A DNA stretch of 64,000 bases, from the NCBI RefSeq assembly GCF_009900715.1, contig NZ_JAAAJC010000003.1:310001-374000 (forward strand). Direction: 5' to 3'. How positions within the stretch are numbered: position 1 is the stretch's first letter; each line of letters opens with the position of its first letter. The stretch is from Halococcus salsus (GTDB lineage Archaea; Halobacteriota; Halobacteria; Halobacteriales; Halococcaceae). Below, piece after piece: positions 1-64,000 of the stretch. Made by a program: the position numbers and the translations under genes. The notes beneath the pieces were generated by a model. The model was not told the DNA's origin, ran no database searches, and was given only the letters and a program-made list of their open reading frames with translations.

Positions 1-1
1 G

Positions 2-118
2 GCCGCGAGGGAGAAGGTCGAGGAGTACCGGGCCGAGACGGTCGTACCGCGGTTCGTGGCGCTCTACGAACGGTCGATCGACGGGTCGGGTCAGGACCCG
101 ACGTCGACGACCTCGTAG
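2..118 (+). CDS. C-terminal tail of a probable glycosyltransferase (5' end outside window)
   Basis: An open frame runs from the first bases to a TAG at 116-118 and encodes 38 residues. The core VVPRFVALYE, preceded by a Glu/Lys-rich helix, resembles the extreme C-terminus of GT-B family 4 glycosyltransferases, where a last helix packs back on the N-terminal domain. No catalytic part is visible, so the assignment is an inference from a short tail. The gene is convergent with the HTH gene that ends at 91, and the two coding regions overlap by 28 bp. Confidence 0.4.
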   Translation, partial: AAREKVEEYRAETVVPRFVALYERSIDGSGQDPTSTTS

Positions 119-903
119 CCGATGCCGCCCTGACGGAGCTCGTCGGTGTGGGCCGAGAGCAGGTCCGCCGTCGCGAGCACCAGCACGTCGAGCCCCTTCG
201 TGGCCGCCTCGCGAACCGCGGGCGCGGTGGCGAACCGGATGTCGACGTCGACCCCCGCCGCACGAGCGGTCGCGAGGGCCTCGGTACCGGCGGTCGCCAC
301 GAGGTCGTGGTCCTCGGCGAGGTCGGTCACGGTCGTCGGGTCGACCGCCGAACTGCCGCCGCGCTGGACGCCGGGGACCGAGACCGCGGTCACCGACCCG
401 ACCTCGTGTTCGACGAGCCCCTCGAACTCCGTGACACCGACGTCCTGGCCGGGCTCGGCGTCGGTGATGGCGACCGCGGTGGCGCTCCCGGCCTCGCCCG
501 CCGTCGCCGACAGCACCCCGTCACGCATCGCGAGCGAGACCGTCTCGTCCGCGGCGATCTCGGTGGTTGCGACCGCGGTCTCGACCTCGACGCGACCGAC
601 GACGTCCTCGGTGACGTGCCGGATGAACCCCCGGAGGTCGTCGGTCTGGCTCAGGAGCCAGTCGACGCCCTCCTTCGTGACCTCGTACCGGCCGCGACCG
701 TGCTTCGCGACGTAGCCCTCCTCGGCGAGCCCCCCGAGGTACTCGCTCACGGCCTGAGCGGTGACGCCGATGGCGTCGGCGATCTCGCGCTGGCTCACCG
801 CGGGCTGGCGGTCGGCGACCTCGACCAGGATCTGATAGCGCGTGGCGTTTCGCTTGCTCTCGAGAACGCCCGCACGACTGGCCTCGTCCGCGTTCGTCGG
901 CAT
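91..903 (-). CDS. MarR-like winged-helix transcriptional regulator, haloarchaeal type
   Basis: 270 aa. Residues 15-75 form a winged helix-turn-helix (QREIADAIGVTAQAVSEYL, then a wing with GRGRYEVTKEG), as in MarR-like regulators. The remaining ~190 residues are an acidic, Ala/Val-rich domain without a recognised catalytic motif. It resembles haloarchaeal MarR-type regulators with a C-terminal sensor-like domain of unknown ligand. The start was put at the ATG at 901-903 (MPTNADEASR), because the 19 upstream residues are low-complexity and begin at a GTG in non-conserved sequence. Divergent from hsp20 with 159 bp between the starts, so the two may share a control region; the target is unknown. 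Confidence 0.7.
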   Translation of the reverse strand: MPTNADEASRAGVLESKRNATRYQILVEVADRQPAVSQREIADAIGVTAQAVSEYLGGLAEEGYVAKHGRGRYEVTKEGVDWLLSQTDDLRGFIRHVTEDVVGRVEVETAVATTEIAADETVSLAMRDGVLSATAGEAGSATAVAITDAEPGQDVGVTEFEGLVEHEVGSVTAVSVPGVQRGGSSAVDPTTVTDLAEDHDLVATAGTEALATARAAGVDVDIRFATAPAVREAATKGLDVLVLATADLLSAHTDELRQGGIGYEVVDVGS

Positions 904-1021
904 ACCTGCCCCTCGACACCCATCCAGCAAGTAGTTTGGCGTCCACCGACCGGCACCCACCGGCCACTGGAAGACACCACGCGCCGCCGAAGCGGCCGAT
1001 TGCTACCACACATCTCAGCCA

Positions 1022-1047
1022 TTTTATATAGTCAGAAGTCGTATATA
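1022..1047 (+). promoter_or_regulatory. TATA-like promoter elements for hsp20
   Basis: Two AT-rich archaeal TATA-like boxes lie before the hsp20 ATG at 1063: TTTTATATA at 1022-1030 and GTATATA at 1040-1046. The first is ~37 nt upstream and would leave a ~10-nt leader. The second is ~20 nt upstream, too close for a leaderless start. The surrounding sequence is GC-rich, which makes the boxes stand out. Confidence 0.45.
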
Positions 1048-1062
1048 GGGGTGGAGATTCAC

Positions 1063-1527
1063 ATGAGCTACAAAGACACTCCCTTCGAACGCATGGACCG
1101 GATGATGGACGAGATGAACCGCCGCTTCGCCACGATGAACTGGGGTGATTGGCAGGACGCGGACTGGCGAATGCCCGCGCTGGAGAGCGGTTCCGACGGC
1201 CGCTGGGACCACAGCGAGTGGGACACCACCCTGAACGTCGAGCGCGATGCGGAGGGGTTCACGGTGCTCGCCGACACCCCCGGCTTCGAACGCGACGAAC
1301 TCGACGTCCGGTTCCACGACGGGACCCTCCACATCGACGGCGCGCACGAAGACGACCACGAGGGCTTCCACAGCCGCCGGTTCAGCCGCGAGGTCAGCCT
1401 CGACGGCGACGTCCTCGAAGACGAGATCACCGCCCACTACCGCAACGGGATGCTCGAAATCCGGGTGCCCACCGAGGACACGCCCGAGGTCATCGACGAG
1501 GGCCGTCGGATCGAGATCGAGGACTGA
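1063..1527 (+). CDS. Hsp20/alpha-crystallin family small heat-shock protein
   Basis: 154 aa, normal length for a small heat-shock protein. An acidic N-terminal arm (residues 1-50, rich in Met and Trp) is followed by an alpha-crystallin beta-sandwich (about 51-145): it begins at WDTTLNVERDAEG, contains ADTPGFERDELDV, and ends with the strand NGMLEIRVP, the family's conserved GVLxxxxP-like element. These proteins are ATP-independent holdases that form oligomers in the cytoplasm. The final residues EIED follow an IxI-like element (RRIEIE). Start chosen at the ATG 33 bp after the TATA-like sequence; the longer upstream frame overlaps the divergent regulator and is unlikely. Confidence 0.9.
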   Translation: MSYKDTPFERMDRMMDEMNRRFATMNWGDWQDADWRMPALESGSDGRWDHSEWDTTLNVERDAEGFTVLADTPGFERDELDVRFHDGTLHIDGAHEDDHEGFHSRRFSREVSLDGDVLEDEITAHYRNGMLEIRVPTEDTPEVIDEGRRIEIED

Positions 1528-1537
1528 GCCTCGAATA

Positions 1538-1556
1538 CTCTTTTTCTTATACTTTC
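1538..1556 (+). terminator. T-rich transcription stop after hsp20
   Basis: CTCTTTTTCTTATACTTTC begins 10 bp after the hsp20 stop codon. Short T-rich tracts without a hairpin act as intrinsic stops in archaea. The remaining ~195 bp up to the queC stop show no gene. Confidence 0.35.
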
Positions 1557-1751
1557 AGGATCTGTTCTGAACACTGTTATTTTAGGACGGAACGAGCGTG
1601 TGAGCGGAGACGGCAAGTGCGTTTACGGATCCGTCGTGTCTCTGACGGCACCGCTTTGTCGGTGTTTCGTATATCGACAGTCGATTTACGGGACGATGGA
1701 TCTACCGACGGTGCGTTTTCGGAGGTCGGGCGAAAGCTGGAGCCTCCGTCC

Positions 1752-2438
1752 TTAGGAGACCGGGTCGGTGAGTCCGGCCGCCTCGAACGCTTCCTCGCGC
1801 TCGATACACGCCGGACACTCCCCACAGGGCTCTCCGTCCACGTCGTTGTAGCAACTGAAGGTGAGTTCCCAGTCGACCCCGAGACGTTCACCGAGGTGGA
1901 GGACGTCCGCTTTCGAGCGGTCGATGATCGGCGTCCGGATCCGGATCGAGTGCTGGTCGGTCGAGCGGTCGACCGCGCTCTGGGCGGCCTCGATGAAGCT
2001 CGGTCGGCAGTCGGGATAGTCGGTCTCGTCGTTTCGCTGGGCCCCGTGGTAGAGCGTGATGGGCTCGCCGGCGTCGGTGTGGTGCTCGGCGAGCGCGGCG
2101 GCCGTGGTGAGGAAGTGGAGGTTTCGCTGGGGGACGTAGCCGACGCTGTGGCGCTCGTCGGTGGTGAGGTCCCGGTCGTACGCCTTGTCCTCGATGGTTC
2201 CCTCGGCGAACCCCGCAAACACGGTCCGATAGTCACAGTCGTGAAGCGGGATGTCGTGTCGATCGGCTTGGGCTTCGGCGTTGGCCCGCTCGATCGCCTC
2301 GGTCTGCTGGCCGTAGTCGATGTGGATCGCCTCGACCTGGTCGTGGTCGCGGAGCGCCCGCTGCAGGCAGACCGCCGAGTCGATACCGCCCGAGAGGAGC
2401 ACGAACGCCGTCGAAGTCGTGTCGGTTTCGTCAGTCAT
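1752..2438 (-). CDS. queC: 7-cyano-7-deazaguanine (preQ0) synthase QueC
   Basis: 228 aa, the family's usual length. QueC converts 7-carboxy-7-deazaguanine and ammonia to preQ0 with ATP, the last step before preQ0 goes to tRNA for archaeosine. Visible marks are the PP-loop SGGIDS at residues 15-20 and the C-terminal zinc site (SCYNDVDGEPCGECPAC, about 196-212), with the four Cys spaced as in QueC. The GHGxQR-like segment reads YHGAQRNDETDYPDCR. Start at ATG 2436-2438. It lies 53 bp downstream of queE on the same strand and is the last gene of queD-queE-queC. Confidence 0.95.
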   Translation of the reverse strand: MTDETDTTSTAFVLLSGGIDSAVCLQRALRDHDQVEAIHIDYGQQTEAIERANAEAQADRHDIPLHDCDYRTVFAGFAEGTIEDKAYDRDLTTDERHSVGYVPQRNLHFLTTAAALAEHHTDAGEPITLYHGAQRNDETDYPDCRPSFIEAAQSAVDRSTDQHSIRIRTPIIDRSKADVLHLGERLGVDWELTFSCYNDVDGEPCGECPACIEREEAFEAAGLTDPVS

Positions 2439-2491
2439 GGTGGAAGATGGTATAGGGTATCGACGTCGGTTCGCAGGGATGGTTGCATCGG

Positions 2492-3277
2492 CTATCGCCC
2501 CGCCTCGTCGTTCCAGAGGTTGACGTGGAGGCGCGGGGTGTACCGGTAGCCGTGCTCCATCGCGAGGTCCGCGACGGTCCCACGGTTCCCGGTGATTTCG
2601 GCTTCGGTTCGTCCCTCGGGCATCAAGAGCACGTCCCCGTTCCGTATCCGAGCGCTCGTTCGTTCGCGAACCCGGTCGACGAGGTCGGTTATCTCGTCGA
2701 GATCCGAGGGATCGGTGACGACGAACTTGAGCTGTGTGGGGTAGTCCTCGACGAGTCGCGCCAGCGCGTCGAGGTCGATACGGCGCGCTTCGTGGCGCTC
2801 GCGCCACTCGCCGTCGCCCTTCGGGTCCCGTGCCGGCGTAGGGGTGCTGCTGGCGAGCTTCGGGCTGATGCTCGCGAGGTCGATCGCGGCGTCGCGGTGG
2901 ACGGTCCCGTTGGTCTCGACGGTGACGTGGTAGCCCTGGTCCCCGAGCGTGTCGACGAGGGTGACGACATCCTCGTGGATCAGCGGCTCGCCGCCGGTTA
3001 TCACGACGTGTTCCGCCCGGTCGTGGCTCGTCACCTCGTCGACGATCGCTTCGATCCCCATCCAGGCGTGGGTCGGTTCCCACGAGGTGTGGTACGAATC
3101 GCAGAACCAGCAGCGCAGGTTACAGCCGCTGGTTCGAACGAAGACCGAGGGAACGCCGGCGAGTTTTCCCTCGCCCTGGAGCGAGCAGAAGAGCTCGTTG
3201 ACCGGCAGCCCCGCTGCGTCGGGGTCGACTTCGGTTCGCGCGTCCTCACCGGGTTCGGCCTCGGCGTTGACCGGCAT
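2492..3277 (-). CDS. queE: 7-carboxy-7-deazaguanine synthase QueE (radical SAM)
   Basis: 261 aa. A radical SAM enzyme that rearranges 6-carboxytetrahydropterin to 7-carboxy-7-deazaguanine. The cluster motif CNLRCWFC (CX3CX2C) is at about residues 53-60; SAM-binding ITGGEPLIH (about 94-102) and VETNG (about 120-124) follow. The N-terminal NELFCSLQGEGKLAGVPSVF is typical of QueE. The gene begins 1 bp after the queD stop, so translation is probably coupled. The ~20-residue acidic N-terminal extension is usual for haloarchaea. Confidence 0.95.
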   Translation of the reverse strand: MPVNAEAEPGEDARTEVDPDAAGLPVNELFCSLQGEGKLAGVPSVFVRTSGCNLRCWFCDSYHTSWEPTHAWMGIEAIVDEVTSHDRAEHVVITGGEPLIHEDVVTLVDTLGDQGYHVTVETNGTVHRDAAIDLASISPKLASSTPTPARDPKGDGEWRERHEARRIDLDALARLVEDYPTQLKFVVTDPSDLDEITDLVDRVRERTSARIRNGDVLLMPEGRTEAEITGNRGTVADLAMEHGYRYTPRLHVNLWNDEAGR

Positions 3278-3278
3278 G

Positions 3279-3767
3279 CTATCTTGGGGCTTCCGTCCGG
3301 AGTTCGCTCGTTTCGGCGACCGAGACGGCCACGTCGGTGACCGCCGACGGCAGCCGCTCGACCAATCGCCGTTCGAGCACGATGCTCATCACCTCGGCCG
3401 TCGGGGGCGCGTCGAGCACGACCAGCGCGTCGCCGTCGCCAGCGTCCTCGAAGGCCTCGACGAGGGGGTCGCCGTGTTCGAGCAGGAATCGGTGGTCCCA
3501 CTCGTCGATGACGGCCGTCACCGTCCCCTTGTCGACGACCCAGCCTTCCTCCCGTAGCGTGCCGGTGACCTCAACGCTGACCTCGTAGTTGTGGCCGTGT
3601 GGACGGCTACACTTGCCGTCGTGCCGACGCAGTCGGTGGCCCGTACTGATACGGATCGGCCGTTCGTGGCCGATCGAGAGCGTCCGTTCGTCGCCGATGG
3701 CCGACGACGAGTCGCCGACGGTCGACGACGAATCGGTTCGATGTTCGTTCGAGGCGATTCGGGGCAT
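3279..3767 (-). CDS. queD: 6-carboxytetrahydropterin synthase QueD (6-PTP synthase family)
   Basis: 162 aa. QueD makes 6-carboxy-5,6,7,8-tetrahydropterin from dihydroneopterin triphosphate, the first committed preQ0 step. Motifs: an STGHRLRRHDGKCSRPHGH stretch (about 41-59) holds the catalytic Cys and three zinc-binding His; DKGTVTAVIDEWDHRFLLE (about 79-97) is the family's second signature; PPTAEVMSIVLERRL supplies the usual Glu. The ~30-residue N-terminal extension is Ser/Asp-rich and probably disordered. First gene of the que operon, with a TATA box 27 nt before the ATG, so it is probably a leaderless transcript. Confidence 0.94.
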   Translation of the reverse strand: MPRIASNEHRTDSSSTVGDSSSAIGDERTLSIGHERPIRISTGHRLRRHDGKCSRPHGHNYEVSVEVTGTLREEGWVVDKGTVTAVIDEWDHRFLLEHGDPLVEAFEDAGDGDALVVLDAPPTAEVMSIVLERRLVERLPSAVTDVAVSVAETSELRTEAPR

Positions 3768-3790
3768 AGCTGGCTATTACTCCACAGCAG

Positions 3791-3797
3791 TATAAGG
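3791..3797 (-). promoter_or_regulatory. TATA box of the queDEC operon
   Basis: CCTTATA on the minus strand is centred 27 nt upstream of the queD ATG (3767). That is the archaeal spacing that makes transcription start at or next to the start codon. Confidence 0.6.
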
Positions 3798-3820
3798 ATG
3801 GTCAAACGAGCGAGACGAGC

Positions 3821-3997
3821 CTACTCCTCGTTGTCGAGTCGGCCGTGGCGGTCGTCGATATCGTCGAGCAGATCGAGGGTCTTCCGCATCGAGGCCCGGA
3901 TCGCTTCGCTCCGGTTCACGAACTTGCCGTGTTCACCGACGTGGCTGTCGAGGTCGTCGAGGAGCTCTTGGGGGACGTCGACGCTTATCTTCGGCAT
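3821..3997 (-). CDS. Ribbon-helix-helix (CopG/NikR-like) DNA-binding protein, 58 aa
   Basis: 58 aa. It begins MPKISVDVPQELLDDLD, a beta strand and first helix of an RHH fold, then FVNRSEAIRASMRKTLDLL, the turn and second helix with the typical NRSEAIR. The acidic tail DDIDDRHGRLDNEE completes it. RHH dimers bind operators as transcriptional repressors. A TATA-like AGTATATT lies ~24 nt upstream of the ATG (plus strand 4016-4026). It sits immediately upstream of queD on the same strand but has its own promoter, so control of the que operon is a possibility rather than shown. Confidence 0.8.
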   Translation of the reverse strand: MPKISVDVPQELLDDLDSHVGEHGKFVNRSEAIRASMRKTLDLLDDIDDRHGRLDNEE

Positions 3998-4164
3998 GCT
4001 CGATAATAGCCAGCGAATATACTAAAGTCGCTTCGCTGATCCGGGCGCGGCCTCCGTCACTGTCGGAGGGCCGGTTGTGCAGGGGGAGGCAGTATTTTCG
4101 GATAGCAGGCGGAACCGGTGCGATAGCATCGATCTGGGCATCATCCCTCCAGTTCGTCCGCGAT

Positions 4165-4293
4165 TCAGCGGTGGCTCTCCGTTCGGTGGCTCTTCATCGC
4201 CCGTTCCTCCAGAAACGGGGTGTTGCACTCCGGACAGCGAAAGAGACGGTCGTCGAGGGCCTGTCGAGGAGTGGTACTGGTATCGTCACTCAT
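4165..4293 (-). CDS. C2H2-type zinc finger micro-protein, 42 aa
   Basis: The frame from ATG 4291-4293 to TGA 4165-4167 gives 42 residues with CPEC at 20-23 and HRTESH at 36-41, a C2H2 finger with CX2C-X12-HX4H spacing. Such one-finger proteins are common in haloarchaea; most have no known function and a few affect stress or motility. The upstream sequence carries a CA repeat and a palindrome (4324-4339) that could be an operator. Confidence 0.65.
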   Translation of the reverse strand: MSDDTSTTPRQALDDRLFRCPECNTPFLEERAMKSHRTESHR

Positions 4294-4300
4294 GTGTGTA

Positions 4301-4353
4301 CAACACACACACACACGAGAGGTAGTAGAGTTTTCTACTCGTCTATTTCTACT
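4301..4353 (-). promoter_or_regulatory. CA repeat plus TTCTACT palindrome and repeats before the C2H2 gene
   Basis: A run of CA dinucleotides fills 4301-4316. Next is the perfect 16-bp palindrome AGTAGAGTTTTCTACT (4324-4339). The half-site TTCTACT (4333-4339) recurs at 4347-4353, and TTTTCTAC at 4386-4393. The arrangement fits a repressor or activator site in the promoter of the 4165-4293 gene; the role is inferred. Confidence 0.4.
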
Positions 4354-4615
4354 TCAAATCGTCTCCGAACAGTAGCCACATTGGATTTTCTACGTCTTTT
4401 TATCGAACAATGAGAGATCGTGCCCAGGAATGAGTTATTTCACGAGGACGGAGTGTGCCCGCTTGGCGTTCGAGTCGGGAGTGCCGGGTGCCGTTCCAGC
4501 CTCCTGTTTCGAGAGCCGGAACGAAAGCGGATCACGGAAACCGTGTCGGCCCCCGAGAGCCGCCGTCCGAACGACTAAGACGAACGGCCGATCACGATCG
4601 ATACAGATATTCGCC

Positions 4616-4813
4616 ATGGAAGACGACGCAGAACTGGTGTACTGCAACTCGTGCGGGAAGGCAACGTACGACCTCGTCGAGGTCGAACAACCTCTGGCTG
4701 AGGGAACGACGTTGGCTTGTCCCCGGTGTAAGTCCACGGACACCGCACCCAGTGCTCGACGGGCCGACCTCCCGGACTCGACCGGGAACTACCCGTCCGG
4801 ACTGCTCGAATAA
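4616..4813 (+). CDS. Small zinc-ribbon protein, 65 aa
   Basis: 65 aa starting MEDDAELVYCNSCGKATYDL. Two knuckles, CNSC (about 10-13) and CPRC (about 36-39), sit 22 residues apart and form a zinc ribbon. The C-terminal part is polar and ends YPSGLLE. The upstream frame to 4430 is low-complexity, and ATG 4616 places the first Cys ten residues in, as expected. Function unknown. It converges on the next zinc-ribbon gene with 7 bp between the stops. Confidence 0.65.
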   Translation: MEDDAELVYCNSCGKATYDLVEVEQPLAEGTTLACPRCKSTDTAPSARRADLPDSTGNYPSGLLE

Positions 4814-4820
4814 TCCGCGT

Positions 4821-4937
4821 TCAGTCCGACGCCGAACGGCACTCGGGACAAGCGCCGTCCTCGAGATACTCTTCGAGAACCTTCTCGCCACATTCGTCGC
4901 ACGCTTCGAGCGGGGTGTCCCTCGATTGCGTCGCCAT
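4821..4937 (-). CDS. Zinc-ribbon micro-protein, 38 aa
   Basis: 38 aa with CDEC (13-16) and CPEC (30-33), so two CX2C knuckles 13 residues apart around an acidic loop. TTATAA at 4961-4966 is centred ~26 nt upstream of the ATG, consistent with a leaderless transcript and with a real gene. The layout is close to that of the 40-aa protein at 55685-55807 in the accessory region. Confidence 0.65.
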   Translation of the reverse strand: MATQSRDTPLEACDECGEKVLEEYLEDGACPECRSASD

Positions 4938-5157
4938 ACTTGCTCTTGCAGGCCCATTCATTATAACAGTTCGGGAAAGGTGGCTCGGTCGCCCACGAGA
5001 AGAGGGGAGTGTTCGTCCCTGCTGTCGAACCGTGACCCCGCCGCGGACGACGTACACGTCTGGACGGCATACACGGTCGCGAGGATATACAAACGGTCGG
5101 CGACTGGCCATCGAAAGCATGGGTCTGATACGGTCGTCGTCCGTACGACCGGTAGGC

Positions 5158-5379
5158 ATGCGACCACCGATGTACCGGTGTGAATCGTGTGGTGAGGGGG
5201 TCTCCCTCACCGTCGTCACGGAACGGCCCGACAGCCGGTCGACGCTCGAATACAGCTGTTCGTGCAGAATGAAGCGGGTTCGAGCGGCCGACCTCGAACG
5301 ACTCGGCGACCTCCCCGAGGGGGAGCTGCCTCACAACTGGGAGCGCGTGAACGTGTTCGAACCGAGCGCGAGCGCGTAG
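5158..5379 (+). CDS. Small zinc-ribbon-like protein, 73 aa
   Basis: 73 aa from ATG 5158. CESC near the start and a second Cys pair in YSCSCRMKRV (about 34-43) suggest a zinc knuckle. The C-terminal half is acidic and ends in a short helix. An in-frame ATG at 5119 lies ~32 nt after the TATA-like GATATAC (5084-5090), so a 13-residue longer start is possible. No known function. Confidence 0.55.
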   Translation: MRPPMYRCESCGEGVSLTVVTERPDSRSTLEYSCSCRMKRVRAADLERLGDLPEGELPHNWERVNVFEPSASA

Positions 5380-5572
5380 CCGACCGTGCGCGGCGAGCGA
5401 CGCCCTCGACACGCTCGAAGAGGGCGCGGTCTCGCATCGTGCAGTCGAGTGGATACGGTGCGAACGCAGCGACGTTTAGCGAAAGGTCCGTGGGAGTAAA
5501 CATAAGAGCTGGAACCGTCGACCTAATCATCTAGAGCGGTCATTGACAGGTCGGACGACGGAAAGACCGTCC

Positions 5573-6214
5573 ATGACGAACGACGACGACAAGCAGAACG
5601 GCATCGGTCGACGAACGGTTCTCCGTCGCGTCGGGGCACTCGGCGTCGCCGGGGCGGTCGGTGTGGGCGGGCTCCAGTATTTCGGGACGGAGCCGGTGTT
5701 CGCGCTCGAAGAGCGGACCTTCACCGCCGACGACGTCTCCATCACGTCCGGGGACGGCTCCATCAACGACATCTGGTTCAAGCCGGTGCCGACCTACTCG
5801 TGGTCGGCGCTCGACTCCTCACCGGAGTCGATCACGTTCACCCTCTCGGCGGAGCGCAGCGGTCTCGACGGCCAGTACGAGGAGCTGGGAAGCGAAACCA
5901 AGCCCCTCTCCGAGGCCGGCCAGTCGGGCGAGGGCGAGTACACGTTCGACGAGAAACTCAGCCTGATCACGGAGTCGGCGTCGTGGAGCGAGGAGCGCTT
6001 CGAGGCCGAAGAGGACGGTGCGTCCGAGGACGTGGGCCCGATCGGTGTGCGGATCGAGGCCGAGATCGAGACGTCGACGGGTGAGACGCACACCGATACC
6101 AACGAGTCCGAATTCACCGTCGACGTCACGAACGAACAGGTCCAGTTCGGTGGTCACGAGGGCGACAGCGGCACGGGCGGCGTCGGCGGGGTCGCCGGCA
6201 CCGGTGGGAGCTAA
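5573..6214 (+). CDS. Tat-exported secreted protein of unknown function
   Basis: 213 aa. The N-terminus carries a twin-arginine signal, GRRTVLRRVGALGVAGAVG (about 13-31), so the folded protein is probably exported. The mature part is beta-rich with repeated acidic and Ser/Thr stretches. From about residue 110 to 190 it alternates strands in a sandwich-like pattern, and the C-terminus is Gly-rich (GTGGVGGVAGTGGS). There are no catalytic motifs. Start taken at ATG 5573 (MTNDDDKQ), which gives the Tat motif a normal 12-residue n-region; an ATG at 5543 would add 10 residues. The ~190 bp before it hold no gene. Confidence 0.6.
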   Translation: MTNDDDKQNGIGRRTVLRRVGALGVAGAVGVGGLQYFGTEPVFALEERTFTADDVSITSGDGSINDIWFKPVPTYSWSALDSSPESITFTLSAERSGLDGQYEELGSETKPLSEAGQSGEGEYTFDEKLSLITESASWSEERFEAEEDGASEDVGPIGVRIEAEIETSTGETHTDTNESEFTVDVTNEQVQFGGHEGDSGTGGVGGVAGTGGS

Positions 6215-6404
6215 GCACCCCTGGAGGCCGCTCGCGTCGAACGGGCCGCCCACGTGAGGGGTCACCGGGCGGTCGTGTGACCGCCGGCCGGGGAACCCAA
6301 CAGCTCCGTTGCCGCCGACGAACCACTTTTGTACCGTGCCACTGACGTGTATCTATCGAAGATGAGGGCGATCAGACCAGGCTCGACGAGCGAGGGATGA
6401 GACC

Positions 6405-6554
6405 GTGACCTGTCCCGTCTGTGGCTACCGGGGAGCCTACGACGACGAGATGGACCTCCGGTGTAGTCACGAAGGCTGTGAGAACTACGGCGAGGTGATC
6501 GTCACCGACGAGGTTCCCTCCGCGCAGGCCCCCGAAACGGAGACGAGTGGCTGA
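6405..6554 (+). CDS. CPxCG-type zinc-finger micro-protein, 49 aa (GTG start)
   Basis: 49 aa from GTG 6405; a stop at 6363-6365 limits the frame upstream and no ATG is available. TCPVCGYRGAYDDEMDLRC then HEGC gives two Cys pairs, CX2C and CX4C, the pattern of haloarchaeal CPxCG zinc-finger micro-proteins. The acidic tail ends ETETSG. The ~190 bp between this gene and tRNA-Thr show no gene. Confidence 0.55.
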   Translation: MTCPVCGYRGAYDDEMDLRCSHEGCENYGEVIVTDEVPSAQAPETETSG

Positions 6555-6747
6555 CGATACGGGCGACTGTTCCTGCTCCAGCACCTCGTAGTCCTCGGTT
6601 GGTTCGGGCGTAGCCTACTCGAACTGCGCGCGATCGCACTTTTCATCCGCCAAACCAACCATGAGTGACGGGAGCGGCGACGCGAGTCCGGAGTCAAGCG
6701 TCCAAGCAGCTGAGCTATCGCTTGATGAGAACCGTGAAAACCCGAAA

Positions 6748-6819
6748 AGCCTAGGCCGGGATTTGAACCCGGGGTCTCGTCCTTACCAAGGACGCGCTTT
6801 ACCGCTAAGCTACCCAGGC
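6748..6819 (-). tRNA. tRNA-Thr(GGT)
   Basis: The minus strand folds as a 72-nt cloverleaf. The acceptor GCCTGGG pairs with CCTAGGC (one G-U pair). The D arm is GCTTAGCGGTAAAGC, the anticodon stem CGTCC/GGACG closes the loop TTGGTAA with anticodon GGT, and the T arm CCGGG-TTCAAAT-CCCGG is perfect. No CCA is encoded and no intron is present. Confidence 0.93.
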
Positions 6820-6861
6820 GCCATCCACGACTATCGGCGAATCGCGTTTATCCGTTTCGAT

Positions 6862-7512
6862 TCACGGATCGGTGGCCGACCCGACGCCGGCCGGTTGGAC
6901 CGGGGTGTCGACGTGGGCGGCGAGCGACTCGCGAGTCGTCGGGTCGAACGCGTCGTCCGCCGGCGGGAGTTCCCCGTCGAACGACCCCGCGAGGTCGGCG
7001 ACGAACTCGCGACACGCCGCCGAGGGGTGGACATCGACCGCCGTCAGGCCCGCGACGAGCGCGAGGTCGAGAACGTCGGCTTCGAGCGGGCCGACGGGGT
7101 CGTCCGTCGGCGCGGCGGCGGTCCGGTCCCGACCGAAGGCCCGAACGGTCTCGACAGCGCGTTCGGCGGCCTCCGTTCGCGCGAGGAGGTAGAACCCGCG
7201 GGCGACGAGGACGTCCGCCACGAGGACGTCGAGGTTCGCGTCGGTGTCCTCGTCCTCCCACGGCGCGTCGTGGGCCAGCGCGCGGGTCAATCGGAGCCCC
7301 TCGTAGATGAGCTGGGTGCCCGCGGCGCGGGTGGCGACCGTCCCGAAGCCGACCGGCTCGTCGGCGGCGCGTGCCGACAGGACCACGAGAACGCCGGGGG
7401 CCATCGACCCGCTCTCGACGACCGTCTCGATGGCGTCGCGGAACGCGCCGGGGTCGACGTCACGGACGGCCTCCCGGGCGGCACGACGGACGTGGGAGGC
7501 GTCATCCATCAC
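6862..7512 (-). CDS. Conserved haloarchaeal protein (DUF7114-like)
   Basis: 216 aa, all-alpha and Ala/Val/Asp-rich. Conserved-looking stretches include LIYEGLRLTRALAHD and ANLDVLVADVLVARGFYLLA. The spacing of helices and acidic residues recalls a helical-bundle enzyme such as polyprenyl synthetases, but no complete DDxxD pair is present. I think it is the haloarchaeal family RefSeq calls DUF7114; function unknown. Divergent from the enoyl-CoA hydratase gene with 56 bp between starts. MM at the start leaves two adjacent ATG choices. Confidence 0.6.
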   Translation of the reverse strand: MMDDASHVRRAAREAVRDVDPGAFRDAIETVVESGSMAPGVLVVLSARAADEPVGFGTVATRAAGTQLIYEGLRLTRALAHDAPWEDEDTDANLDVLVADVLVARGFYLLARTEAAERAVETVRAFGRDRTAAAPTDDPVGPLEADVLDLALVAGLTAVDVHPSAACREFVADLAGSFDGELPPADDAFDPTTRESLAAHVDTPVQPAGVGSATDP

Positions 7513-7568
7513 GCTGAAAGAGGCGCGCGGAGGGCAAAGGCCTTTGGAAACCGTACACAGTCGTCGGC

Positions 7569-8252
7569 ATGATACGCACCGAAACCGACGGTCGCGTCGG
7601 CTCGCTGACGATCGACCGCCCGGAGAAACGGAACGCGCTCACCGCCGACGCGCTGACCGCCCTCGAAACCGGGATCGAACGGCTCGAAACCCCAGTTATC
7701 TGCCTTCGCGGTGCGGGACCCGCCTTCTGTGCGGGGGCGGACCTCGACGCGATCGCGGCCCTCGACGGCGAGGGCGCGGCCGAGTTCGCCCGGCGCGGAC
7801 AGCACGTCGCGAACGCCATCGAGGAGACCCAGTCAGTGGTCGTCGCGGCCGTCGACGGTCCGGCGCGCGGCGGCGGGGTCGAACTCGCGCTCGCGTGTGA
7901 CCTCCGGGTCGCCACGCCCGCCGCGACGTTCGCCGAACCCGGTGTGAAGCTCGGGCTGTTCGGCGCGTGGGGCGGCACGCACCGCCTCCCGGCTATCGTC
8001 GGAACGGGCAACGCGCTCGACCTCTCGCTCTCCGGACGGGTCGTCGAGGCCGACGAAGCGCTCCGAATGGGGCTGGTCTCGCGGGTCGTCGCGGATCCGG
8101 CGGCGGTCGTGACCGCACTCGCCGAGAACGACCCCGCCGCGCTTCGAGCGGTGAAGGAGCGCCTGCACGACGACGCGTCGGCAGCGGTTCAGGACGACCG
8201 GGAAGCCGAGGCGTTCGCGGGGCTCGTCGAACGGCGGGGGTCGGAGAAATGA
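7569..8252 (+). CDS. Enoyl-CoA hydratase/isomerase family protein
   Basis: 227 aa, slightly short for a crotonase (usually 250-260). IDRPEKRNALT near the start, the oxyanion-hole segment CLRGAGPAFCAGADL (about 44-58) and DGPARGGGVELALACDLRVA (about 95-114) identify the fold. Active-site Glu candidates lie in AEPGVKLGL. It would hydrate or isomerise an acyl-CoA in the cytoplasm; the substrate cannot be told. No other fatty-acid genes are adjacent. It converges on nadE with 9 bp between stops. Confidence 0.88.
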   Translation: MIRTETDGRVGSLTIDRPEKRNALTADALTALETGIERLETPVICLRGAGPAFCAGADLDAIAALDGEGAAEFARRGQHVANAIEETQSVVVAAVDGPARGGGVELALACDLRVATPAATFAEPGVKLGLFGAWGGTHRLPAIVGTGNALDLSLSGRVVEADEALRMGLVSRVVADPAAVVTALAENDPAALRAVKERLHDDASAAVQDDREAEAFAGLVERRGSEK

Positions 8253-8261
8253 GTCGACGGG

Positions 8262-9104
8262 TTACGGTGCGGGCGGCATCTCGCGTTTGTGCGCGCTCCG
8301 GGCGACGAGGGTCTCGACGTTCTCGATGAGTTCGGGGTCGATATCGAGTTCGCGCGCGGTCGCACTCTTCGAGAGCGGGCCGTCGACGTGGAGCGCGAGC
8401 ACCGCGTCGAGGGTGTCGTAGCTCATCCCCATCTCCTCCTCGTCCGTCTGCCCGACCCACATCCCCGCCGTGGGAGTTTTGTTCACGAGGTCGTCGGGGA
8501 CGCCGACGTGGCTCGCGAGCTGGCGGACCTGCTGTTTGTAGAGGTTGCCGATGGGGAGGCAGTCGACCGCACCGTCGCCGTACTTGGTGTAGTAGCCCGC
8601 GAGCGCCTCGCTCCGGTTGCCGGTGCCGAGCACGATCCGGTTCTCGTGGTTGGCGACGAAGTAACCGAGCACCGCACGGGTCCGAACCCGGACGTTGCCG
8701 ACGGCGGTCCTGAGCGGGTCGGATTCGACCTCGTGGTCCTCGATGGGTTCGGGGAAGGCATCCAGAAAGGCGTCCACGATGGGTTCGATGGCGAGCACGT
8801 CGTACTCGATGCCGAGGTCCTCGGCGACGCACTCGGCGTCGCTCATGTTCCCCTCACTGTTCACCTCGCTCGGCATCACGAGCCCGTGGAGGCCGTCGGT
8901 GCCGAGGGCCTCGACGGTGAGGTAGGCCGTCAGGGTGCTGTCGATACCGCCCGAGAGCCCCAGCACGCCGCCGTCGGCCCCAGCGTCGTCGGCGGTGTCG
9001 GCGATGAACTCGGTGATCCGGTCCCGCGTGGCGTCGAGTTCGTCGTCCGAGAGCGAGAGGTCGAGCGGTGCGTCGGGCCGGACGGCGGATTCGGTGTCGG
9101 ACAT
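8262..9104 (-). CDS. nadE: NH3-dependent NAD+ synthetase NadE
   Basis: 280 aa, the ammonia-dependent length, with no glutaminase domain. The PP-loop LSGGIDSTL is at about 49-57. MPSEVNSEGNMSDAE, LGTGNRSEALAGYYTKYGDGA and the C-terminal KTPTAGMWVGQTDEEEMG are the family's deamido-NAD and ATP-binding elements. It adenylates nicotinic acid adenine dinucleotide and amidates it. The start ATG 9102-9104 gives a 30-residue acidic N-terminus typical of haloarchaeal NadE. The ~147 bp between it and the DUF63 stop are non-coding. Confidence 0.95.
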   Translation of the reverse strand: MSDTESAVRPDAPLDLSLSDDELDATRDRITEFIADTADDAGADGGVLGLSGGIDSTLTAYLTVEALGTDGLHGLVMPSEVNSEGNMSDAECVAEDLGIEYDVLAIEPIVDAFLDAFPEPIEDHEVESDPLRTAVGNVRVRTRAVLGYFVANHENRIVLGTGNRSEALAGYYTKYGDGAVDCLPIGNLYKQQVRQLASHVGVPDDLVNKTPTAGMWVGQTDEEEMGMSYDTLDAVLALHVDGPLSKSATARELDIDPELIENVETLVARSAHKREMPPAP

Positions 9105-9251
9105 GACCGGTCGTAGGAATCCGCGTTACTAATAGCTACCACCTCACCCACAAGTCTGGTCGTTCGGTCGGTTCTTCCGACGACGATCCTAAAAACCAGA
9201 ACTGTCTCGTACTCTGGGCCAAGTTCGTGAAAATCGATCGAGCGGCGGTCG

Positions 9252-10094
9252 TCAGGACGCGATGGTGAACAGGAGCAGGTTGTGTGCGCCGGGGCCGAGC
9301 CCGACGGCGGCGACCGCGCCGAGCAGGAGGGTGCCCTCGCCGGGCTCCTCGCGAACGTAACTCGCCAGGAGGACGAGCACCGCCGCCGCGAGCGCGAGTT
9401 TGGCGACGACGAACAGCCAGCCGGCCCCCAAGATGGGAGCGGTCGGGAGCGTGGCGGCGAACTCGATGATCGCCCGGGAGAACGGGGAGCGCTCGCCGAA
9501 GCCCAGAACGTCGATCCCGACGGCGGTCGAGACGCCGTCGAGCGCGTGGCCGAAGACGCAGAGCCCACCGACCGCGCCGGTCACGCGGGTCGCGGGCACC
9601 AGCCGTCGGAGGGCTGCCCAGACCGTCACTGCGCAGACGACCGCGACCGCCAGCGCCACCGCCGGCCAGACCGGGTGGAGGTCACCGGGTGCGCTCCACA
9701 CGAGCGCCCAGCCGACCACGACGATCGCCAGAACGGCACCCGAGAGACCGACCACGCTCGGGACGGATGGGGGCCGCCAGCGGTCGACGGGGAGGCCGGC
9801 GGCCGCGCTCGCCGCCCAGACCGCACCCGCGAGCACCGCGACCGAGACGTAGACCGTGGGCGAGGAGAAAAAGGGTTTGAGAAGGAACGAGGACGTCTCG
9901 TAGACCTGATAGAGCACGTAACAGGACGACCCGACGACCATCCACGGCGCGAACGAGACCACCACCCGGTCGGTGACGCGCGGGCCGAGCCGACGGAGTG
10001 CGAGCGCCACGCCGGCGAGCGCGAGCGCGAGCACGACGAGATAGGGTAACGGGGGGAGCGTCGACCCCTCGGGGAGGATCTGAAGAACCTGCAT
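9252..10094 (-). CDS. DUF63 family integral membrane protein
   Basis: 280 aa with about eight hydrophobic helices starting at [18 protein letters not shown]. The segment [20 protein letters not shown] with acidic residues next to helices is typical of the archaeal DUF63 family. The role is unknown; a transport or lipid-related function is only speculation. Start at ATG 10092-10094; longer frames upstream run antisense into deoC and are excluded. Divergent from deoC with 81 bp between starts. Confidence 0.82.
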
Positions 10095-10175
10095 AGCGAA
10101 ATCGGCAGTGGGGCGGGCGAAAGCGTTGCGGTCGGCCGACCGCGGAGTTATCCGGGTCGACCGTCTCACGCGGGC

Positions 10176-10820
10176 ATGGACCGCACCGCGCTCGCCGCCG
10201 CCATCGACCACACGGTCTTGGGTCCCGAAACCACCCCAGGGGACGTCGAACGGGTCGTCGGCGAAGCCGCCGAGTACGGCATGAACGCCTGCGTCCCGCC
10301 GTGCTACCTCGACGTCGCCCGCGCGACGGGTCCCGACGTGACCCTCGCCACCGTCGTCGGCTTCCCGCACGGCCAGCACGCCCCTGAGACCAAACGCGAC
10401 GAGGCGGTGCGGGCGTGGGAAGCGGGCGCGGACGAACTCGACGTCGTACTCAACGTCGGGCGGCTCCGCGCGGGCGAGGACGACGCCGTGGCCGACGAAC
10501 TCGCCGAGGTAGTCGCCGGTGTGCCCGTCCCCGTGAAAGTCATCATCGAAGCCCCTCTCTTGGACGACGACGAGAAACACCGTGCGTGCGAGTGCGCCGT
10601 CGCCGCCGACGCCGACTTCGTGAAGACCGCGACCGGGTTCGCCGACGGCGGCGCGACCGTCGCCGACGTCGAACTGATGAGCGACTTTCTACCCGTAAAA
10701 GCCAGTGGAGGAATCGGGAGTTACGAGGAAGCGAACGCGATGTTCGAAGCGGGTGCCGAGCGGATCGGCGCGTCGAGCGGCGTCGCCATCGTCGAGGGGT
10801 TCGACGCGGCGACCGAGTGA
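10176..10820 (+). CDS. deoC: Deoxyribose-phosphate aldolase DeoC
   Basis: 214 aa, the archaeal class I length. [12 protein letters not shown] at the N-terminus, the Schiff-base lysine in FVKTATGF (about 149-156), and [13 protein letters not shown] with the second active-site Lys mark the family. It cleaves 2-deoxyribose-5-phosphate to acetaldehyde and glyceraldehyde-3-phosphate in nucleoside salvage. No other nucleoside-catabolism genes are adjacent; it stands alone. Confidence 0.95.
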
Positions 10821-10821
10821 G

Positions 10822-11106
10822 TTACTCGCCGGCCTCGATGGCGCGAACCACGCCGCTCACCACGAGCCACGGCACCGCCCAGAGCCCGACGAATCCAACG
10901 ACCGTGGCCGCGAGCAAGCCGCCGAACGCCGGGAGGGCGTAGGCCACCAGCCACACGGCCGCGAGCGCGAGCACGAGGCCGACCAGCAAGCGCGCCACGA
11001 GCGCGGTGGGCCGGCTCGCGCCGTCGTCGAGGTCAGCGTGGGTTCCGGAGCGGGTGTTTGTAGGGGTGATACGACGACCGGTAGGCGCGAATACGTCGTG
11101 GTTCAT
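10822..11106 (-). CDS. Small two-helix membrane protein
   Basis: 94 aa. The N-terminal ~38 residues are polar; two predicted membrane helices follow (ALVARLLVGLVLALAAVWLV and LLAATVVGFVGLWAVPWLVV). The start at ATG 11104-11106 (MNHDVFAP) is preferred over an ATG seven codons upstream. It ends 1 bp after the deoC stop in convergent orientation. Function not recognised. Confidence 0.6.
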   Translation of the reverse strand: MNHDVFAPTGRRITPTNTRSGTHADLDDGASRPTALVARLLVGLVLALAAVWLVAYALPAFGGLLAATVVGFVGLWAVPWLVVSGVVRAIEAGE

Positions 11107-11227
11107 CTCTATTCCACCGTAGTCCACCGTTCCCGATAAGTGTTATCTGAAATACATTTCTGTAATCCGTTCAACCGAAGGCGATTTATGTAAAATTTCG
11201 GGATTTTCGGCGGTTCGGGCGGCGGAA

Positions 11228-12094
11228 CTACTCGCGTGTCACGTCCAGCACTCGCACGTCGCCGTCGATGGTGAGCGAGAACGTCTCGCCGTCGGCGGGG
11301 ATCGTGAAGCGCACCCGCCAGGGGTCGGTGCTCTCGACTACCACGTACTCGTCGTCCCAGAGGTACTCGATCTCCCAGGAGGGGGTGCGCCGGACGTCGA
11401 TGCCGTGGTCGTAGAGGAAGGCGATGACGGCGGGCGAGGACTGGAAGGTCTCGCCGACGGCGGTGTGCATGTCGGCCCCGCAGCGCTGACAGGTGTGGAC
11501 GACCGTCGGCGGGTCGTCGGGGTCCTCGCCGGCGACGAGTTCGGAGGTCCGGCGGCCGAAACACCACGTACAGAGGCCGTCGACGGCGAGCGCGGTCTGG
11601 GCACGCATCCAGCCGTCGTAGACCCAGAGGAGGTCGTCGGTGTCCCGACCCGCGAGGGTTCCCGGTGGGAACGGGAAGTCGTGGAACTCGATCCCGCAGT
11701 CCGGACAGCCGATCACGACGTACTCGTGGTCGTAGCGCGCCACGAGGGTCGCCCCGCAGTCGTAGCACTCGCTGTCGAGGGCGAACGGCTCGACGCTGTG
11801 TTCGTCGGCGAACGACGCGAGCATCGACCGGCAGACCGCGAGCCCGCTGAACAGGAGGGAGTAACCCTCGTCGGTCCGGTAGATGAACCGGCCGGTGAGC
11901 TGTTTGAGGTGGTAGTTGAAGCGGCCGCTGTCGCCGAGGCCCACGCGGTCGTTGAGGTCGGAGAAGGAGACGGCCCGGTCGGGGGAATCGTAGAGTTCGA
12001 AGAGGATTCGGACCCGAGTCTCGTTCGCCAGGGTTCGAAACGCGCTCTCGAGGCGGTCGGTCGGCACCGTCGCCGCCGTGGTCTCCTGTTTCAT
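11228..12094 (-). CDS. ArsR-type HTH regulator with zinc-ribbon-containing C-terminal domain
   Basis: 288 aa. Residues 10-85 are an ArsR-like winged helix (FRTLANETRVRILFELY, DRVGLGDSGRFNYHLKQL). A second domain follows with Cys pairs CYDCG and CPDCG (about 128-150), then CTWC and CQRC, which can bind two zinc ions. The ~60-residue C-terminal end is a beta sheet (VRFTIPADGETFSLTIDG). This domain order is common in haloarchaeal regulators of unknown target. Start at ATG 12092-12094. The ~120 bp downstream, before the small membrane protein gene, appear non-coding. Confidence 0.8.
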   Translation of the reverse strand: MKQETTAATVPTDRLESAFRTLANETRVRILFELYDSPDRAVSFSDLNDRVGLGDSGRFNYHLKQLTGRFIYRTDEGYSLLFSGLAVCRSMLASFADEHSVEPFALDSECYDCGATLVARYDHEYVVIGCPDCGIEFHDFPFPPGTLAGRDTDDLLWVYDGWMRAQTALAVDGLCTWCFGRRTSELVAGEDPDDPPTVVHTCQRCGADMHTAVGETFQSSPAVIAFLYDHGIDVRRTPSWEIEYLWDDEYVVVESTDPWRVRFTIPADGETFSLTIDGDVRVLDVTRE

Positions 12095-12202
12095 CCCGCG
12101 CTCCCGAGGGTGAGTGTCGTCATAGCGGTGAGTGGAATCGGGGCAGGATAAACGCACGGCACGAAACGAAGTCGGTTTGGTCGGACGGGGGCGATCGGGA
12201 GC

Positions 12203-12682
12203 GTGGACCGGAACGATGGACCGCAGCGCCGCCCGTTCGGCTTCGTCGAGGACCACCCGGTGATCCGCCGCATCGGCGAGCACGACCTGTTCCTCGGGAA
12301 TCGGCTCGCGGCCGACCCTGACCATCACGACCGGACGTTCGAGTTCGTGCTCACGCTCGCCAGTGATACAGAGCCGCTGACGACCCACCACCGGCCGCTC
12401 GTCGACGGGCCGGGCAACGACTGGTCGGCGTTCGAAACCACGGTCGACACCGCTCGGTGGCTCTTTCGCCGGGACGGCTCCCTGCTGATCCACTGCACTG
12501 CGGGGATCTCGCGGAGCAGCACGGTACTCGCGACGACTCTGGCCGCGGAGGAGGGGACGAGCCTCGCCGAGGCGTTCGACGTCGTTCTCGACGCGCGCCC
12601 GTCCGCCGTCTCCCATCCGGCGCTCCGCGAACTGGCGGTCGTCTATCTCGCCGCTCGGACGGAGTCCTCGTCTCGCGGGTGA
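12203..12682 (+). CDS. Dual-specificity protein phosphatase family protein (GTG start)
   Basis: 159 aa. The P-loop HCTAGISRSSTVLATTL (about 98-114) contains the CX5R signature with nucleophile Cys and Arg, followed by Ser as in dual-specificity phosphatases. The upstream hydrophobic strand FVLTLASD and a general-acid Asp in VDGPGNDW fit the fold. It would dephosphorylate Ser/Thr/Tyr residues or a small phosphate ester. GTG 12203 is the only reasonable start, because the nearby ATG is out of frame. Not in an operon with the methylthiotransferase 54 bp downstream, but in the same direction. Confidence 0.82.
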   Translation: MDRNDGPQRRPFGFVEDHPVIRRIGEHDLFLGNRLAADPDHHDRTFEFVLTLASDTEPLTTHHRPLVDGPGNDWSAFETTVDTARWLFRRDGSLLIHCTAGISRSSTVLATTLAAEEGTSLAEAFDVVLDARPSAVSHPALRELAVVYLAARTESSSRG

Positions 12683-12735
12683 GGCCGCGAGTCCGTCGCG
12701 TTTTTGCCCGCGCGGCCCCGAGCGACGGTGACCGG

Positions 12736-14010
12736 ATGGCCAGCTATCACATCGAAACCTACGGCTGCACCGCGAACCGTGGCGAGAGCCGCGAGATCGA
12801 GCGCCGGCTTCGCGACGGGGGCCACCACCCCGCGGACGGCCCGAAAGCAGCCGACGTGGCCATCCTCAACACCTGTACCGTGGTCGAGAAAACCGAGACC
12901 AACATGCTCCGGCGGGCGCGCGAACTGGAGGACGAGACCGCCGACCTCGTCGTCACGGGCTGTATGGCGCTCGCCCAGGGCGAGCAGTTCGGCGACATCG
13001 ACGCCCGGGTCTGTGGCTGGGACGAGGTCCCCGAGGTCGTCCGGAACGGCGAGTGTCCGACCACCGCCCCCGGCGCGGAGCCGATCCTCGACGGGGTGGT
13101 CGGCATCCTCCCGATCGCGCGGGGCTGCATGAGCAACTGCTCGTACTGCATCACGAAGCACGCCACCGGCAAGATCGACTCGCCGCCGATCGAGGAGAAC
13201 GTCGAGAAGGCCCGCGCGCTGGTCCACGCCGGCGCGAAGGAAATTCGAGTTACTGGCCAGGACACCGGCGTCTACGGCTGGGACAAGGGCGAGCGCGTGC
13301 TCCACGAACTCCTCGACCGGATCTGTGACATCGAGGGCGACTTCCGCGTTCGGGTCGGGATGGCGAACCCAAAGGGAGTGCATGGAATTCGTGAGGAGCT
13401 CGCCGCGGTCTTCGCGGAAAACGAGAAGCTCTACGACTTCCTCCACATTCCTGTCCAGTCGGGGTCGAACGACGTGCTCGGCGCGATGCGCCGCCAGCAC
13501 CAAGTCAGCGAGTTCCGCGAGGTGGTCGAGACCTTCGACGACCACCTCGACCACTGGACGCTCGCGACGGACTTCATCGTGGGCTTCCCCACGGAGACCG
13601 ACGCCGACCACGAGCAATCGATGGATCTCCTCCGGGAGACGACGCCCGAGAAGATCAACGTCACGCGTTTCTCGAAGCGTCCCGGGACCGACGCCGCCGA
13701 CATGAAGGGATTGGGTGGGACGCTGAAGAAGGAGCGTTCGTCGGCGATGACGGACCTGAAGATGGACGTGGTCGAGGACGCCTACCGCTCAATGGTCGGC
13801 GAGCGACACGAAGTGTTGGTGGTCGAGCAGGGAACTGGGGATTCGGTGAAGGCCTACGACGAGGCCTATCGCCAGGTTATCATTCGCGAGGCGGACGAGC
13901 ACGGCATCGAGCCCGGTGACTTCGTCGAGGTCGTGGTGACCTCGCAGAACACGGTCTACGCGTTCGGCGAGCCGGTTCGAGCCGAAACCGACCCCGCTCC
14001 CGCCGTGTGA
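12736..14010 (+). CDS. tRNA t6A37 methylthiotransferase (MiaB/CDKAL1 family, radical SAM)
   Basis: 424 aa. The UPF0004 domain has its three cluster Cys in YGCTANRGE, LNTCTVVEKT and VTGCMALAQG; the radical SAM site CMSNCSYC is at about 133-140; a TRAM domain closes the C-terminus (HEVLVVEQG...SQNTVYAFG). Archaeal members of this clade are e-MtaB/CDKAL1-like and turn t6A37 into ms2t6A in ANN-decoding tRNAs. Start ATG 12736 gives MASYHIETYGC, with the first Cys at 11 as in the family. Confidence 0.92.
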   Translation: MASYHIETYGCTANRGESREIERRLRDGGHHPADGPKAADVAILNTCTVVEKTETNMLRRARELEDETADLVVTGCMALAQGEQFGDIDARVCGWDEVPEVVRNGECPTTAPGAEPILDGVVGILPIARGCMSNCSYCITKHATGKIDSPPIEENVEKARALVHAGAKEIRVTGQDTGVYGWDKGERVLHELLDRICDIEGDFRVRVGMANPKGVHGIREELAAVFAENEKLYDFLHIPVQSGSNDVLGAMRRQHQVSEFREVVETFDDHLDHWTLATDFIVGFPTETDADHEQSMDLLRETTPEKINVTRFSKRPGTDAADMKGLGGTLKKERSSAMTDLKMDVVEDAYRSMVGERHEVLVVEQGTGDSVKAYDEAYRQVIIREADEHGIEPGDFVEVVVTSQNTVYAFGEPVRAETDPAPAV

Positions 14011-14043
14011 GCGCGGGGTCGGTGCGATCGAGCGGTCCCGCGA

Positions 14044-14946
14044 TCACTCCTCCGTGGCCGTCGCGTCGTCGGCGTGCGAGCGCACCCAGAGTTCCCCGAT
14101 CCGCGAGAGCTTCGTGCGGTGGGATTTGCCCTGTGAGTCCTGTTCGATGTAGCCCTTGTCGCTCGGTCCCAACCGGTCGACGTTGTAGATGACCTTCGAG
14201 CGGAAGCTGTCGGTGTACTCCTCCGAGAGTTCGCGCGCGAGGGCGTGGGCGAGTTCGGAGACGCTCTCGAACGGGCCGTCCTCGCCGAGCTTGAACAGGA
14301 TGAGCTCCTCGAAGGGTTTGACGTTCGAGAAGGAGGCCACGGGAATTTCGAGGATGTGTGAGCCCTCGACGGCCTTCGCGCCGATGGTGGTCCCACGTTC
14401 GTCGAACTCCGCGAGGAGGTCCCGGGCGCTCGCGACGCGCTCGTCGATCCGGTCGTCGACGATCTCCGTCCCGAGGTCGTCTAGCAGGTCGGTCTGGCGG
14501 CGGAGCTCCTCCGCGAGCTCGGTTTCGAGGTACTTCTCGGGCACCGTGTAGTAGGTGTGGATCCGATCGCGGTCCGCGCTGCGCTCGACCCCGATGGAGT
14601 GGGCGGCGGTGGCGAAGGCGAAACTCACGGGTCGCGGCATCGCGCTGACGTTGGCCCAGACGTCCCGACCCGCGTCGAGTTCGGCGTTGATGAGGCCGTA
14701 GGCCTGCTCGAACGCCGCGTCGTAGTCGTAGACGTCCGCGACGACGAAGCGCTCGGTTTCGGCCCCCAGTAGGTTCCTGAAATCCTGTTCGAGCTTCGCC
14801 GCGAGATTTCGAGAATACTCGACGTTCGCCGCGCTCCCGACCGCGCCTTCGAGGAGGATCACCCGGTCGACGTCGAGCTTGTCCCGGACCAGCGGGGCGA
14901 TGAGCCGGTCGTAGTCGAACCCCACGGGGACGATGTGGGTCTGCAT
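14044..14946 (-). CDS. HFX_2341-type (DUF6293) transcriptional regulator with CARF-like sensor domain
   Basis: 300 aa. The N-terminal ~160 residues form a Rossmann-like domain beginning MQTHIVPVGFDYDRL, with DVWANVSAMPRPVSFAFATAA as a loop-helix. This resembles the CARF-like domains of Csa3/DUF6293 proteins that sense a small molecule. The C-terminal part is a winged helix (VIYNVDRLGPSDKGYIEQD). RefSeq has haloarchaeal proteins named HFX_2341 family regulator with this layout. No CRISPR or cas genes are in the window, so the sensed ligand is open. Start at ATG 14944-14946. It is divergent from the MFS gene (starts 142 bp apart) and may regulate it. Confidence 0.75.
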   Translation of the reverse strand: MQTHIVPVGFDYDRLIAPLVRDKLDVDRVILLEGAVGSAANVEYSRNLAAKLEQDFRNLLGAETERFVVADVYDYDAAFEQAYGLINAELDAGRDVWANVSAMPRPVSFAFATAAHSIGVERSADRDRIHTYYTVPEKYLETELAEELRRQTDLLDDLGTEIVDDRIDERVASARDLLAEFDERGTTIGAKAVEGSHILEIPVASFSNVKPFEELILFKLGEDGPFESVSELAHALARELSEEYTDSFRSKVIYNVDRLGPSDKGYIEQDSQGKSHRTKLSRIGELWVRSHADDATATEE

Positions 14947-15088
14947 ACCCGACCTACCCGTGAACGACGAATAAACGTTGTCGAGCGACTTCGAAGAAAT
15001 CGAGTCTTCAAAGTCGGCTATTTCTGTGGATAACCCATACAACTAAATCAGTGAGACTCCGTGAGTTCGATAGAGGCGATCGAATACG

Positions 15089-16477
15089 ATGGCACGAAAC
15101 GAAGCGGTCACCGTGTCGGAAGTGCTCGACAGAATCCCCGTCGGGCGATTTCACCACCGCTTGCTCGCGATCTGTGGCGGCGCGTGGGCGTTCGACGGGA
15201 TGGAGGTCATCATCATCAGCTTCACCCTGCCGGTGCTGATCGGCGCGTGGGGACTCTCTGGGCTCACGGCGGGGCTGTTGGGTGCGGCGAGCCTGATGGG
15301 GATGATCGTCGGCAACTGGTGGTGGGGTTGGTACGCCGACCGCCGCGGGCGGAAGGGGGCCTTCCAGTGGACGGTGCTGATCTACTCGGTGTTCACCGGG
15401 CTGACGGCGCTCTCGGTCGGGTTCTACTCGGGCTTCGGGCTCCGATTCCTCACGGGCGTCGGGCTCGGCGGCGCGCTCGCGGTCGACACCTCCTATCTCT
15501 CAGAACACCTCCCGACGGACCGTAGAGGCCGGTATCTGGTCTACCTCGACGCCTTCTGGCCGATCGGGAACGTGCTCGCCGTGGCGCTCGCGTGGGTCTT
15601 CCTCGCCCAGCTCCCCACCAACGGCGTGGTCGCCCTGCCGGTGCTCGGTGCCGTCGAGGGCTGGCGGTTGCTGTTCGTGAGCGCCGCCCTGCCCGCACTA
15701 CTCGTGTTCGTGATCCGGTCACAGCTCCACGAGACGCCGTACTTCCTCGCGCGAACGGGCGATCTGGAGGCCGCGAACGACCGACTCAAGGCGATCGCCG
15801 AGACCAACGGCGAGGAGCACACGCCGATCGAGGGGCCCATCACGACCCGCCCCGCCGCCGGGATCGGACGCCTGTTCGAGGCCGACCTCCGGAAACGAAC
15901 GGTGATGATCGCGGTCGCGTGGTTCGCCATCAACTTCGGCTACTACGGGGTGTTCATCTGGTTGCCCCAGACCGTCGGCGCGTCGGGGGTCGTGGGGAGC
16001 ATCTACGGCTACTTCATCCTCATCGGGGTGGTCCAGATCCCGGGCTACTTCAGCGCGGCCTACCTCGTCGAGCGGGTCGGTCGAAAGCCCACGCTCGGCG
16101 TGTACCTCGTTCTCTCGGGGGTGTTCACCTTCGTCTTCGCCGCCTCGATGCCGGGGGTGGACTTCCTCGGGCTCGGGCTCTCGGGCTTCTGGCCGTTCTT
16201 CGGTGGATTGCTCGCCGCCTCCTTCTTCACGCTCGGCGCGTGGGGCGCGATCTACGCCTACACACCAGAGTTGTTCCCGACGAACGCGCGGGCGACCGGC
16301 AACGGCTTCGCGGGCGGCGTGGGGAAGATCGCCGCCGTCATCGGCCCGATCCTCGCCGGGGCGCTCGTTTCGCGCAGCTATCTGGTCGCACTGCTACCCC
16401 TCGCCGCGGCGTTCGTCGTTGGGGGAGTCGTGGTGCTCGCCTTCGGCCGCGAGACGATGGGCGAGCCGCTGACCTGA
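15089..16477 (+). CDS. MFS transporter, SV2/sugar-porter-like, 12 membrane helices
   Basis: 462 aa. The N-terminal half has the GMEVIIISF helix and the loop motif NWWWGWYADRRGRKG (motif A, about 74-88). GVGLGGALAVDTSYLSEHLPTDRRGRY matches the sugar-porter/SV2 PESPR-like loop. The second half repeats the topology, with VERVGRKPT as the matching motif A. It ends EPLT after a twelfth helix. The substrate is unknown; aromatic acids and organic anions are common for this clade. Divergent to the DUF6293 regulator. Confidence 0.85.
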   Translation: MARNEAVTVSEVLDRIPVGRFHHRLLAICGGAWAFDGMEVIIISFTLPVLIGAWGLSGLTAGLLGAASLMGMIVGNWWWGWYADRRGRKGAFQWTVLIYSVFTGLTALSVGFYSGFGLRFLTGVGLGGALAVDTSYLSEHLPTDRRGRYLVYLDAFWPIGNVLAVALAWVFLAQLPTNGVVALPVLGAVEGWRLLFVSAALPALLVFVIRSQLHETPYFLARTGDLEAANDRLKAIAETNGEEHTPIEGPITTRPAAGIGRLFEADLRKRTVMIAVAWFAINFGYYGVFIWLPQTVGASGVVGSIYGYFILIGVVQIPGYFSAAYLVERVGRKPTLGVYLVLSGVFTFVFAASMPGVDFLGLGLSGFWPFFGGLLAASFFTLGAWGAIYAYTPELFPTNARATGNGFAGGVGKIAAVIGPILAGALVSRSYLVALLPLAAAFVVGGVVVLAFGRETMGEPLT

Positions 16478-16529
16478 GCCGTAGCGTCAAGCCAAGTTAA
16501 TACATCATATATTCTTGACGGAAATCATT

Positions 16530-17855
16530 TTACCAGCTAGTCTGTCGCCCCAGCACAAATACTAGAAGAGCCATAAGAAACGCACCTGCGAAAGACTCAA
16601 TTATCGAGAGGTACTGGGCGGCTGTGTTTACAGGTTGGATATCTCCATATCCTAGTGTCGTGAACGTGACCGATGAATAATAGAATGCTAGTAGGATTTC
16701 TGAGAGCCATTGTGGTACTTGACTCCCAGAGAGGAATCCGATCCCCACAACCTGCGCATTCACTGGTGGTCCCGATACTGCAAATACTCCAAATATCAGA
16801 TATAGCGGAGTCCAAAGACAAACAGTACCCAGAGAGACCAGAACAACTCGCCACGGGCTTTCACCGTGGGATGATAGAATACTATTCATGGCGTAAGCGA
16901 GCCATCTCAATCGGCGGCCCTCTTCCCAGTACCGCTTTTTTATAGATTCAGCCTTCTGGATGTGGAATTTACGAGCACGGTTTGGTAATGCGTATTCTTC
17001 ATGAAGGGACTGTAAGCGACGATAGGTCCAAATTGCGGCCTCTGTTGGTGTAGAATCCCATTCTTCGAGTGAATCAATATCAGAGTACGGTGTTGATCCA
17101 CCGAATTCGGTGGCGCTATTCATCCTAACTGCAGAGAAATAGGCGTTAAACAATCTAGAATGAGAGAAATTGGCGCTACGAATATCAGTTCTTTTTAGAA
17201 TCGCATCTTCTAAGTTGGACTTGCACAGAACCGCATTCGAGATCTGAGCATCAGTGAAATCTACATTGCGTAGTGTAGTAGATCTGAAACTGCAGTTGGC
17301 TAAGTAGCAATCGCTGAAGTTGGTATTTCTGAAATTAGAGTTAGAGAGGTTAGAACTTCCCAGGTGTGATTTTTGAAATTGACAATCTGGGGCATTTGCG
17401 TTTGAGAGGTCGGTCATTATAAGCTTCGAATTTAATAGTTTGGTTGAAGATAATCTAGCACCTGAAAAATTCGAGTGGTTTAACTTACTGTTGTGAAGCT
17501 CGGCCATAGCAAGATTGCAACCACTGAAATCAATATTTATAAATTTTGAATCTCTCATGTTAGAGTTGCGGATATTACAGTTAACAAAAGATATCTCGTC
17601 GTCTCTTTCAAATTCGACTTCTCGCAGATAAGCATAGTCTAAGCGCTCTGGAATAGATGATCTTGCGTTTCTAAGCTCATCAGCTGGCTTTCTTTTCTCC
17701 TCTGTATGCCAGATGCAAAAGTCATTATCTTGCCATGTAGAGCGCCAACAACAGACCCCTCCTGGTCCGATCAGCTCACCATGCTCTTCAAGCATCCTCT
17801 TGCTCCCCCAATCTGCTGTATAGCCGCAAACAGAGTCCGGAGTGGACTCACTCAT
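16530..17855 (-). CDS. Pentapeptide-repeat protein fused to a two-helix potassium channel
   Basis: 441 aa. Residues 1-65 hold a Cys/His-rich head (C-G-Y, then CCW, FCIWH) that could bind zinc. About 75-245 is an uninterrupted pentapeptide-repeat solenoid (elements such as NSNLSNSNFRNTNF). A basic helical linker follows (RARKFHIQKAESIKKRYWEE). The C-terminal ~110 residues are one helix (WRVVLVSLGTVCLWTPLYLI), a pore with TFTTLGYGD, the K+ selectivity signature, and a second helix. It is a tetrameric inner-membrane channel by homology, with the repeats as a cytoplasmic sensor by inference. The gene is markedly AT-richer than its neighbours, uses AT-ending codons, and stands alone, which suggests transfer. 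Start at ATG 17853-17855. Confidence 0.85.
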   Translation of the reverse strand: MSESTPDSVCGYTADWGSKRMLEEHGELIGPGGVCCWRSTWQDNDFCIWHTEEKRKPADELRNARSSIPERLDYAYLREVEFERDDEISFVNCNIRNSNMRDSKFINIDFSGCNLAMAELHNSKLNHSNFSGARLSSTKLLNSKLIMTDLSNANAPDCQFQKSHLGSSNLSNSNFRNTNFSDCYLANCSFRSTTLRNVDFTDAQISNAVLCKSNLEDAILKRTDIRSANFSHSRLFNAYFSAVRMNSATEFGGSTPYSDIDSLEEWDSTPTEAAIWTYRRLQSLHEEYALPNRARKFHIQKAESIKKRYWEEGRRLRWLAYAMNSILSSHGESPWRVVLVSLGTVCLWTPLYLIFGVFAVSGPPVNAQVVGIGFLSGSQVPQWLSEILLAFYYSSVTFTTLGYGDIQPVNTAAQYLSIIESFAGAFLMALLVFVLGRQTSW

Positions 17856-17965
17856 AGTAAATACGAGAGAAATGTTCCACAAGTATCTAACGACCAACAT
17901 GGGTAATAACAATCACATACTCGAAATTGAGGAGGCTTGTCTATGAGGCCGACTTCTAAGCGAGA

Positions 17966-18355
17966 TCAGTAGATCCGGGACCCGTTCTCGACCTCGCTCT
18001 CGGGTTGGAGATGAACCACACCACCGTCGCCGTCGTCGTCGGGCTGCGCCCGACTGCTCGCGGAACTACGTTCCGCGCTGTCGACACCGGTCACGAGACA
18101 CTGGCTCTCGAAGCCCGCGATGTTCACCGTCCCGAGGTTCGTCACGGCGACGACCTGCCGACCGACGAGGTCGTCCTTCCCGTAGCGGGTCAGCCCGGCC
18201 GCCGACTGTCTGGTCTCGCCACCGAAGTCGACGTCGAGTTTGTAGAGGTCCTTTCGCGCCTCGGGGAAGTCCTCGACGGAAACGATCTCGCCCACGCGCA
18301 TCTCGACATCCGAGAGAAACGTTTCGGGATCGATGTCGGGTTCGTCGATGCCCAT
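17966..18355 (-). CDS. tRNA-binding (Trbp111/CsaA-like OB-fold) domain protein
   Basis: 129 aa. The OB-fold begins MRVGEIVSVEDFPEARKDLYKLDVDFGG (position 19 on), matching the VGxIxxVexhPxAdkLy pattern of tRNA-binding domains. LTRYGKDDLVGRQVVAVTNLG is the second conserved half. Such stand-alone domains bind the outside corner of tRNA, or act as secretion chaperones in the CsaA case. The acidic C-terminal ~25 residues are a haloarchaeal extension. The start is the ATG just before the acidic IDEPDIDP. Confidence 0.85.
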   Translation of the reverse strand: MGIDEPDIDPETFLSDVEMRVGEIVSVEDFPEARKDLYKLDVDFGGETRQSAAGLTRYGKDDLVGRQVVAVTNLGTVNIAGFESQCLVTGVDSAERSSASSRAQPDDDGDGGVVHLQPESEVENGSRIY

Positions 18356-18429
18356 GGATCGCCATCGGGCTGGGGATGTATGATTCCAGCGGCGCTTTCT
18401 CCAGGTCCGTCGACAGAGCAGACCGCCGC

Positions 18430-19881
18430 CTACGCCGAGAGGATCTCCTCGGCCAGATCCTTCGCGTAGGTCGACGTGACGCTACTCACGGCGACGAAGA
18501 CGACGAGCGTGACGACGAGGCCGATGAACCCGTAGTAGAGACCGAACTCGTACTGACTCGGGATCCAACCGAGGAAGTAGCCCAGCACGACGGCCTCGCC
18601 GACCACCATCGACGCGATACTCCCCTCGGCGGTGGCCCCGTCCCAGTAGAGCGTGAAGTACAGCGTCGGCGCTATCGGGCCGTGCATGACGACCGCGAGC
18701 GCGCCGAGCTGGAAGATGGTCGCCGGCCGGATGTACGCCAGAACGAGGGCGACGGCGATCAGCGCGAGGAGGATCACCTGCGTCGCTTGGACCTCCCGTT
18801 TCTCGCTCGCGTCGGGGTTGATGTGGCGCCGATAGATGTCACGACCGATGAGGGAACTCAGCGACAACAGCAGCGAGTCGGTCGTGGACATCAGCGCCGC
18901 GACGGCTGCGGAGAGGATGATCCCGGACACGACCGGCCCCGTGATCTCCAGGAAGACCTCCCCGATCGCGTAGTCGGGGTTCTGGATGTCCGGGACGATA
19001 CCGACCGACCAGACACCGATGACGATGCCCGCCAGCGACATGAGGAGTCCGAGGATCGGGAGGAGTACCGCCGACCGTCGCATCGAACGGGTCGAGTCCG
19101 CAGCCAGGAACCGCTGGAAGAGGTGGGGCAGACTCGTCGAGGCGACCGCGAACCCCAGACCGAACGTGACGACGAACAGCGGCGTCCACGACCCGACCGG
19201 TCCCTCGAACGTGAACAGGTCGGCGTCCACGTTCTGAACCCCGCTCACGAGTTCCCCCGGGCCGACGATGACCAGGATGGCGACGACCGCTCCGATGAGG
19301 CTGAGGAACATCATGGACCCCTGTACGGTGTCGGTCCAGGCGACGCCGAGCATCCCGGAGACGTGGATGTAGATGGCCATGAACGCCGCCATCGCGACGA
19401 TGGCGTACACGTACGGGACGTCCATCAGGATGTTCAGCGCGACCCCGCCGCCGATGATCTGGACCGTGGCGTACCCGATCAGTGCCAGCGTCGTCAGCGC
19501 GATGTAGACGATGGGCACGACTTCGCTGTCGAACCTGGCGCGGACGTATTCGGCGGGCGTGATGTAGTCGAATCGGTCGCCGATCCGCTTCACCTTCGTC
19601 CCGAAGGACGCGAACATCGGTCCCCAGAAGACGACGTTGATGATGAAGACGGCCGCCACACCGAGACCGGTCCCCCTCGCCTGTGCGCCGAGCCCGAAGA
19701 AGGTGAACGAACTCAAAATGGAGGACATCAACGTGAAGAGGAGGATGACGGTGCCGAGGCCCTTGTCCGCCACGTAGAACGAGCTCGGTGTGTCCTCGAT
19801 GTAGCGTGACGCGAAGATCCCGATACAGAGCACCCCCAGCATGTAGACCGCGAAGACGACCGTTTGGACGATGGCGACCAT
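18430..19881 (-). CDS. Sodium:solute symporter (SSS family)
   Basis: 483 aa with about 13 membrane helices. The N-terminus has SSFYVADKGLGTVILLFTLMSSILSSFTFFGLGAQ (35 residues in two runs), matching the SSS first-helix region where the Na+ site forms. GVAWTDTVQG is the family hallmark, and VAALMSTTDSLLLSLSSLIGRDI is helix 8 with the sodium-site Ser/Thr pair. The substrate is a small organic solute (pantothenate/proline/acetate-like) and is undetermined. It starts directly at the stop of the small membrane partner gene. Confidence 0.9.
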   Translation of the reverse strand: MVAIVQTVVFAVYMLGVLCIGIFASRYIEDTPSSFYVADKGLGTVILLFTLMSSILSSFTFFGLGAQARGTGLGVAAVFIINVVFWGPMFASFGTKVKRIGDRFDYITPAEYVRARFDSEVVPIVYIALTTLALIGYATVQIIGGGVALNILMDVPYVYAIVAMAAFMAIYIHVSGMLGVAWTDTVQGSMMFLSLIGAVVAILVIVGPGELVSGVQNVDADLFTFEGPVGSWTPLFVVTFGLGFAVASTSLPHLFQRFLAADSTRSMRRSAVLLPILGLLMSLAGIVIGVWSVGIVPDIQNPDYAIGEVFLEITGPVVSGIILSAAVAALMSTTDSLLLSLSSLIGRDIYRRHINPDASEKREVQATQVILLALIAVALVLAYIRPATIFQLGALAVVMHGPIAPTLYFTLYWDGATAEGSIASMVVGEAVVLGYFLGWIPSQYEFGLYYGFIGLVVTLVVFVAVSSVTSTYAKDLAEEILSA

Positions 19882-20127
19882 TCACTTCACTCTCGACGTC
19901 CGCGTCGTCCGACCGGCGGCGCTTCCAGGTGCGGTGATGAAGACGACGACGAGGGCGTACATCACCAGCGCGACGGCGAAACACACCCAGAACCAGACCG
20001 GAAGCCCGAGGAGGAACCCATCGAGCGACCCCGACAGCGGAGCGACGACGAACGGGAACATCGTCACCACCAGCAGCGCGACCAGTGCTGCCCACTGAAC
20101 CGAGGTGAGGTGTATGGTAACAGCCAT
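19882..20127 (-). CDS. Small membrane subunit paired with the SSS symporter (DUF3311-like)
   Basis: 81 aa, with two hydrophobic helices (VQWAALVALLVVTMFPFVVA and LPVWFWVCFAVALVMYALVV). The second helix with PxWFW is typical of the short DUF3311-like proteins encoded just before SSS symporters. Its TGA directly abuts the symporter ATG, so the two are surely co-translated. The start is the ATG at 20125-20127; the nine preceding codons lead to a TTG. It probably stabilises or assists the carrier. Confidence 0.7.
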   Translation of the reverse strand: MAVTIHLTSVQWAALVALLVVTMFPFVVAPLSGSLDGFLLGLPVWFWVCFAVALVMYALVVVFITAPGSAAGRTTRTSRVK

Positions 20128-20199
20128 GACGATCGTAGCGTATATCTTCGCCAAAAAAGTTCTGATTCGTTAATGATAGTTTTGGCCGTCCACCGAAGT

Positions 20200-20234
20200 G
20201 GTCGGTCACGCGCACTCGGGAACGGTGACCGACC
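20200..20234. repeat. 10-bp perfect inverted repeat upstream of the SSS operon
   Basis: GGTCGGTCAC (20200-20209) and GTGACCGACC (20225-20234) are exact reverse complements with 15 nt between. They lie 75-110 bp upstream of the DUF3311-like start, in a 390-bp gene-free stretch that otherwise shows only GC-rich sequence. A dimeric regulator site for the symporter operon is likely; a hairpin is the other reading. Confidence 0.5.
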
Positions 20235-20518
20235 GTGGCCGAGGAACCGGGCCTCCGTCACCGAATACGGGAGCTGGCCGAAGCCGCCCTGCCAGCCCGC
20301 CGTCGAGCTCACCGTGGTGATCCGGCCCCAGCCCCGCCATCACGGTTCGGTCGATTCGGGAGGAAACCCACGGTCACGGGGCGGTGGTGGACGGTTGCGG
20401 GGCGGTTCCTCGGTCGTATCGTGCGAGCCGGTGGTCAGAGTGCTCATCCGGAAGGTCATCCCTCTCGGGCGCTCGCTCCGATACCAACCCTCATTCGGCC
20501 GGCCGTCCCATCCCCCGC

Positions 20519-21139
20519 ATGACCACCGTCGTCTGCCTCCGCCACGGCGAAACCGACTGGAACGCGGACCGTCGGCTCCAGGGCTGGGCTCCCACCCCGT
20601 TGAACGACCGCGGCCGCGAGCAGGCCGCCGCGGCGGGCGACCACCTCGCCGCGAGCTACGACGTCGACCGCCTGCTCGCCTCGGACCTCCGACGCACCCG
20701 CGAGACCGCCACCATCCTCCACGAGTCGGGTGTCGGTCCCGAACCTGCCTTCGAGAAGACGTGGCGTGAGCGGGATTTCGGGGTCTATCAAGGCCTCACC
20801 TACGACGAGATGTTCACGGAGTATCCCGAGTTCGCGGTCGGGCGCTCGGGCGAGTCCGCGCTCGCGCGCACCCCCGAACGTGGCGAGGGCCTGCTCGACC
20901 TCCGCGAGCGCGTGGTCGAGGGGTTCGACCGCCTGCTCGCCGAGTCGGGAACCGACGAAACGATACTGGTCGTCACCCACGGCGGGGTGCTCTACGCCCT
21001 CGTCAGCCACCTCACGGACACCGACTTCGTGACGGCCGTCGACGAGGGCGGACAGGGCAACTGCGCCGTCAACGAGTTTCGAGCGGTGGACGACGGGATC
21101 GAAGCAGTTCGGACGAACGACACGAGCTACCGGGGGTGA
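20519..21139 (+). CDS. Histidine phosphatase family protein (phosphoglycerate-mutase-like)
   Basis: 206 aa. LRHGETDWN (8-16) carries the phosphohistidine, LLASDLRRTRETA the second Arg, WRERDFGVYQGLTYDE the Glu loop, and VTHGGVLYALV the second catalytic His. The fold covers cofactor-dependent mutases and broad phosphatases (for example alpha-ribazole phosphatase, CobC); which one is not clear. It converges on the HAD hydrolase gene with 4 bp between stops. Confidence 0.9.
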   Translation: MTTVVCLRHGETDWNADRRLQGWAPTPLNDRGREQAAAAGDHLAASYDVDRLLASDLRRTRETATILHESGVGPEPAFEKTWRERDFGVYQGLTYDEMFTEYPEFAVGRSGESALARTPERGEGLLDLRERVVEGFDRLLAESGTDETILVVTHGGVLYALVSHLTDTDFVTAVDEGGQGNCAVNEFRAVDDGIEAVRTNDTSYRG

Positions 21140-21143
21140 GTTC

Positions 21144-21815
21144 TCAACGACCGTTCGCGATCCGCCGCACGGCGTGGAGGTCCGCGACCTCGTAGGTCGG
21201 CGAGACGGAGAGGGACAGTTCCTCGCGGTGGGGGCGACGGACGAACGCCGAGTCGACGTCCGCCCGGTCCGCGGCCATCACGTCGGTCTCGCTGTCGCCG
21301 ACGTAGAGCACCCGGTCGTCGACCGCGTCGAGGTCCGCCAGCGCGCGCTCGAGGTAGTGTGGGTTCGGCTTCCGGCGCGCGAGGTTCTCGATCCCGTTCT
21401 CGCGGCCGTAGTAGGTCTCGAAGAGGTGATCCAGATCGAAGTGGTCGAGCACGAACGCGATCGTCGCGTGGTGGTTGTTGCTCACGACGCCGCGCGTGGC
21501 CGCGATGTCGCCGATCGCGTGCACGTCGTCGTAGGTCGTCCGCGACCCGTCCTCGAAGGCGCGCTCCTGGGTGCGCTCGTCGTGGCGCTCGCGGGCGTTC
21601 CAGACCGCCTCGGGGTCGACGTCGTAGGCCGCCGCAAGCTCGCCGATCCGGTCGGCGTTCGGGTCGGTGACGAGCCCCGCGAGCGTCTCGCGGTCGACGT
21701 CACCTATCCCGAGGTCGTCGAACGCCGCCCGCGCCGCCGCGACCTGGCGCTCGCGTCGGGGCGGCGCGACGAGGATCCCGTCGCTGTCGAACACCACCGC
21801 ATCGTATTCGCTCAC
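21144..21815 (-). CDS. HAD superfamily hydrolase (GTG start)
   Basis: 223 aa. Motif I is DAVVFDSDGILV (nucleophile Asp in FDSDG), motif II VVSNN, and the Lys/motif III-IV region RKPNPHYLERAL followed by LYVGDSETDVMAADRA. The cap is an alpha-helical type I insert between residues 20 and 90. Phosphoglycolate phosphatase-like enzymes share this layout; the substrate is unknown. The first codon is GTG at 21813-21815. Confidence 0.88.
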   Translation of the reverse strand: MSEYDAVVFDSDGILVAPPRRERQVAAARAAFDDLGIGDVDRETLAGLVTDPNADRIGELAAAYDVDPEAVWNARERHDERTQERAFEDGSRTTYDDVHAIGDIAATRGVVSNNHHATIAFVLDHFDLDHLFETYYGRENGIENLARRKPNPHYLERALADLDAVDDRVLYVGDSETDVMAADRADVDSAFVRRPHREELSLSVSPTYEVADLHAVRRIANGR

Positions 21816-21874
21816 GACTCGGATCGTACGTCCGCGAGGAAATCGGTGTTCCGGTCCCGGTCGTCGTAGTAGGA

Positions 21875-22723
21875 TCAGTCGTTCGCGGTCGGGTACTCGA
21901 CGTCGAGGTCGAGGTCGTCGTTCGCGGGGCTGACGCTACCCGTCCGGTAGCCACCGAGGTCGAGGGTCACGTGGTCGAAACCGATGTCGGTGAGGTGGTC
22001 GCGGGCGGCCTGCGCGAAGTCGGGGTCGAGCGCGCGCGCCAGTTCGTCGGGCGCGACCTCGATCCGCGCGAGGCCGTCGTGGTCGCGAACCCGGAACTGC
22101 TCGAACCCCCACGTCCGGAGGAGGGTCTCGGCCCGTTCGACCCGGCTGAGGCGCTCCTCGGTGACTTCTAATCCCGTTGGGATCCGCGAGGAGAGACAGG
22201 CCATCGAGGGTTTGTCGGCCACCGAGAGGCCGTAGCTGCGGGCGATCTCACGGACCTCTTCTTTGGTGATGTCGTGGTCGAGCAGCGGCGAGTAGGCGTC
22301 GAGTTCCTCGACCGCGCGGAGGCCGGGGCGATGACCTTCGCCTGGATCGGAGGCGTTGGTGCCGTCACAGACCGTCTCGATCCCGCGCTCGCGCGCGGCG
22401 TCGAACATCGCCGAGAGCCGCATCGTCCGGCAGTGATAGCACCGCTCGCCGTCGTTCTCGACGAATTCCTGACTACTGAGCTCCGAGAACTCGGCGAGCG
22501 CGTGGTCGATCCCGATCTCCTCGGCCACGCGTTTCGCGTCGTCGAGCTCCGCTTCGGGGAGCGTCTCGCTCTTGGCGGTACACGCCACCGCGTCGTCCCC
22601 GAGCGCGTCGTGGGCGAGCGCCGCGACCACGCTCGAGTCCACCCCGCCCGAGAAGGCGACGAGCACGCCGTCGCGCTCGGCGAGCGATTCTCGGACGGCG
22701 GCGGCCTTTGCCTCCGTGTTCAT
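21875..22723 (-). CDS. larE: ATP-dependent sacrificial sulfur transferase LarE
   Basis: 282 aa. The PP-loop FSGGVDSSVVAAL (about 25-37) binds ATP. CYHCRTMRLSAM and SMACLSSRIPTG follow; the Cys in ACLSSR matches the sulfur-donating Cys that LarE gives up while turning the dicarboxylated pyridinium nucleotide into its thiocarboxylate. It acts in nickel-pincer cofactor synthesis for lactate racemase-type enzymes. larB lies 9 kb away at 31795; no larC or larA was seen. Start at ATG 22721-22723. Confidence 0.9.
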   Translation of the reverse strand: MNTEAKAAAVRESLAERDGVLVAFSGGVDSSVVAALAHDALGDDAVACTAKSETLPEAELDDAKRVAEEIGIDHALAEFSELSSQEFVENDGERCYHCRTMRLSAMFDAARERGIETVCDGTNASDPGEGHRPGLRAVEELDAYSPLLDHDITKEEVREIARSYGLSVADKPSMACLSSRIPTGLEVTEERLSRVERAETLLRTWGFEQFRVRDHDGLARIEVAPDELARALDPDFAQAARDHLTDIGFDHVTLDLGGYRTGSVSPANDDLDLDVEYPTAND

Positions 22724-22808
22724 GGCCGTTCCTCGTGACCAGCGGACAAAAACGCGTTGTCCCCGCACCCCGGTTGGTTTTTCTCCCCGGCGCGACTCGA
22801 CGGATGCG

Positions 22809-24791
22809 ATGGAGTTCGAATCCATTGTGGGGGTGGGTGCGAAGACCGCGGAGCGGCTCGCGGCGCTCGACGACCCCGAACGCGCCCTCAGCGAGGGCGA
22901 CGTCGTGGCGCTCGCGCGCGCACCCGGCATCTCGACCGGCCGGGCGGCCGCCATCGCCCGCGCCGCCATCCGCGACGAACACGACGACGCCGGGGAGTTC
23001 CTCGCCACCGACCGCGCCCGCGAGATCTACCGCGACGCCCTCTCGCTCCTCCAGGAGCGGGCGGTGACCGACCACGCGGCCCACCGCCTCGAAACCCTCT
23101 ATCCGACCGGCAGCGAGTCGCGGGTGACGGAGGTCCGCGAGTGGGTCGCGACCGCGATGGAGCGCGAGCCCCGTCAGGACGTGCTGGACGCGCTCGACGG
23201 GGTCGCACCGCTCGACGACCCACCCAGGGACCGGATCCGCGACCGCTGCCTCGCGACCGCCGACGCCGAAACCCACGCCGCCGCCCAGGACGAATTCCCC
23301 GAGCTCTCGGTCGAGGTCGTCGAGGACACCCGTGGGCTCGCCGACCTCGCCAAGGGCTACTCCACGGTGATCGCGCTCGACGAGGCCTTCGCCGGTGTCG
23401 ACATCGCCGGCGACGTCCAGGTCAGACCGGACGCGCTCGAAACCCCGGAGGAAGTGGTCCCCGAGCGGGTGCTCTCCTTTTTCGCCCACAACCGCGAGCG
23501 CCTCCAGGCCGCCGCCAGGGTCCACCGCGCAACCGACCTCGATTCACCGGTGGACCTCGCGAGGCTCGACGAGGCGCTCGCGGGCCTCACCGAGGAGGGC
23601 ACCGTCGTCGGCGACGAGGAGCTCGATAGGCTCGGGCGGGCGGTCGACGACCTCGACGCGGCGGTCTCCACCGCCGAGAGCGTCGCCAACGACCGGCTTC
23701 GCGAGGCGATCGAGGAGCGGGACGTCACCATCGAGGGTGCGGATCTCCTCTCGCTCGTCGAGCAGGGCGCGGGCGTGGACTCGCTGCTCTCGCGCGAGCT
23801 CGCCGACGAACACGCCGCCGCGATCGACGCCGCCCGCGACCACCTCGTGGACTCGCTGCAGCTCGACAGCGGGGAGGCCGAACTCGCCACCCGCGCGTTC
23901 CCCGAGGAGCCGACGTTCCCGGTCGAACACGACGAGGGGACCGTCAACCGCCTCCGCGAGGACCTCACCGCCGCCCGCGACCGCCGGGCGACCCGGCTGA
24001 AACGCGACCTCGCGACCGAGCTCGCCGACCTCCGGGCGGGCTGTGACGACCTCGTCGGGGCGGCGCTCGGGCGCGACCGCGAACTCGCGGTGGCGCGCTT
24101 CGCCGACGACTTCGACTGCGTCCTCCCCGAGTTCGGCGGTCACGGCGTGGCGATCGAGGGCGGGCGCTCGCCGCTGCTCGACTGCGCCTTCGAGGCGGTC
24201 GAACCCGTGGACTACGCCGTGGCGGGTCCGACGCTGCTCTCGGGGGTCAACTCCGGTGGGAAAACCTCGACCCTCGACCTCCTCGCGCTCGTCGCGGTCC
24301 TCGCCCACATGGGGCTGCCCGTACCCGCCGACGAGGTCCGGATCGAGCGCTACGAGGCGCTCCACTACCAGGCCAAGACTCAGGGCACCCTCGACGCCGG
24401 CGCGTTCGAGGCCACCCTCCGGGAGTTCGGCGACCTCGTCGCGGGCGGGCGGAAACGATTGGTCCTGGTCGACGAACTCGAGAGCATCACCGAACCCGGC
24501 GCGTCGGCGGTGATCATCGCCGGGATCCTCGAAGCGCTCGACGGCGAAACGACTGGTGTGTTCGTCTCCCACCTCGCCGGCGAGATCCGCGAGGCCGCCG
24601 GGTTCGAGGTTCCCGTGGACGGCATCGAGGCGGTCGGCCTCGTGGACGGCGAACTCCAGGTCGAGCGCTCGCCGAAGAAGGACAGCCTCGCGCGCTCGAC
24701 GCCCGAGCTTATCGTCGAGAAGCTCGCGACCGAGGACGCGACGGACGAGAACGAGGTCTTCTACGAACGGCTGCTGGAGAAGTTCGAGTAG
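22809..24791 (+). CDS. MutS-related ATPase with N-terminal helix-hairpin-helix (archaeal MutS5/MutS2-like)
   Basis: 660 aa. The first ~60 residues are a helix-hairpin-helix (GVGAKTAERLAALDD). A long helical lever/clamp region runs to ~450. The MutS ATPase follows: Walker A GVNSGGKTSTLDLL (about 478-491), Walker B LVLVDELESITEPGASA, and the H-loop VSHLAGEI. No mismatch-recognition or Smr domain is seen. Archaeal MutS-like proteins of this class have been linked to DNA or ribosome quality control, but the function here is not established. ATG 22809 was chosen from the motif position. Divergent to larE with 85 bp between starts. Confidence 0.85.
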   Translation: MEFESIVGVGAKTAERLAALDDPERALSEGDVVALARAPGISTGRAAAIARAAIRDEHDDAGEFLATDRAREIYRDALSLLQERAVTDHAAHRLETLYPTGSESRVTEVREWVATAMEREPRQDVLDALDGVAPLDDPPRDRIRDRCLATADAETHAAAQDEFPELSVEVVEDTRGLADLAKGYSTVIALDEAFAGVDIAGDVQVRPDALETPEEVVPERVLSFFAHNRERLQAAARVHRATDLDSPVDLARLDEALAGLTEEGTVVGDEELDRLGRAVDDLDAAVSTAESVANDRLREAIEERDVTIEGADLLSLVEQGAGVDSLLSRELADEHAAAIDAARDHLVDSLQLDSGEAELATRAFPEEPTFPVEHDEGTVNRLREDLTAARDRRATRLKRDLATELADLRAGCDDLVGAALGRDRELAVARFADDFDCVLPEFGGHGVAIEGGRSPLLDCAFEAVEPVDYAVAGPTLLSGVNSGGKTSTLDLLALVAVLAHMGLPVPADEVRIERYEALHYQAKTQGTLDAGAFEATLREFGDLVAGGRKRLVLVDELESITEPGASAVIIAGILEALDGETTGVFVSHLAGEIREAAGFEVPVDGIEAVGLVDGELQVERSPKKDSLARSTPELIVEKLATEDATDENEVFYERLLEKFE

Positions 24792-24885
24792 CACTGACTC
24801 GGATACTCGTTTCACGTCTCGGTTTCGCTTGTTTGCTCACCAGCTGATCCGTCGATGGCAATACCCGATGCAAACGAGGGACCGC

Positions 24886-25054
24886 ACCGCCCCGCAAGGG
24901 CCACGAGCCTCCCGCGCCCACCTTTTTCTTCGTTGGGTAGCCTCCCGCCGGTCGGCTACCACTCCTCGAAAAACCTGGACGAAAAAGGCCGCTCGCTCCC
25001 TCCGGTCGCTCGCGGTACGATCCTCTACCGCCCCGCGACGGCCACGAGCCTCCC
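24886..25054. repeat. Gene-free segment with a 28-bp direct repeat and a hairpin
   Basis: The stretch 24792-25351 has no supported gene. It contains a 28-bp sequence at 24886-24913 repeated with 26 identities at 25027-25054; both copies include GCCACGAGCCTCCC. Between them is a 7-bp-stem hairpin, GGTAGCC...GGCTACC (about 24936-24960). Similar degenerate GC-rich intergenic repeats are common in haloarchaeal genomes. Their origin is unclear. Confidence 0.5.
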
Positions 25055-25320
25055 CAGCCGACTGCGCTCCTCGGTCGTTCGGCTCACGGCTCACTTCGTT
25101 CGCCGTTCGCAACCGAGGTTCTCCTTTCAGTCGAACCTCGCGCCGCTCACTCCCTGTGGTGCTCATCCCTCGCACGGGCGTTTCGCGCCGCCCGGCGGGC
25201 GGCGCGGAGGCCGCGCGCCGACCGCTCCGCACCGCGGCCACCGCCGCGGAAGATCGTCGTGTTCGTGATGATTTCGAGGGCGGTGCGGTGGACGGGCGAT
25301 AGGGGCGGGGAGACCGTCGT

Positions 25321-25329
25321 CTATATAAC
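25321..25329 (+). promoter_or_regulatory. TATA box for the DUF7563 zinc-ribbon gene
   Basis: CTATATAAC is centred 27 nt before ATG 25352, the leaderless spacing. Confidence 0.6.
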
Positions 25330-25351
25330 GGATGCCACACAATCACAGCCC

Positions 25352-25510
25352 ATGCCGGAATGCCAGAACTGTGGTGCGTTCGTGACGGCGGCCTATGCGC
25401 GAGTGTTCACCCCGAGCGGCATCGACGAACCACGTGTCTGTCCCCAGTGTGAGGACAAGATCCGCGACGGGGCGAAGGTCAGACAGGCGCGCTCGACACG
25501 GCGGAGTTAG
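25352..25510 (+). CDS. DUF7563-type zinc-ribbon micro-protein, 52 aa
   Basis: 52 aa: CQNC (4-7) and CPQC (30-33) knuckles around AYARVFTPSGIDEPRV. The ARVF element with an acidic loop is typical of the haloarchaeal DUF7563 family of small zinc ribbons. A TATA box stands 27 nt upstream. A related but damaged copy lies at 32661-32813. It ends 4 bp before the convergent glmM stop. Confidence 0.75.
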   Translation: MPECQNCGAFVTAAYARVFTPSGIDEPRVCPQCEDKIRDGAKVRQARSTRRS

Positions 25511-25513
25511 AAC

Positions 25514-26836
25514 TCATTCTCGGCGGGCGTTCTCGACGAACCCGCTCGCTTTCTCGAAGGCGGACGTACAGGCCTCCTGGCTCCGAGCCTCGGCGGTGAT
25601 CCGAACCAGCGGCTGGGTCCCGCTCGCCCGGATCAGGAACCAGCCCTCGTCGAGGTCGGCCCGGACGCCGTCGAGGGTTCGCACCTCCTCGAACGCCTCG
25701 TCGACGTCCTCGGCGACCCGTTCCATCACTCCGGTTTTGTCGGCGACCTCGATGCTCTCGCGCGCTATCGGGTAGGTCTCGATCTCGGCCACCCGGTCGT
25801 CGAGCGAGCGCTCGGCGGCGAGTGCGGCCAGCCGGCAGGCCGCGAGCGGGCCGTCGGGACACAGCGTCTGGTTCGGCCAGATCCACGCGCCGGAGGGCTC
25901 CCCACCGAAGACGACGTCGGGGTCGGTCGCCCGTTCGGCGACGAAGCCGTCGCCCACGCGCGTGTAGGTCACCGTGGCTCCCAGGGGTTCGAGCGCGTCC
26001 GCGACCGCGAGGCTGGTGTCGACGGGCGCGGCGACCTCGGGATTCTCGACCTCGCTCTCGCGGACCGCCTCGCGCGCGAACAGCGCGAGGAGCACGTCGC
26101 CCGAGAGGTACGCGCCCTCGCCGGTGGCGGCCCGAAGCCGGTCGGCGTCGCCGTCGTGGGCGATCCCCACTTCTGCGTCGGTGGTCTCGACCAGCGCCCG
26201 GAGCGACTCGCAGTTTTCACTCGTCGGTTCGGAGGGCCGACCCGGAAACGCGCCGTCGGGCTGGGCGTTGAGGGTCTCGACCTCGCAGCCGAGCGCGGTG
26301 AGCGCGGCCACGCTGACCCCGCCCGCGCCGTTCCCGAGGTCGACGACCACCGAGGGCGGGTCGTCGATCGGGACCGCTTCGCGGAGCGCCTCGACGTGGC
26401 GCTCGCCCGCGTCGATCTCGATGCGGTCGCCGAGGTCGTCCCAGTCCGCCGGCTCGAACGCCCCCTCGCGGATGCGCTCGGCGATGCGGTCCTGGTCCTC
26501 GCCCGTGAAGGCTTGCCCACTGGGCTGCCAGAGCTTGAGGCCGTTGTCGGGTGCGGGGTTGTGGCTCGCGGTCACCGAGACGCCCGCGTCGGCGTCGTGC
26601 CACCCGACCGCACGCGCGACGGTCGGGGTGGCGGCGAGCCCCGCGTCGAGGACGTCGGTACCCGACTCGCGCAGCCCCGCCGTCAGTGCGTCGACCAGAA
26701 ACGACCCGCTCTCGCGTGGATCGTGTCCCACCACGACGCGGTCGGTATCGACCCCGAGTGCGCGCCCGAGCGCGAGTGCGAGCTCCGCGGTGACCTCGGT
26801 GCCGACCGGACCCCGAATGCCGCTGGTACCGAACAT
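25514..26836 (-). CDS. glmM: Phosphoglucosamine mutase (alpha-D-phosphohexomutase family)
   Basis: 440 aa. FGTSGIRGPVG opens the protein. The phosphoserine loop VSVTASHNPAPDNG is at about 82-95, the metal loop HDGDADRL at about 220-227, the sugar-binding loop GGEPSGAWIW, and the C-terminal phosphate site RASGTQPLVRI. It would interconvert glucosamine-6-P and -1-P for UDP-GlcNAc; archaeal members often take mannose or glucose phosphates too. Another family member is at 33090. Confidence 0.85.
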   Translation of the reverse strand: MFGTSGIRGPVGTEVTAELALALGRALGVDTDRVVVGHDPRESGSFLVDALTAGLRESGTDVLDAGLAATPTVARAVGWHDADAGVSVTASHNPAPDNGLKLWQPSGQAFTGEDQDRIAERIREGAFEPADWDDLGDRIEIDAGERHVEALREAVPIDDPPSVVVDLGNGAGGVSVAALTALGCEVETLNAQPDGAFPGRPSEPTSENCESLRALVETTDAEVGIAHDGDADRLRAATGEGAYLSGDVLLALFAREAVRESEVENPEVAAPVDTSLAVADALEPLGATVTYTRVGDGFVAERATDPDVVFGGEPSGAWIWPNQTLCPDGPLAACRLAALAAERSLDDRVAEIETYPIARESIEVADKTGVMERVAEDVDEAFEEVRTLDGVRADLDEGWFLIRASGTQPLVRITAEARSQEACTSAFEKASGFVENARRE

Positions 26837-26956
26837 ACCGGGCGAACGCGCGACCCGACCAAAAAAACGCCGCCTGATGGACGCTCACGGGAGTCGCCGG
26901 GCGGCCGTTTCGTCTCCGTTCGGGAACGGTTCACAAATGATCGGCCACGGGGAAGC

Positions 26957-26965
26957 ATTATATAC
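26957..26965 (+). promoter_or_regulatory. TATA box of the dockerin/cohesin operon
   Basis: The sequence ATTATATAC is centred ~28 nt upstream of ATG 26989. The cohesin gene follows 16 bp after the dockerin gene with no promoter of its own, so this box probably serves both. Confidence 0.6.
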
Positions 26966-26988
26966 ACCGTCTTTGTCTTCGACATAAG

Positions 26989-29436
26989 ATGGAGTTTCAG
27001 TTACGATCGAGACAGTCGATAGCTATTCTCGCCGTCGCGGTCGCGATGGTCGTCGCCCTCGGCGCGCTCGCCGGCGGCGTCACCGGCCAGGCGAGCGGCA
27101 CGACCCAGGCACCCGACCTCCAGTCGGTCGATGGGTTCGAGTACGACGCCGCCACCAACACGACGAACGTGACGTTCAGCTTCGACGAGGAGGTGGACCT
27201 CACGAGCAGCGGCGGGAACTTCAGACTCGTCCCGACCGACGGGAGCACGGACGTCGGCGGACAGAACGTCGGTGGCAACGGGACGGCGAACCTCTCGGTC
27301 GAGTACAGCGGACAACTGACCGAGAGCGACATCGCCCGCGGCGTGGTGAAGAAGAACACCGTCAAAGTGGCGGGCGAGGGCGACGAGACGAACAACCCGA
27401 CCCAGGCGGCCGACGTCTCGAACGACGGCAACTCCGCCGACCCGGACCTCGTGAACGTCACCGTCAACGAGAGCACCAATAGCCTGATCTACGCCTTCGA
27501 CGAACCCGTCAGTGTCGAGAGCGACGGCGGGTTCGAAGCCTACGCCGAGAACGCGACGACGATGGGGAGCAGCGTGGCGACCGACTCGCTCGCCACCCCG
27601 AAACTCGTGAGCGTCACGTTCGACCAGTACGACGTCTCGGAGGTCGTCGGCGCGTCGGTGACCGAGGGAACGGTCTCGAACACGAGCGACAGTGACCGGA
27701 CGAACTCGCTCGACGGGGTGACGGTGAGCAACGAGTCCCCGCCCGCGTTCAGCAAGTGCGGCGGAAGCGGCACGGACGACACCGGCGACGCCGGCAACGC
27801 GAGCGGCCCGACCGCCGCGCCCGACCTCGTCCAGATAGACAACGTCACCTACCGGCAGAACCCCGAAGACACCAACTGTCAGACGCTGGTCGAGTTCGAC
27901 TTCGACGAACCGGTGAACACCCAGGGCGGCGCGGGCAACTTCCAGCTCGTCCCGATCGACGGGGGCCAGACCTACGACGGCAACAACGAGATCGTCGGGG
28001 AGCGGACGAACACCACCTCCCTCACGGTGCCGTTCGACGGCCGTATCGACCCCTCGACCATCGCGCGCGGGTTCGTCGACGCCAACACCGTCCGGACGCA
28101 GGGCGAGAACGATACGACCCTCAACCCGAAGCAGGCCGCGGACCTCAACAACGACGGCAACACCGAGAACCCCGACCTGGTGAGCATCACCCGGAGTAGC
28201 GCCCCGGACGGCGCGCTGCTCTACGAGTTCGACGAGGAGGTCGGCGAGGTGGGCGACACCAGCGGGTTCAACTTCTACGACGGCACCGGGACCGAGACCG
28301 ACGCCCAGGAGGTCGCGACGACCGACGACCCGAGCGTGCTCTCGGTCTCCTTCGAGGAGGGAGCCAACGTCTCGACGGCCGCGGTCGGTGGCTCGGTCGA
28401 TGGCAATGCCGTGGTCGGAACGGACACCGCTCGCGAGGACGGCGACGTCAACCAGCCCGACGAGGTCGAGCTCACCGGGAACGAGTCGATCCAGTGTGGG
28501 AACGGTACCACAGTAGCGAACGGCTCCGGGCCGACCGCCGCGCCCGACCTCGAAGCCATCGACGGCTTCTGCACCGGGAACCTGGCCTCGATCAACGGCC
28601 AGCAGACGTTCGTGAACTTCACCTTCGACCAGCCGGTCGACATCGTGGGTGGCGCGGGCAACTTCCAGCTCGTGCCGGTCGACAGCACGACCATCGGGAA
28701 CCAGCTCTACGACGGCCAGGGTGAGGTCGTCGCGGGCAACGGGACGAAGACGGTGACCGTGGCGTTCGCCGAGAACGTCACCCGATCGGACGTCGCCCGT
28801 GGGTTCGTCGACGCCGGCACCGTCGCGGCGGTCGGCGAGCAGAACCCACCGACGAACCCGAAGCAGGCGGCCGACGTCTCGAACGACGGCAACACCGCGA
28901 ACCCCGACCTGGTGTCGGTCTCGCCGGGCGGCACGGACCAACTCCGCTTCGAGTTCGACGAGGAGATCACGGAACCCGGTGACACCAGCGGCTTCAACTT
29001 CTACGACGCCAACGGCACCGAGGTCGACGCCCAGAACTTGAACCGGACGAACGACTCGTCGGTCATCTCGGTCTACTTCGAGCCCCAGGCCAACGTCTCC
29101 GAGAACGCGGTCGGCGGCTCGGTCGACGCCAACGCAGTGGTCGGAACCGAGACGACGCGGGAGGACGGTGACGTGAACCAGCCCGACGAGGTCGAGCTCG
29201 ACGGGAGCAGTGGTCCCGCACCGGTCGGCAACGCGACGGAGCCGCCGACCGACCCCGACGGCGATGGGAAGTACGAGGACGTCAACGGCGATGGAAGCGT
29301 GACGCAGGCGGACGCACAGGCGCTCTACGACAACCTCGATTCCCTCAAAGGGAACACCGCGTTCGATTTCAACGGTGACGGTAGCGTGACGCTGGCCGAC
29401 ACCCAGGCGCTCTACAGCGAATCGGTCGGCAACTGA
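26989..29436 (+). CDS. Secreted surface protein with three long repeats and a C-terminal type I dockerin
   Basis: 815 aa. A Sec-type signal peptide covers about 1-34 (IAILAVAVAMVVALGALAGG). Three tandem ~235-aa repeats follow, starting near 41, 272 and 509. Each contains APDLxxID, a GGxGNFxLVPxD strand, ARGxVxxxTV and NPxQAADxxNDGNxxxPDLV, then a second half with EFDEE, SGFNFYD and DVNQPDEVEL. Residues ~755-815 form a dockerin: two calcium loops, DVNGDGSVTQADAQALYDNL and DFNGDGSVTLADTQALYSE, each with D-x-N-x-D-G and a terminal Asp. Dockerins bind cohesins, and a cohesin-like protein is encoded 16 bp downstream. The repeats are probable adhesion/envelope modules without catalytic motifs. Confidence 0.8.
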   Translation: MEFQLRSRQSIAILAVAVAMVVALGALAGGVTGQASGTTQAPDLQSVDGFEYDAATNTTNVTFSFDEEVDLTSSGGNFRLVPTDGSTDVGGQNVGGNGTANLSVEYSGQLTESDIARGVVKKNTVKVAGEGDETNNPTQAADVSNDGNSADPDLVNVTVNESTNSLIYAFDEPVSVESDGGFEAYAENATTMGSSVATDSLATPKLVSVTFDQYDVSEVVGASVTEGTVSNTSDSDRTNSLDGVTVSNESPPAFSKCGGSGTDDTGDAGNASGPTAAPDLVQIDNVTYRQNPEDTNCQTLVEFDFDEPVNTQGGAGNFQLVPIDGGQTYDGNNEIVGERTNTTSLTVPFDGRIDPSTIARGFVDANTVRTQGENDTTLNPKQAADLNNDGNTENPDLVSITRSSAPDGALLYEFDEEVGEVGDTSGFNFYDGTGTETDAQEVATTDDPSVLSVSFEEGANVSTAAVGGSVDGNAVVGTDTAREDGDVNQPDEVELTGNESIQCGNGTTVANGSGPTAAPDLEAIDGFCTGNLASINGQQTFVNFTFDQPVDIVGGAGNFQLVPVDSTTIGNQLYDGQGEVVAGNGTKTVTVAFAENVTRSDVARGFVDAGTVAAVGEQNPPTNPKQAADVSNDGNTANPDLVSVSPGGTDQLRFEFDEEITEPGDTSGFNFYDANGTEVDAQNLNRTNDSSVISVYFEPQANVSENAVGGSVDANAVVGTETTREDGDVNQPDEVELDGSSGPAPVGNATEPPTDPDGDGKYEDVNGDGSVTQADAQALYDNLDSLKGNTAFDFNGDGSVTLADTQALYSESVGN

Positions 29437-29452
29437 CCCAGACAAGACACCA

Positions 29453-31438
29453 ATGATTCCGAAGCTACACCGACGGCGGAAATCTATCGTTAGCATCGCG
29501 CTCGCGGCACTCCTTCTCGTATCGGCTGGGGCCGCAGTGACGTTCACGGCCAGCGCGGCCGGCGACACGACGGTTTCGCTGTCGCCGACGGACCGGAGCG
29601 TCGAATCGGGCGAGACGACCACCTACGCGGTCGTCGTCGAGAACACCGACGAGGGTATTGGCACCACGGATGCGAGCGTCAGCATCGACGACCCGTCGAT
29701 CGGGTCGATCACGGACGTCTCGCTCGCGGGGACGCCAGCGAACAGTGACACAGATATTGCCAGCGACGGCTCTACGGCGTCGTTCGAGGCGAACTACTTC
29801 GCCAACGCGCTCGGTGACGATCCGAACGGCGTCACGATCGCCACCGTCACTGTCGAAGGAAACACCGCCGGATCGACGGATCTCTCGGTCGACGTGACCG
29901 AGATCAGCGACTCCGATGGCGTCGTTTACACCGTGACCGGAACCGAGGGCGCGACGCTCCAGGTCGATGGCGGAACGGAGACCACCACGGAAACGGAAAC
30001 AGCCACCGAAACGGCAACTGAAACCACCACGGCAACCGAAACTACCACGGCAACCGAAACACCGAACGAAACCACGACTGGAACGTCGACGGCGACCGTG
30101 ACGACGACCGGACCGACAGCAACCGAAACGACGGAGACCACAACCGCCACGTCGACGGCAACCTCCACGACCGGAACCCCGACGGCAACGACGACTGAGA
30201 CGGCGACTTCGACGGAAACCGAAACGGCGACGACCACCTCCACGACCGGGACAACGACAACCGAGACGGGAACGGCCACGGAGACGACGACCGGGCCGAC
30301 AGCGACCGAAACGACAGGAACCACGACCGATACGTCGACCGCAACCGAATCGACGGGGACTTCGACCACCGGAACAGCGACCGAAACCCGGACGACGACG
30401 GTGAGCGGGACGACAGCAACCGAATCGACGGGGACTGACACGACGGCGACCGAATCGGCGGAGACGGACACGACAGCAACCGAATCGACGGAGACGGACA
30501 CGACGGCGACCGAATCGGCGGAGACGGACACGACAGCAACCGAATCGACGGAGACGGACACGACGGCGACGAGCGGAACCGCGACCGAGACGACCGCCGG
30601 AACCACGACGCAGACTGCTGCCACGACGACCGCGGCGGGCGGGAACGACTCTGCAGCAGATGAGAACGATTCCGTGACGAACGGGAGCACCACGAACGAA
30701 ACCGCCGGCGCGGGCGACGAGGGCGACCAAACGGCGAACGAGCAGGCCGCGCGCGACGCGCTCGCGGGTAGCGGGCTCTCCGACGAACAGATCGACGGGG
30801 TCGCGTCGGCGCTCGCCGCGAGCGGGCTGTCGGCCGACCAGCGGACCGCGATCACCGACGCGCTCGCCGGTGACGGCCTCACCGACGAGGATCGCGGGGC
30901 GGTCGCCGACGCCATCGCGGACGGGCTCTCCGAGAGCGAACTCGTCGCGCTGAGCGAGGCGCTCGACGACGGCGTGCTCACGAACGCCGAACGCGAATCG
31001 CTCGGCTTCCTCGACCTCGCACCCGACGATGCCGCCTACTACCAGGTCGACCTCGTGACGGGCGAGCCGATCGAGGAGCTCCGGAGCGACGAGGGCTACT
31101 ACACCTCTGATAGATTGCTTCGGTTCGCCCACGGTGACACCGACGACGGCATCACGCGCGTCTCGGACGGCGAGTTCATCGAGAACGAGTCGGTGGCCGA
31201 CCGGATCGAGAGCGAGGATATCACCGTGGAGAACGGCACCGCGACGGTGACGGTGACCGTTTCCGAGGGTGAACCGGTCGGTCTGACGCTCGCGAGCTAC
31301 GAGAAGATCGGGCCGGGCTGGAGCCCCGCGACCGAGGCGAAGCAGACGTTCGTCGACAGCGAGACGCGGACCCTCACGTCGGGAACCCACACGTTCACCG
31401 TCGACCTCCCCGAGGGAGCAGACGGCTCGGCGGCGTAG
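29453..31438 (+). CDS. Secreted cohesin-domain protein with Thr-rich stalk
   Basis: 661 aa. The signal peptide (about 1-35) ends near TASAAGD. Residues ~36-165 form a beta-sandwich beginning DTTVSLSPTDRSVESGETTT and including ANYFANALGDDPNGVTIATV, as in cohesin domains (PF00963-like). A Thr/Glu/Ser stalk (about 175-400) consists of TATE/TTATES repeats and may be O-glycosylated. The C-terminal part has an EF-like acidic helical region (ARDALAGSGLSDEQIDGVA) and a beta domain ending in VDLPEGADGSAA. No membrane anchor is obvious. Its position after the dockerin gene suggests the two proteins bind each other outside the cell. Confidence 0.7.
   Translation: MIPKLHRRRKSIVSIALAALLLVSAGAAVTFTASAAGDTTVSLSPTDRSVESGETTTYAVVVENTDEGIGTTDASVSIDDPSIGSITDVSLAGTPANSDTDIASDGSTASFEANYFANALGDDPNGVTIATVTVEGNTAGSTDLSVDVTEISDSDGVVYTVTGTEGATLQVDGGTETTTETETATETATETTTATETTTATETPNETTTGTSTATVTTTGPTATETTETTTATSTATSTTGTPTATTTETATSTETETATTTSTTGTTTTETGTATETTTGPTATETTGTTTDTSTATESTGTSTTGTATETRTTTVSGTTATESTGTDTTATESAETDTTATESTETDTTATESAETDTTATESTETDTTATSGTATETTAGTTTQTAATTTAAGGNDSAADENDSVTNGSTTNETAGAGDEGDQTANEQAARDALAGSGLSDEQIDGVASALAASGLSADQRTAITDALAGDGLTDEDRGAVADAIADGLSESELVALSEALDDGVLTNAERESLGFLDLAPDDAAYYQVDLVTGEPIEELRSDEGYYTSDRLLRFAHGDTDDGITRVSDGEFIENESVADRIESEDITVENGTATVTVTVSEGEPVGLTLASYEKIGPGWSPATEAKQTFVDSETRTLTSGTHTFTVDLPEGADGSAA
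30451..30570 (+). repeat. Perfect 60-bp tandem duplication in the Thr-rich stalk
   Basis: 30451-30510 and 30511-30570 are identical 60-bp units, each coding for 20 residues of the TES-x-ETDTTA pattern. Neighbouring units are diverged copies, so the stalk length probably varies by slippage or recombination between strains. Confidence 0.85.
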
Positions 31439-31489
31439 GATAGCGCCGTCGCTCTCGACGTGGCGACGAAAAATTGAAGCGGTCGAACC

Positions 31490-31657
31490 TTACAGGTCGC
31501 GCGGCTGAACGGTCTTTCGGTCGTTCTCGTCGGCGCGCCGTGCGGCGTCGGCGAGCAGCTCCGAGACTTCCTCGTCGAGCGCGTCGTAGAAGTCCGACGA
31601 GACGTTCATTTCACTCAGCTCATCCTTGACGGCGGCTTTGACGATCAGGTCTGCCAT
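31490..31657 (-). CDS. DUF1931 histone-fold-like protein, 55 aa
   Basis: 55 aa starting MADLIVKAAVKDELSE. The sequence MNVSSDFYDALDEEVSELLA, then DAARRADENDRKTVQPRDL, follows the helix-loop-helix of archaeal DUF1931 proteins, which adopt a histone-like fold, ending in the R/K-T-V-x-x-x-D element of histones. The DNA-binding role is inferred. Start at ATG 31655-31657, 28 nt after a TATA box. Confidence 0.8.
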   Translation of the reverse strand: MADLIVKAAVKDELSEMNVSSDFYDALDEEVSELLADAARRADENDRKTVQPRDL

Positions 31658-31681
31658 ACACGCCCCACTTCCGAAGGATGA

Positions 31682-31689
31682 TTTATAAA
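31682..31689 (-). promoter_or_regulatory. TATA box of the DUF1931 gene
   Basis: TTTATAAA reads the same on both strands; it is centred 28 nt upstream of the ATG at 31657. Confidence 0.6.
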
Positions 31690-31794
31690 GGTTGCCATAA
31701 TCGCTCGTTATCGGGCTTCTCGGGCGGGTTCGTGCGCCGTCGACCCCCCGGTCCGAGTCGATGGTGAGTTGTGGGTCGGGCACGGACCCCGTCC

Positions 31795-32562
31795 ATGCAC
31801 GAGACGCTCCGCGCGCTCGCGGCGGGCGAGATCTCGGTCGCCGAGGCCGAATCCCGCCTTGCGGGCTACGCGACAGGCGAGAACGGCCGATTCGACGCCG
31901 CCCGCGAGTCGCGGAACGGGGTCCCGGAAGCGGTGTTCGCCGAGGGAAAACCGCCGGACGCGGTCGCCGAACTGGTCGCGCTCGCGGTCGAGACCACGGG
32001 CCGTGGGCTGGCGACGCGGGTCGATCCCCGGTCCGCCGAGGCGGTGACCGATCGACTTGCAGAGGAGTTCCCCGCGGCGACGGTCGAGTACGACGACCAC
32101 ACCCGCGTGCTCACGGCCCGCGCGGCGGACGCCGAGGTGCCAGCGCTCGACGCGGTTGTCGGTATCGTCACCGCGGGAACGGTGGACGCCGGACCGGCGG
32201 GCGAGGCGGCGGCGGTCGTCGCGGCGATGGGGGCGACGGTCGAGCGGTACGACGACGTCGGCGTCGCCGGGATCCACAGGCTGATCGACGAACTCGACGG
32301 CCTGCGCGAGGCCGACGTGCTCGTGGTCGCCGCCGGCCGCGAGGGCGCGCTGCCGACGGTGGTCGCGGGGCTGGTCGACGTGCCGCTCATCGGGCTCCCC
32401 GTCGCCTCTGGCTACGGCCACGGTGGCGACGGCGAGGCCGCACTCGCAGGCCTCCTCCAGTCGTGTACGGTGCTCTCGGTCGTCAACATCGACGCGGGGT
32501 TCGTCGCGGGGGCACAGGCGGGCCTCGTGGCGCGAGCGCTCGACGCCGCCCGCCGGGAATGA
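31795..32562 (+). CDS. larB: Nickel-pincer cofactor biosynthesis protein LarB
   Basis: 255 aa. The C-terminal ~150 residues are AIR-carboxylase-like: VVGIVTAGTVDAGPAGEAA, GVAGIHRLIDE, VLVVAAGREGALPTVVAGL and SGYGHGGDGEAAL. LarB carboxylates and hydrolyses nicotinic acid adenine dinucleotide to start synthesis of the pincer cofactor; LarE (21875-22723) acts next. ATG 31795 gives the usual N-terminal helix MHETLRALAAGE. No larC is visible in the window. Confidence 0.9.
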   Translation: MHETLRALAAGEISVAEAESRLAGYATGENGRFDAARESRNGVPEAVFAEGKPPDAVAELVALAVETTGRGLATRVDPRSAEAVTDRLAEEFPAATVEYDDHTRVLTARAADAEVPALDAVVGIVTAGTVDAGPAGEAAAVVAAMGATVERYDDVGVAGIHRLIDELDGLREADVLVVAAGREGALPTVVAGLVDVPLIGLPVASGYGHGGDGEAALAGLLQSCTVLSVVNIDAGFVAGAQAGLVARALDAARRE

Positions 32563-32598
32563 GTCGCGGTCGTGTACGGGCTACGAACGCCCGGGAAG

Positions 32599-32606
32599 AA
32601 TATATA
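32599..32606 (+). promoter_or_regulatory. TATA box upstream of the start-less zinc protein / GIY-YIG unit
   Basis: AATATATA at 32599-32606 lies ~35 bp after the larB stop and ~60 nt before the expected start of the zinc protein at 32661. Transcription would begin near 32628. Confidence 0.45.
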
Positions 32607-32660
32607 CCATACCGTACCCATCGATCACCCGCTGTCAGCACCACTGTCAACACATCACAC

Positions 32661-32813
32661 ATACCAGCCCGTGATCACTGCGGCGGGCACGTCCCCGAAC
32701 GCTTCGGGCGTGTCTTCGCCGACGAGTACGGTCGTCTGTTCGCCTGCCCCGGCTGTTCGGCGAACGCCGGCATCGCCGAGGTCGCCCGCGAACGCGCCGA
32801 CATCATCCGATGA
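32661..32813 (+). pseudogene. DUF7563-like zinc protein lacking a normal start codon and its first Cys
   Basis: The frame ends at TGA 32811-32813 and codes for DHCGGHVPERFGRVFADEYG then FACPGCSANAGIAEVARERA, which follows the small haloarchaeal zinc-ribbon pattern of 25352-25510. Family members begin M-P-x-C-x-x-C; here the codon at the expected start is ATA (32661-32663), and the first knuckle Cys is replaced by Arg. No ATG, GTG or TTG lies in frame between the TATA box and the conserved part. The stop overlaps the next ATG (ATGA). Either it is decaying or it uses an unusual start. Confidence 0.5.
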
Positions 32814-33067
32814 GCCACCACGTCTACATCGTCGAGTGCGCCGACGAGAGCCTCTACACTGGGTACACCACCGACGTCGAGCGCCGGGTCGACGAACACA
32901 ACGCGGGCGAGGGCGCGAAGTACACCCGTGGTCGAACGCCCGTAAACCTCCAGCACGTCGAGACGTTCGACGAACGGGGGCCGGCTATGTCGCGCGAGTA
33001 CGAGATCAAGTCGCTCTCGCGCGCCGAAAAGCTCGAACTCTGTGACGAGCGGGCGACGACCTTTTGA
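32810..33067 (+). CDS. GIY-YIG nuclease family protein
   Basis: 85 aa. HHVYIVECADESLYTGYTTD carries the GIY (VYI) and YIG (YTG) elements. RRVDEHNAGEGAKYTRGRTP has the conserved Arg and His, and Glu is in REYEIK. This is the UPF0213/YhbQ-type single-domain protein, of uncertain role in DNA repair or RNA metabolism. Its ATG overlaps the stop of the damaged zinc gene. Confidence 0.88.
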   Translation: MSHHVYIVECADESLYTGYTTDVERRVDEHNAGEGAKYTRGRTPVNLQHVETFDERGPAMSREYEIKSLSRAEKLELCDERATTF

Positions 33068-33089
33068 GACGGGGCTGAGAGGGGCTTGT

Positions 33090-34487
33090 ATGAACGCGAT
33101 CTCCTTCGGCACCGACGGCTGGCGTGCGACCCTCGACGTCTTCACGACGCCACGGGTTCGGATGGTCGGCCAGGCCGTCGCCACCACCCTCCGCGAGGCG
33201 GGCCACGACGATCCAGTCGGGATCTGTTACGACGCCCGCGAGACCTCGCGCGGGTTCGCCGAGGAACTCTCCCGAACCCTCGCCGCCAACGGGTTCGACG
33301 TCCTCCTCCCCGACCGCGACCGCCCGACGCCGCTGCTGGCGTGGGCGATCGCCGAGCGAGGGCTGTCGGGCGGGCTGATGGTGACCGCCTCGCACAACCC
33401 CTCGGAGTACAACGGCGTGAAGTTCATCCCCGACGACGGCGCACCCGCGCTGCCCGTGGTGACGGACGCGATCGAGTCGAACCTCGCCGAACCCGACCCG
33501 CTGCCCGAGGAGGAGTGGGGAACGGTCGAGGAAGTCGAGTTCATGGAGCCGCACGCCGAGCACGCCCTCGACCTCGTGGCCGACTACGCCGGTGACGGGA
33601 GTGATATCGACCTCGACGGCCTTCCGGTGGCCTACGACGCGATGTGCGGGAGCGGGCGCGGCGTCACCGACGACCTCCTCTCGCGGGCGGGTGCGACGGT
33701 TGACCGGCTGCGATGTGAGCGCCGGCCCGAGTTCGGCGGCACCCCGCCGGAGCCGAGCGCCGAGACCCTCGGGGAGCTCACCGAGACGGTACGAAACGGC
33801 GACGCGGCGCTCGGGATCGCCAACGACGGCGACTCCGACCGGCTCGCGCTCGTCACGCCGAAACGGGGCTACCTCGACGAGAACCTCTTCTTCGCCGCGC
33901 TCTACGACTTCCTGCTCGAAGCCAACTCGGGACCCGCGGTACGCACGGTCTCGACCACGTTCCTGATCGACCGGGTGGCCGAAGCCCACGACGAGGAAGT
34001 GGTCGAGACTCAGGTCGGGTTCAAGTGGGTCGCCGAGGCGATGGCCGACGTGGACGCCCTGATGGGCGGCGAGGAGTCGGGTGGCTTCTCGGTGCGAAAC
34101 CACGTCCGCGAGAAGGACGGCGTGTTGATGGCGCTGCTCGCGGCGGCCGCCGAGGCCGAGGAACCGCTCGACGACCGTGTGGACCGACTCCTCGACGAAC
34201 ACGGCGAGATCCACCAGTCGAAGGTCAGCGTCGAGTGTCCCGAGAGCGAGAAGGAACGGGTGCTCGCGGACCTCGACGGCGCGCTGCCCGACAGCGTGGC
34301 GGGTGCGGACGTCGCGAACGTCGTCACCGAAGACGGCTTCAAGATCGTGCTCGACAGCGGTGCCTGGCTCCTCGTCCGCCCCAGTGGCACCGAACCCGTC
34401 CTCCGGGTCTACGCCGAGGCCGAGAGCGAGGAGCGGGTCGCGGAGTTGCTCGACGCGGGTCGCGACCTCGTCGAACCGCTGGTCTAG
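33090..34487 (+). CDS. Phosphoglucomutase/phosphomannomutase family protein
   Basis: 465 aa. FGTDGWRATLD at the start, MVTASHNPSEYNGVKF (phosphoserine loop, about 97-112), NDGDSDRLAL (metal), MGGEESGGFSV (sugar specificity; the EES form favours glucose/mannose), and RPSGTEPVLRVY (phosphate). It interconverts hexose-1-P and hexose-6-P for glycan or glycogen-like pathways. ATG 33090 was chosen because the family starts M-x-x-I-x-F-G-T-D. The ~210 bp downstream are gene-free. Confidence 0.9.
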   Translation: MNAISFGTDGWRATLDVFTTPRVRMVGQAVATTLREAGHDDPVGICYDARETSRGFAEELSRTLAANGFDVLLPDRDRPTPLLAWAIAERGLSGGLMVTASHNPSEYNGVKFIPDDGAPALPVVTDAIESNLAEPDPLPEEEWGTVEEVEFMEPHAEHALDLVADYAGDGSDIDLDGLPVAYDAMCGSGRGVTDDLLSRAGATVDRLRCERRPEFGGTPPEPSAETLGELTETVRNGDAALGIANDGDSDRLALVTPKRGYLDENLFFAALYDFLLEANSGPAVRTVSTTFLIDRVAEAHDEEVVETQVGFKWVAEAMADVDALMGGEESGGFSVRNHVREKDGVLMALLAAAAEAEEPLDDRVDRLLDEHGEIHQSKVSVECPESEKERVLADLDGALPDSVAGADVANVVTEDGFKIVLDSGAWLLVRPSGTEPVLRVYAEAESEERVAELLDAGRDLVEPLV

Positions 34488-34697
34488 AGCGGATCCGCTC
34501 TTTTCACAAGCAAATCGCCCTGAGCGACGCGATTCCCCGGTGAGCGCCCAGTCCTCGATATATCACATGCGACGATATCAATTCGGAACGAGTACCCGAG
34601 GATCGGATGGTGGTTTCGGCGGAGCCTCGGTCCAGTTGAAGACATCCCGTTCGAACTGATCTAACGCTTATCCACGAGGAGCGCCTACGGAGCGCCT

Positions 34698-35501
34698 ATG
34701 ACAGTCGATTCAGCCGTCCATCCCTCACGGGAGAACGGTCTCCGAGCGGTCATCGAGAACGACGAGCCCGCGCTCGGGGTGCTCGACGACCTCTACAGCC
34801 CGGAGATGGTCGAGATATACGGCGAGATGGGGTTCGACTTCGTCTGGCAGGACCTCGAACACGCCGGTCCGGCCCCCACGGACGCAGCCTCGCTCGCTCA
34901 CCTGCTCCGGGCCGCCGACGCCGCCGATACCGAACTCCTCGTTCGGATCCCGGAACCCGACCCGGCGACGGTGCACAAGGTGCTCGACACCGGGGTTCGC
35001 AACGTGTTCATCTCGCACGTCGAAAGCGCTGCGGACGTCGAGAGAGCGGTGAAGGCCGCCCGATTCACCTACGACGGCGACCCCGGCGGCCGTGGGTTCG
35101 CGAACCCACGGGCCAGTCGCTGGGGCGGGGCCGAGGAATACGTCGAGACCGAGGACCGCGAGATCATGGTCGGGGTCACCATCGAGGAACCGGCCGCCGT
35201 CGACGACATCGAGGGGATCCTCGCCGTTCCGGAACTCGACTTCGTCTTCGTCGGCCCGCTCGATCTCGCCGTCGCGATGGGCCATCCCGGCGAAGTCGCC
35301 CATCCGGACGTGCAGGAAGCCGTGGACAGAGTGGTCGAGGCGGCCCGCGAGGCGGACGTGACCATCGGTGGTCTCGGGTTCGGCGAGAACGACGTAGAGG
35401 AGAAGATCGCGGACGGCTATCGGATCCTGCACGTGGGGAGCACTACTGGCGCGGCGAGGGAGGCCCTGGAGTCGTGGCCAGCGGCGTTCGGTTCCCGATG
35501 A
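34698..35501 (+). CDS. HpcH/HpaI aldolase family protein (2-keto-3-deoxy sugar-acid aldolase-like)
   Basis: 267 aa. A TIM barrel with DFVWQDLEHAG (divalent metal Glu), LVRIPEPD, GVRNVFISHVESA and FVFVGPLDLAVAMG, as in class II 2-oxo acid aldolases such as 2-keto-3-deoxy-L-rhamnonate aldolase. It would split a 2-keto-3-deoxy acid to pyruvate and an aldehyde. Two SDR genes and an IclR regulator stand downstream, which suggests a sugar-acid pathway, though no dehydratase is present in the window. Confidence 0.85.
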   Translation: MTVDSAVHPSRENGLRAVIENDEPALGVLDDLYSPEMVEIYGEMGFDFVWQDLEHAGPAPTDAASLAHLLRAADAADTELLVRIPEPDPATVHKVLDTGVRNVFISHVESAADVERAVKAARFTYDGDPGGRGFANPRASRWGGAEEYVETEDREIMVGVTIEEPAAVDDIEGILAVPELDFVFVGPLDLAVAMGHPGEVAHPDVQEAVDRVVEAAREADVTIGGLGFGENDVEEKIADGYRILHVGSTTGAAREALESWPAAFGSR

Positions 35502-35572
35502 GCCGCGCACACGCGTCGCCGGTTCCCCGTTTCGAACCCGAGTGAGAAGGGATCGCGTCGAAGCCCGCGGAC

Positions 35573-36349
35573 CTATCGGTTGTCGTACTTCCAGTTGTCG
35601 ATGGGGACCTGGCCGCCGTCGACACGGAGTTCGTGGCCGTTGACGTAGTCCGAGGCCGGCGAGGAGAGGAAGGTCACGGCGTCGGCGACCTCCTCCGACT
35701 CGGCGTACCGACCGAGCGGGTTGAGCTCCGTTATCTGCTCGTGGGTCTCCTCCGAGAAGTCCTCGACCATCCGGGTGTTCGCCCAGCCCGGCGCGACGGC
35801 GTTGACTCGCACCCCTTCCCGACCGAGTTCGAGCGCGAGGCTCTTGGTGAGCCCGAGCGCCGAGAACTTCCCGACGTCATACTCGGGGGACATCCCGACG
35901 CCGTTCTTGGTGTGGATCGAGGTGATGTTGACCACTTTCCCGTAGCCCGCCTCGACCATGTCGTCGACCACGGCGTTGATGCAGTTGATCGACCCCCAGA
36001 GGTGGACGTCGAGGTTGAGCTGGAAACGGCTGTCGTCGTCCTTTTCGAGGAACGGGCCCGCGTCGCCGACGCCGGCGTTGTTGACCAGGATGTCGATACT
36101 TCCCAACTCGTCGACGCCCTCGGCGACCATCGCATCGACCTCGTCCGCGTCGCTGACGTCGGCGGTGACGGCGACCGCCTCGCCGCCCGCGTCGGTGACG
36201 AGCTCGACCGTCTCTTCGGCGGGTTCCGCTTCGAGGTCGTTGACCACGACCGACGCGCCGTGGGCGGCGAGGTCGCGGGCGATCGCTCGGCCGTTCCCCC
36301 GGCCCGCGCCGGTCACGAGCGCCGTCCGTCCGCTGAGGTCGGTATCCAT
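35573..36349 (-). CDS. Short-chain dehydrogenase/reductase (SDR)
   Basis: 258 aa. The NAD(P) site TGAGRGNGRAIARDL (about 12-26), NNAGVGDAG (about 88-96), catalytic Ser in NITSIHTKNG, and the Y-x3-K pair in EYDVGKFSA are present. VDGGQVPIDNWKYDN at the C-terminus has the family's VDGG. The VVNDLE after beta-2 has an acidic residue, which favours NAD(H). The substrate, probably a sugar or sugar acid, is not identifiable. Start at ATG 36347-36349. Divergent to the next SDR with 99 bp between starts. Confidence 0.88.
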   Translation of the reverse strand: MDTDLSGRTALVTGAGRGNGRAIARDLAAHGASVVVNDLEAEPAEETVELVTDAGGEAVAVTADVSDADEVDAMVAEGVDELGSIDILVNNAGVGDAGPFLEKDDDSRFQLNLDVHLWGSINCINAVVDDMVEAGYGKVVNITSIHTKNGVGMSPEYDVGKFSALGLTKSLALELGREGVRVNAVAPGWANTRMVEDFSEETHEQITELNPLGRYAESEEVADAVTFLSSPASDYVNGHELRVDGGQVPIDNWKYDNR

Positions 36350-36448
36350 GTTCCTCTCGGGATGGAGCCCCGTCGCCATTGGTCCTTTCGGACCCGTCGG
36401 ATTCCGAACCTTCGATGGCTATTTGCGGCGGGCCGTCGAACCGCAACT

Positions 36449-37225
36449 ATGTCAGTGCTTGACGAGTTCTCGCTGGAGGGACAGCGCGCGGTCGTCACGG
36501 GTGCCGGTCGCGGGCTCGGCAACGTCATGGCGACCGCCTACGCCGAGGCGGGGGCGGACGTCGCCATCGTCGACGTGGACAGCGAGACGGCCGAACGGGC
36601 CGCCGACGAGATCGCCGAGCTGGGTGTCGAGACCACGTCGGTCACGGCCGACGTGAGCGACGAGGCCGAGGTCGAGGCGATGACCGAGACCGTCGTGGAC
36701 CGATTGGGTGGAATCGACATCCTGCTCAACAACGCCGGCATCGTCTCGAACACTCCCGCGGAGGAGATGCCCGTCGACGAGTGGCAGGCGACGATGGACG
36801 TGAACCTCACCGGCGTCTTCCTCTGTTCGAAGCACGTCGGTCGCCACATGCTGGAGCGCGGGTCGGGAACCATCGTCAACATCTCCTCGATGTCGGGGCT
36901 CGTCGCGAACCACCCCCAGCCCCAGATCGCCTACAACGCCTCGAAGGCCGGCGTGATCATGGTGACCCGCTCGCTCGCCTCCGAGTGGGGGGACCGTGGG
37001 GTCCGAGTGAACTCCATCGCGCCGGGCTATATGAAAACTGACCTCGTCGAGGACGTCCTCGAAGAGGACCCGGAGATGGCCGAGACCTGGCGGGAGTACA
37101 CCCCGATGGGCCGGCTCGGGAAACCAACGGAGCTCGGTCCAGTCGCGGTGTTCCTCGCGAGCGAGGCGTCCTCGTTCATGAACGGGGAGATCGTCTCGTT
37201 CGACGGCGGCTACACCGTCCGCTGA
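36449..37225 (+). CDS. Short-chain dehydrogenase/reductase (SDR), second copy
   Basis: 258 aa. TGAGRGLGNVMATAY (about 18-32), VDVDS after beta-2 (NAD-preferring), NNAGIVSN, SSMSGLVANH with the catalytic Ser, and YNASKAGVI with Tyr/Lys. It is same-length but clearly diverged from the 35573-36349 SDR. The C-terminus has FDGGYTVR. It resembles gluconate 5-dehydrogenase/3-oxoacyl reductase-type SDRs. The IclR gene lies 103 bp downstream in the same direction. Confidence 0.88.
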   Translation: MSVLDEFSLEGQRAVVTGAGRGLGNVMATAYAEAGADVAIVDVDSETAERAADEIAELGVETTSVTADVSDEAEVEAMTETVVDRLGGIDILLNNAGIVSNTPAEEMPVDEWQATMDVNLTGVFLCSKHVGRHMLERGSGTIVNISSMSGLVANHPQPQIAYNASKAGVIMVTRSLASEWGDRGVRVNSIAPGYMKTDLVEDVLEEDPEMAETWREYTPMGRLGKPTELGPVAVFLASEASSFMNGEIVSFDGGYTVR

Positions 37226-37328
37226 ACGGGCTCGACCGTCGGGAAACGCACCGATATTCGTTGACGAGGCTCGGTGGTCCACGTCGCCGAGCGAGGGGTT
37301 CATCTCTGCAGAACACGGTATCAGTAGT

Positions 37329-38093
37329 ATGGGGAAGCAAGCCCGATACGCGGTGAAGTCGGTCGAGACCGCGTTCAGGATCGTCGACGCCCTCAAGACG
37401 TTGAACGGGGCCGGCGTCTCCGAACTGGCGGCCCACCTCGATATCCCGAAGAGCACGGTTCACAACTACCTGAGCACGCTGGTCCAGGAGGAGTTCGTGG
37501 TGAAGGAGGGGTCCTCCTACCGGGTCGGGATCCAGTTCCTCGAATACGGAGCCTACGCCCGCTCGGAGCTCGACATCTACGAGATCGCGAAACCCGAAAC
37601 CGACCGGCTCGCCGAATCGACGGGCGAGCTGGCGAACCTGATGGTCGAGGAACACGGCCGCGGCTCCTACCTCTATCGGGCGCGCGGGGAGGACGCAGTC
37701 CAGGTCGAAGCCCACGTCGGAACGCGCGTACCGCTCCACACTACGGCGCTCGGCAAGGCGATCCTGGCCTACCTCCCGCCCGAACGCGTCGACGAGATCG
37801 TCGACCAGCACGGCCTGGCACCGGCGACCTCGCGAACTGTCACCGACCGCGACGAACTCGACGACGAGCTGGCGGAGATACGCGAGGCGGGCGTCGCGTT
37901 CGACGACGAGGAACGCCTCGCAGGGCTCCACTGCGTCGCCGCCCCGATCCTGAGCACTGACGACCGGATCCTGGGTGCGCTGAGCGTCTCCGGTCCCTCG
38001 AACCGGATCCAGGACGAGCGCTTCACCGAGGAGCTCCCGCGGAAGGTGCTGGAGACGGTCAACGTCATCGAGCTCAACGTCACGTACTCGTAG
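37329..38093 (+). CDS. IclR family transcriptional regulator
   Basis: 254 aa. Winged helix at about 6-70 (AVKSVETAFRIVDALKTLNG, then LDIPKSTVHNYLSTL). The C-terminal effector domain (about 75-254) includes RVPLHTTALGKAILAYLPPE and LHCVAAPILSTDDRILGALS, as in IclR. Members respond to small acids and control carbon-catabolic genes. The nearby aldolase and SDR genes are likely targets, by position only. Confidence 0.92.
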   Translation: MGKQARYAVKSVETAFRIVDALKTLNGAGVSELAAHLDIPKSTVHNYLSTLVQEEFVVKEGSSYRVGIQFLEYGAYARSELDIYEIAKPETDRLAESTGELANLMVEEHGRGSYLYRARGEDAVQVEAHVGTRVPLHTTALGKAILAYLPPERVDEIVDQHGLAPATSRTVTDRDELDDELAEIREAGVAFDDEERLAGLHCVAAPILSTDDRILGALSVSGPSNRIQDERFTEELPRKVLETVNVIELNVTYS

Positions 38094-38120
38094 GTGGGGT
38101 CGCGGGGGGCCAGGCTTCGT

Positions 38121-39116
38121 TCATCCTCTGGTGAACAGCGTCGCCGGATCAAACGGCCACCACTCGCGGTCCCGGATCGCTCGATGGACCTGCGCGACGA
38201 CGCCCAACAGCGGAAGTTCCAACAGCGGCCCGATGACCAGCGCGAGTGGGATGAGCGGTTCGTCCGGGAACGCGACGACGGCGATCGCGAGGGCCGTCGG
38301 TGAGTTCCGTGAGAGGATCGTGTTGTTGAAACAGACCATCTCCTCGTAGGAGAACGAGAGCAGCCGTCCGACGCCGAACCCGATGCCGAGATTGGTCGCA
38401 TAGAAGACGAGCACGGGAACGGCGAGAAGGGCGAGCAATCCGGGGTTTTCGAGGACCACCGCTCCCTGCGAGGCGAACATCGCGCCGATGGCGAGACCGA
38501 GGAAGACGATCTGGAGCGGACTCAACCTCGGCAGGAACTGCTGTGTGAACCACTGCTGTCCCTTTCGTCGGGTCAACACCCGCCGAACAACCCCACCGAC
38601 CAGAAGCGGCACGATGAGCACGAGAACGACGCTTTCGACCAACAGCGCCATCGGCAACGCGACCAGTTCGCCCGCGAAGACGTACAGGTAGAGTGGAAGC
38701 AGTATCAACTGGAGAACGAGATTGTACGGGAGAACGGAGGTCGCCAGTGGGATGTCCCCGTCCGCGATGTCGGTGAAGACGAGATACCAATCCGTGCATG
38801 GCGTCACCAACAGCATGATGAGTCCGACCCAGAGGGCAGGGTGGGTACGAAGGAAGAGCGCGCCGAGCCCCACCGCCAGTAGCGGACTCCAGACGAAATT
38901 GACCAGGAGACTCGACCCCACAACCCGTCGATTTTCGAACGCTTCCCGGAGTCGGGAGAGTGGAACACCGGTGAACGCGGCGAACAGCATCACCATCAGG
39001 AACGGGAGGATCAGCCGGTCGGCGACGGGGGCGACGCCGGGAACCTGTCCGAGTGCGAGGCCACCGACGATGGCGACGAGAACGAGTACCGTCTGATATT
39101 TTTCGACGAAGTCCAT
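38121..39116 (-). CDS. Arsenite/bile-acid-type transporter (ACR3-like, BASS superfamily)
   Basis: 331 aa with ten predicted helices. MLLVTPCTDWYLVFT (about 100-114) matches the ACR3 motif with the essential Cys in TPCT. YNLVLQLILLPLYLY and FNNTILSRNSPTALAIAV match the second discontinuous helix. ACR3 exports arsenite using the membrane potential. No arsR or arsenate reductase gene is adjacent, so a related anion substrate is possible. Confidence 0.8.
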   Translation of the reverse strand: MDFVEKYQTVLVLVAIVGGLALGQVPGVAPVADRLILPFLMVMLFAAFTGVPLSRLREAFENRRVVGSSLLVNFVWSPLLAVGLGALFLRTHPALWVGLIMLLVTPCTDWYLVFTDIADGDIPLATSVLPYNLVLQLILLPLYLYVFAGELVALPMALLVESVVLVLIVPLLVGGVVRRVLTRRKGQQWFTQQFLPRLSPLQIVFLGLAIGAMFASQGAVVLENPGLLALLAVPVLVFYATNLGIGFGVGRLLSFSYEEMVCFNNTILSRNSPTALAIAVVAFPDEPLIPLALVIGPLLELPLLGVVAQVHRAIRDREWWPFDPATLFTRG

Positions 39117-39278
39117 CGGCCGAGGGATCGGGTCCGTATCCGGTTATACCGTCTGGTCGAGCCGGTGGTTCGTAGAGAGCCGAACACGGAACCCGTGGAA
39201 CCGTTCGAGGCGGCAATTTCGTATCGCGATATGTGGTTTAAGAGGGATCCGGGCACGGACCATCTGCAGCACCGAGTT

Positions 39279-39650
39279 TCAGCGCTCGCACCGGCCCCGG
39301 AGTCGGTCGGGGTCGGCGGTCGGTCGGGAGACGAAGCCGAGCGCGTCGTAGAAGGGCCGAATCCGGCGGTCGAACTCGACGACGAGCGGTCCGTCGACGG
39401 CGTCCGCTGCGACGTCGACCAGTCGAGTGCCGATACCTTGGCCGCGGCGTGACCGCCGGACCGCGATCGCGTCTATTTCGTCGTCGGCGAGGACGCACGC
39501 CCCGAGAACCCGACCGTCGACCGTCGCGACCAGCACCCCTCCCTCCGTGATCCGCTCGCCGACCCGGTCGGCGTCCACCGCGAGCAACGCGCCGTCGAGC
39601 ACGCTCATCACGTCGGGGAGTTCGGCGGGCCGGGCGGAGCGAACTTCCAT
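39279..39650 (-). CDS. GNAT-family N-acetyltransferase
   Basis: 123 aa. VLVATVDGRVLGACVLADDEIDAIAVRRSRRGQGIGTRLV (in two parts) has the acetyl-CoA loop RRGQGIGT, the GNAT hallmark. FYDALGF closes the fold near the end. It starts 4 bp after the stop of the SAMP gene; an upstream GTG at 39660-39662 would overlap it by 8 bp. Co-expression with the modifier is likely; the substrate is unknown. Confidence 0.85.
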   Translation of the reverse strand: MEVRSARPAELPDVMSVLDGALLAVDADRVGERITEGGVLVATVDGRVLGACVLADDEIDAIAVRRSRRGQGIGTRLVDVAADAVDGPLVVEFDRRIRPFYDALGFVSRPTADPDRLRGRCER

Positions 39651-39654
39651 CCCC

Positions 39655-39852
39655 TCACCCACCCTTGACGAGCCGGAGCACCCGTACCGAGTCGGCCTCG
39701 ACGGTGCCGTCGTCGGGCACCGGTCGGTCGTCGACCAGCACCGTGGCCTCGTGACGATTCAGTCCGACGGCGGCGAGCAGGTCGGCGTAGGTTTCGTGGT
39801 CGTCGAAGGGTACCTCGTGGGTGTCACCGCCGACGACGTCGACCCGAACCAT
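39655..39852 (-). CDS. samp2: Ubiquitin-like small archaeal modifier protein, SAMP2 type
   Basis: 65 aa: a beta-grasp pattern starting MVRVDVVGGDTHEV and ending RLVKGG. The C-terminal Gly-Gly is what an E1-like enzyme adenylates for attachment to lysines or for sulfur carrying. Length and the VxxGG-type ending fit SAMP2 rather than the longer MoaD-like SAMP1. A GNAT gene follows 4 bp downstream in the same operon. Confidence 0.85.
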   Translation of the reverse strand: MVRVDVVGGDTHEVPFDDHETYADLLAAVGLNRHEATVLVDDRPVPDDGTVEADSVRVLRLVKGG

Positions 39853-39940
39853 ACCCGGTCCTGTGGACGGGCGGGCTTGAGGCTGTCGAGCGGCGGTGGC
39901 GTCTCGGGTGGCTTAAGGGTGGCCCGGCCGTCCCCCACGC

Positions 39941-40912
39941 ATGAGCGAGGCCGAGGCCCGTGGCCGGGGCGAGATCTGGATCGAGAAGTACCGCCCGCAG
40001 ACGCTCTCGGCGGTCGCCGGCCACGCGGACATCGTGGGTCGGCTCGAAAGCTACGTCGCCCAGGACGACCTCCCGCACCTCCTGTTCACCGGGCCGGCGG
40101 GCGTCGGCAAGACCACCTCCGCGATGGCGATCGCCCGCGAGGTCTACGGCGACGACTGGCGCGAGAACTTCCTCGAACTCAACGCGAGCGACGAGCGCGG
40201 GATCGACGTGGTTCGCGACCGGATCAAGAACTTCGCGCGGGCGAGCTTCGGCGGCTACGACTATCGAATCATCTTCCTCGACGAGGCCGACGCGCTCACG
40301 AGCGACGCGCAGTCGGCGCTCCGCCGGACGATGGAGCAGTTCGCGAACAATACGAGATTTATCCTCTCGTGTAACTACTCGAATCAGATCATCGACCCGA
40401 TCCAGTCCCGGTGTGCGGTCTTCCGGTTCGGGCCGCTCGACGGGGACTCGGTCGCGGAGTACGTCCGCCGGATCGCCGAGGAGGAGGGTATCGAGGTCAC
40501 CGACGAGGGCGTCGACGCGCTGGTCTACGCCGCCGACGGCGACATGCGAAAAGCCATCAACGGGCTCCAGGCCGCCGCGACCACGGGCGAGACGGTCGAC
40601 GAGGAGGCCGTCTACGCGATCACGGCCGCGGTCCGCCCCGAACAGATAGAGACGATGGTGACGACCGCGCTCGATGGCGACTTCACGGCCGCGCGCGCCA
40701 AGCTCGACGACCTCCTCACCGAGGCGGGCCTCGGCGGGGGCGACGTCATCGACCAGCTCCACCGCTCGGCGTGGTCGTTCGACCTCGACGACCGCGCGAC
40801 CGTCCGCTTGCTCGAACGCGTTGGTGAGACCGACTATCGGATCTCCCAGGGCGCGAACGAGCGCCTCCAGCTCGAAGCCCTGCTCGCGTCGCTCGCGCTC
40901 GAAACCCAGTAG
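39941..40912 (+). CDS. rfcS: Replication factor C small subunit (clamp loader)
   Basis: 323 aa. [17 protein letters not shown] at the start, Walker [16 protein letters not shown] (about 47-61), Walker [12 protein letters not shown] (about 109-119), sensor [11 protein letters not shown], the arginine finger in [10 protein letters not shown], and C-terminal collar helices. It loads the PCNA sliding clamp with the large subunit, which is not in the window. Haloarchaea often carry several small subunits. Confidence 0.95.
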
Positions 40913-41488
40913 TCAGTTCCCGTTCTCGACCGCCGTCTCGATGCCGTCGTCGCTCACTGCGACGCCAACCGCACAGACTGGGTGTTCGAAGTCGAGGTCG
41001 TACGCGGTCCGTGCCGCTTCCTCGGCACCCTCGACCGCGAACTCGAACGACTCGGGACGATCCTTCTCGTAGGTCGCCACGAGCGTCGGTTCGGTGACCC
41101 GTTCGACGACGAGTGCGTCACGGCGGACGATACCGACATAACTCTCGTCCGCGCCGACGACGCCCGCCACGCGAGGCGTGTCGTAGTCGTCCTTCTCGAA
41201 GTCGAGCGCGAGCAGCGAGAGGGCGATCGCGTCGCGTGCGGGGTAGCCGAGCCCGAGTTTTTCGGCGATCGGGTCGGTGTGCGAGCCGTTGCCGACGACG
41301 ACCCCCGAGTCGGTGGGACGCACGCAGTTGTACGAGACGTAGGGGTTGTCGGTTGCCTCGGCTTCGCTGGTGGGGACGACGGTGAGATCGCCTTCACGTT
41401 CGATGACCTTCCGGTTGGGGAACGACCGCGAGGAGACCCGATAGGCCCCCACTCCAGGCCCGACGACGACGAAGCGCCCGATGTACAT
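40913..41488 (-). CDS. purO: Archaeal IMP cyclohydrolase PurO
   Basis: 191 aa. [20 protein letters not shown] opens the family. [21 protein letters not shown] and [20 protein letters not shown] are typical of PurO, an Ntn-hydrolase-fold enzyme that closes FAICAR to IMP at the end of archaeal purine synthesis. Its stop adjoins the rfcS stop (convergent, 0 bp). Confidence 0.9.
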
Positions 41489-41537
41489 GGTCGCGTTCGG
41501 AGGGTGGAGTGCAAGTAGCCATCGAAGTCGGCGGGAG

Positions 41538-41744
41538 CTACCGTTCGCGCCGGGCGAGCGCGACGATGACGAGAGTCAAAGCCAGAAGGACGATATTCAG
41601 GAGGACCACCGGTTCGCTCGCGTTCGCCACGGCGAACGAGGCGAGGTCGGCGAGCGCGCTGGGCAGCACGGTGACCGTACCGAGGAGGAAGACGAATCCG
41701 AGATACGCGACGACCGCCCCGCCGACGAGTCGAAGCGTGTCCAT
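41538..41744 (-). CDS. Small two-helix membrane protein
   Basis: 68 aa: helix 1 [20 protein letters not shown], helix 2 [20 protein letters not shown], ending ARRER, so the C-terminus is probably cytoplasmic. Start ATG 41742-41744 was chosen because the upstream frame reads antisense into the tRNA-Gln region. Function unknown. Confidence 0.6.
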
Positions 41745-41871
41745 CGTCCGTGCTCGCACTGCTGGACGGATGATTCTACCGGCGTTTCGACGGCGACCTC
41801 GGTAGGAGTGAGAGTTGGTCCGCGGTCGTTTCCAACAAGGATAAATAGCGACTTGCACAAGTGACGGGTAC

Positions 41872-41944
41872 AGTCCCATGGGGTAGCGGCCAATCCTGAA
41901 GCCTTCTGGGGGCTTCGACCCAGGTTCGAATCCTGGTGGGACTA
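41872..41944 (+). tRNA. tRNA-Gln(CTG), probable integration site of the accessory region
   Basis: The 73-nt cloverleaf has acceptor AGTCCCA/TGGGACT and discriminator A. The anticodon stem AAGCC/GGCTT has loop TTCTGGG and anticodon CTG, and the T arm is CCAGG-TTCGAAT-CCTGG. No CCA or intron. From the next base rightward, gene content turns to plasmid- or virus-like small genes. The 3' half of the tRNA is a usual attachment site, but I found no second copy of its 3' end in the window. Confidence 0.93.
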
Positions 41945-42002
41945 GTCATCTTTCTTACATAGTCCAAACCTGTAGCAGCGGCGCTCACAGAGGTGTTGCG
42001 TG

Positions 42003-42179
42003 ATGGCGGTCTCCGGACGCGCACCCCTGGGTGCGTGCTCGCACTGTGGGACGCACGGCGCAATCCCCATCAGCGAGGACCGATATCTCTGTCGCGGCTG
42101 TAATCGCTCCTGGAGAGACACGTCTTCGACAGCTGACTATAGCCACATCGACGATACAAAAGAGGGTGAGTCGGCGTGA
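42003..42179 (+). CDS. Small zinc-ribbon protein, first gene of the tRNA-adjacent operon (58 aa)
   Basis: 58 aa. CSHCG (12-16) and CRGCN (31-35) knuckles, then a polar acidic tail. A GTG precedes the ATG directly. It stands 58 bp after tRNA-Gln, and its stop overlaps the next start (GTGA). Tiny zinc ribbons at the head of such operons are common in haloarchaeal proviruses and plasmids, where they may bind DNA. Confidence 0.6.
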   Translation: MAVSGRAPLGACSHCGTHGAIPISEDRYLCRGCNRSWRDTSSTADYSHIDDTKEGESA

Positions 42180-42364
42180 GTGCCGACCGAGAGCGCACCG
42201 AGAGCGCTCGCTCCACCGTCGACGACGGGTTTCGCCGGCGCTGTACGAGCTGCGGAACCTGGTCGTGCGAGGTCTACCGGTGCACCGTTGATAGTTGCGC
42301 CGTCGAGCTGGCCGATTCAGCCCCGACGAAACGAGTGTCGATCGCGGAGCGGGGGATGTCATGA
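42176..42364 (+). CDS. Cys-rich zinc-finger protein, 62 aa (GTG start)
   Basis: 62 aa. Six Cys between residues 24 and 43 (CTSCGTWSCEVYRC, then DSC) suggest one or two zinc sites. Starts at GTG 42176 overlapping the previous stop, and ends overlapping the next ATG (ATGA at 42361). No known function. Confidence 0.55.
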   Translation: MSADRERTESARSTVDDGFRRRCTSCGTWSCEVYRCTVDSCAVELADSAPTKRVSIAERGMS

Positions 42365-42654
42365 GTCCTAATTCGAAGAATCCACAACACCAAGATAGCG
42401 GTGCGCTGGACGTCGAGAGCGGGGAAATCACCTGCGGGAGCACAGCCCGCCGGAAGCTCTACGAGCTCGAAGGCGTCGACGACAGGGTCAGGTTCGTCGG
42501 CGACGCGCTCGACGCCGGTCGGCAGGCCGACGAGGACGAATATCCACGAGAGAGTCCTCCAGAGGCCAGCAGCGGCGACAAGCCGAGAGAGCACGTCGAC
42601 GAGGAGGTCAAGGAACTCGTCGAGAATACCAAGGAGGCCGACGTCGATGAGTGA
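42361..42654 (+). CDS. Acidic hypothetical protein of the small-gene operon, 97 aa
   Basis: 97 aa. It opens with a polar segment containing GEITCGSTARRKLYELEGVD, then a strongly acidic tail of EEVKELVENTKEADVDE type. A possible helix at 30-55 is the only structured-looking part. It overlaps both neighbours (4 bp before, 8 bp after), so translation is coupled. Not recognised. Confidence 0.55.
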   Translation: MSPNSKNPQHQDSGALDVESGEITCGSTARRKLYELEGVDDRVRFVGDALDAGRQADEDEYPRESPPEASSGDKPREHVDEEVKELVENTKEADVDE

Positions 42655-42943
42655 GCGCGAGCTCGCAGATCGAGTGTCGGACCTCGAACGCGACCTCTAC
42701 GGGTACGATACGACCTCTTCACCAGGAGAGGCGGTTGCCGCGAACATCAAGCGCGTGATCGTGTTCCTCGACGGTGTCGAGGGCGAAGACGAAGACGCGC
42801 CGAGTGGTGTCCCTCTCGACGACGTCTACGCGGTCGCCAACGTGATCGGTATCAATCGAGAACTCACCGACCAGGCTTGCGGCCGGCTCCATCGTGTTGG
42901 TGAGATCTACGAGCTTGCTGAGGACCGGGTGGGCCTGCCATGA
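42647..42943 (+). CDS. Small protein with MCM-type winged-helix, 98 aa
   Basis: 98 aa. The C-terminal ~45 residues, VPLDDVYAVANVIGINRELTD and then GRLHRVGEIYELAEDRVGLP, look like the winged helix at the end of archaeal MCM and related replication proteins. The N-terminus is a short helix pair with a basic VAANIKRVIVFLDGVEG. A plasmid-replication or regulatory role is an inference from fold and context. It overlaps its neighbours by 8 and 4 bp. Confidence 0.55.
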   Translation: MSERELADRVSDLERDLYGYDTTSSPGEAVAANIKRVIVFLDGVEGEDEDAPSGVPLDDVYAVANVIGINRELTDQACGRLHRVGEIYELAEDRVGLP

Positions 42944-43497
42944 CCGAGACGTCCGCCCTGGTCGAGGACATGACGCGCTCCGAACTGGAAGACCGAGTTC
43001 GAGAGCTTGAAGACGCGGTCGAGGACCTCCGAGAGCTCACCGGGAAACGAGGTGCCGAGACGAACCAGCGGATGTCGTCAATTGAGAAGCAGCTCGAAGA
43101 CGTCCAGACCGCGGTGTCGGCGCACGGTGAGCAACTGAGCGCGATTGCCGACGTCGGCGGCAAGAAGACCTCGAAGGACGAGAAGATCACCGCGATCGCG
43201 ACGTTCGCGATGCGAAAGTCCGACGCGAACTCTACGAAGGTGCTCGTCGATGCCGGCGAGATGCAGGGCTGCGTCGACTGCTCACGACGCTACGCGTACG
43301 ACCTCATCGACGACCTCGCAGAGGACGACCGTGCGGAGTGGGCGTCGCTCCAGAAGGCCGAGAGCGTCCCGACCCACAAAGGACACCGCGAGAAGAAGAA
43401 GGCACTCCGAGTCAACGTGGACGTCCTCCAGGAGAGTTCACAGGACCACGAGGTTGTGAACAAGTTCACCACACGATCCCCCACAGGAGGGGCCTGA
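42940..43497 (+). CDS. Coiled-coil and winged-helix DNA-binding protein, 185 aa
   Basis: 185 aa. Residues 10-75 form a heptad-rich coiled coil (SELEDRVRELEDAVEDLREL, SSIEKQLEDVQTAV). 80-150 looks like a winged helix (KITAIATFAMRKSDANSTKV, then RRYAYDLIDDLAEDD). It is a likely dimeric DNA-binding protein and the last gene of the first operon. The end of the gene contains one copy of the palindrome GTGAAC-N2-GTTCAC. Not matched to a named family. Confidence 0.6.
   Translation: MTETSALVEDMTRSELEDRVRELEDAVEDLRELTGKRGAETNQRMSSIEKQLEDVQTAVSAHGEQLSAIADVGGKKTSKDEKITAIATFAMRKSDANSTKVLVDAGEMQGCVDCSRRYAYDLIDDLAEDDRAEWASLQKAESVPTHKGHREKKKALRVNVDVLQESSQDHEVVNKFTTRSPTGGA
43456..43469. promoter_or_regulatory. 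Palindrome GTGAACAAGTTCAC (site 1)
   Basis: Six-base arms GTGAAC/GTTCAC with a 2-bp spacer, inside the 3' end of the 42940-43497 gene. The same arms recur exactly 200 bp downstream (43656), with half-sites at 43593-43598 (GTGAAC) and 43633-43638 (GTTCAC). It fits a dimer-binding operator or replication-initiator iterons. Confidence 0.55.
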
Positions 43498-43655
43498 AAT
43501 GGACCGCTATCAGAGAGGTATCCCACCTCCCTTGATCTCCTACGAATTTTAGCTTGTGCTGTGTAGTGTAAGTTAAGGTTCATTAGCTGTGGGTGAACTT
43601 CCTGTGCGCCGCTATGCGCTTGTCGCATCGCGGTTCACAGACCCCAATTCGTGTG

Positions 43656-43669
43656 GTGAACCAGTTCAC
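43656..43669. promoter_or_regulatory. Palindrome GTGAACCAGTTCAC (site 2)
   Basis: Same arms and spacing as the site at 43456-43469, located 12 bp before the ATG of the second operon (43681). It would lie over that operon's start, so a bound repressor could block transcription or translation initiation. The intervening 43498-43655 has no gene. Confidence 0.55.
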
Positions 43670-43680
43670 AAGGCTGGCTC

Positions 43681-43965
43681 ATGACATATCATCCTGAAAT
43701 AAACTCGAAACCGTGGCACGACTCCCAAAATGACATACACGGTTACATCGAAGACGAAGGCGGCGACGGTCCGAATCAATACAGACTCATAGCTCGCGAG
43801 GACTCAAGAAAATCGAGCGCTCGGAACGCAAGTATCAACGACCACGACTCGATTCACGGCACTACCGTCAAGGGTCACGCGAACGGTGGTCGGGACTCCT
43901 ACAAGTACGACGGCGTTCACGAGAGCATCGACTCCAATATCTTGACTGAGTTCGGATTGCGGTGA
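43681..43965 (+). CDS. Hypothetical polar protein, first gene of the second small operon, 94 aa
   Basis: 94 aa, unusually rich in Asn, His, Asp and Ser (for example KPWHDSQNDIHGYIEDEGGD) and free of hydrophobic runs. It looks mostly disordered. Its stop overlaps the GTG start of the next frame (GTGA), the same coupling as in the first operon, which supports it as a gene. Not recognised. Confidence 0.45.
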   Translation: MTYHPEINSKPWHDSQNDIHGYIEDEGGDGPNQYRLIAREDSRKSSARNASINDHDSIHGTTVKGHANGGRDSYKYDGVHESIDSNILTEFGLR

Positions 43966-44272
43966 ACGACGGCCCGTTCTTCTCTGCCTCGAAATACGGC
44001 GAGGTCTCTCGACTCCAGGTCGAGAGCTCCTCCAACAACTCCGGAAACAGTGGTGGGTTTCCTGCACCGAGCCCGACTACGAGAACGTCGACATCGTGGT
44101 GGACTCGGAGATCCTGAATCGCTTTTCGGACGTGAAGCTCGTCGCACCGGAACTCGATCCCTCCGACCCCCCCTTAGTCGGTGTCGATGACCGGGTGGGG
44201 AGAGGGCGATTTTTACGTCAACTACCCAGGTATGCTGCGCTGAACCCCGCTGACGGAGGGACGACCACATGA
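43962..44272 (+). pseudogene. Frameshifted gene of the second small operon
   Basis: GTG 43962 opens a frame (NDGPFFSASKYGEVSRLQVE) that is productive to ~44024, then the coding pattern moves to the frame reading ELLQQLRKQWWVSC, EPDYENVDIVVDSEILNRF and DVKLVAPELDPSDPPLVGVD, ending at TGA 44270-44272. One G missing at about 44024 (GTCGAGAGCTC where GTCGAGGAGCTC would read through) explains the shift. The restored stop overlaps the next ATG (ATGA). A real one-base deletion or a sequencing error; the product is unrecognised. Confidence 0.5.
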
Positions 44273-44540
44273 GCGACGCTGGCGTGAAGAATCCCGGCGT
44301 CGCGAACGACCTTCAGGACCAGTTCGACCAGCAGGTTGCGGATCAGGTGGCAACGATCGAAGGGCTCGACGAGACGCGAAAAGACCTCAAGGGACGCGAC
44401 TCGCCGCGTGACGACCCCCCGAAACCGCCGCCGCTGACAGTGGCGAGCTCGAAGCCGTTGATGCTGACACCGCTGAGGACGAGCTCGTCGCGCTCGTACA
44501 AGCGGAGATGGCAACCTCAAGTGCCACACCTGCTGGATGA
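44269..44540 (+). pseudogene. Frameshifted acidic gene (shift in a C6 tract)
   Basis: ATG 44269 starts MSDAGVKNPGVANDLQDQFD and stays acidic to ~44414. Then CCCCCC at 44415-44420 sends it into a basic, Pro/Ser-rich frame. One more C would continue as ETAAADSGELEAVDADTAED and ALVQAEMATSSATPAG, stopping at TGA 44538-44540, which is a coherent haloarchaeal protein. The homopolymer could be phase-variable, mutated or miscalled. Confidence 0.5.
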
Positions 44541-44987
44541 TGCCTTCCGCGGAGGATGAGGTGCTGCAGTCGTCGACGTGTCACTTGTCTGTAGTTCTCT
44601 TGCACTCACTGTCTAGTTGAGCAACCGCTGGCTTCGAGTTTGCAATAATTTACGGAATCAACCCGCTCATTTGGACAGTGTGCCTGAACAGTAGACTCTA
44701 AAACCACCTCTAATGGTCGCCCACAAAGTCACCGTTGCAGCACAAATAAATCAGCGTGAGTAAGCGATTAGGCGAACATGAGATATTACTGAGTTGTCAA
44801 ATTCTGAAGTCGCATCGCTACGGATTTGTTTCTTACTCTGAGAGTCCAAATCAAACCTCCAGTGTTAAGTACTGACCGTCTGCATGTGTAGTCATCACCA
44901 TGAGGTAGAACCCACAATGGTTACTCAATACAGCCTTTCCAATTTGCATATGATAGGGGTAGAGTCACCCAAATCCATGATCTTTTC
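44541..44987. other. AT-rich gene-free stretch before the OLD module
   Basis: No supported gene, RNA or repeat in about 450 bp. Base composition drops sharply compared with the chromosome and stays low through 47.5 kb, so this is probably the left end of a foreign segment. GCATATGAT near 44946 could be the promoter for the 44988 gene. Confidence 0.4.
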
Positions 44988-45287
44988 ATGACACTCACTG
45001 AGATTCCTTCAATAAGTAGTCAGAGAGCCCCTAATTTCGCTCTCAACGAGATTATCGACAGCCACGAATCGCTCCTAAGCAAATCAAGCTTTGTAGGAAA
45101 ACAGGCCCAGGTCGGACAAATTAGAGAACATTGGACAGTCTCCAGTTCCACAGTGTCAGCCAGTGGATCAGATATCCACCAAGCCGATTCCGAGTCAATT
45201 CGTATGCTGAGCGCCCAAGCTATCTACTCAATGCTGGGTGTGAACAAAGGAATTCTAGAAAAATTCGAAGGGAGCAAAGATGACTGA
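44988..45287 (+). CDS. Partner protein co-translated with the OLD-family nuclease, 99 aa
   Basis: 99 aa. Ser-rich N-terminal half with SHESLLSKSSFVGKQAQVGQ, C-terminal helix SAQAIYSMLGVNKGILEKFE. No known domain. Its 3' end overlaps the OLD gene by 8 bp, and the joint low-GC composition indicates one transferred unit. As with small partners in other two-gene nuclease systems it might be an inhibitor, sensor or subunit; this is inference from position. Confidence 0.6.
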   Translation: MTLTEIPSISSQRAPNFALNEIIDSHESLLSKSSFVGKQAQVGQIREHWTVSSSTVSASGSDIHQADSESIRMLSAQAIYSMLGVNKGILEKFEGSKDD

Positions 45288-47184
45288 GGAACGAACCTAC
45301 GTTTCTAGTCTTTCGCTTGAGAATATCGGGAGATTCGAGGATATTACACTCCATATGAATCCATTTACGCTTCTTGTTGGCCCCAATGATGCAGGGAAGA
45401 CAACAGCCTTAGAAGCCTTACAGACGGTATGTGGTCATTCTAATCTAGATTTGCAGCAGGTGCGCCGAGATGAGACAAAAATGACAAGGAGGGCACCGAA
45501 CGCATCAGTTGAAGCTATTATCCAGAACCCGCCAGAAGACTTGGTTGACCGTTCCAATCTTAACAACGGTGATGCTGCAGGACTCAGAATCGAATGGGAA
45601 ATAACAGGGGACACTGAAGAAGATGCGAATTTAGAAACCCCGAACTACTATCTTAGAGAGAGAGTTCCAGAAGACGAACGTCTCCACGAATGGGACTATT
45701 ACGCGCAGACGGAGAAGGAGATCCTAGAGGAATACGGATACAATCCGGGTAGTAATGCTGAAAAGCGAAAAAAGCAATACGAGGAGTTGAAAGCTGAGTT
45801 CCTCCAAAACCCAGAGGATACCGAATTTGGTTGGGTCTCTTGTAGAAAGCAAGAGTTCCGTAGCTTTGCTCCAGCAACCGAGCAAATCGATACAGAAGAT
45901 GTGGATAGTCCACAGAAATTGCTTTCAAAGCTACTTCGCCAAGAGACCGAATCTTTCCTCCACTTGGACGACGACGCTGATGAACCGAGACGAATTGATG
46001 AGCTTCTCGAGATCGAACAACGAGCGACAGAGGCGCTCAATGAACGTCTCGAAAGCCTCTCTGGCAGGATGAACCGTTATCTTCCTGGTATAGAGGAAAT
46101 AACAGTCGATCCTGACTGGAGCTTCGTTAACGGTGCTGATTTTTCTAATATTGTCCTTAGTCGCAATGGTGAATCAATTCCTCTCCAGGAACTGGGCGGT
46201 GGTACGACTGCCCGGTCAGCTCTCTCAATGCTTGAGTGGAGTACAGAGACCAACGATGGAAAGCAATCGGTCATTCGAACAATGGATGAACCCGATCACC
46301 GCCTTCACTTCGACGTCCAACGGAGATTGATCAGTCTTCTCCGAAATGACATCCCTGATGAAGAAAGCTATCTCTCCCAATGCATTGTCTCGACGCACAG
46401 TTTGATTATGGTCGACGCAACCCCTCTCCATGAAGTAGTATATCTCCCTGATGAAGTCGACTTGGAAGAAGAAAGATCTCCGCTACTCACGAGAGACGAA
46501 GCAGAGGCTGGGGAGCTTATGGGGAATATTATGACTGGGTTAGGTCTATCAGCCAGTTGGGTCTATCTTGAGCGAGCGATGATCGTTGTTGAAGGGGCGA
46601 CCGAATACAACTATATTAACGAAATATACCATAAGGTAACCGGATCTACCTTAGTAGAGGATGGAATACAAGTCTGGGATTGCCAAGGATGCGGCCACAT
46701 CGTTAGAACCCTTGAACGCCTTCAGGAAGCGGGCCGGGCTCAAACGTTCGTTATCCTTGACACGGATGCGAAAGACCGAAAAACATCAGATGAAACTCTC
46801 GAACCCGTTCTAGAGGATATGTACGAGGCTGGTGGTTCGGAACCAGAGCTTGTTTGGATCGGTGACAAGGAATTAGAGGACGTGTGGAGAAAAGATGATT
46901 TGAAACGTCTTGCTGAAGAACACTGGCCCCGTGGAGATGGGAACGACTGGAAGGTGAATCATTTTAATTCGGTCGACGAGGCGGAGAAACCCAGCGGAGA
47001 GATTGTCAACGTAATAAAACAAGGTTGCGCACAGAACATTCAGGACTGCCCTAACGTTACCAAAGAACATATTGGACTTAGAATGGGACGTTTAGAGGGC
47101 GTGGACCACCCGGATAAGATTGTTAGCCTTCTAGAATATGCCCATAAATGTTGTAGTCGTGACCGGGAAGTTACTCCTGAATGA
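45280..47184 (+). CDS. OLD-family ATP-dependent endonuclease (AAA ATPase plus TOPRIM)
   Basis: 634 aa. ABC-type ATPase: Walker A VGPNDAGKTTALEAL (about 33-47), signature-like LGGGTTA (about 308), Walker B MDEPDHRLHF (about 334) with the Asp-Glu pair, and H-loop IVSTHS. A helical insertion lies between ~100 and 290. C-terminal TOPRIM: VVEGATEYNY (Glu, about 435) and ILDTDAKD (DxD, about 492). OLD proteins cut DNA and serve in phage exclusion, alone or in Gabija-like and PARIS-like systems. No UvrD-type helicase is adjacent, which argues against Gabija. AT-rich codon use. Confidence 0.88.
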   Translation: MTEERTYVSSLSLENIGRFEDITLHMNPFTLLVGPNDAGKTTALEALQTVCGHSNLDLQQVRRDETKMTRRAPNASVEAIIQNPPEDLVDRSNLNNGDAAGLRIEWEITGDTEEDANLETPNYYLRERVPEDERLHEWDYYAQTEKEILEEYGYNPGSNAEKRKKQYEELKAEFLQNPEDTEFGWVSCRKQEFRSFAPATEQIDTEDVDSPQKLLSKLLRQETESFLHLDDDADEPRRIDELLEIEQRATEALNERLESLSGRMNRYLPGIEEITVDPDWSFVNGADFSNIVLSRNGESIPLQELGGGTTARSALSMLEWSTETNDGKQSVIRTMDEPDHRLHFDVQRRLISLLRNDIPDEESYLSQCIVSTHSLIMVDATPLHEVVYLPDEVDLEEERSPLLTRDEAEAGELMGNIMTGLGLSASWVYLERAMIVVEGATEYNYINEIYHKVTGSTLVEDGIQVWDCQGCGHIVRTLERLQEAGRAQTFVILDTDAKDRKTSDETLEPVLEDMYEAGGSEPELVWIGDKELEDVWRKDDLKRLAEEHWPRGDGNDWKVNHFNSVDEAEKPSGEIVNVIKQGCAQNIQDCPNVTKEHIGLRMGRLEGVDHPDKIVSLLEYAHKCCSRDREVTPE

Positions 47185-47376
47185 TCCGGACATTTCAAAT
47201 TTGAGGGAACCCACGAGTAGTATTTCCGCTACTAACATGCTCAGCCACTGACTTGAGATTTGGGAGTGAGAACTACAGCCAAGAGTATTGTCTGGATTGT
47301 AGGATAACCGCGTCATCGTCGCACACATCGATCGCCATTCAGGCTCTCTCGCGCCGGTTCCCGTTCACTCGTTTCG

Positions 47377-47402
47377 AACCCCGACAACTCAATGTCGGGG
47401 TT
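47377..47402 (+). repeat. Perfect 10-bp stem hairpin downstream of the OLD gene
   Basis: AACCCCGACA, loop ACTCAA, TGTCGGGGTT: a perfect 10-bp stem with a 6-nt loop in an otherwise gene-free stretch (47185-47528). It could be an RNA hairpin or an element end; no T-run follows, so it is not a classical terminator. Confidence 0.5.
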
Positions 47403-47528
47403 GCCAAAGCAAAGGCGACAGCCCGGCTCATGTAGTTTGTCACATGGCCTGAAACTATAGTTTTCCACCAGACTGGCGGGAAGTAGGGGTAGCTATAAGT
47501 CAAACGTCGGGTGGCAGAAAGTACGCCA

Positions 47529-47633
47529 ATGTCCTCGGAAAAATCATCCTCTGCTGTCGGGTCAGTACTATCGACCGGAATCCTCCCTGAACTGGAGGTG
47601 ACTGACGCTTATGACGAACGTGGACGAACTTAG
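47529..47633 (+). CDS. Small peptide upstream of and overlapping the 52-aa gene, 34 aa
   Basis: 34 aa, MSSEKSSSAVGSVLSTGILP then an acidic end. TATA-like GCTATAAG at 47490-47497 lies ~35 nt upstream. It overlaps the next gene by 23 bp in another frame and carries that gene's ribosome binding site, so it may be a translational leader. Weak on its own. Confidence 0.35.
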   Translation: MSSEKSSSAVGSVLSTGILPELEVTDAYDERGRT

Positions 47634-47769
47634 AGACCAACAGCGCGAGAACATTGCCGAGCGACGCGCGTTCGTCAAGCAGTGGGCCGAGTACGTCAGA
47701 ACTCACCCCGACCGAGAGTGGTCAGCCCAGCAGAACAAAATCATCAATTCTCAGATCGAACGAGAGTAG
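47611..47769 (+). CDS. Small basic/acidic helical protein, 52 aa
   Basis: 52 aa, all-helical: DELRDQQRENIAERRAFVKQ then WAEYVRTHPDREWSAQQNKI. A strong ribosome binding site GGAGGTGA (47595-47602) stands 8 nt before the ATG. It resembles small proteins I associate with haloarchaeal integrative elements, but no function is known. Confidence 0.55.
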   Translation: MTNVDELRDQQRENIAERRAFVKQWAEYVRTHPDREWSAQQNKIINSQIERE

Positions 47770-48025
47770 TCCGATTCCGAAGCCATCGACTTTCTTTTCA
47801 AAACGAGAGTGTTTGCCCGATCAAGAGCTCTGATCTTCCTTTCGGCGACACCACCGTTTCCGCAGGTTCCGGAGCTTCTTACCAAACGTTACACTGACAG
47901 TCTCGTTCTACTGTTAGGTGAGAATCGAACCGGCTGGCAGTTAGTGAAAGCGTGGAAAGTCAGCGGTCGCACGGTCAGGTTAGTTGTTGAAGCACTCGTG
48001 CCATTTAGATCCCTTTCTGTCTGCG

Positions 48026-48109
48026 AAAGCCCGCACAGCGCCCTGTGGGCGCGAGCAGGACCGCGGAGGGTGGGGACGCGGTCGGGCTTTGGCCGGCCCG
48101 GAGGGCCGG
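48026..48109 (+). other. GC-rich multi-hairpin segment, candidate structured RNA
   Basis: In an AT-rich surrounding, AAAGCCCG (48026-48033) pairs with CGGGCTTT (48083-48090). Inside are two hairpins: CACAG/CTGTG (48034-48047, loop CGCC) and ACCGCG/CGCGGT (48060-48082). A third, CCGGCCC/GGGCCGG (48093-48109, loop GGA), follows directly. All stems are perfect. No protein frame explains it. It could be an ncRNA, an element end or a degenerate repeat; no match to a known RNA family is claimed. Confidence 0.35.
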
Positions 48110-48140
48110 GACTCTCTGGCGGCGTGGTCGCAATCACTGC

Positions 48141-48995
48141 TTACCAATACATCGCGATAGGACTAACAACACTTGCTGGACCCTTAATAAGCATGTCATC
48201 TTGCTCTAAAGAGATATTCACCTGAGATGCCCAAGACGTCATATTGGCCCGGAATTCAGCCCCAGAACCTTCTTGTGGTGCGTATTTATCGACGATTCGA
48301 GTTAGGTTTACGGGATCCCATGTTTCTCCTGACGAGACTTTATTCTCGACACGACCAAAGACCGTGTATTTACGATCTGATAGAAACTCTTCTTCAGGAG
48401 ACGTTCGCATGAATTCTCGTTCTAGTGGTACCGCAATTGGGTACCCATTGATATCCATTCTGAGGGGGACCGCGGAACCTGTAAACTGGCTCACTAACTG
48501 CTGCACTTGATTTATCTGCTCTAGCTGCTGGGATGAGAGATTATCTGGTAGATTTTCATCGCCGACCTCACTCAGAGTTTCAATTGTGTCTCCTCCAAGA
48601 AGTTCGGTGAACGCGTTCAAGGCGGACTCAAGCTTGAATAGAGACATGGAACTTACCTCACCCTCTAAACGGATAGTATCTCCCCGAGAAGGATCGCCAC
48701 CACTTGTTCCATCGAATACAGGAATATCCTCGCTTTCAACGAGCGATTCAAGCGATTGAAATCGATATGGAGCTAATACCCTCATTGTCGAGGTTACATT
48801 CTCTGTATTTAGCCGACTGTGACTTCCAGAGGCGCGAAAGAAGCTGGGGAGGTTTATTGATCCGCCACCACTCGTTTCAGCTTCAGCGCCAGATTCTTCG
48901 GTAATTTCCTCAAGCACTCCTCTTCCCAGAGATGATAGGTTGCTGTTGAGACTCTCTTCGTTGATGTATACAAAATCCCTCAATGAATCGACCAT
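48141..48995 (-). CDS. DUF6414-like protein, 284 aa
   Basis: 284 aa. It opens MVDSLRDFVYINEESLNSNL followed by LSSLGRGVLEEI, a layout I associate with DUF6414 proteins (a conserved L-R-D-F-V-Y-x-N/D N-terminus). The middle holds a Ser/Gly-rich linker and NTENVTSTMRVLAPYRFQSL. The C-terminal half is alpha/beta with GYPIAVPLEREFM, FGRVENKV and VSPIAMYW. No catalytic motif. AT-rich, alone, antisense to its neighbours. An upstream GTG at 49002-49004 is a possible earlier start. Confidence 0.55.
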   Translation of the reverse strand: MVDSLRDFVYINEESLNSNLSSLGRGVLEEITEESGAEAETSGGGSINLPSFFRASGSHSRLNTENVTSTMRVLAPYRFQSLESLVESEDIPVFDGTSGGDPSRGDTIRLEGEVSSMSLFKLESALNAFTELLGGDTIETLSEVGDENLPDNLSSQQLEQINQVQQLVSQFTGSAVPLRMDINGYPIAVPLEREFMRTSPEEEFLSDRKYTVFGRVENKVSSGETWDPVNLTRIVDKYAPQEGSGAEFRANMTSWASQVNISLEQDDMLIKGPASVVSPIAMYW

Positions 48996-49104
48996 ATATC
49001 TCACATCGAGTGTGTCATTATCAAACTATCGTACAACAAGGACTCTTGAAGCAGTGTTTTCACCGCGACTAGACGGGGTTGCACGAACCCAGAATGCCGC
49101 TCCT

Positions 49105-49268
49105 CATTTTGCACACAGAATCGACGAAACCGTATGCAAAATTGCTCGCTCAAAGGCGCTAACTCACACTGAATTGGGCCACGAACGACCCAGCGCCGAT
49201 GCTCTTTATATGTTGTTCCGAGCGAGTCACCCACTTAGAGACGCTTTTCGGCTCCCGTGTGCAAAATG
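49105..49268. repeat. 164-bp segment bounded by a 12-bp perfect inverted repeat (MITE-like)
   Basis: CATTTTGCACAC (49105-49116) and GTGTGCAAAATG (49257-49268) are exact reverse complements; similarity continues imperfectly inward for several bases. A further ATGCAAAAT occurs at about 49134. There is no open frame worth calling between them and no clear target-site duplication. A miniature element is one reading and a regulatory pair is another. Confidence 0.35.
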
Positions 49269-49279
49269 AGCGAAGGAGG

Positions 49280-49498
49280 CTATCGGTGCCGCCAGTATCC
49301 TAGGCTACCAAACACGACTGCACCAACTACTGCCTGAATTATTGTGGACCAGAGTGGAGAGCCACCGAGCCAGAGACTCATTCCGAACCAAACGAGAAAC
49401 CAGATACTGCCTAGTGCGAAACCACGTTGGAGAGGCGGGAGTTCCTGAATCCACCCTTCGAATCGCTCATATCGAACCAACAGGGCGTTTTCAGCCAT
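49280..49498 (-). CDS. Small two-helix membrane protein, 72 aa
   Basis: 72 aa. N-terminal amphipathic part ENALLVRYERFEGWIQELPP, then helices GFALGSIWFLVWFGMSLWLG and STIIQAVVGAVVFGSLGYW with a basic end RHR. Function not recognised. The ~260 bp downstream of its ATG toward 49761 appear gene-free. Confidence 0.55.
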   Translation of the reverse strand: MAENALLVRYERFEGWIQELPPLQRGFALGSIWFLVWFGMSLWLGGSPLWSTIIQAVVGAVVFGSLGYWRHR

Positions 49499-49760
49499 AC
49501 AACAGAGATTGAGAGCTAGTCATGAATTGCTTTCGAGCATCCACTTACATCACTCACACGAACCTCATCATACCGACCGACGTACTCTAATGTATACTTT
49601 GCATCGTGAGATCTCACAGTTTAGGGTGGGAGCTGAAGGGCTGGCAGAATACGGGTGAACCACACACACAAGCTAAAGAGAACCCGTCGATCAAGGGTGA
49701 CTTTCGTCAGGGGACTGGAAGGGGGAGTGCCATCAACTCAAGTATCTCAACATTAGGGTT

Positions 49761-49994
49761 CTAGGGGATAGTCCAGTTAGCGACATCCTCCCAAGTGACA
49801 GAGTCCCATCGGAGGTCATCGGCGTCGTTCCCCTCGACATCTTTGTAGAGCGTATAGCGGGTATCAGCAAGATAGACCTTCACCTGCTCTCGCTGGGATT
49901 CATCTAATCCACACTCTCGAAGCACCTCATCGGGTGTTGCGTCTCGGTGCTTGATCACGTACTCGGAAACTGAGGCTGGGAGCGAAGACACCAT
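49761..49994 (-). CDS. Hypothetical acidic protein, 77 aa
   Basis: 77 aa: SEYVIKHRDATPDEVLRECG then LADTRYTLYKDVEGNDADDL. The first half looks like a helical mini-domain of HTH type, but without a clear wing. Uniform acidic composition supports coding. Not recognised. Confidence 0.45.
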   Translation of the reverse strand: MVSSLPASVSEYVIKHRDATPDEVLRECGLDESQREQVKVYLADTRYTLYKDVEGNDADDLRWDSVTWEDVANWTIP

Positions 49995-50192
49995 GTTTGC
50001 AGACTAGCCCTTCGGTAGAAATAGGTCTCAGGAATTCACCGTCGAGTGCATGCTCTCTCGCGGTCATCTGCGCTCCGGTCGAGTTAGGTCACGAAGCCCG
50101 CTTTCTGTTCAACTGTACCATCCAGCATACCCGTCGCTGGGTAGTCAAGAGCATCTTGAAAGAGGTGATGAAAACGCGGTGCAACGACTCTT

Positions 50193-50330
50193 CTACCAGC
50201 AGTCTATACGACAGTGGTAACAGACGCCGTTACTAATATAGGGAGAGGACATTCCCTTCCCGCATTTCTTGCAGGTCTGTACGTTCTTGTTCAGACCGGC
50301 ACCAGTGTCCCGTTGCATGGCATCACCCAT
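50193..50330 (-). CDS. Zinc-ribbon micro-protein, 45 aa
   Basis: 45 aa with CKKC (20-23) and CYHC (37-40) knuckles, 13 residues apart, around GKGMSSPYISNGV. The N-terminus offers two starts (50330 and 50318). It is another member of the tiny zinc-ribbon set. The ~240 bp to its right hold nothing convincing. Confidence 0.5.
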   Translation of the reverse strand: MGDAMQRDTGAGLNKNVQTCKKCGKGMSSPYISNGVCYHCRIDCW

Positions 50331-50702
50331 TGGGAGACACTAAGAGGAAGTACAAAAAATGGCTACATGAAACGATTTAGCTACAAAAGACCGAGGTAAA
50401 TATCTGTGACTAAACTTCTGGCTTTCAAGGCACATACGAGACTGGAGAGGCCGGGTTGCCTCGAATGATTGAGGATCATCTCCCTGAACACGGAGAGTAG
50501 GTGATCGCAGTTGCCTGATTCTCGATGTTCTCACCGGTTGCCGACTAATTCGCGTATTCTTACCTAACATCAGAACGATGGTTTCGATTCAACGTTTGGT
50601 AAGACGCTTCGGCACCTGCGGAAACAACAGGGTGTCGCTGAGAGAAAACCCGGACGTGGTAGTGGGTCGCCGAAAGGAAAACTAGCTCTCACGATTGAGC
50701 GC

Positions 50703-51079
50703 TTGGATATGTTCATTGAAGTGCTATACCCGACGCGGTGCTCGAGCGAGGTCGAGCGCGATTCGCACCGCTATCAGCGGGCCGAGAACACCGCTCAGTC
50801 GGACCCCGTGGTCGATGCGACCCCCAGGACCGTCCAGCGGATCGTGAAGACCGCCGCGACGAGAGCAGCTAATCGCACGGGCAACGACGACTTTCGGAAG
50901 GTGACTTCTCACGACCTCTCTGCTATTTCGCCCATTCGTGCCTTGTTCGTGAGCGAATGAATCCACGCGTCGTGATGGAGATCGGCGGGTGGGACAACTA
51001 CCAAGCCCTCGAACCGTACCTCAACAAACCCAGTACCGAGACGATCGGCGCTGAATTTGCTCACGCCAGTATGATATGA
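50703..51079 (+). pseudogene. Remnant of a tyrosine recombinase/integrase (C-terminal part, frameshifted)
   Basis: TPRTVQRIVKTAATRAANRT and FRKVTSHDL match the XerC/D-like integrase region with the catalytic His of HxLR. After a one-base deletion near 50919, the other frame continues CYFAHSCLVRERMNPRVVME then IGGWDNYQALEPYLNKPSTE, with GGW and the likely Tyr nucleophile in EPYLN, to TGA 51077-51079. The catalytic Arg after HDL is destroyed. The N-terminal half is absent; the frame upstream to ~50575 (LRKQQGVAERKPGRGSGSPK) looks like part of a different protein. Confidence 0.6.
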
Positions 51080-51131
51080 TACAACTTCAAAAAACGAAAG
51101 ACGACTCATCTCGGTCATCTTGGTACCAACC

Positions 51132-52694
51132 ATGACCGACCACTCGACGGAGCATTCAGAGCAGGGTCTTCACCGTCGAAACGCTCTCAAAGCGGTCGGT
51201 GGAGTGGGAGCTACTGGACTACTCAGCGGCTGCAATTCGAATCTGAGCTTACTATCAAGTAGGGATTCGACGAGTGAACAGCGTAACATCGTGTTCGTGC
51301 TTAGCGACGACCATCGGTACGACTTTATGAGTTTCATGGACGAACCGGGGACGCCGGAGTTCTTGGAGACACCAAACATGGACCGCATGGCGAAGAACGG
51401 GGCACACCTCCGGAACGCCTCGGTCAACACGCCCCTCTGTGCGCCAAGTCGTGCTTCGATTCTCACTGGACAGTACGCTCACGAGCACGGTGTCATCGAT
51501 AACCAGCATACGAAAACAGACCACGTTCCGTTCTTCCCTAAACATCTCCAAGACGCAGGCTACGAGACTGCATTCATTGGCAAATGGCATACCTACCATA
51601 AGGAGAATGCGCAACCGCGCCCCGGGTTCGACCATTGGGTCAGCTTCAAGGGGCAAGGATCGTATTTCAATCCGACGCTCAATATCAATGGAAATCAGGT
51701 GAGGCGGAAGGGCTACATTACCGACATCTTGACTGAGTACGCCGAAAAATGGCTCAAAAACCGGGATAGCGACAAACCGTTTTTCCTGTATCTCTCACAT
51801 AAGGCTCCCCATTTGCAATTCCGGCCAGCACCACGCCATCGAACTCGATACGCAAACGCACCCATCAAGTATCCAAAAACGATGGCGAACACGCAGAAGA
51901 ACTATGCTGGGAAACCTGATTGGGTGAAAAGCCAACGCGATGGTCCACGCGGTGTGAACTATGTTTTTGGTGGTCGGTTTAGCTTTGATGAGCTATACCG
52001 CCGATACAGCGAAACACTGCTAGCACTTGACGAAAGCATCGGTGCAGTAATGGACCGACTCAATGAGTCGGGACTAGCTGATTCGACACTGATGTTATAC
52101 ATGGCCGATCACGGCTACACACTCGGCGAGCACGGACTGATCGGGAAGCAGACTGCCTACGAGACATCACTTCGCGTGCCGCTGCTTGCGTACGCACCAG
52201 GCATGATCGAACCCGGAACAGTTGTCGACGAGCATGTTTCGAATATCGACATTGCACCGACGATTCTCGCGCAAGCCGGGCGCTCAATGCCCGATTATAT
52301 GAGCGGCGAATCGTTCCTGCCAGCGCTCGCTGAGGGAACGATGAACAAGAGCGAGGAACCTTTCTATGAATCGTTCTGGGGCGGAGCTCCTCGACATCCT
52401 ACAATGTTTAGCACGCGCGAAGGCCAATATAAATATATCTGGTACTACGGCCCAGTCAAGAACGAACTATACGACCTCAAAGCTGACCCACTTGAACAAC
52501 ACAACCTCATCAACGAGAAGAAACACAAGAAACTCCTCAAAGTAATGCACGACCGCCTGTTTGATTGGATCGAAACGGATGGCGGTATACCAATTCCGCT
52601 CCAGCGAAGCATGCGCGGAACCAATCAGAAAAAGCGACCAGAAAATGCACCGAAGACGGCTCCGGACAATATTCAGGGCCAACAGCAGAGCTGA
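51132..52694 (+). CDS. Arylsulfatase-type sulfatase, Tat lipoprotein
   Basis: 520 aa. The Tat motif HRRNALKAVGGVGATGLLSGC has an RR pair and lipobox LSGC, so the enzyme is exported folded and lipid-anchored. IVFVLSDDHRYD supplies the metal Asp pair; LCAPSRASILTG (about 100) contains C-x-P-S-R, the site of formylglycine; GKWHTY and ADHGYTLGEHG give the other metal and active-site residues. It would hydrolyse sulfate esters on extracellular glycans. A maturase (FGE or anSME) is not in the window. AT-richer than the chromosome. Start M5 of the longer frame (51132). Confidence 0.88.
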   Translation: MTDHSTEHSEQGLHRRNALKAVGGVGATGLLSGCNSNLSLLSSRDSTSEQRNIVFVLSDDHRYDFMSFMDEPGTPEFLETPNMDRMAKNGAHLRNASVNTPLCAPSRASILTGQYAHEHGVIDNQHTKTDHVPFFPKHLQDAGYETAFIGKWHTYHKENAQPRPGFDHWVSFKGQGSYFNPTLNINGNQVRRKGYITDILTEYAEKWLKNRDSDKPFFLYLSHKAPHLQFRPAPRHRTRYANAPIKYPKTMANTQKNYAGKPDWVKSQRDGPRGVNYVFGGRFSFDELYRRYSETLLALDESIGAVMDRLNESGLADSTLMLYMADHGYTLGEHGLIGKQTAYETSLRVPLLAYAPGMIEPGTVVDEHVSNIDIAPTILAQAGRSMPDYMSGESFLPALAEGTMNKSEEPFYESFWGGAPRHPTMFSTREGQYKYIWYYGPVKNELYDLKADPLEQHNLINEKKHKKLLKVMHDRLFDWIETDGGIPIPLQRSMRGTNQKKRPENAPKTAPDNIQGQQQS

Positions 52695-52819
52695 GACTAA
52701 GTATCTCTCAGAAACAAACGATCTCGAATCCAGGCCGTCTTCTATGATAGTCGGATCAGCTAGTGTGCAGTCCCATCAGAATCTCTAAGCCAGAATAGTA
52801 GCTAAGTAAACATCAAACT

Positions 52820-53440
52820 ATGAATACCGAAACCAATCGCGAACGAAACGAGATCGACACTGAGAGTCCGGATAACTCTAATACGCTGGATATCGGTTAC
52901 GCACATCACCAACAGATAGAGGAAATGATCGATATCGTTCGCTACTGCCTCGAAACTCTCAGTTTCGAATTTGACCGATGGGGCGAAGAGCACGTCAAAG
53001 GACCTGGGTTTTATCTCGTGATTGTCTCCGGGACTTCCGTTGAGGAGTATGCTGATCCAATGGGGCGGAACCGGTGGCCAATTGAAACTTGCCAAAACAT
53101 CTTCGGGAACAGTGAGGAGTTTTATCGAGCAGCATCAACCGTCTCAGGAACAATGGATGGTGCGGTTGTCGCTAGCATTGACGGTGCACTCTTAGAGCAG
53201 ATGGTCCGTGTCAAGGACCTAAGTAGTCAAGAACTCAGAGCTCGGACTGGTGAAGGAGTCGGCTACGAAGACTGGATGGGATCTCGACACATGAATGCGC
53301 TCGATACCTCTGTCCGAGACGATGTTGTCGCGACGATTACGCTTAGTGAGGAGAACGGTCGAGTGACAACCTTCATCAACGGAGAATTCACTGACTACAG
53401 CCGAAATGAGGTCGGTGGGCGGTGGCGCGTGCAGCCTTAA
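52820..53440 (+). CDS. Diadenylate cyclase-like protein (DisA_N/DacZ domain)
   Basis: 206 aa. DGAVVASIDGALLEQMVRV (113-131) has the DGA motif; GSRHMNALDTSVRDDVVATI (155-174) sits where the RHRxA motif of c-di-AMP synthases is; LSEENGRVTTFINGEF closes the domain as in DacZ. The second Arg of RHR is replaced by Met, so activity is uncertain. No membrane helix. It may make or sense c-di-AMP, which controls osmotic balance. It converges with an MscS channel gene 275 bp away. Foreign, AT-richer composition. Confidence 0.7.
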   Translation: MNTETNRERNEIDTESPDNSNTLDIGYAHHQQIEEMIDIVRYCLETLSFEFDRWGEEHVKGPGFYLVIVSGTSVEEYADPMGRNRWPIETCQNIFGNSEEFYRAASTVSGTMDGAVVASIDGALLEQMVRVKDLSSQELRARTGEGVGYEDWMGSRHMNALDTSVRDDVVATITLSEENGRVTTFINGEFTDYSRNEVGGRWRVQP

Positions 53441-53559
53441 CTAGTACTGGCGACTACGTCTCGACTGAGTATATATGGCCACGCGACCCCCCTCGCGCCC
53501 ACGTATCGCCGAAGGTCGTTCGACGACTCGGTGGGGTCGTCGGAAACTGTCCGATTGAA

Positions 53560-53574
53560 GGCGGGCGTGCCGCC
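53560..53574. repeat. Hairpin GGCGGGCGTGCCGCC, paired with a copy at 55003-55017
   Basis: Stem GGCGG/CCGCC around GCGTG. A near-identical hairpin, GGCGGACGTGCCGCC, lies at 55003-55017. The two flank mscS and the small 54806 gene at 1.44 kb distance. Around the left copy, 53441-53714 has no gene but includes a second hairpin CCCGCCG/CGGCGGG (about 53666-53684), of the kind seen at ends of IS200/IS605 elements. Confidence 0.45.
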
Positions 53575-53714
53575 TCCGACACTCCCGTCTTGGGCGGCAG
53601 GGCGTACAAGCGGGCGGTATCCACGGTGAATGTGAACATCCGGCACAGCTTACGTGATTCACGCCCGCCGGAGAACGGCGGGATTCTCTCGCTGAAAGAA
53701 GATAGAAGGATAGT

Positions 53715-54695
53715 TCACTCGTTCAATTGGGATGTTCGGTTGATTTTGAACGCTCCGGAGAGATCGGCTTGGGGATAGGGGATATCGATACCGGCCTCAT
53801 CGAAGCGCTGCTTGACACTAGTCACATACTCGCCGCGAGTTTTCAGGAAGTCTGCTCGGTTCGGGTCCGCGATCCAGAATCGGGAAGTGAGGCCAACGTA
53901 GGAGTCCGCAAGCGCTCCATCAGTACTCATTCGAACAGTCGGGGCGGGGTCATCAAGGATATCCGGATGTTTCTGGGCTTCCTCAACGATAATCTCGGTT
54001 GCACGTTCGATGTCGTCGTCATATCCGATTCCAAACGTGAACTGAAGTCGGAGTTCGCCCTTCTTAACTGGATTCTTGATCACGTCGCTGGTTAGTACTG
54101 AATTCGGCACGGTGAGGACCTCGTTGTCGAAGGTACATACTCTGGTGACTCGGAAGGAGATGTCTTCGACGACACCCGCATACGCTCCGTGCTCCCACTC
54201 GATCCAGTCGCCGATTCGGAACGGACGATCTGTATAGATAAATACGCCCGCAACGAAGTTCGAGAGGGTGTTTTGTAGTGCAAACCCAATAGCGAGTGTT
54301 GCAGCAGCTCCAATCGCCGCTAATGAGGTAAGAAGCCCCTGATAGCCCGCAACTCGGAACGCAATTCCGATGCTGATGAACGCGACCAGGAGCTTACCTA
54401 ATCGAAGAAGCGGGCGTTTTTCGTGGTTATCGAGCCCCCTTCGGTCGAGCAATCGATTGACGAATGGAATTGCAAAAATCCGGCCGAGTGAGTAAAGGAT
54501 GAATGCTGCAGCAATGAACGTGATTAACGCACCCACTACTTTGTAATAGGGAACATTCAGACTGTGAAGGAATGCGCCGACTGGTCCGAGTTCTGGATTC
54601 GAAATAACATCAGAGACGTTCGTCCCGTTTCCATCTGGAGTGGGCGTTCCCGCCTGCAGAACCCGCTCCGAAAGATGAGGCTCTATCAGTGACAT
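53715..54695 (-). CDS. MscS-type small-conductance mechanosensitive channel
   Basis: 326 aa. Two N-terminal helices (about 50-70 and 95-115), then the pore helix TM3, GLLTSLAAIGAAATLAIGFA and LQNTLSNFVAGVFI, with alternating Gly/Ala. The beta domain has IYTDRPFRIGDWIEWEHGAY and FDNEVLTVPNSVL; the alpha/beta C-terminus contains FGIGYDDDIERATEII. It opens under hypo-osmotic stress to release solutes. It faces the DAC-like gene convergently, and c-di-AMP and osmotic channels are linked in other organisms. Confidence 0.9.
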   Translation of the reverse strand: MSLIEPHLSERVLQAGTPTPDGNGTNVSDVISNPELGPVGAFLHSLNVPYYKVVGALITFIAAAFILYSLGRIFAIPFVNRLLDRRGLDNHEKRPLLRLGKLLVAFISIGIAFRVAGYQGLLTSLAAIGAAATLAIGFALQNTLSNFVAGVFIYTDRPFRIGDWIEWEHGAYAGVVEDISFRVTRVCTFDNEVLTVPNSVLTSDVIKNPVKKGELRLQFTFGIGYDDDIERATEIIVEEAQKHPDILDDPAPTVRMSTDGALADSYVGLTSRFWIADPNRADFLKTRGEYVTSVKQRFDEAGIDIPYPQADLSGAFKINRTSQLNE

Positions 54696-54805
54696 TTCGA
54701 ATGTCTGGAGATTGGTCTGATCTGATTAGAGACTAGTTTCCGAATAGATGTTCTAGTTCTGATGACTCTCTGTTGTTCCCGATATCGGTCATCAATCACG
54801 CCCCG

Positions 54806-54952
54806 ATGTCAGTACTCAGTCCACCTAAGGCCTCTCATATTCTTGAGACGACCGATTCAGCGGGCCGAAAGGCGGTTCGTACTGTTGAAGATACGGTATA
54901 CAAAAACGTGATGACCCAAGTTGCACCCTACTACTTCGCAACGACCTCGTGA
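54806..54952 (+). CDS. Small hypothetical protein, 48 aa
   Basis: 48 aa: MSVLSPPKASHILETTDSAG then DTVYKNVMTQVAPYYFATTS. Helical with an aromatic end. It lies between mscS and the second hairpin repeat. It could be the truncated start of a longer protein; no upstream signals are visible. Weak. Confidence 0.3.
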   Translation: MSVLSPPKASHILETTDSAGRKAVRTVEDTVYKNVMTQVAPYYFATTS

Positions 54953-55172
54953 GCGCGATCATCCAGCGAACGAGAGTTCAGCGGGCGGCACGCGAAACGA
55001 ACGGCGGACGTGCCGCCGACTTGATGAATTCGGTGCGAATCAGGGCTCCATCAGCGGTCCGTAGGAATCTGTTTTTCAGTAGTTATCATTTGAACAATTA
55101 AGAAGACTGTTATCTTGGAATATTCAAAGAAGATTTACAGTGAGTGCCACGAAGTTCTAAGGAGGGATCGAA

Positions 55173-55301
55173 GTGAACATTCGCTGTATCATTTTTGGAC
55201 ATGACTGGTACACAGTGTCACCAATTGATGGCGAGTACTTGTTGCATGCGTGCGAACGGTGCGAACAGGAGATGCTGAGAGAAGACGACAACCCTCCATA
55301 G
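55173..55301 (+). CDS. Zinc-finger micro-protein, 42 aa (GTG start with strong ribosome site)
   Basis: 42 aa: NIRCIIFGHDWYTVSP then HACERCEQEM. One Cys near the start plus the CERC knuckle form a possible zinc site, and RCxxFGHDW is an opening seen in small haloarchaeal provirus proteins. AGGAGGG at 55160-55166 precedes the GTG by 6 nt. This differs from the leaderless chromosomal genes. Confidence 0.55.
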   Translation: MNIRCIIFGHDWYTVSPIDGEYLLHACERCEQEMLREDDNPP

Positions 55302-55302
55302 G

Positions 55303-55435
55303 ATGTTCGCGATTCTCGATGCAGGCTATCCTGGCGGGTGGTTCTGTCGCTTCCAGTACTACCACCTTGAAGAAGGCGAAATCGTGCGTTACGACAACGC
55401 CCATAACGATGAAACACTCGGCAATCACCGCGCTC
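55303..55435 (+). pseudogene. Fragment of a TumE-like toxin gene
   Basis: ATG 55303 reads GYPGGWFCRFQYYHLEEGEI then VRYDNAHNDETLGNHR, which follows the TumE toxin core (Y-P-x-G, strand, RYDN-x-H, G-x-HR). The N-terminal ~25 residues and the C-terminal end expected for TumE are missing: beyond GNHR the frame becomes Arg/Pro-rich and overlaps the 55409 gene. No HTH antitoxin stands next to it in the right order. A remnant by inference. Confidence 0.35.
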
Positions 55436-55624
55436 GCGGATGCTCTCGACCGCGATTACCGCCCGGTTCACGACGATGGGGGAGTGCTCGATCGGTATGG
55501 CCTCATCTTCGTCGTCAACGAGGGCCAGACAAAACGTCCCTACGTTACTCACTGTCGGGTTCGCCTTGATGTTGAGCTCGCAGGTGGAACTGATGAGACT
55601 GACCCCGCAGTTGCGTCTGGATGA
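55409..55624 (+). CDS. Hypothetical protein, 71 aa
   Basis: 71 aa starting MKHSAITALADALDRDYRPV, then YGLIFVVNEGQTKRPYVTHC. Alpha/beta with an acidic tail ending TDPAVASG. The clean composition supports coding, but it overlaps the TumE-like fragment in another frame. Not recognised. Confidence 0.4.
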   Translation: MKHSAITALADALDRDYRPVHDDGGVLDRYGLIFVVNEGQTKRPYVTHCRVRLDVELAGGTDETDPAVASG

Positions 55625-55684
55625 ACAGGCTGGACTACCGACAGAGTCACTCCAGAGAAGACCACTCCTCCCAAGAGTCTTTCA

Positions 55685-55807
55685 CTAACCCGAGTTTTGG
55701 CAGGTGGGACACAGCCCATTCTCGAGATAGGCGACAAGAGCCGGCTCACCACACACTCTACACTCCTTTATGATCTCATCCTTTCTCTCTAGATCTGATT
55801 TGGCCAT
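55685..55807 (-). CDS. Zinc-ribbon micro-protein, 40 aa
   Basis: 40 aa. CRVCG (16-20) and CPTC (33-36) knuckles around EPALVAYLENGL, very like the 38-aa protein at 4821-4937. Its ATG directly follows the stop of the upstream HTH gene (TAG-ATG), and AGGAGGTGAA lies 4 nt upstream, so it is translated second in that operon. Confidence 0.6.
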   Translation of the reverse strand: MAKSDLERKDEIIKECRVCGEPALVAYLENGLCPTCQNSG

Positions 55808-56095
55808 CTATTCACCTCCTTCGTGGGAGTCAGTTCCGTCATCGATACGAAGATGAGTATCCACTAGTTGGCTGTGCGCACGTCGAAGGCGCTCGGAGAG
55901 CGCTTGATGCGATATCCCAAGCTGTTCCGCGACTTCGACTGCAGTAGCGGAACGTGGAATCTCATAATAGCCTGCTTTCGCTGCCTCGGTCAGCGCTGTT
56001 TGTTGTTCGGTTGTCATTTGGTGCTGATCCTGTTCGGTCTCATTAGTCAAACAGACGATGCGGATGCACTTGGCTCCACAGTCCAGCTGGTCCAT
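55808..56095 (-). CDS. Bat-type HTH (HTH_10) DNA-binding protein, 95 aa
   Basis: 95 aa. QQTALTEAAKAGYYEIPRSA then VEVAEQLGISHQALSERLRR is the HTH_10 domain found at the C-terminus of bacterio-opsin activator proteins. The N-terminal 25 residues with two Cys replace the usual GAF/sensor part, so this is a short stand-alone form. The upstream sequence has AAGGAGGGG before the ATG and TTTAAATA at 56138-56145. Divergent to the DUF2267 gene, which may share this control region. Likely a regulator of itself and the neighbour. Confidence 0.75.
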   Translation of the reverse strand: MDQLDCGAKCIRIVCLTNETEQDQHQMTTEQQTALTEAAKAGYYEIPRSATAVEVAEQLGISHQALSERLRRAHSQLVDTHLRIDDGTDSHEGGE

Positions 56096-56214
56096 GAGCC
56101 CCTCCTTATCAACGACAGGAAGTCTGCTGGTCTGCTATTTAAAGCTCAAGATTGAACCAAGTGACGAAGCTACTGCCACGCCACGGCACGACGCCTCGTG
56201 CCAGTGATGTACTC

Positions 56215-56625
56215 ATGCAAGAAGACGAATTCCTTGACGCCGTCCAGCAACGTACAGGTCTCGAGTCGCGCGATCAAGCGTACACGATCACCAGCGCAGT
56301 GCTCGGCGTGTTCGGCCAGCGCATCACCGAAGGCGAAGCCGAAAACATCGCTTCCCAACTGCCCGCTCACATCGACGACGTACTGCTGAGCAAGAACGCG
56401 GAAGCCGAGGAGTTCTCACCCGACGAGTTCGTCGAACGGGTCGGCGCTCGGATTGCGACCCAAAGCGACATCACCGCTCCCACTATCGAGATCTACATTC
56501 GGGGTGTGATGACGGTCCTCGGTGAGGCGGTAAGCGGCAGCGAACTCGACGACGCCCGCGAGCAGTTCCCGAACGAGTTCGACTCGTTGTTCGAGCCTGT
56601 CGATATGACCGAGCAGCAACACTGA
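56215..56625 (+). CDS. DUF2267 family protein, 136 aa
   Basis: 136 aa with two similar helical halves: DEFLDAVQQRTGLESRDQAY / VLGVFGQRITEGEAENIASQ / LPAHIDDVLL, and DEFVERVGARIATQSDI / MTVLGEAVSGSELDDAREQ / FPNEFDSLFEP. This is the DUF2267 repeat, common in stress-linked bacterial and haloarchaeal proteins. The start is ATG 56215, since the upstream frame opens only at a TTG. Function unknown. Confidence 0.82.
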   Translation: MQEDEFLDAVQQRTGLESRDQAYTITSAVLGVFGQRITEGEAENIASQLPAHIDDVLLSKNAEAEEFSPDEFVERVGARIATQSDITAPTIEIYIRGVMTVLGEAVSGSELDDAREQFPNEFDSLFEPVDMTEQQH

Positions 56626-57022
56626 GCAACTGCCGAGCCATTCACTTAGGCGGGCAAACTATCCCACGACGAACCGGCCAGTAGCATCGCTACGGTGATG
56701 CTTCCCGAACGCGCCAAGGAGGTCGGTACGTTCGAGAGAGTGACCGTGGCTGCGGCCTGTCGGTCACTCGCACCTGACTCGCCAGCACCCGAAATCGAAC
56801 AAGAGCGATTCGAATGCTACACCAAGGGGTAGATATCGACGATTTCGTCGCGCAGGCTATCGAAGCCACCGAAAGGAGAGAAATCACTATAGAAAGAGAA
56901 CCGACATAATTGTGGTTGGTGAGCGATATTTCTCGCATTCGCTCACCGGTCTCCAGCCGGTGGAGCATAAAGCCTGCTCAAGCAGAGAAGCACCATTTAT
57001 CGTTTCCGCGCACAGCAACGGT
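56626..57022. other. Gap with one doubtful 44-aa frame
   Basis: A frame from ATG 56698 to TAG 56830-56832 (MLPERAKEVGTFERVTVAAA then PAPEIEQERFECYTKG) has plausible composition but no signals. A second tiny frame overlaps it from 56815. Just before 57023, CATTTATC (56994-57001) is a TATA-like element for the next gene. Confidence 0.3.
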
Positions 57023-58024
57023 GTGAGACAAAAATGGAAAGACACGAAGTTCTACGTCGAGATGGAGTGGCACGATCTGCGGAACCATCCTCGCTGGTGG
57101 CTGCTTCTCAGCGGCAACCGACTCCTCATCGCCGGCGTGACCCTGCTCGTCCTTTTCGTGGGATTCTGGGGTGGCGTCACGAGCGGACTCGTTCCGCTCC
57201 GTGATCAGACGGCGACGCTGTATCTGCTCTTCGCCCTCACCTCCGGGAACATCACGCTCATTACGATCGTCGTCTCGCTCAACCAGCTCATCCTGACGCG
57301 CCACCTAGAATCACCAAGCGACATCGACGACGAGATGAACAGCATGCGCAGCTACCGGGAGAAGGTCCGTGAGACCATTCACCAGCCCGTTACACCGGTC
57401 AGACCGGCGGAGTTCTTCCTGTTGCTCTTTCGCAGCCTCCAGCAGGACCTTCGCTCCCTCGAAGACCACGAGTGGACGCTCGACGATGAGCACGTCGAGC
57501 GGGAGTTCGACGAGACGTTCTCGGACCTCCACGACCACATCGTCGGCATCGTCGAACTCTTGGAAGAATCGGACGCGGGCCTCATCTTCGCGCTGTTCAC
57601 GACGCTCAGCGCGGATTACGAGCGCTACATCGAGACGATCTGGCGACTCCAGTACGAACACGGCGAGCAACTGCCGGAGGCGACCGGCGACACCATCGAA
57701 CGCACCAGAAACATGATAGAGCACATTGGCATTGCCCGACGGATATTCAAGACAACCTACATCCAGTCCGAGCTGACCAGTCTGTCACGACGGTTGCTCT
57801 ACATCGGCTTGCCGGCGCTTCTCGGCACGATTGGGTTCATGCTCCTGTTCACCGCCCCGACGCGGGCGTCGATTGCTCCTGCGGTGCTCGCAGTTGCCAT
57901 CCCGTTTATCGTCACTATCGGGCTTGCGCCAATCGTCGTGCTCGCGTCCTCGATTCTCCGACTCGCCACCCTCACCGGACAAGACACTGCCATGTATTCG
58001 TTTGTCTCCTCGTTCGAGGGCTGA
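57023..58024 (+). CDS. Four-helix membrane protein, paralogue 1 of the cluster family
   Basis: 333 aa. Helices 1-2: RLLIAGVTLLVLFVGFWGGV and NITLITIVVSLNQLILTR; a ~170-residue acidic helical soluble part; helices 3-4: LLYIGLPALLGTIGFMLLF and IPFIVTIGLAPIVVLASSIL. It shares with the 59270 and 60980 proteins the SLNQLIL-type end of helix 2 and the signature FKTTYIQSELTSLSRRLLY before helix 3. I do not recognise the family. GTG 57023 was chosen from a TATA-like box ~26 nt upstream; ATG 57062 is the next choice. Confidence 0.65.
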   Translation: MRQKWKDTKFYVEMEWHDLRNHPRWWLLLSGNRLLIAGVTLLVLFVGFWGGVTSGLVPLRDQTATLYLLFALTSGNITLITIVVSLNQLILTRHLESPSDIDDEMNSMRSYREKVRETIHQPVTPVRPAEFFLLLFRSLQQDLRSLEDHEWTLDDEHVEREFDETFSDLHDHIVGIVELLEESDAGLIFALFTTLSADYERYIETIWRLQYEHGEQLPEATGDTIERTRNMIEHIGIARRIFKTTYIQSELTSLSRRLLYIGLPALLGTIGFMLLFTAPTRASIAPAVLAVAIPFIVTIGLAPIVVLASSILRLATLTGQDTAMYSFVSSFEG

Positions 58025-58092
58025 CGCCACTCGCGTTCGGATTCAACAGGATCTGAACTCAGACGGGTTTGTTCCTCTATATGGTACCATTC

Positions 58093-58272
58093 ATGGACGG
58101 CAATGAATTCGAACAGCAACTCCACCAGCTCGTTGCAAAGGCAGACGAAAACGATGTTTCCGTTCGTGGGAGCTACGACCTCCAAACTGGTAACGCCAAC
58201 AACCGAAGACTCCAACTCGAAATCACGGAGGTTGCCAGTGATACTGGAGTCAGGCTCCTCTCGAGAGAATAA
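58093..58272 (+). CDS. Small hypothetical protein, 59 aa
   Basis: 59 aa: MDGNEFEQQLHQLVAKADEN then NANNRRLQLEITEVASDTGV. A helix followed by strands, no motif. The short acidic composition is haloarchaeal. ATGs at 58069 and 58081 offer longer starts. Same strand as the membrane paralogue, 68 bp downstream. Confidence 0.45.
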   Translation: MDGNEFEQQLHQLVAKADENDVSVRGSYDLQTGNANNRRLQLEITEVASDTGVRLLSRE

Positions 58273-59269
58273 CTCGCAGCACTGATTCCGAGGGATATTC
58301 TATTATTGGTCGAAGAACAGTCGACCTCCATTACTATCCATGTCTTCCGTTCTTTCCTTTGCGTGTAGATTATCCAATGAGGCGCGGAGGGACAGAGAGT
58401 TTTGGAATTGGAGGGCGGTTTAGAGTTCCAAACTTCTCTGACATCATCCAACCACCACCCTTCGTGTCCATTCCCTTATAACGAATATAGAACTAACTGA
58501 GAGTCAACTGTTAATGTGTGAGAGCTGTGGCGTTGTTCGTCCCGTTCGTAACATGGCAAACAAAATGATACCTCACCGGTGGGATAGGCTTCTAACGTTT
58601 ATGAGGTTGTCACCGACCCCGGCCTACTCGCGCTGACGCGCTCGTTGAGGCTGGGGCTTGCATGGCGGACGTTGGAGGCTTTGTAGCGTCCTTCGCCCTT
58701 GTTTGCTGGTGCGGTCGGCCAGCAGCGGCAATTTAATTGGACGTGTCCTCGGACCTTCATGCCTTCCGTCCCACACCGCGTTCGGGAAGGTGTTCGGTCG
58801 TCGTCGTTCCGTCCTTCGGGGGCACGGTGACTGGTGCCCGCCACCGCCGAGATAACCCGTCCTTGGCCACTCGGAAACGTGGCCGGGCACCCCTTACGGG
58901 GCTGTCTGGTGCCCGTCGGTGGTTGTCCGAAGATACGGGTTATCAAGGCCTAAGTCTTGCGGTTCCGGTGTTTGTGCCCAGCTATACGAACGCTCTCCTC
59001 CCCTCCCTACTCGCTCGCTCCTTGAGGAAGGGGACTCCGCGCTACCGACGGTGTTGAAGAACTAGGGTGTTTAAAGAAAAGTCCGATAACCCATTTGAAC
59101 CCTGCTATTTTTGAACCGCTGAACAGAGTGCTTTCAGGAGCAAGCACTATTCCTAATCGCTTTCTCTATTGATAGGGACCATCACAACACCTTCTGCTGA
59201 CTTCAAGCTGCCAGACGAAATCACCAATGTGATATCAGAGTCAGTCACTCTCAAAGAATGCATATGGCT
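58273..59269. other. 1-kb gap: AT-rich part with a 40-aa zinc-like frame, then a GC-rich segment with nested inverted repeats
   Basis: 58514-58636 could encode a 40-aa peptide starting MCESCGVVRPVRN, with CCTTATAAC ~33 nt upstream, but it looks truncated at the GC-rich junction near 58615. The segment 58615-59060 is GC-rich. It holds GATAACCCGT (58851-58860) with its exact inverse at 58935-58944, and inside it CGGGCACC/GGTGCCCG (about 58882-58913). AATTTAATT near 58732 could be a promoter. No protein frame is convincing; an ncRNA or decayed mobile element is possible. Confidence 0.4.
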
Positions 59270-60307
59270 ATGAGTGACACCGGACCAGAATCTACGATAC
59301 GCGAACGAACTGGTGGCGGTCGGCTTCGACTCTGGGTGTTGCTCACTGCAGACCGAACCCTCATCGCGGGGCTATTGACGGTCGGTCTCTTTGTCGTATT
59401 GGTGGCTGTCAGTGTCGTCAACGTCTATCCTCTACGAATGACTATCCGCAACGGAACCCACATCGAGCGGTTGTTTCAGGTGTTTATTATGTCGATCATC
59501 ACAGGAATCACATTGGTTGTCACACTCAACCAACTGGTTCTCTCTCGCGAACTCGGGCCACTCGGCGAAAAGCGCAAGGAGATGTCGGATGCAATGAGCT
59601 TTCGTCAATATATCGAGGAGCTCACTGGATCAGTCGTTCCTCCCGAACCTGCCTCGTTTATGCAGGTGTTCATGCGGTTGAGCAGGGACCGGGCGGACAG
59701 CCTTCAAGAAGCAACAAAGGGCAATTCCGATGACGAATTCCGCGACAGCGTGACGGCACTCAGTGACCAGATACGAATACAGGCAGACGAGGCCGAGGAT
59801 CAACTCTCTGATGCACAGTTCGGCGGATTTGAGGTGATCCCAGCGATCTTGAACTATGACTATTCATGGAAAATATACTCGGCACGACGGCTTCGTTCCG
59901 AACACGCAGAATCGATAAGCGAGAGTGAGCGGGATGCATTCGACGAGCTCATTCAGGTATTGACTCTCTTCGCCCCGGCTCGTGAACACTTCAAGACGCT
60001 CTATTTCAGGCGAGAGCTGGTGGATTTCTCGCGAAACATGCTCTATGCCGGTATTCCTGCCCTCGCAATCACAATATTGGGACTGGTGTATTTCGACCCA
60101 AACTCGTTTGTTGGATCGACGCTGGGAATTGCGAATCTCGTGTTCGCCATCAGTGCGGCGGTTGCCATCGCATCTCTGCCGTTTTTCTTGCTCGTAGCGT
60201 ACATCCTCCGGCTTGGTACGATTGCCCAGCGAACGCTCGCCATCGGCCCGTTCATTCTCCGAAAGTCACAACGATCCGATGAGATCGGGACTGGTGAGAA
60301 CCAATGA
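59270..60307 (+). CDS. Four-helix membrane protein, paralogue 2 of the cluster family
   Basis: 345 aa. RLRLWVLLTADRTLIAGLLT leads into helix 1; helix 2 ends ITLVVTLNQLVLSRELGPLG; the soluble part includes SFRQYIEELTGSVVPPEPAS; FKTLYFRRELVDFSRNMLYA precedes helix 3; the C-terminus RTLAIGPFILRKSQR equals that of paralogue 3 (RTLAIGPFILRSSQR). ATG 59270 (MSDTG) matches the MSDAA start of paralogue 3, although ATGs at 59258 and 59264 exist. It overlaps the following lipoprotein gene by 4 bp. Confidence 0.75.
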   Translation: MSDTGPESTIRERTGGGRLRLWVLLTADRTLIAGLLTVGLFVVLVAVSVVNVYPLRMTIRNGTHIERLFQVFIMSIITGITLVVTLNQLVLSRELGPLGEKRKEMSDAMSFRQYIEELTGSVVPPEPASFMQVFMRLSRDRADSLQEATKGNSDDEFRDSVTALSDQIRIQADEAEDQLSDAQFGGFEVIPAILNYDYSWKIYSARRLRSEHAESISESERDAFDELIQVLTLFAPAREHFKTLYFRRELVDFSRNMLYAGIPALAITILGLVYFDPNSFVGSTLGIANLVFAISAAVAIASLPFFLLVAYILRLGTIAQRTLAIGPFILRKSQRSDEIGTGENQ

Positions 60308-60822
60308 ACCGACCTACGAAGACCGGTCACCGCTCGCTCAGTCGGCGTCGAGTGCTTGGCCTCCTCGGCGCAGGTGTTTCGTTCGGAGTTGCCGGATGTA
60401 GCACTGGGAATGGGAAGGCGAATTATCAGGAGAGAGAAGACGTCGACCTCCCGACGACCAGCGGCGCGAACACATCGAACGCGAGTGCAGCGAACGCCGC
60501 AGCGGCTCGTGCCCAGCTCGAAAGTGATAGTTACGCAGTTGAGCTTGATGCCTTGGAACTTCGAGATCATGAAATGTCCGTTCGGGATGATTATCGAGGT
60601 GCAGTGGTGCAGGGGAGTGTCGAAAACACCAGCCGCCAGTCGGTCAAACTGATCGAGGTTCGTGCACGGGTCTACAACAGCGACGGTGACCAGCTGGGTC
60701 GATATCTCGATAGCACATACGATGTCGCTGCGGGTTCGACCTGGGAATTCGAAATCATCGTTCTCGAAAGCCCAAGCGACATCGCCTCATATGATATAGC
60801 GGTTCTTGGCTCGTTGGGGTAA
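60304..60822 (+). CDS. Tat lipoprotein with FxLYD-type domain
   Basis: 172 aa. SRRRVLGLLGAGVSFGVAGC carries the twin-arginine motif and lipobox, so the mature protein is anchored outside the membrane. RGAVVQGSVENTSRQSVKLI then EVRARVYNSDGDQLGRYLDS and the AAGSTWEF turn match the FxLYD beta-sandwich. Its ATG overlaps the stop of the membrane paralogue 2 gene, so the two products are probably partners at the cell surface. Confidence 0.8.
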   Translation: MNRPTKTGHRSLSRRRVLGLLGAGVSFGVAGCSTGNGKANYQEREDVDLPTTSGANTSNASAANAAAARAQLESDSYAVELDALELRDHEMSVRDDYRGAVVQGSVENTSRQSVKLIEVRARVYNSDGDQLGRYLDSTYDVAAGSTWEFEIIVLESPSDIASYDIAVLGSLG

Positions 60823-60979
60823 CTATGTTGCTGTTTCGTTGAGAGCCGGCAATTCGATTCGATAGAAACGATAGTCTTGATTAGTAGCACACGGTAGACA
60901 TATAGCCAATCTCAGTGAGGAGTTTCGAGGAAGGCTTCGTCCTGCCGAGTATTTCGTATATTTTTTATTGAGTTAGTTC

Positions 60980-62050
60980 TCAGCGCTGGGAGCTCCGCAG
61001 GATGAATGGCCCGATAGCGAGGGTACGTTTTGCGATCGTCGCCACGCGTGCAATGTAGGAGATTAGGAGGAGGAAGGGCAGGCAGGTGACGACGAACGCG
61101 ATGGAGGTCACCCAGACGAGCACCGAGACCCCGAGGACGACCCCCGAGAGCGAACTTCCACCGAGGAAGGTCGTCATGAACCCGGCAACGATCAGCGCCG
61201 GCACTGAGAGGTAGAGGATGTTTTGGGAGAGGCTGATGAGCTCCCACTCGAAGTAGAGGGTCTTGATGTGCTCGCGAGCTGGCCCGAACATCGTGAGTAT
61301 TGTCTTGAGCTCGTCGAGCGCCTGGAAGGTTTCCTCGGAAGCGTCGTCCTGGTAGTCGTCAGCAATGCGTTCGGTTTGGAATACCTTCCAACTGTAGTTG
61401 TAGTTGAGCGCACCGGAGAGGACGGTATATGACCCGAATGACTGGTCTTCGAGTTCGCTTGAGACCGTATCGGCGTTCTCGATCAGGCTGTTGGTGAATT
61501 CGTCCACCTCGCCTCGGAGATCCTCATTGTCGCTACTAGCCACGGCTTCTCGAAGCTTTTCGGCGCGGTCCTTACTTTCGAGGATCAGCGCTCGAAGGAA
61601 TGCCGATGGGTCAGCGGGTGAGGGGGCTCCGGTGAGTTCTTCGGTGTAGTCCCGGAAGTCCATGGTATTACTCATGCGCTCACGCTGCTCGCCGAGTGGA
61701 CCATTCTCTTGGCTAATTACGATTTGAGTGATCGTCAACACAAGCGTGACGCCGGTGATGATCGCCGAGATCATCGTCGAGAACAGCGTCTCAATGGTAT
61801 CCGCAGTCAAGGCGTCGGTAAGGAGATATTGGTAGAAGTAAGTCCCACCGAGGACGAACACCCCGAAGATCAAAAGGCCCAGCAGGCTCGTTACGGCTAA
61901 TCGGTGACCGCTGAGGAACAGCCAGACTTTGAGACGGCTCTCTCCCGAGCGCTCGCGCATTGTGTTCGCAGTCCCAATGTCCTCGGTGCTCTCCTGGTCG
62001 AGCTCAGTATCTTCCTCTTGGGTATCGATAGTATCGGCGGCGTCGCTCAT
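60980..62050 (-). CDS. Four-helix membrane protein, paralogue 3 of the cluster family
   Basis: 356 aa with a 35-residue acidic N-terminal extension (MSDAADTIDTQEEDTELDQE). Then RLKVWLFLSGHRLAVTSLLG into helix 1; helix 2 ends GVTLVLTITQIVISQENGPL; DFRDYTEELTGAPSPADPSA parallels paralogue 2; IKTLYFEWELISLSQNILYL precedes helix 3; and it ends RTLAIGPFILRSSQR. Closer to paralogue 2 than to paralogue 1. Its start overlaps the stop of the DUF4177 gene (ATGA), so the two are co-translated. Confidence 0.75.
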   Translation of the reverse strand: MSDAADTIDTQEEDTELDQESTEDIGTANTMRERSGESRLKVWLFLSGHRLAVTSLLGLLIFGVFVLGGTYFYQYLLTDALTADTIETLFSTMISAIITGVTLVLTITQIVISQENGPLGEQRERMSNTMDFRDYTEELTGAPSPADPSAFLRALILESKDRAEKLREAVASSDNEDLRGEVDEFTNSLIENADTVSSELEDQSFGSYTVLSGALNYNYSWKVFQTERIADDYQDDASEETFQALDELKTILTMFGPAREHIKTLYFEWELISLSQNILYLSVPALIVAGFMTTFLGGSSLSGVVLGVSVLVWVTSIAFVVTCLPFLLLISYIARVATIAKRTLAIGPFILRSSQR

Positions 62051-62256
62051 TGAGAATCCGTTGATTCCCCGCGTGGCCGCTTGAGGACGAGAAACTTGGT
62101 GCCTCCACCAGTGTATTCGATAGTACTGACGAGTTCCCAACCCTCCGCTCCGAGTTGGTTGAGTTCCTGAATAGGGTCGCTCGCCTCTTTCTTGGTCGCT
62201 TCTCGCGGTGGGCGAAGCGTGTAGTATTCATACTCCGATGGTTGGTCCGTGGTCAT
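62047..62256 (-). CDS. DUF4177 family protein, 69 aa
   Basis: 69 aa. EYEYYTLRPPREATKK then LNQLGAEGWELVSTIEYTGG and TKFLVLKRP follow the DUF4177 pattern (aromatic strand, N-xx-G-xx-GWELV, strand, FLKRP). Function unknown; family members are small cytoplasmic proteins. Upstream gene of paralogue 3, overlapping it. Start at ATG 62254-62256. Confidence 0.85.
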   Translation of the reverse strand: MTTDQPSEYEYYTLRPPREATKKEASDPIQELNQLGAEGWELVSTIEYTGGGTKFLVLKRPRGESTDSQ

Positions 62257-62394
62257 GTGGATCACCATCAGGAAGAGAGGGTTTTGTGTCTTCACATCTG
62301 TGCCGGCAATATAGGCCGCTCCACATGTATTAGCCGCTGAATCAGCGATCTGTAGTCGGAGGAATGAAACCAACGTGGTCGAAACCGTAAGACA

Positions 62395-62787
62395 ATGACG
62401 GGAAACTACCGACGCAGGAGCGTTCTTGTCCTGCTCGCAATAGCAGTTGCGTGTGGAGGCTGTATAACGACACAACCGACGCTTGATTCGACGACGACGG
62501 ATCCAGCGGTTTTCGAGAGTATTTCGACGGGCGACTCTTGGGGAACATCCTCACTCCAGACGTCGGTCACTCTCGCGCCAGGGGCGACTACGAGTGAAGG
62601 AGTAACGGACCTCTCGGTTGTCACGGCCAATGGGAGTTCATTCTATACGACATCGCTTGATGCGGGACAGACGAGCGTTACGCTCCCACTTCCGATGGGC
62701 TCTTCTCAAATCATCGCAACGAACACAGTCAATGGGACGACCGTTGGAACGGCGAACGTGACCGTTTCCGGGAATACCTATCCGTGA
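62395..62787 (+). CDS. Small secreted lipoprotein, 130 aa
   Basis: 130 aa. NYRRRSVLVLLAIAVACGGC is a signal peptide with Arg-rich n-region and lipobox ACGGC. The mature part is Thr/Ser-rich beta (SVTLAPGATTSEGVTDLSVV, TSLDAGQTSVTLPLPMG) and short. It resembles a surface immunoglobulin-like module. Divergent to the DUF4177-paralogue 3 operon. Confidence 0.65.
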   Translation: MTGNYRRRSVLVLLAIAVACGGCITTQPTLDSTTTDPAVFESISTGDSWGTSSLQTSVTLAPGATTSEGVTDLSVVTANGSSFYTTSLDAGQTSVTLPLPMGSSQIIATNTVNGTTVGTANVTVSGNTYP

Positions 62788-62894
62788 GTAGCTCACCTAA
62801 TGAATCGTATCGAACCCCTATCACTCCCACCCCCTTTTATGTCACATCTGCAAGCTATCTAATAATGTTCTCTAAGGCCTTTTCATTCTTGCCG

Positions 62895-63113
62895 ATGGCA
62901 GACCAACAGATGGACTCAGAAGAAAAAGCATCAACCGGAGCAATCGTGGCGGCGGGACTTTCCGTGCTCTACTCGCTGTACCTGTTCTACATACAGGGCA
63001 AGCGAACGCAGGGGATCTTCGTTGGGCTCTGGGCACCGACGATCCTCTCGATAGCGAGCTACATCGAGCAGACCGACCTCACCGAGAAGGCCCAGGACGA
63101 ACTCGAAGCCTAA
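62895..63113 (+). CDS. Small two-helix membrane protein, 72 aa
   Basis: 72 aa: MADQQMDSEEKASTGAIVAA enters helix 1 (GLSVLYSLYLFYI); GIFVGLWAPTILSIASYIEQ is helix 2; acidic end. The AATAATG about 30 nt upstream may be its promoter. The longer frame from a GTG at 62784 would overlap the lipoprotein gene and is less likely. Confidence 0.6.
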   Translation: MADQQMDSEEKASTGAIVAAGLSVLYSLYLFYIQGKRTQGIFVGLWAPTILSIASYIEQTDLTEKAQDELEA

Positions 63114-63137
63114 GACAGCTCCTTAATCTCGCAATTT

Positions 63138-63569
63138 TCACTCGTGGCGTGAGCCGACCCAGGCTCCTAGTGCCAATCCATAAATGAGATGTCCAGTGTG
63201 GAAAATCGCTGACTCGTCCGTTTCGAGGTCCATCCCAAGCACGTCCCGGAGAACAACCTGCTCACCGAAAAGAGATAAAACGGTCCCGTATATGGCCCCA
63301 GCAAGTAATCCGACGGTTTCCGGCTCGCTCGTCTCGTTGACGCGCTCCCCGAAGAGGAGGCTAAACAGGACACCACCTAACGTTCCGTACAGCCAGTGGA
63401 GAGACAGTGAAGACAGGTGATACTCTTCGGGGTCGCCACCGGTGAGTAGAGCGATAAATTCAGCTGTTGGTGGCAACGACCGAGCGGTCGGTGCACGAAA
63501 CAGTGTCATTACGACTGTTGCGAAAGCTCCGCCCACAACTCCTTCCTTGAGACCAGATATTGGATTCAT
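63138..63569 (-). CDS. Four-helix membrane protein of unknown function, 143 aa
   Basis: 143 aa. GLKEGVVGGAFATVVMTLFR, HWLYGTLGGVLFSLLFGE, VGLLAGAIYGTVLSLFGEQV and HTGHLIYGLALGAWVGSRHE are four Gly-rich helices, some with His and Arg/Glu inside. It resembles small haloarchaeal integral proteins of the DUF6789 type; the family is uncertain. It sits between the membrane-paralogue cluster and the catalase gene. Confidence 0.55.
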   Translation of the reverse strand: MNPISGLKEGVVGGAFATVVMTLFRAPTARSLPPTAEFIALLTGGDPEEYHLSSLSLHWLYGTLGGVLFSLLFGERVNETSEPETVGLLAGAIYGTVLSLFGEQVVLRDVLGMDLETDESAIFHTGHLIYGLALGAWVGSRHE

Positions 63570-63651
63570 GATGTTGTAGTATTATCTGTTCACGCTATTC
63601 GAGGGGTAAGGATCCTATAGATTCCGAAAGTCGCCTTCGAGGGTTTGAGCC

Positions 63652-64000
63652 TCAGTTGATTTCGTTATGCATGGCCTCGATGACCTCATCGAGGTCGGGC
63701 ATGCCGCCACCGGGCTGGTCGCCGTAGGAGAATTCGCCCTCACCATCAGGCGACTCACCCTGGGTCCAACGCTGTTCGGGGTCGGGTCGGGAGTCCCTGT
63801 AGGTGGACATGAACTCGTAGTTGTACTCCTGGTTTTCCTTTTCTTGGGGGAAGCTGTTGGGGACGGGAACGTGATCGTCCATGGTATCGAGCGCGGCGTG
63901 CCACTGGTTCTGGTGCATGGTGTCCCGAGCGATGAGATACGACAGCATGTCCTTCATGCCAGGGTCGTCAGTCATCTCGTAGAGTCGAGTGGCAAGCAAT
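63652..64000 (-). CDS. Manganese catalase, C-terminal part (5' end outside window)
   Basis: The frame enters from beyond base 64000 and ends at 63652. ATRLYEMTDDPGMKDMLSYL then IARDTMHQNQWHAAL is the second half of the di-manganese four-helix bundle, with the E-x-x-x-R and H-x-x-Q elements of manganese catalases. The C-terminal ~70 residues, with an EGEFSYGDQPGG motif, are typical of the family's tail. It breaks down H2O2. The N-terminal half with the other ligands is not visible. Confidence 0.88.
   Translation of the reverse strand, partial: LLATRLYEMTDDPGMKDMLSYLIARDTMHQNQWHAALDTMDDHVPVPNSFPQEKENQEYNYEFMSTYRDSRPDPEQRWTQGESPDGEGEFSYGDQPGGGMPDLDEVIEAMHNEIN

Follow-up and report, generated by a model that had tools for sequence, protein, structure and literature searches.

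OLD-family proteins are assigned to classes by their partner genes, and what controls the solitary members has yet to be settled (PMC10568477). At a locus of Halococcus salsus an OLD gene begins inside the end of a short open reading frame, which raises the question of whether the small frame encodes a partner of the OLD protein, as an initial annotation had proposed when it described the two as a distinct defence module. The locus lies in a stretch of 64,000 nt (assembly GCF_009900715.1, contig NZ_JAAAJC010000003.1, positions 310,001-374,000 of the forward strand), hereafter the window, to which the coordinates below refer unless another source is named. Our best reading is that this OLD belongs to an effector lineage whose small upstream gene is exchangeable.

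Results

A fused ABC ATPase and TOPRIM domain in one intact gene

The larger frame (45280-47184, + strand) encodes a protein of 634 aa in which an ABC ATPase (AAA_15, E=1.8e-25) and a C-terminal TOPRIM domain (OLD-like_TOPRIM, PF20469, E=2.4e-9) are joined in one chain with intact motifs, the arrangement that defines the OLD family. All on the + strand, we located Walker A (GPNDAGKT, residues 34-41, 45379-45402), the Walker B region (VIRTMDEPD, residues 331-339, 46270-46296), the H-loop (STHS, residues 371-374, 46390-46401) and the TOPRIM motifs (VVEGATE, residues 436-442, 46585-46605; LDTD, residues 493-496, 46756-46767). The frame and its motifs had been recognised in the initial annotation, and the key positions proved invariant in relatives: Walker A, DEPD, THS, VEG-x-x-E, ELED (residues 531-534, 46870-46881) and a distal lysine, K595 (47062-47064), are all kept in an alignment with 8-9 diverse OLD proteins, down to 18-25% identity. 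By alignment with the residue map of Schiltz et al. (PMC7049728), E438, D494 and D496 would bind metal A and E442, E531 and E533 metal B, the ELED segment probably supplying ligands of the latter. K595 falls at the position of the catalytic lysine of class 2 enzymes, which makes it a candidate for the role of Lys562. Compared with its orthologues the gene has a dN/dS of about 0.08 (0.07-0.13), indicative of strong purifying selection. We take the protein to be a putative nuclease, probably with a role in defence. Single-sequence structure predictions were uninformative for both this protein (pLDDT 36) and the product of the small frame (pLDDT 44).

The overlapping 99-aa frame

The small frame (44988-45287, + strand) encodes 99 aa and shares 8 bp with the OLD gene (45280-45287), both frames standing exactly where they had been annotated. 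Within its end, 5 nt before the OLD ATG, lies a Shine-Dalgarno-like GGGAG (45270-45274, + strand) that could serve the OLD gene. When the 711-bp region was shuffled by mononucleotides, 3.5% of the shuffles had a frame of at least 99 aa on the + strand. In codon usage the frame exceeds the shuffles (z=2.95) and outscores the other five frames. Lower scores were obtained for two of four 99-codon segments of OLD and for all four segments of the neighbouring DUF6414 gene, and higher ones for most other genes of the island. The coding signal is therefore weak, and the frame is probably, not certainly, coding; if so, the 8-bp overlap makes it likely to be translated together with OLD.

The 99-aa protein had been described as unrecognised, and so it remains, having no match in Pfam, PADLOC, NCBIfam or the PDB. 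Homologues of it beside OLD genes were looked for as the mark of a conserved partner, and none was present anywhere in the 392 genomes of the order (haloarchaea), in 72,556 plasmid records, in 50,697 phage records or in viral contigs. With phrog_18099 there was no more than a weak match (E=0.01, and 0.033 in the genome search), which we set aside. The gene is unique to the H. salsus genome in everything we searched. Further, all full-length orthologues of OLD carry another gene in that slot, as described below, so the proposal that the 99-aa protein is a conserved OLD partner does not hold; lacking any homologue, it might be no partner of OLD.

The locus in an AT-rich region

The initial annotation had also singled out the base composition of the pair. 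Its GC content is indeed low (about 47%), but this is not special to the two genes, being common to a region of at least 20 kb: GC is 65-70% until ~41 kb and, past ~43 kb, stays at 46-60% up to the end of the window at 64 kb. A separate AT-rich patch (16501-18000, about 43% GC) interrupts the GC-rich part. The pair lies near the edge of the AT-rich region, 3 kb past a tRNA-Gln gene (41872-41944). We considered insertion of the island at this tRNA and rejected it, as no duplicated tRNA end of at least 12 bases was found out to the end of the contig.

Nearby genes encode DUF6414, sulfatase, DAC-like, MscS and DUF2267 proteins, among others, the next sizeable gene downstream of OLD being the convergent DUF6414 gene (48141-49004). 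Neither a helicase nor a reverse transcriptase was found among the neighbouring genes examined, which bears out the annotation of an OLD ATPase/TOPRIM protein without a UvrD-type helicase. The DAC-like protein (206 aa, 52820-53440) has a weak DisA-type DAC match below the Pfam cut-off and is possibly a cyclic nucleotide synthase. Three predicted membrane-like proteins (56912-58024, 59258-60307 and 60980-62140), with no Pfam match, are of similar size and share phrases, and are probably paralogues.

A KTSC gene precedes OLD in haloarchaeal orthologues

Homologues of the window OLD at E<=1e-20 are present in only 4 of the 392 genomes of the order. Full-length orthologues, with 71-75% identity, were found in the genomes G211, G198, G378 and G732 and on the Haloferax alexandrinus plasmid pBNX82-4; since the plasmid and G378 match at 99.9% identity over 9 kb, the two are counted once, leaving four independent loci. 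In all four, a 70-aa KTSC gene lies directly upstream of OLD, at a gap of about 50 bp, and its dN/dS of 0.04-0.15 indicates purifying selection. KTSC is rare elsewhere in the order: of 36 genomes, 4 have a match above the cut-off, one as a gene of its own and the others as part of longer ORFs. A chance adjacency of KTSC and OLD is therefore very unlikely. A fragment of a 68%-identical OLD was also seen on a contig labelled as a PVC group bacterium MAG, which is possibly a misbinned haloarchaeal contig.

Three longer haloarchaeal ORFs (436-529 aa) that carry KTSC at their C-terminus resemble virus portal proteins. The occurrence of KTSC on the viral as well as the defence side could be meaningful.

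DNA homology between the window and the orthologous loci starts at 45281-45299, that is, inside the OLD start codon or shortly past it. Upstream of this break there is no KTSC gene in H. salsus: neither KTSC nor the WYL-type gene described below has a match in the window, and KTSC is absent from the whole genome (95% complete). The upstream gene has therefore been replaced, or lost with another frame now standing there. The possibility that the 99-aa protein is itself a diverged or decayed KTSC or WYL protein was rejected, no frame of the window matching either profile.

Small upstream genes in distant relatives

The pairing extends beyond the haloarchaea. In two genomes of the same phylum from outside the order (G564 and G532), KTSC ends 0-1 bases before the OLD start. 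A query made of fused KTSC and OLD recovered the pair on Streptomyces plasmids, in three of the eight OLD loci examined (L025, L026 and L028); the other five OLDs of the group (L012, L013, L027, L029 and L030) have no KTSC, and the small partner is therefore not obligatory. In one archaeal genome (G577) and on the Deinococcus plasmid pDrdII, the place of KTSC upstream of OLD is taken by a WYL-type gene of 96-97 aa, which on the plasmid overlaps OLD by 4 bp. Its Pfam WYL score of 17.4 bits is below the cut-off of 21.8; the PADLOC WYL models match it and the record names it WYL. The claim of a small co-directional gene upstream of OLD is thus supported for the lineage, where it recurs with KTSC (haloarchaea, two other archaea, Streptomyces) or a WYL-type protein (one archaeon, Deinococcus) in that position, and is not supported for the 99-aa protein as a conserved partner. 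Both kinds of small gene were seen at one locus of G198 (L008, reverse complement 8083-8897), where a HerA remnant and KTSC-OLD are closely preceded by a WYL-type gene of 96 aa. Searching viral contigs with an alignment of diverse OLD proteins returned only N-terminal matches to the Walker A region, without KTSC or WYL.

In a tree of 26 rows, the window OLD groups with the KTSC-linked orthologues (support 100/100), and all OLDs linked to KTSC or WYL-type genes fall in one wider group (96/93), with P2 Old and another haloarchaeal OLD clade outside; branches are long and the deeper order is unsure. By its position the window OLD is therefore a member of this lineage, while lacking a KTSC or WYL gene directly upstream. 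Within the group, OLDs with KTSC are intermingled with those that have a WYL-type partner, a pattern that suggests repeated exchange or loss of the small gene.

Association with DNA-end-processing genes

In G211 (L007, reverse complement 755-10641), KTSC and OLD are the last of a co-directional run of Mre11, Rad50, NurA, HerA, KTSC and OLD, Mre11 and Rad50 being assigned from sequence and order; a large ORF resembling a DUF262 protein (putative) follows. The same order of NurA, HerA, KTSC and OLD is found on pBNX82-4, with an insertion before KTSC, and there the NurA and HerA domains are recognised by Pfam and a Rad50-like gene is also present. In G198, and apparently in part in G732, KTSC-OLD lies beside a divergent Mre11-Rad50 pair, and G198 retains a remnant of HerA. 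Two of the Streptomyces plasmid OLDs have SbcD and SbcC genes behind them. Several OLD relatives have no adjoining Mre11-Rad50 or HerA-NurA genes. P2 Old kills recBC cells, and DNA unprotected by RecBCD is the target of Gabija (PMC7049728, PMC12407980); with these precedents it is plausible that an OLD of this kind would watch DNA-end processing.

Discussion

The reading that we prefer, and hold tentatively at a little short of an even chance, is that the window OLD is an ATP-controlled nuclease of a lineage with a small upstream gene, and that here an unrelated 99-aa gene has replaced KTSC and fills its slot. A dimer of the ABC ATPase with its TOPRIM domains would be held inactive, or targeted, by the small protein made just before it, and would be released upon entry of a virus or plasmid, the trigger probably being disturbed DNA ends or the end-processing machinery itself (Mre11-Rad50, HerA-NurA). 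In H. salsus the replacement would be translated with OLD through the overlap. In this reading the small upstream gene would be a functional partner of OLD in the relatives. The window may hold a rare variant that has acquired a new small gene, or else an OLD from which KTSC was lost. A broader proposal, which we consider rather doubtful, is that of a modular defence family in which the OLD lineage swaps the small sensor or regulator encoded ahead of it (KTSC, WYL-type or 99-aa) and guards the DNA-end-processing machinery, the latter part resting on the presence of OLD in Mre11-Rad50-NurA-HerA or SbcCD operons.

That KTSC has simply been lost, leaving an OLD as solitary as the class 1 proteins P2 Old and YbjD behind a chance or leader ORF, we regard as a real possibility, if somewhat less probable than replacement. 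The ORFan nature of the 99-aa frame, the rate at which shuffling produces such frames and the several OLDs of the same group without a small gene all agree with it, as does the best PDB match of the OLD profile, the class 1 TsOLD (6p74, E=2.6e-24). On the other side, the codon usage of the frame exceeds that of the shuffles, its stop overlaps the OLD start, and the GGGAG in its end is placed to serve OLD. If the frame is a real gene, it could alternatively encode an antitoxin that evolves fast and counters a toxic OLD nuclease: a small first gene overlapping the second is the order typical of toxin-antitoxin pairs, and OLD proteins can be toxic (PMC7049728, PMC13261556). However, the small genes of the relatives encode conserved KTSC or WYL domains, which are not typical antitoxins, and some relatives have no small gene whatsoever, which makes this improbable. 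Least probable, and in our judgement decidedly so, is a housekeeping role in DNA repair or the cell cycle. One archaeal OLD, Cran1 of Sulfolobales, does act in the cell cycle (PMC12796447), and the Mre11-Rad50-NurA-HerA neighbours of the relatives would fit repair, but patchy presence, carriage on plasmids and location in an AT-rich island are ill-suited to an essential gene.

A lineage that keeps OLD and exchanges the small gene across haloarchaea, other archaea, Streptomyces and Deinococcus would be a natural experiment on how the trigger is sensed and would also offer small, cloneable pairs for testing OLD control, with the window as a natural case of a missing usual partner. We found no description of KTSC-OLD pairs in the literature searched; a survey of ABC-ATPase conflict systems from 2020, to which PMC12839542 refers, may have mentioned them earlier. 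HerA-KTSC-endoDNase systems have been mentioned as unpublished observations (PMC9503650), in which, as in G211, KTSC neighbours HerA and a nuclease; OLD is unnamed in that source, however, and the window lacks both HerA and KTSC.

Among the established OLD classes, GajA of Gabija (class 2) has a similar domain order and length, and E-x3-E, DxD and the distal invariant lysine resemble the class 2 active site, but there is no GajB/UvrD helicase gene here, and in PADLOC the models for GajA give lower scores than those for Old and AriA. The OLD effectors of retrons (class 3) and AriA/AriB of PARIS (class 4) are related through their OLD-type ATPase. Class 3 calls for a reverse transcriptase and an ncRNA beside OLD, and no reverse transcriptase is annotated among the neighbours. 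The best PADLOC match, AriA (9.2e-26), covers the ATPase part only; in PARIS the ATPase and TOPRIM are on separate genes, whereas here both are fused in the 634-aa chain, with no AriB among the nearby genes examined. Cran1 (class 5) is likewise an OLD from archaea, and its gene shares a putative operon with one whose function is unknown. It is, however, essential and passed on vertically, and its neighbour encodes a membrane protein (PMC12796447), whereas the window lineage is patchy and partly plasmid-borne, and the haloarchaeal host together with this distribution speaks against class 5. Class 1 (P2 Old, Thermus scotoductus OLD 6P74) also fuses ABC ATPase and TOPRIM and has no helicase gene. 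By definition its members are single genes, whereas the relatives of the window OLD have a small gene upstream and the window OLD is preceded by the overlapping 99-aa frame as a candidate gene, and the tree places them in a lineage apart from P2 Old.
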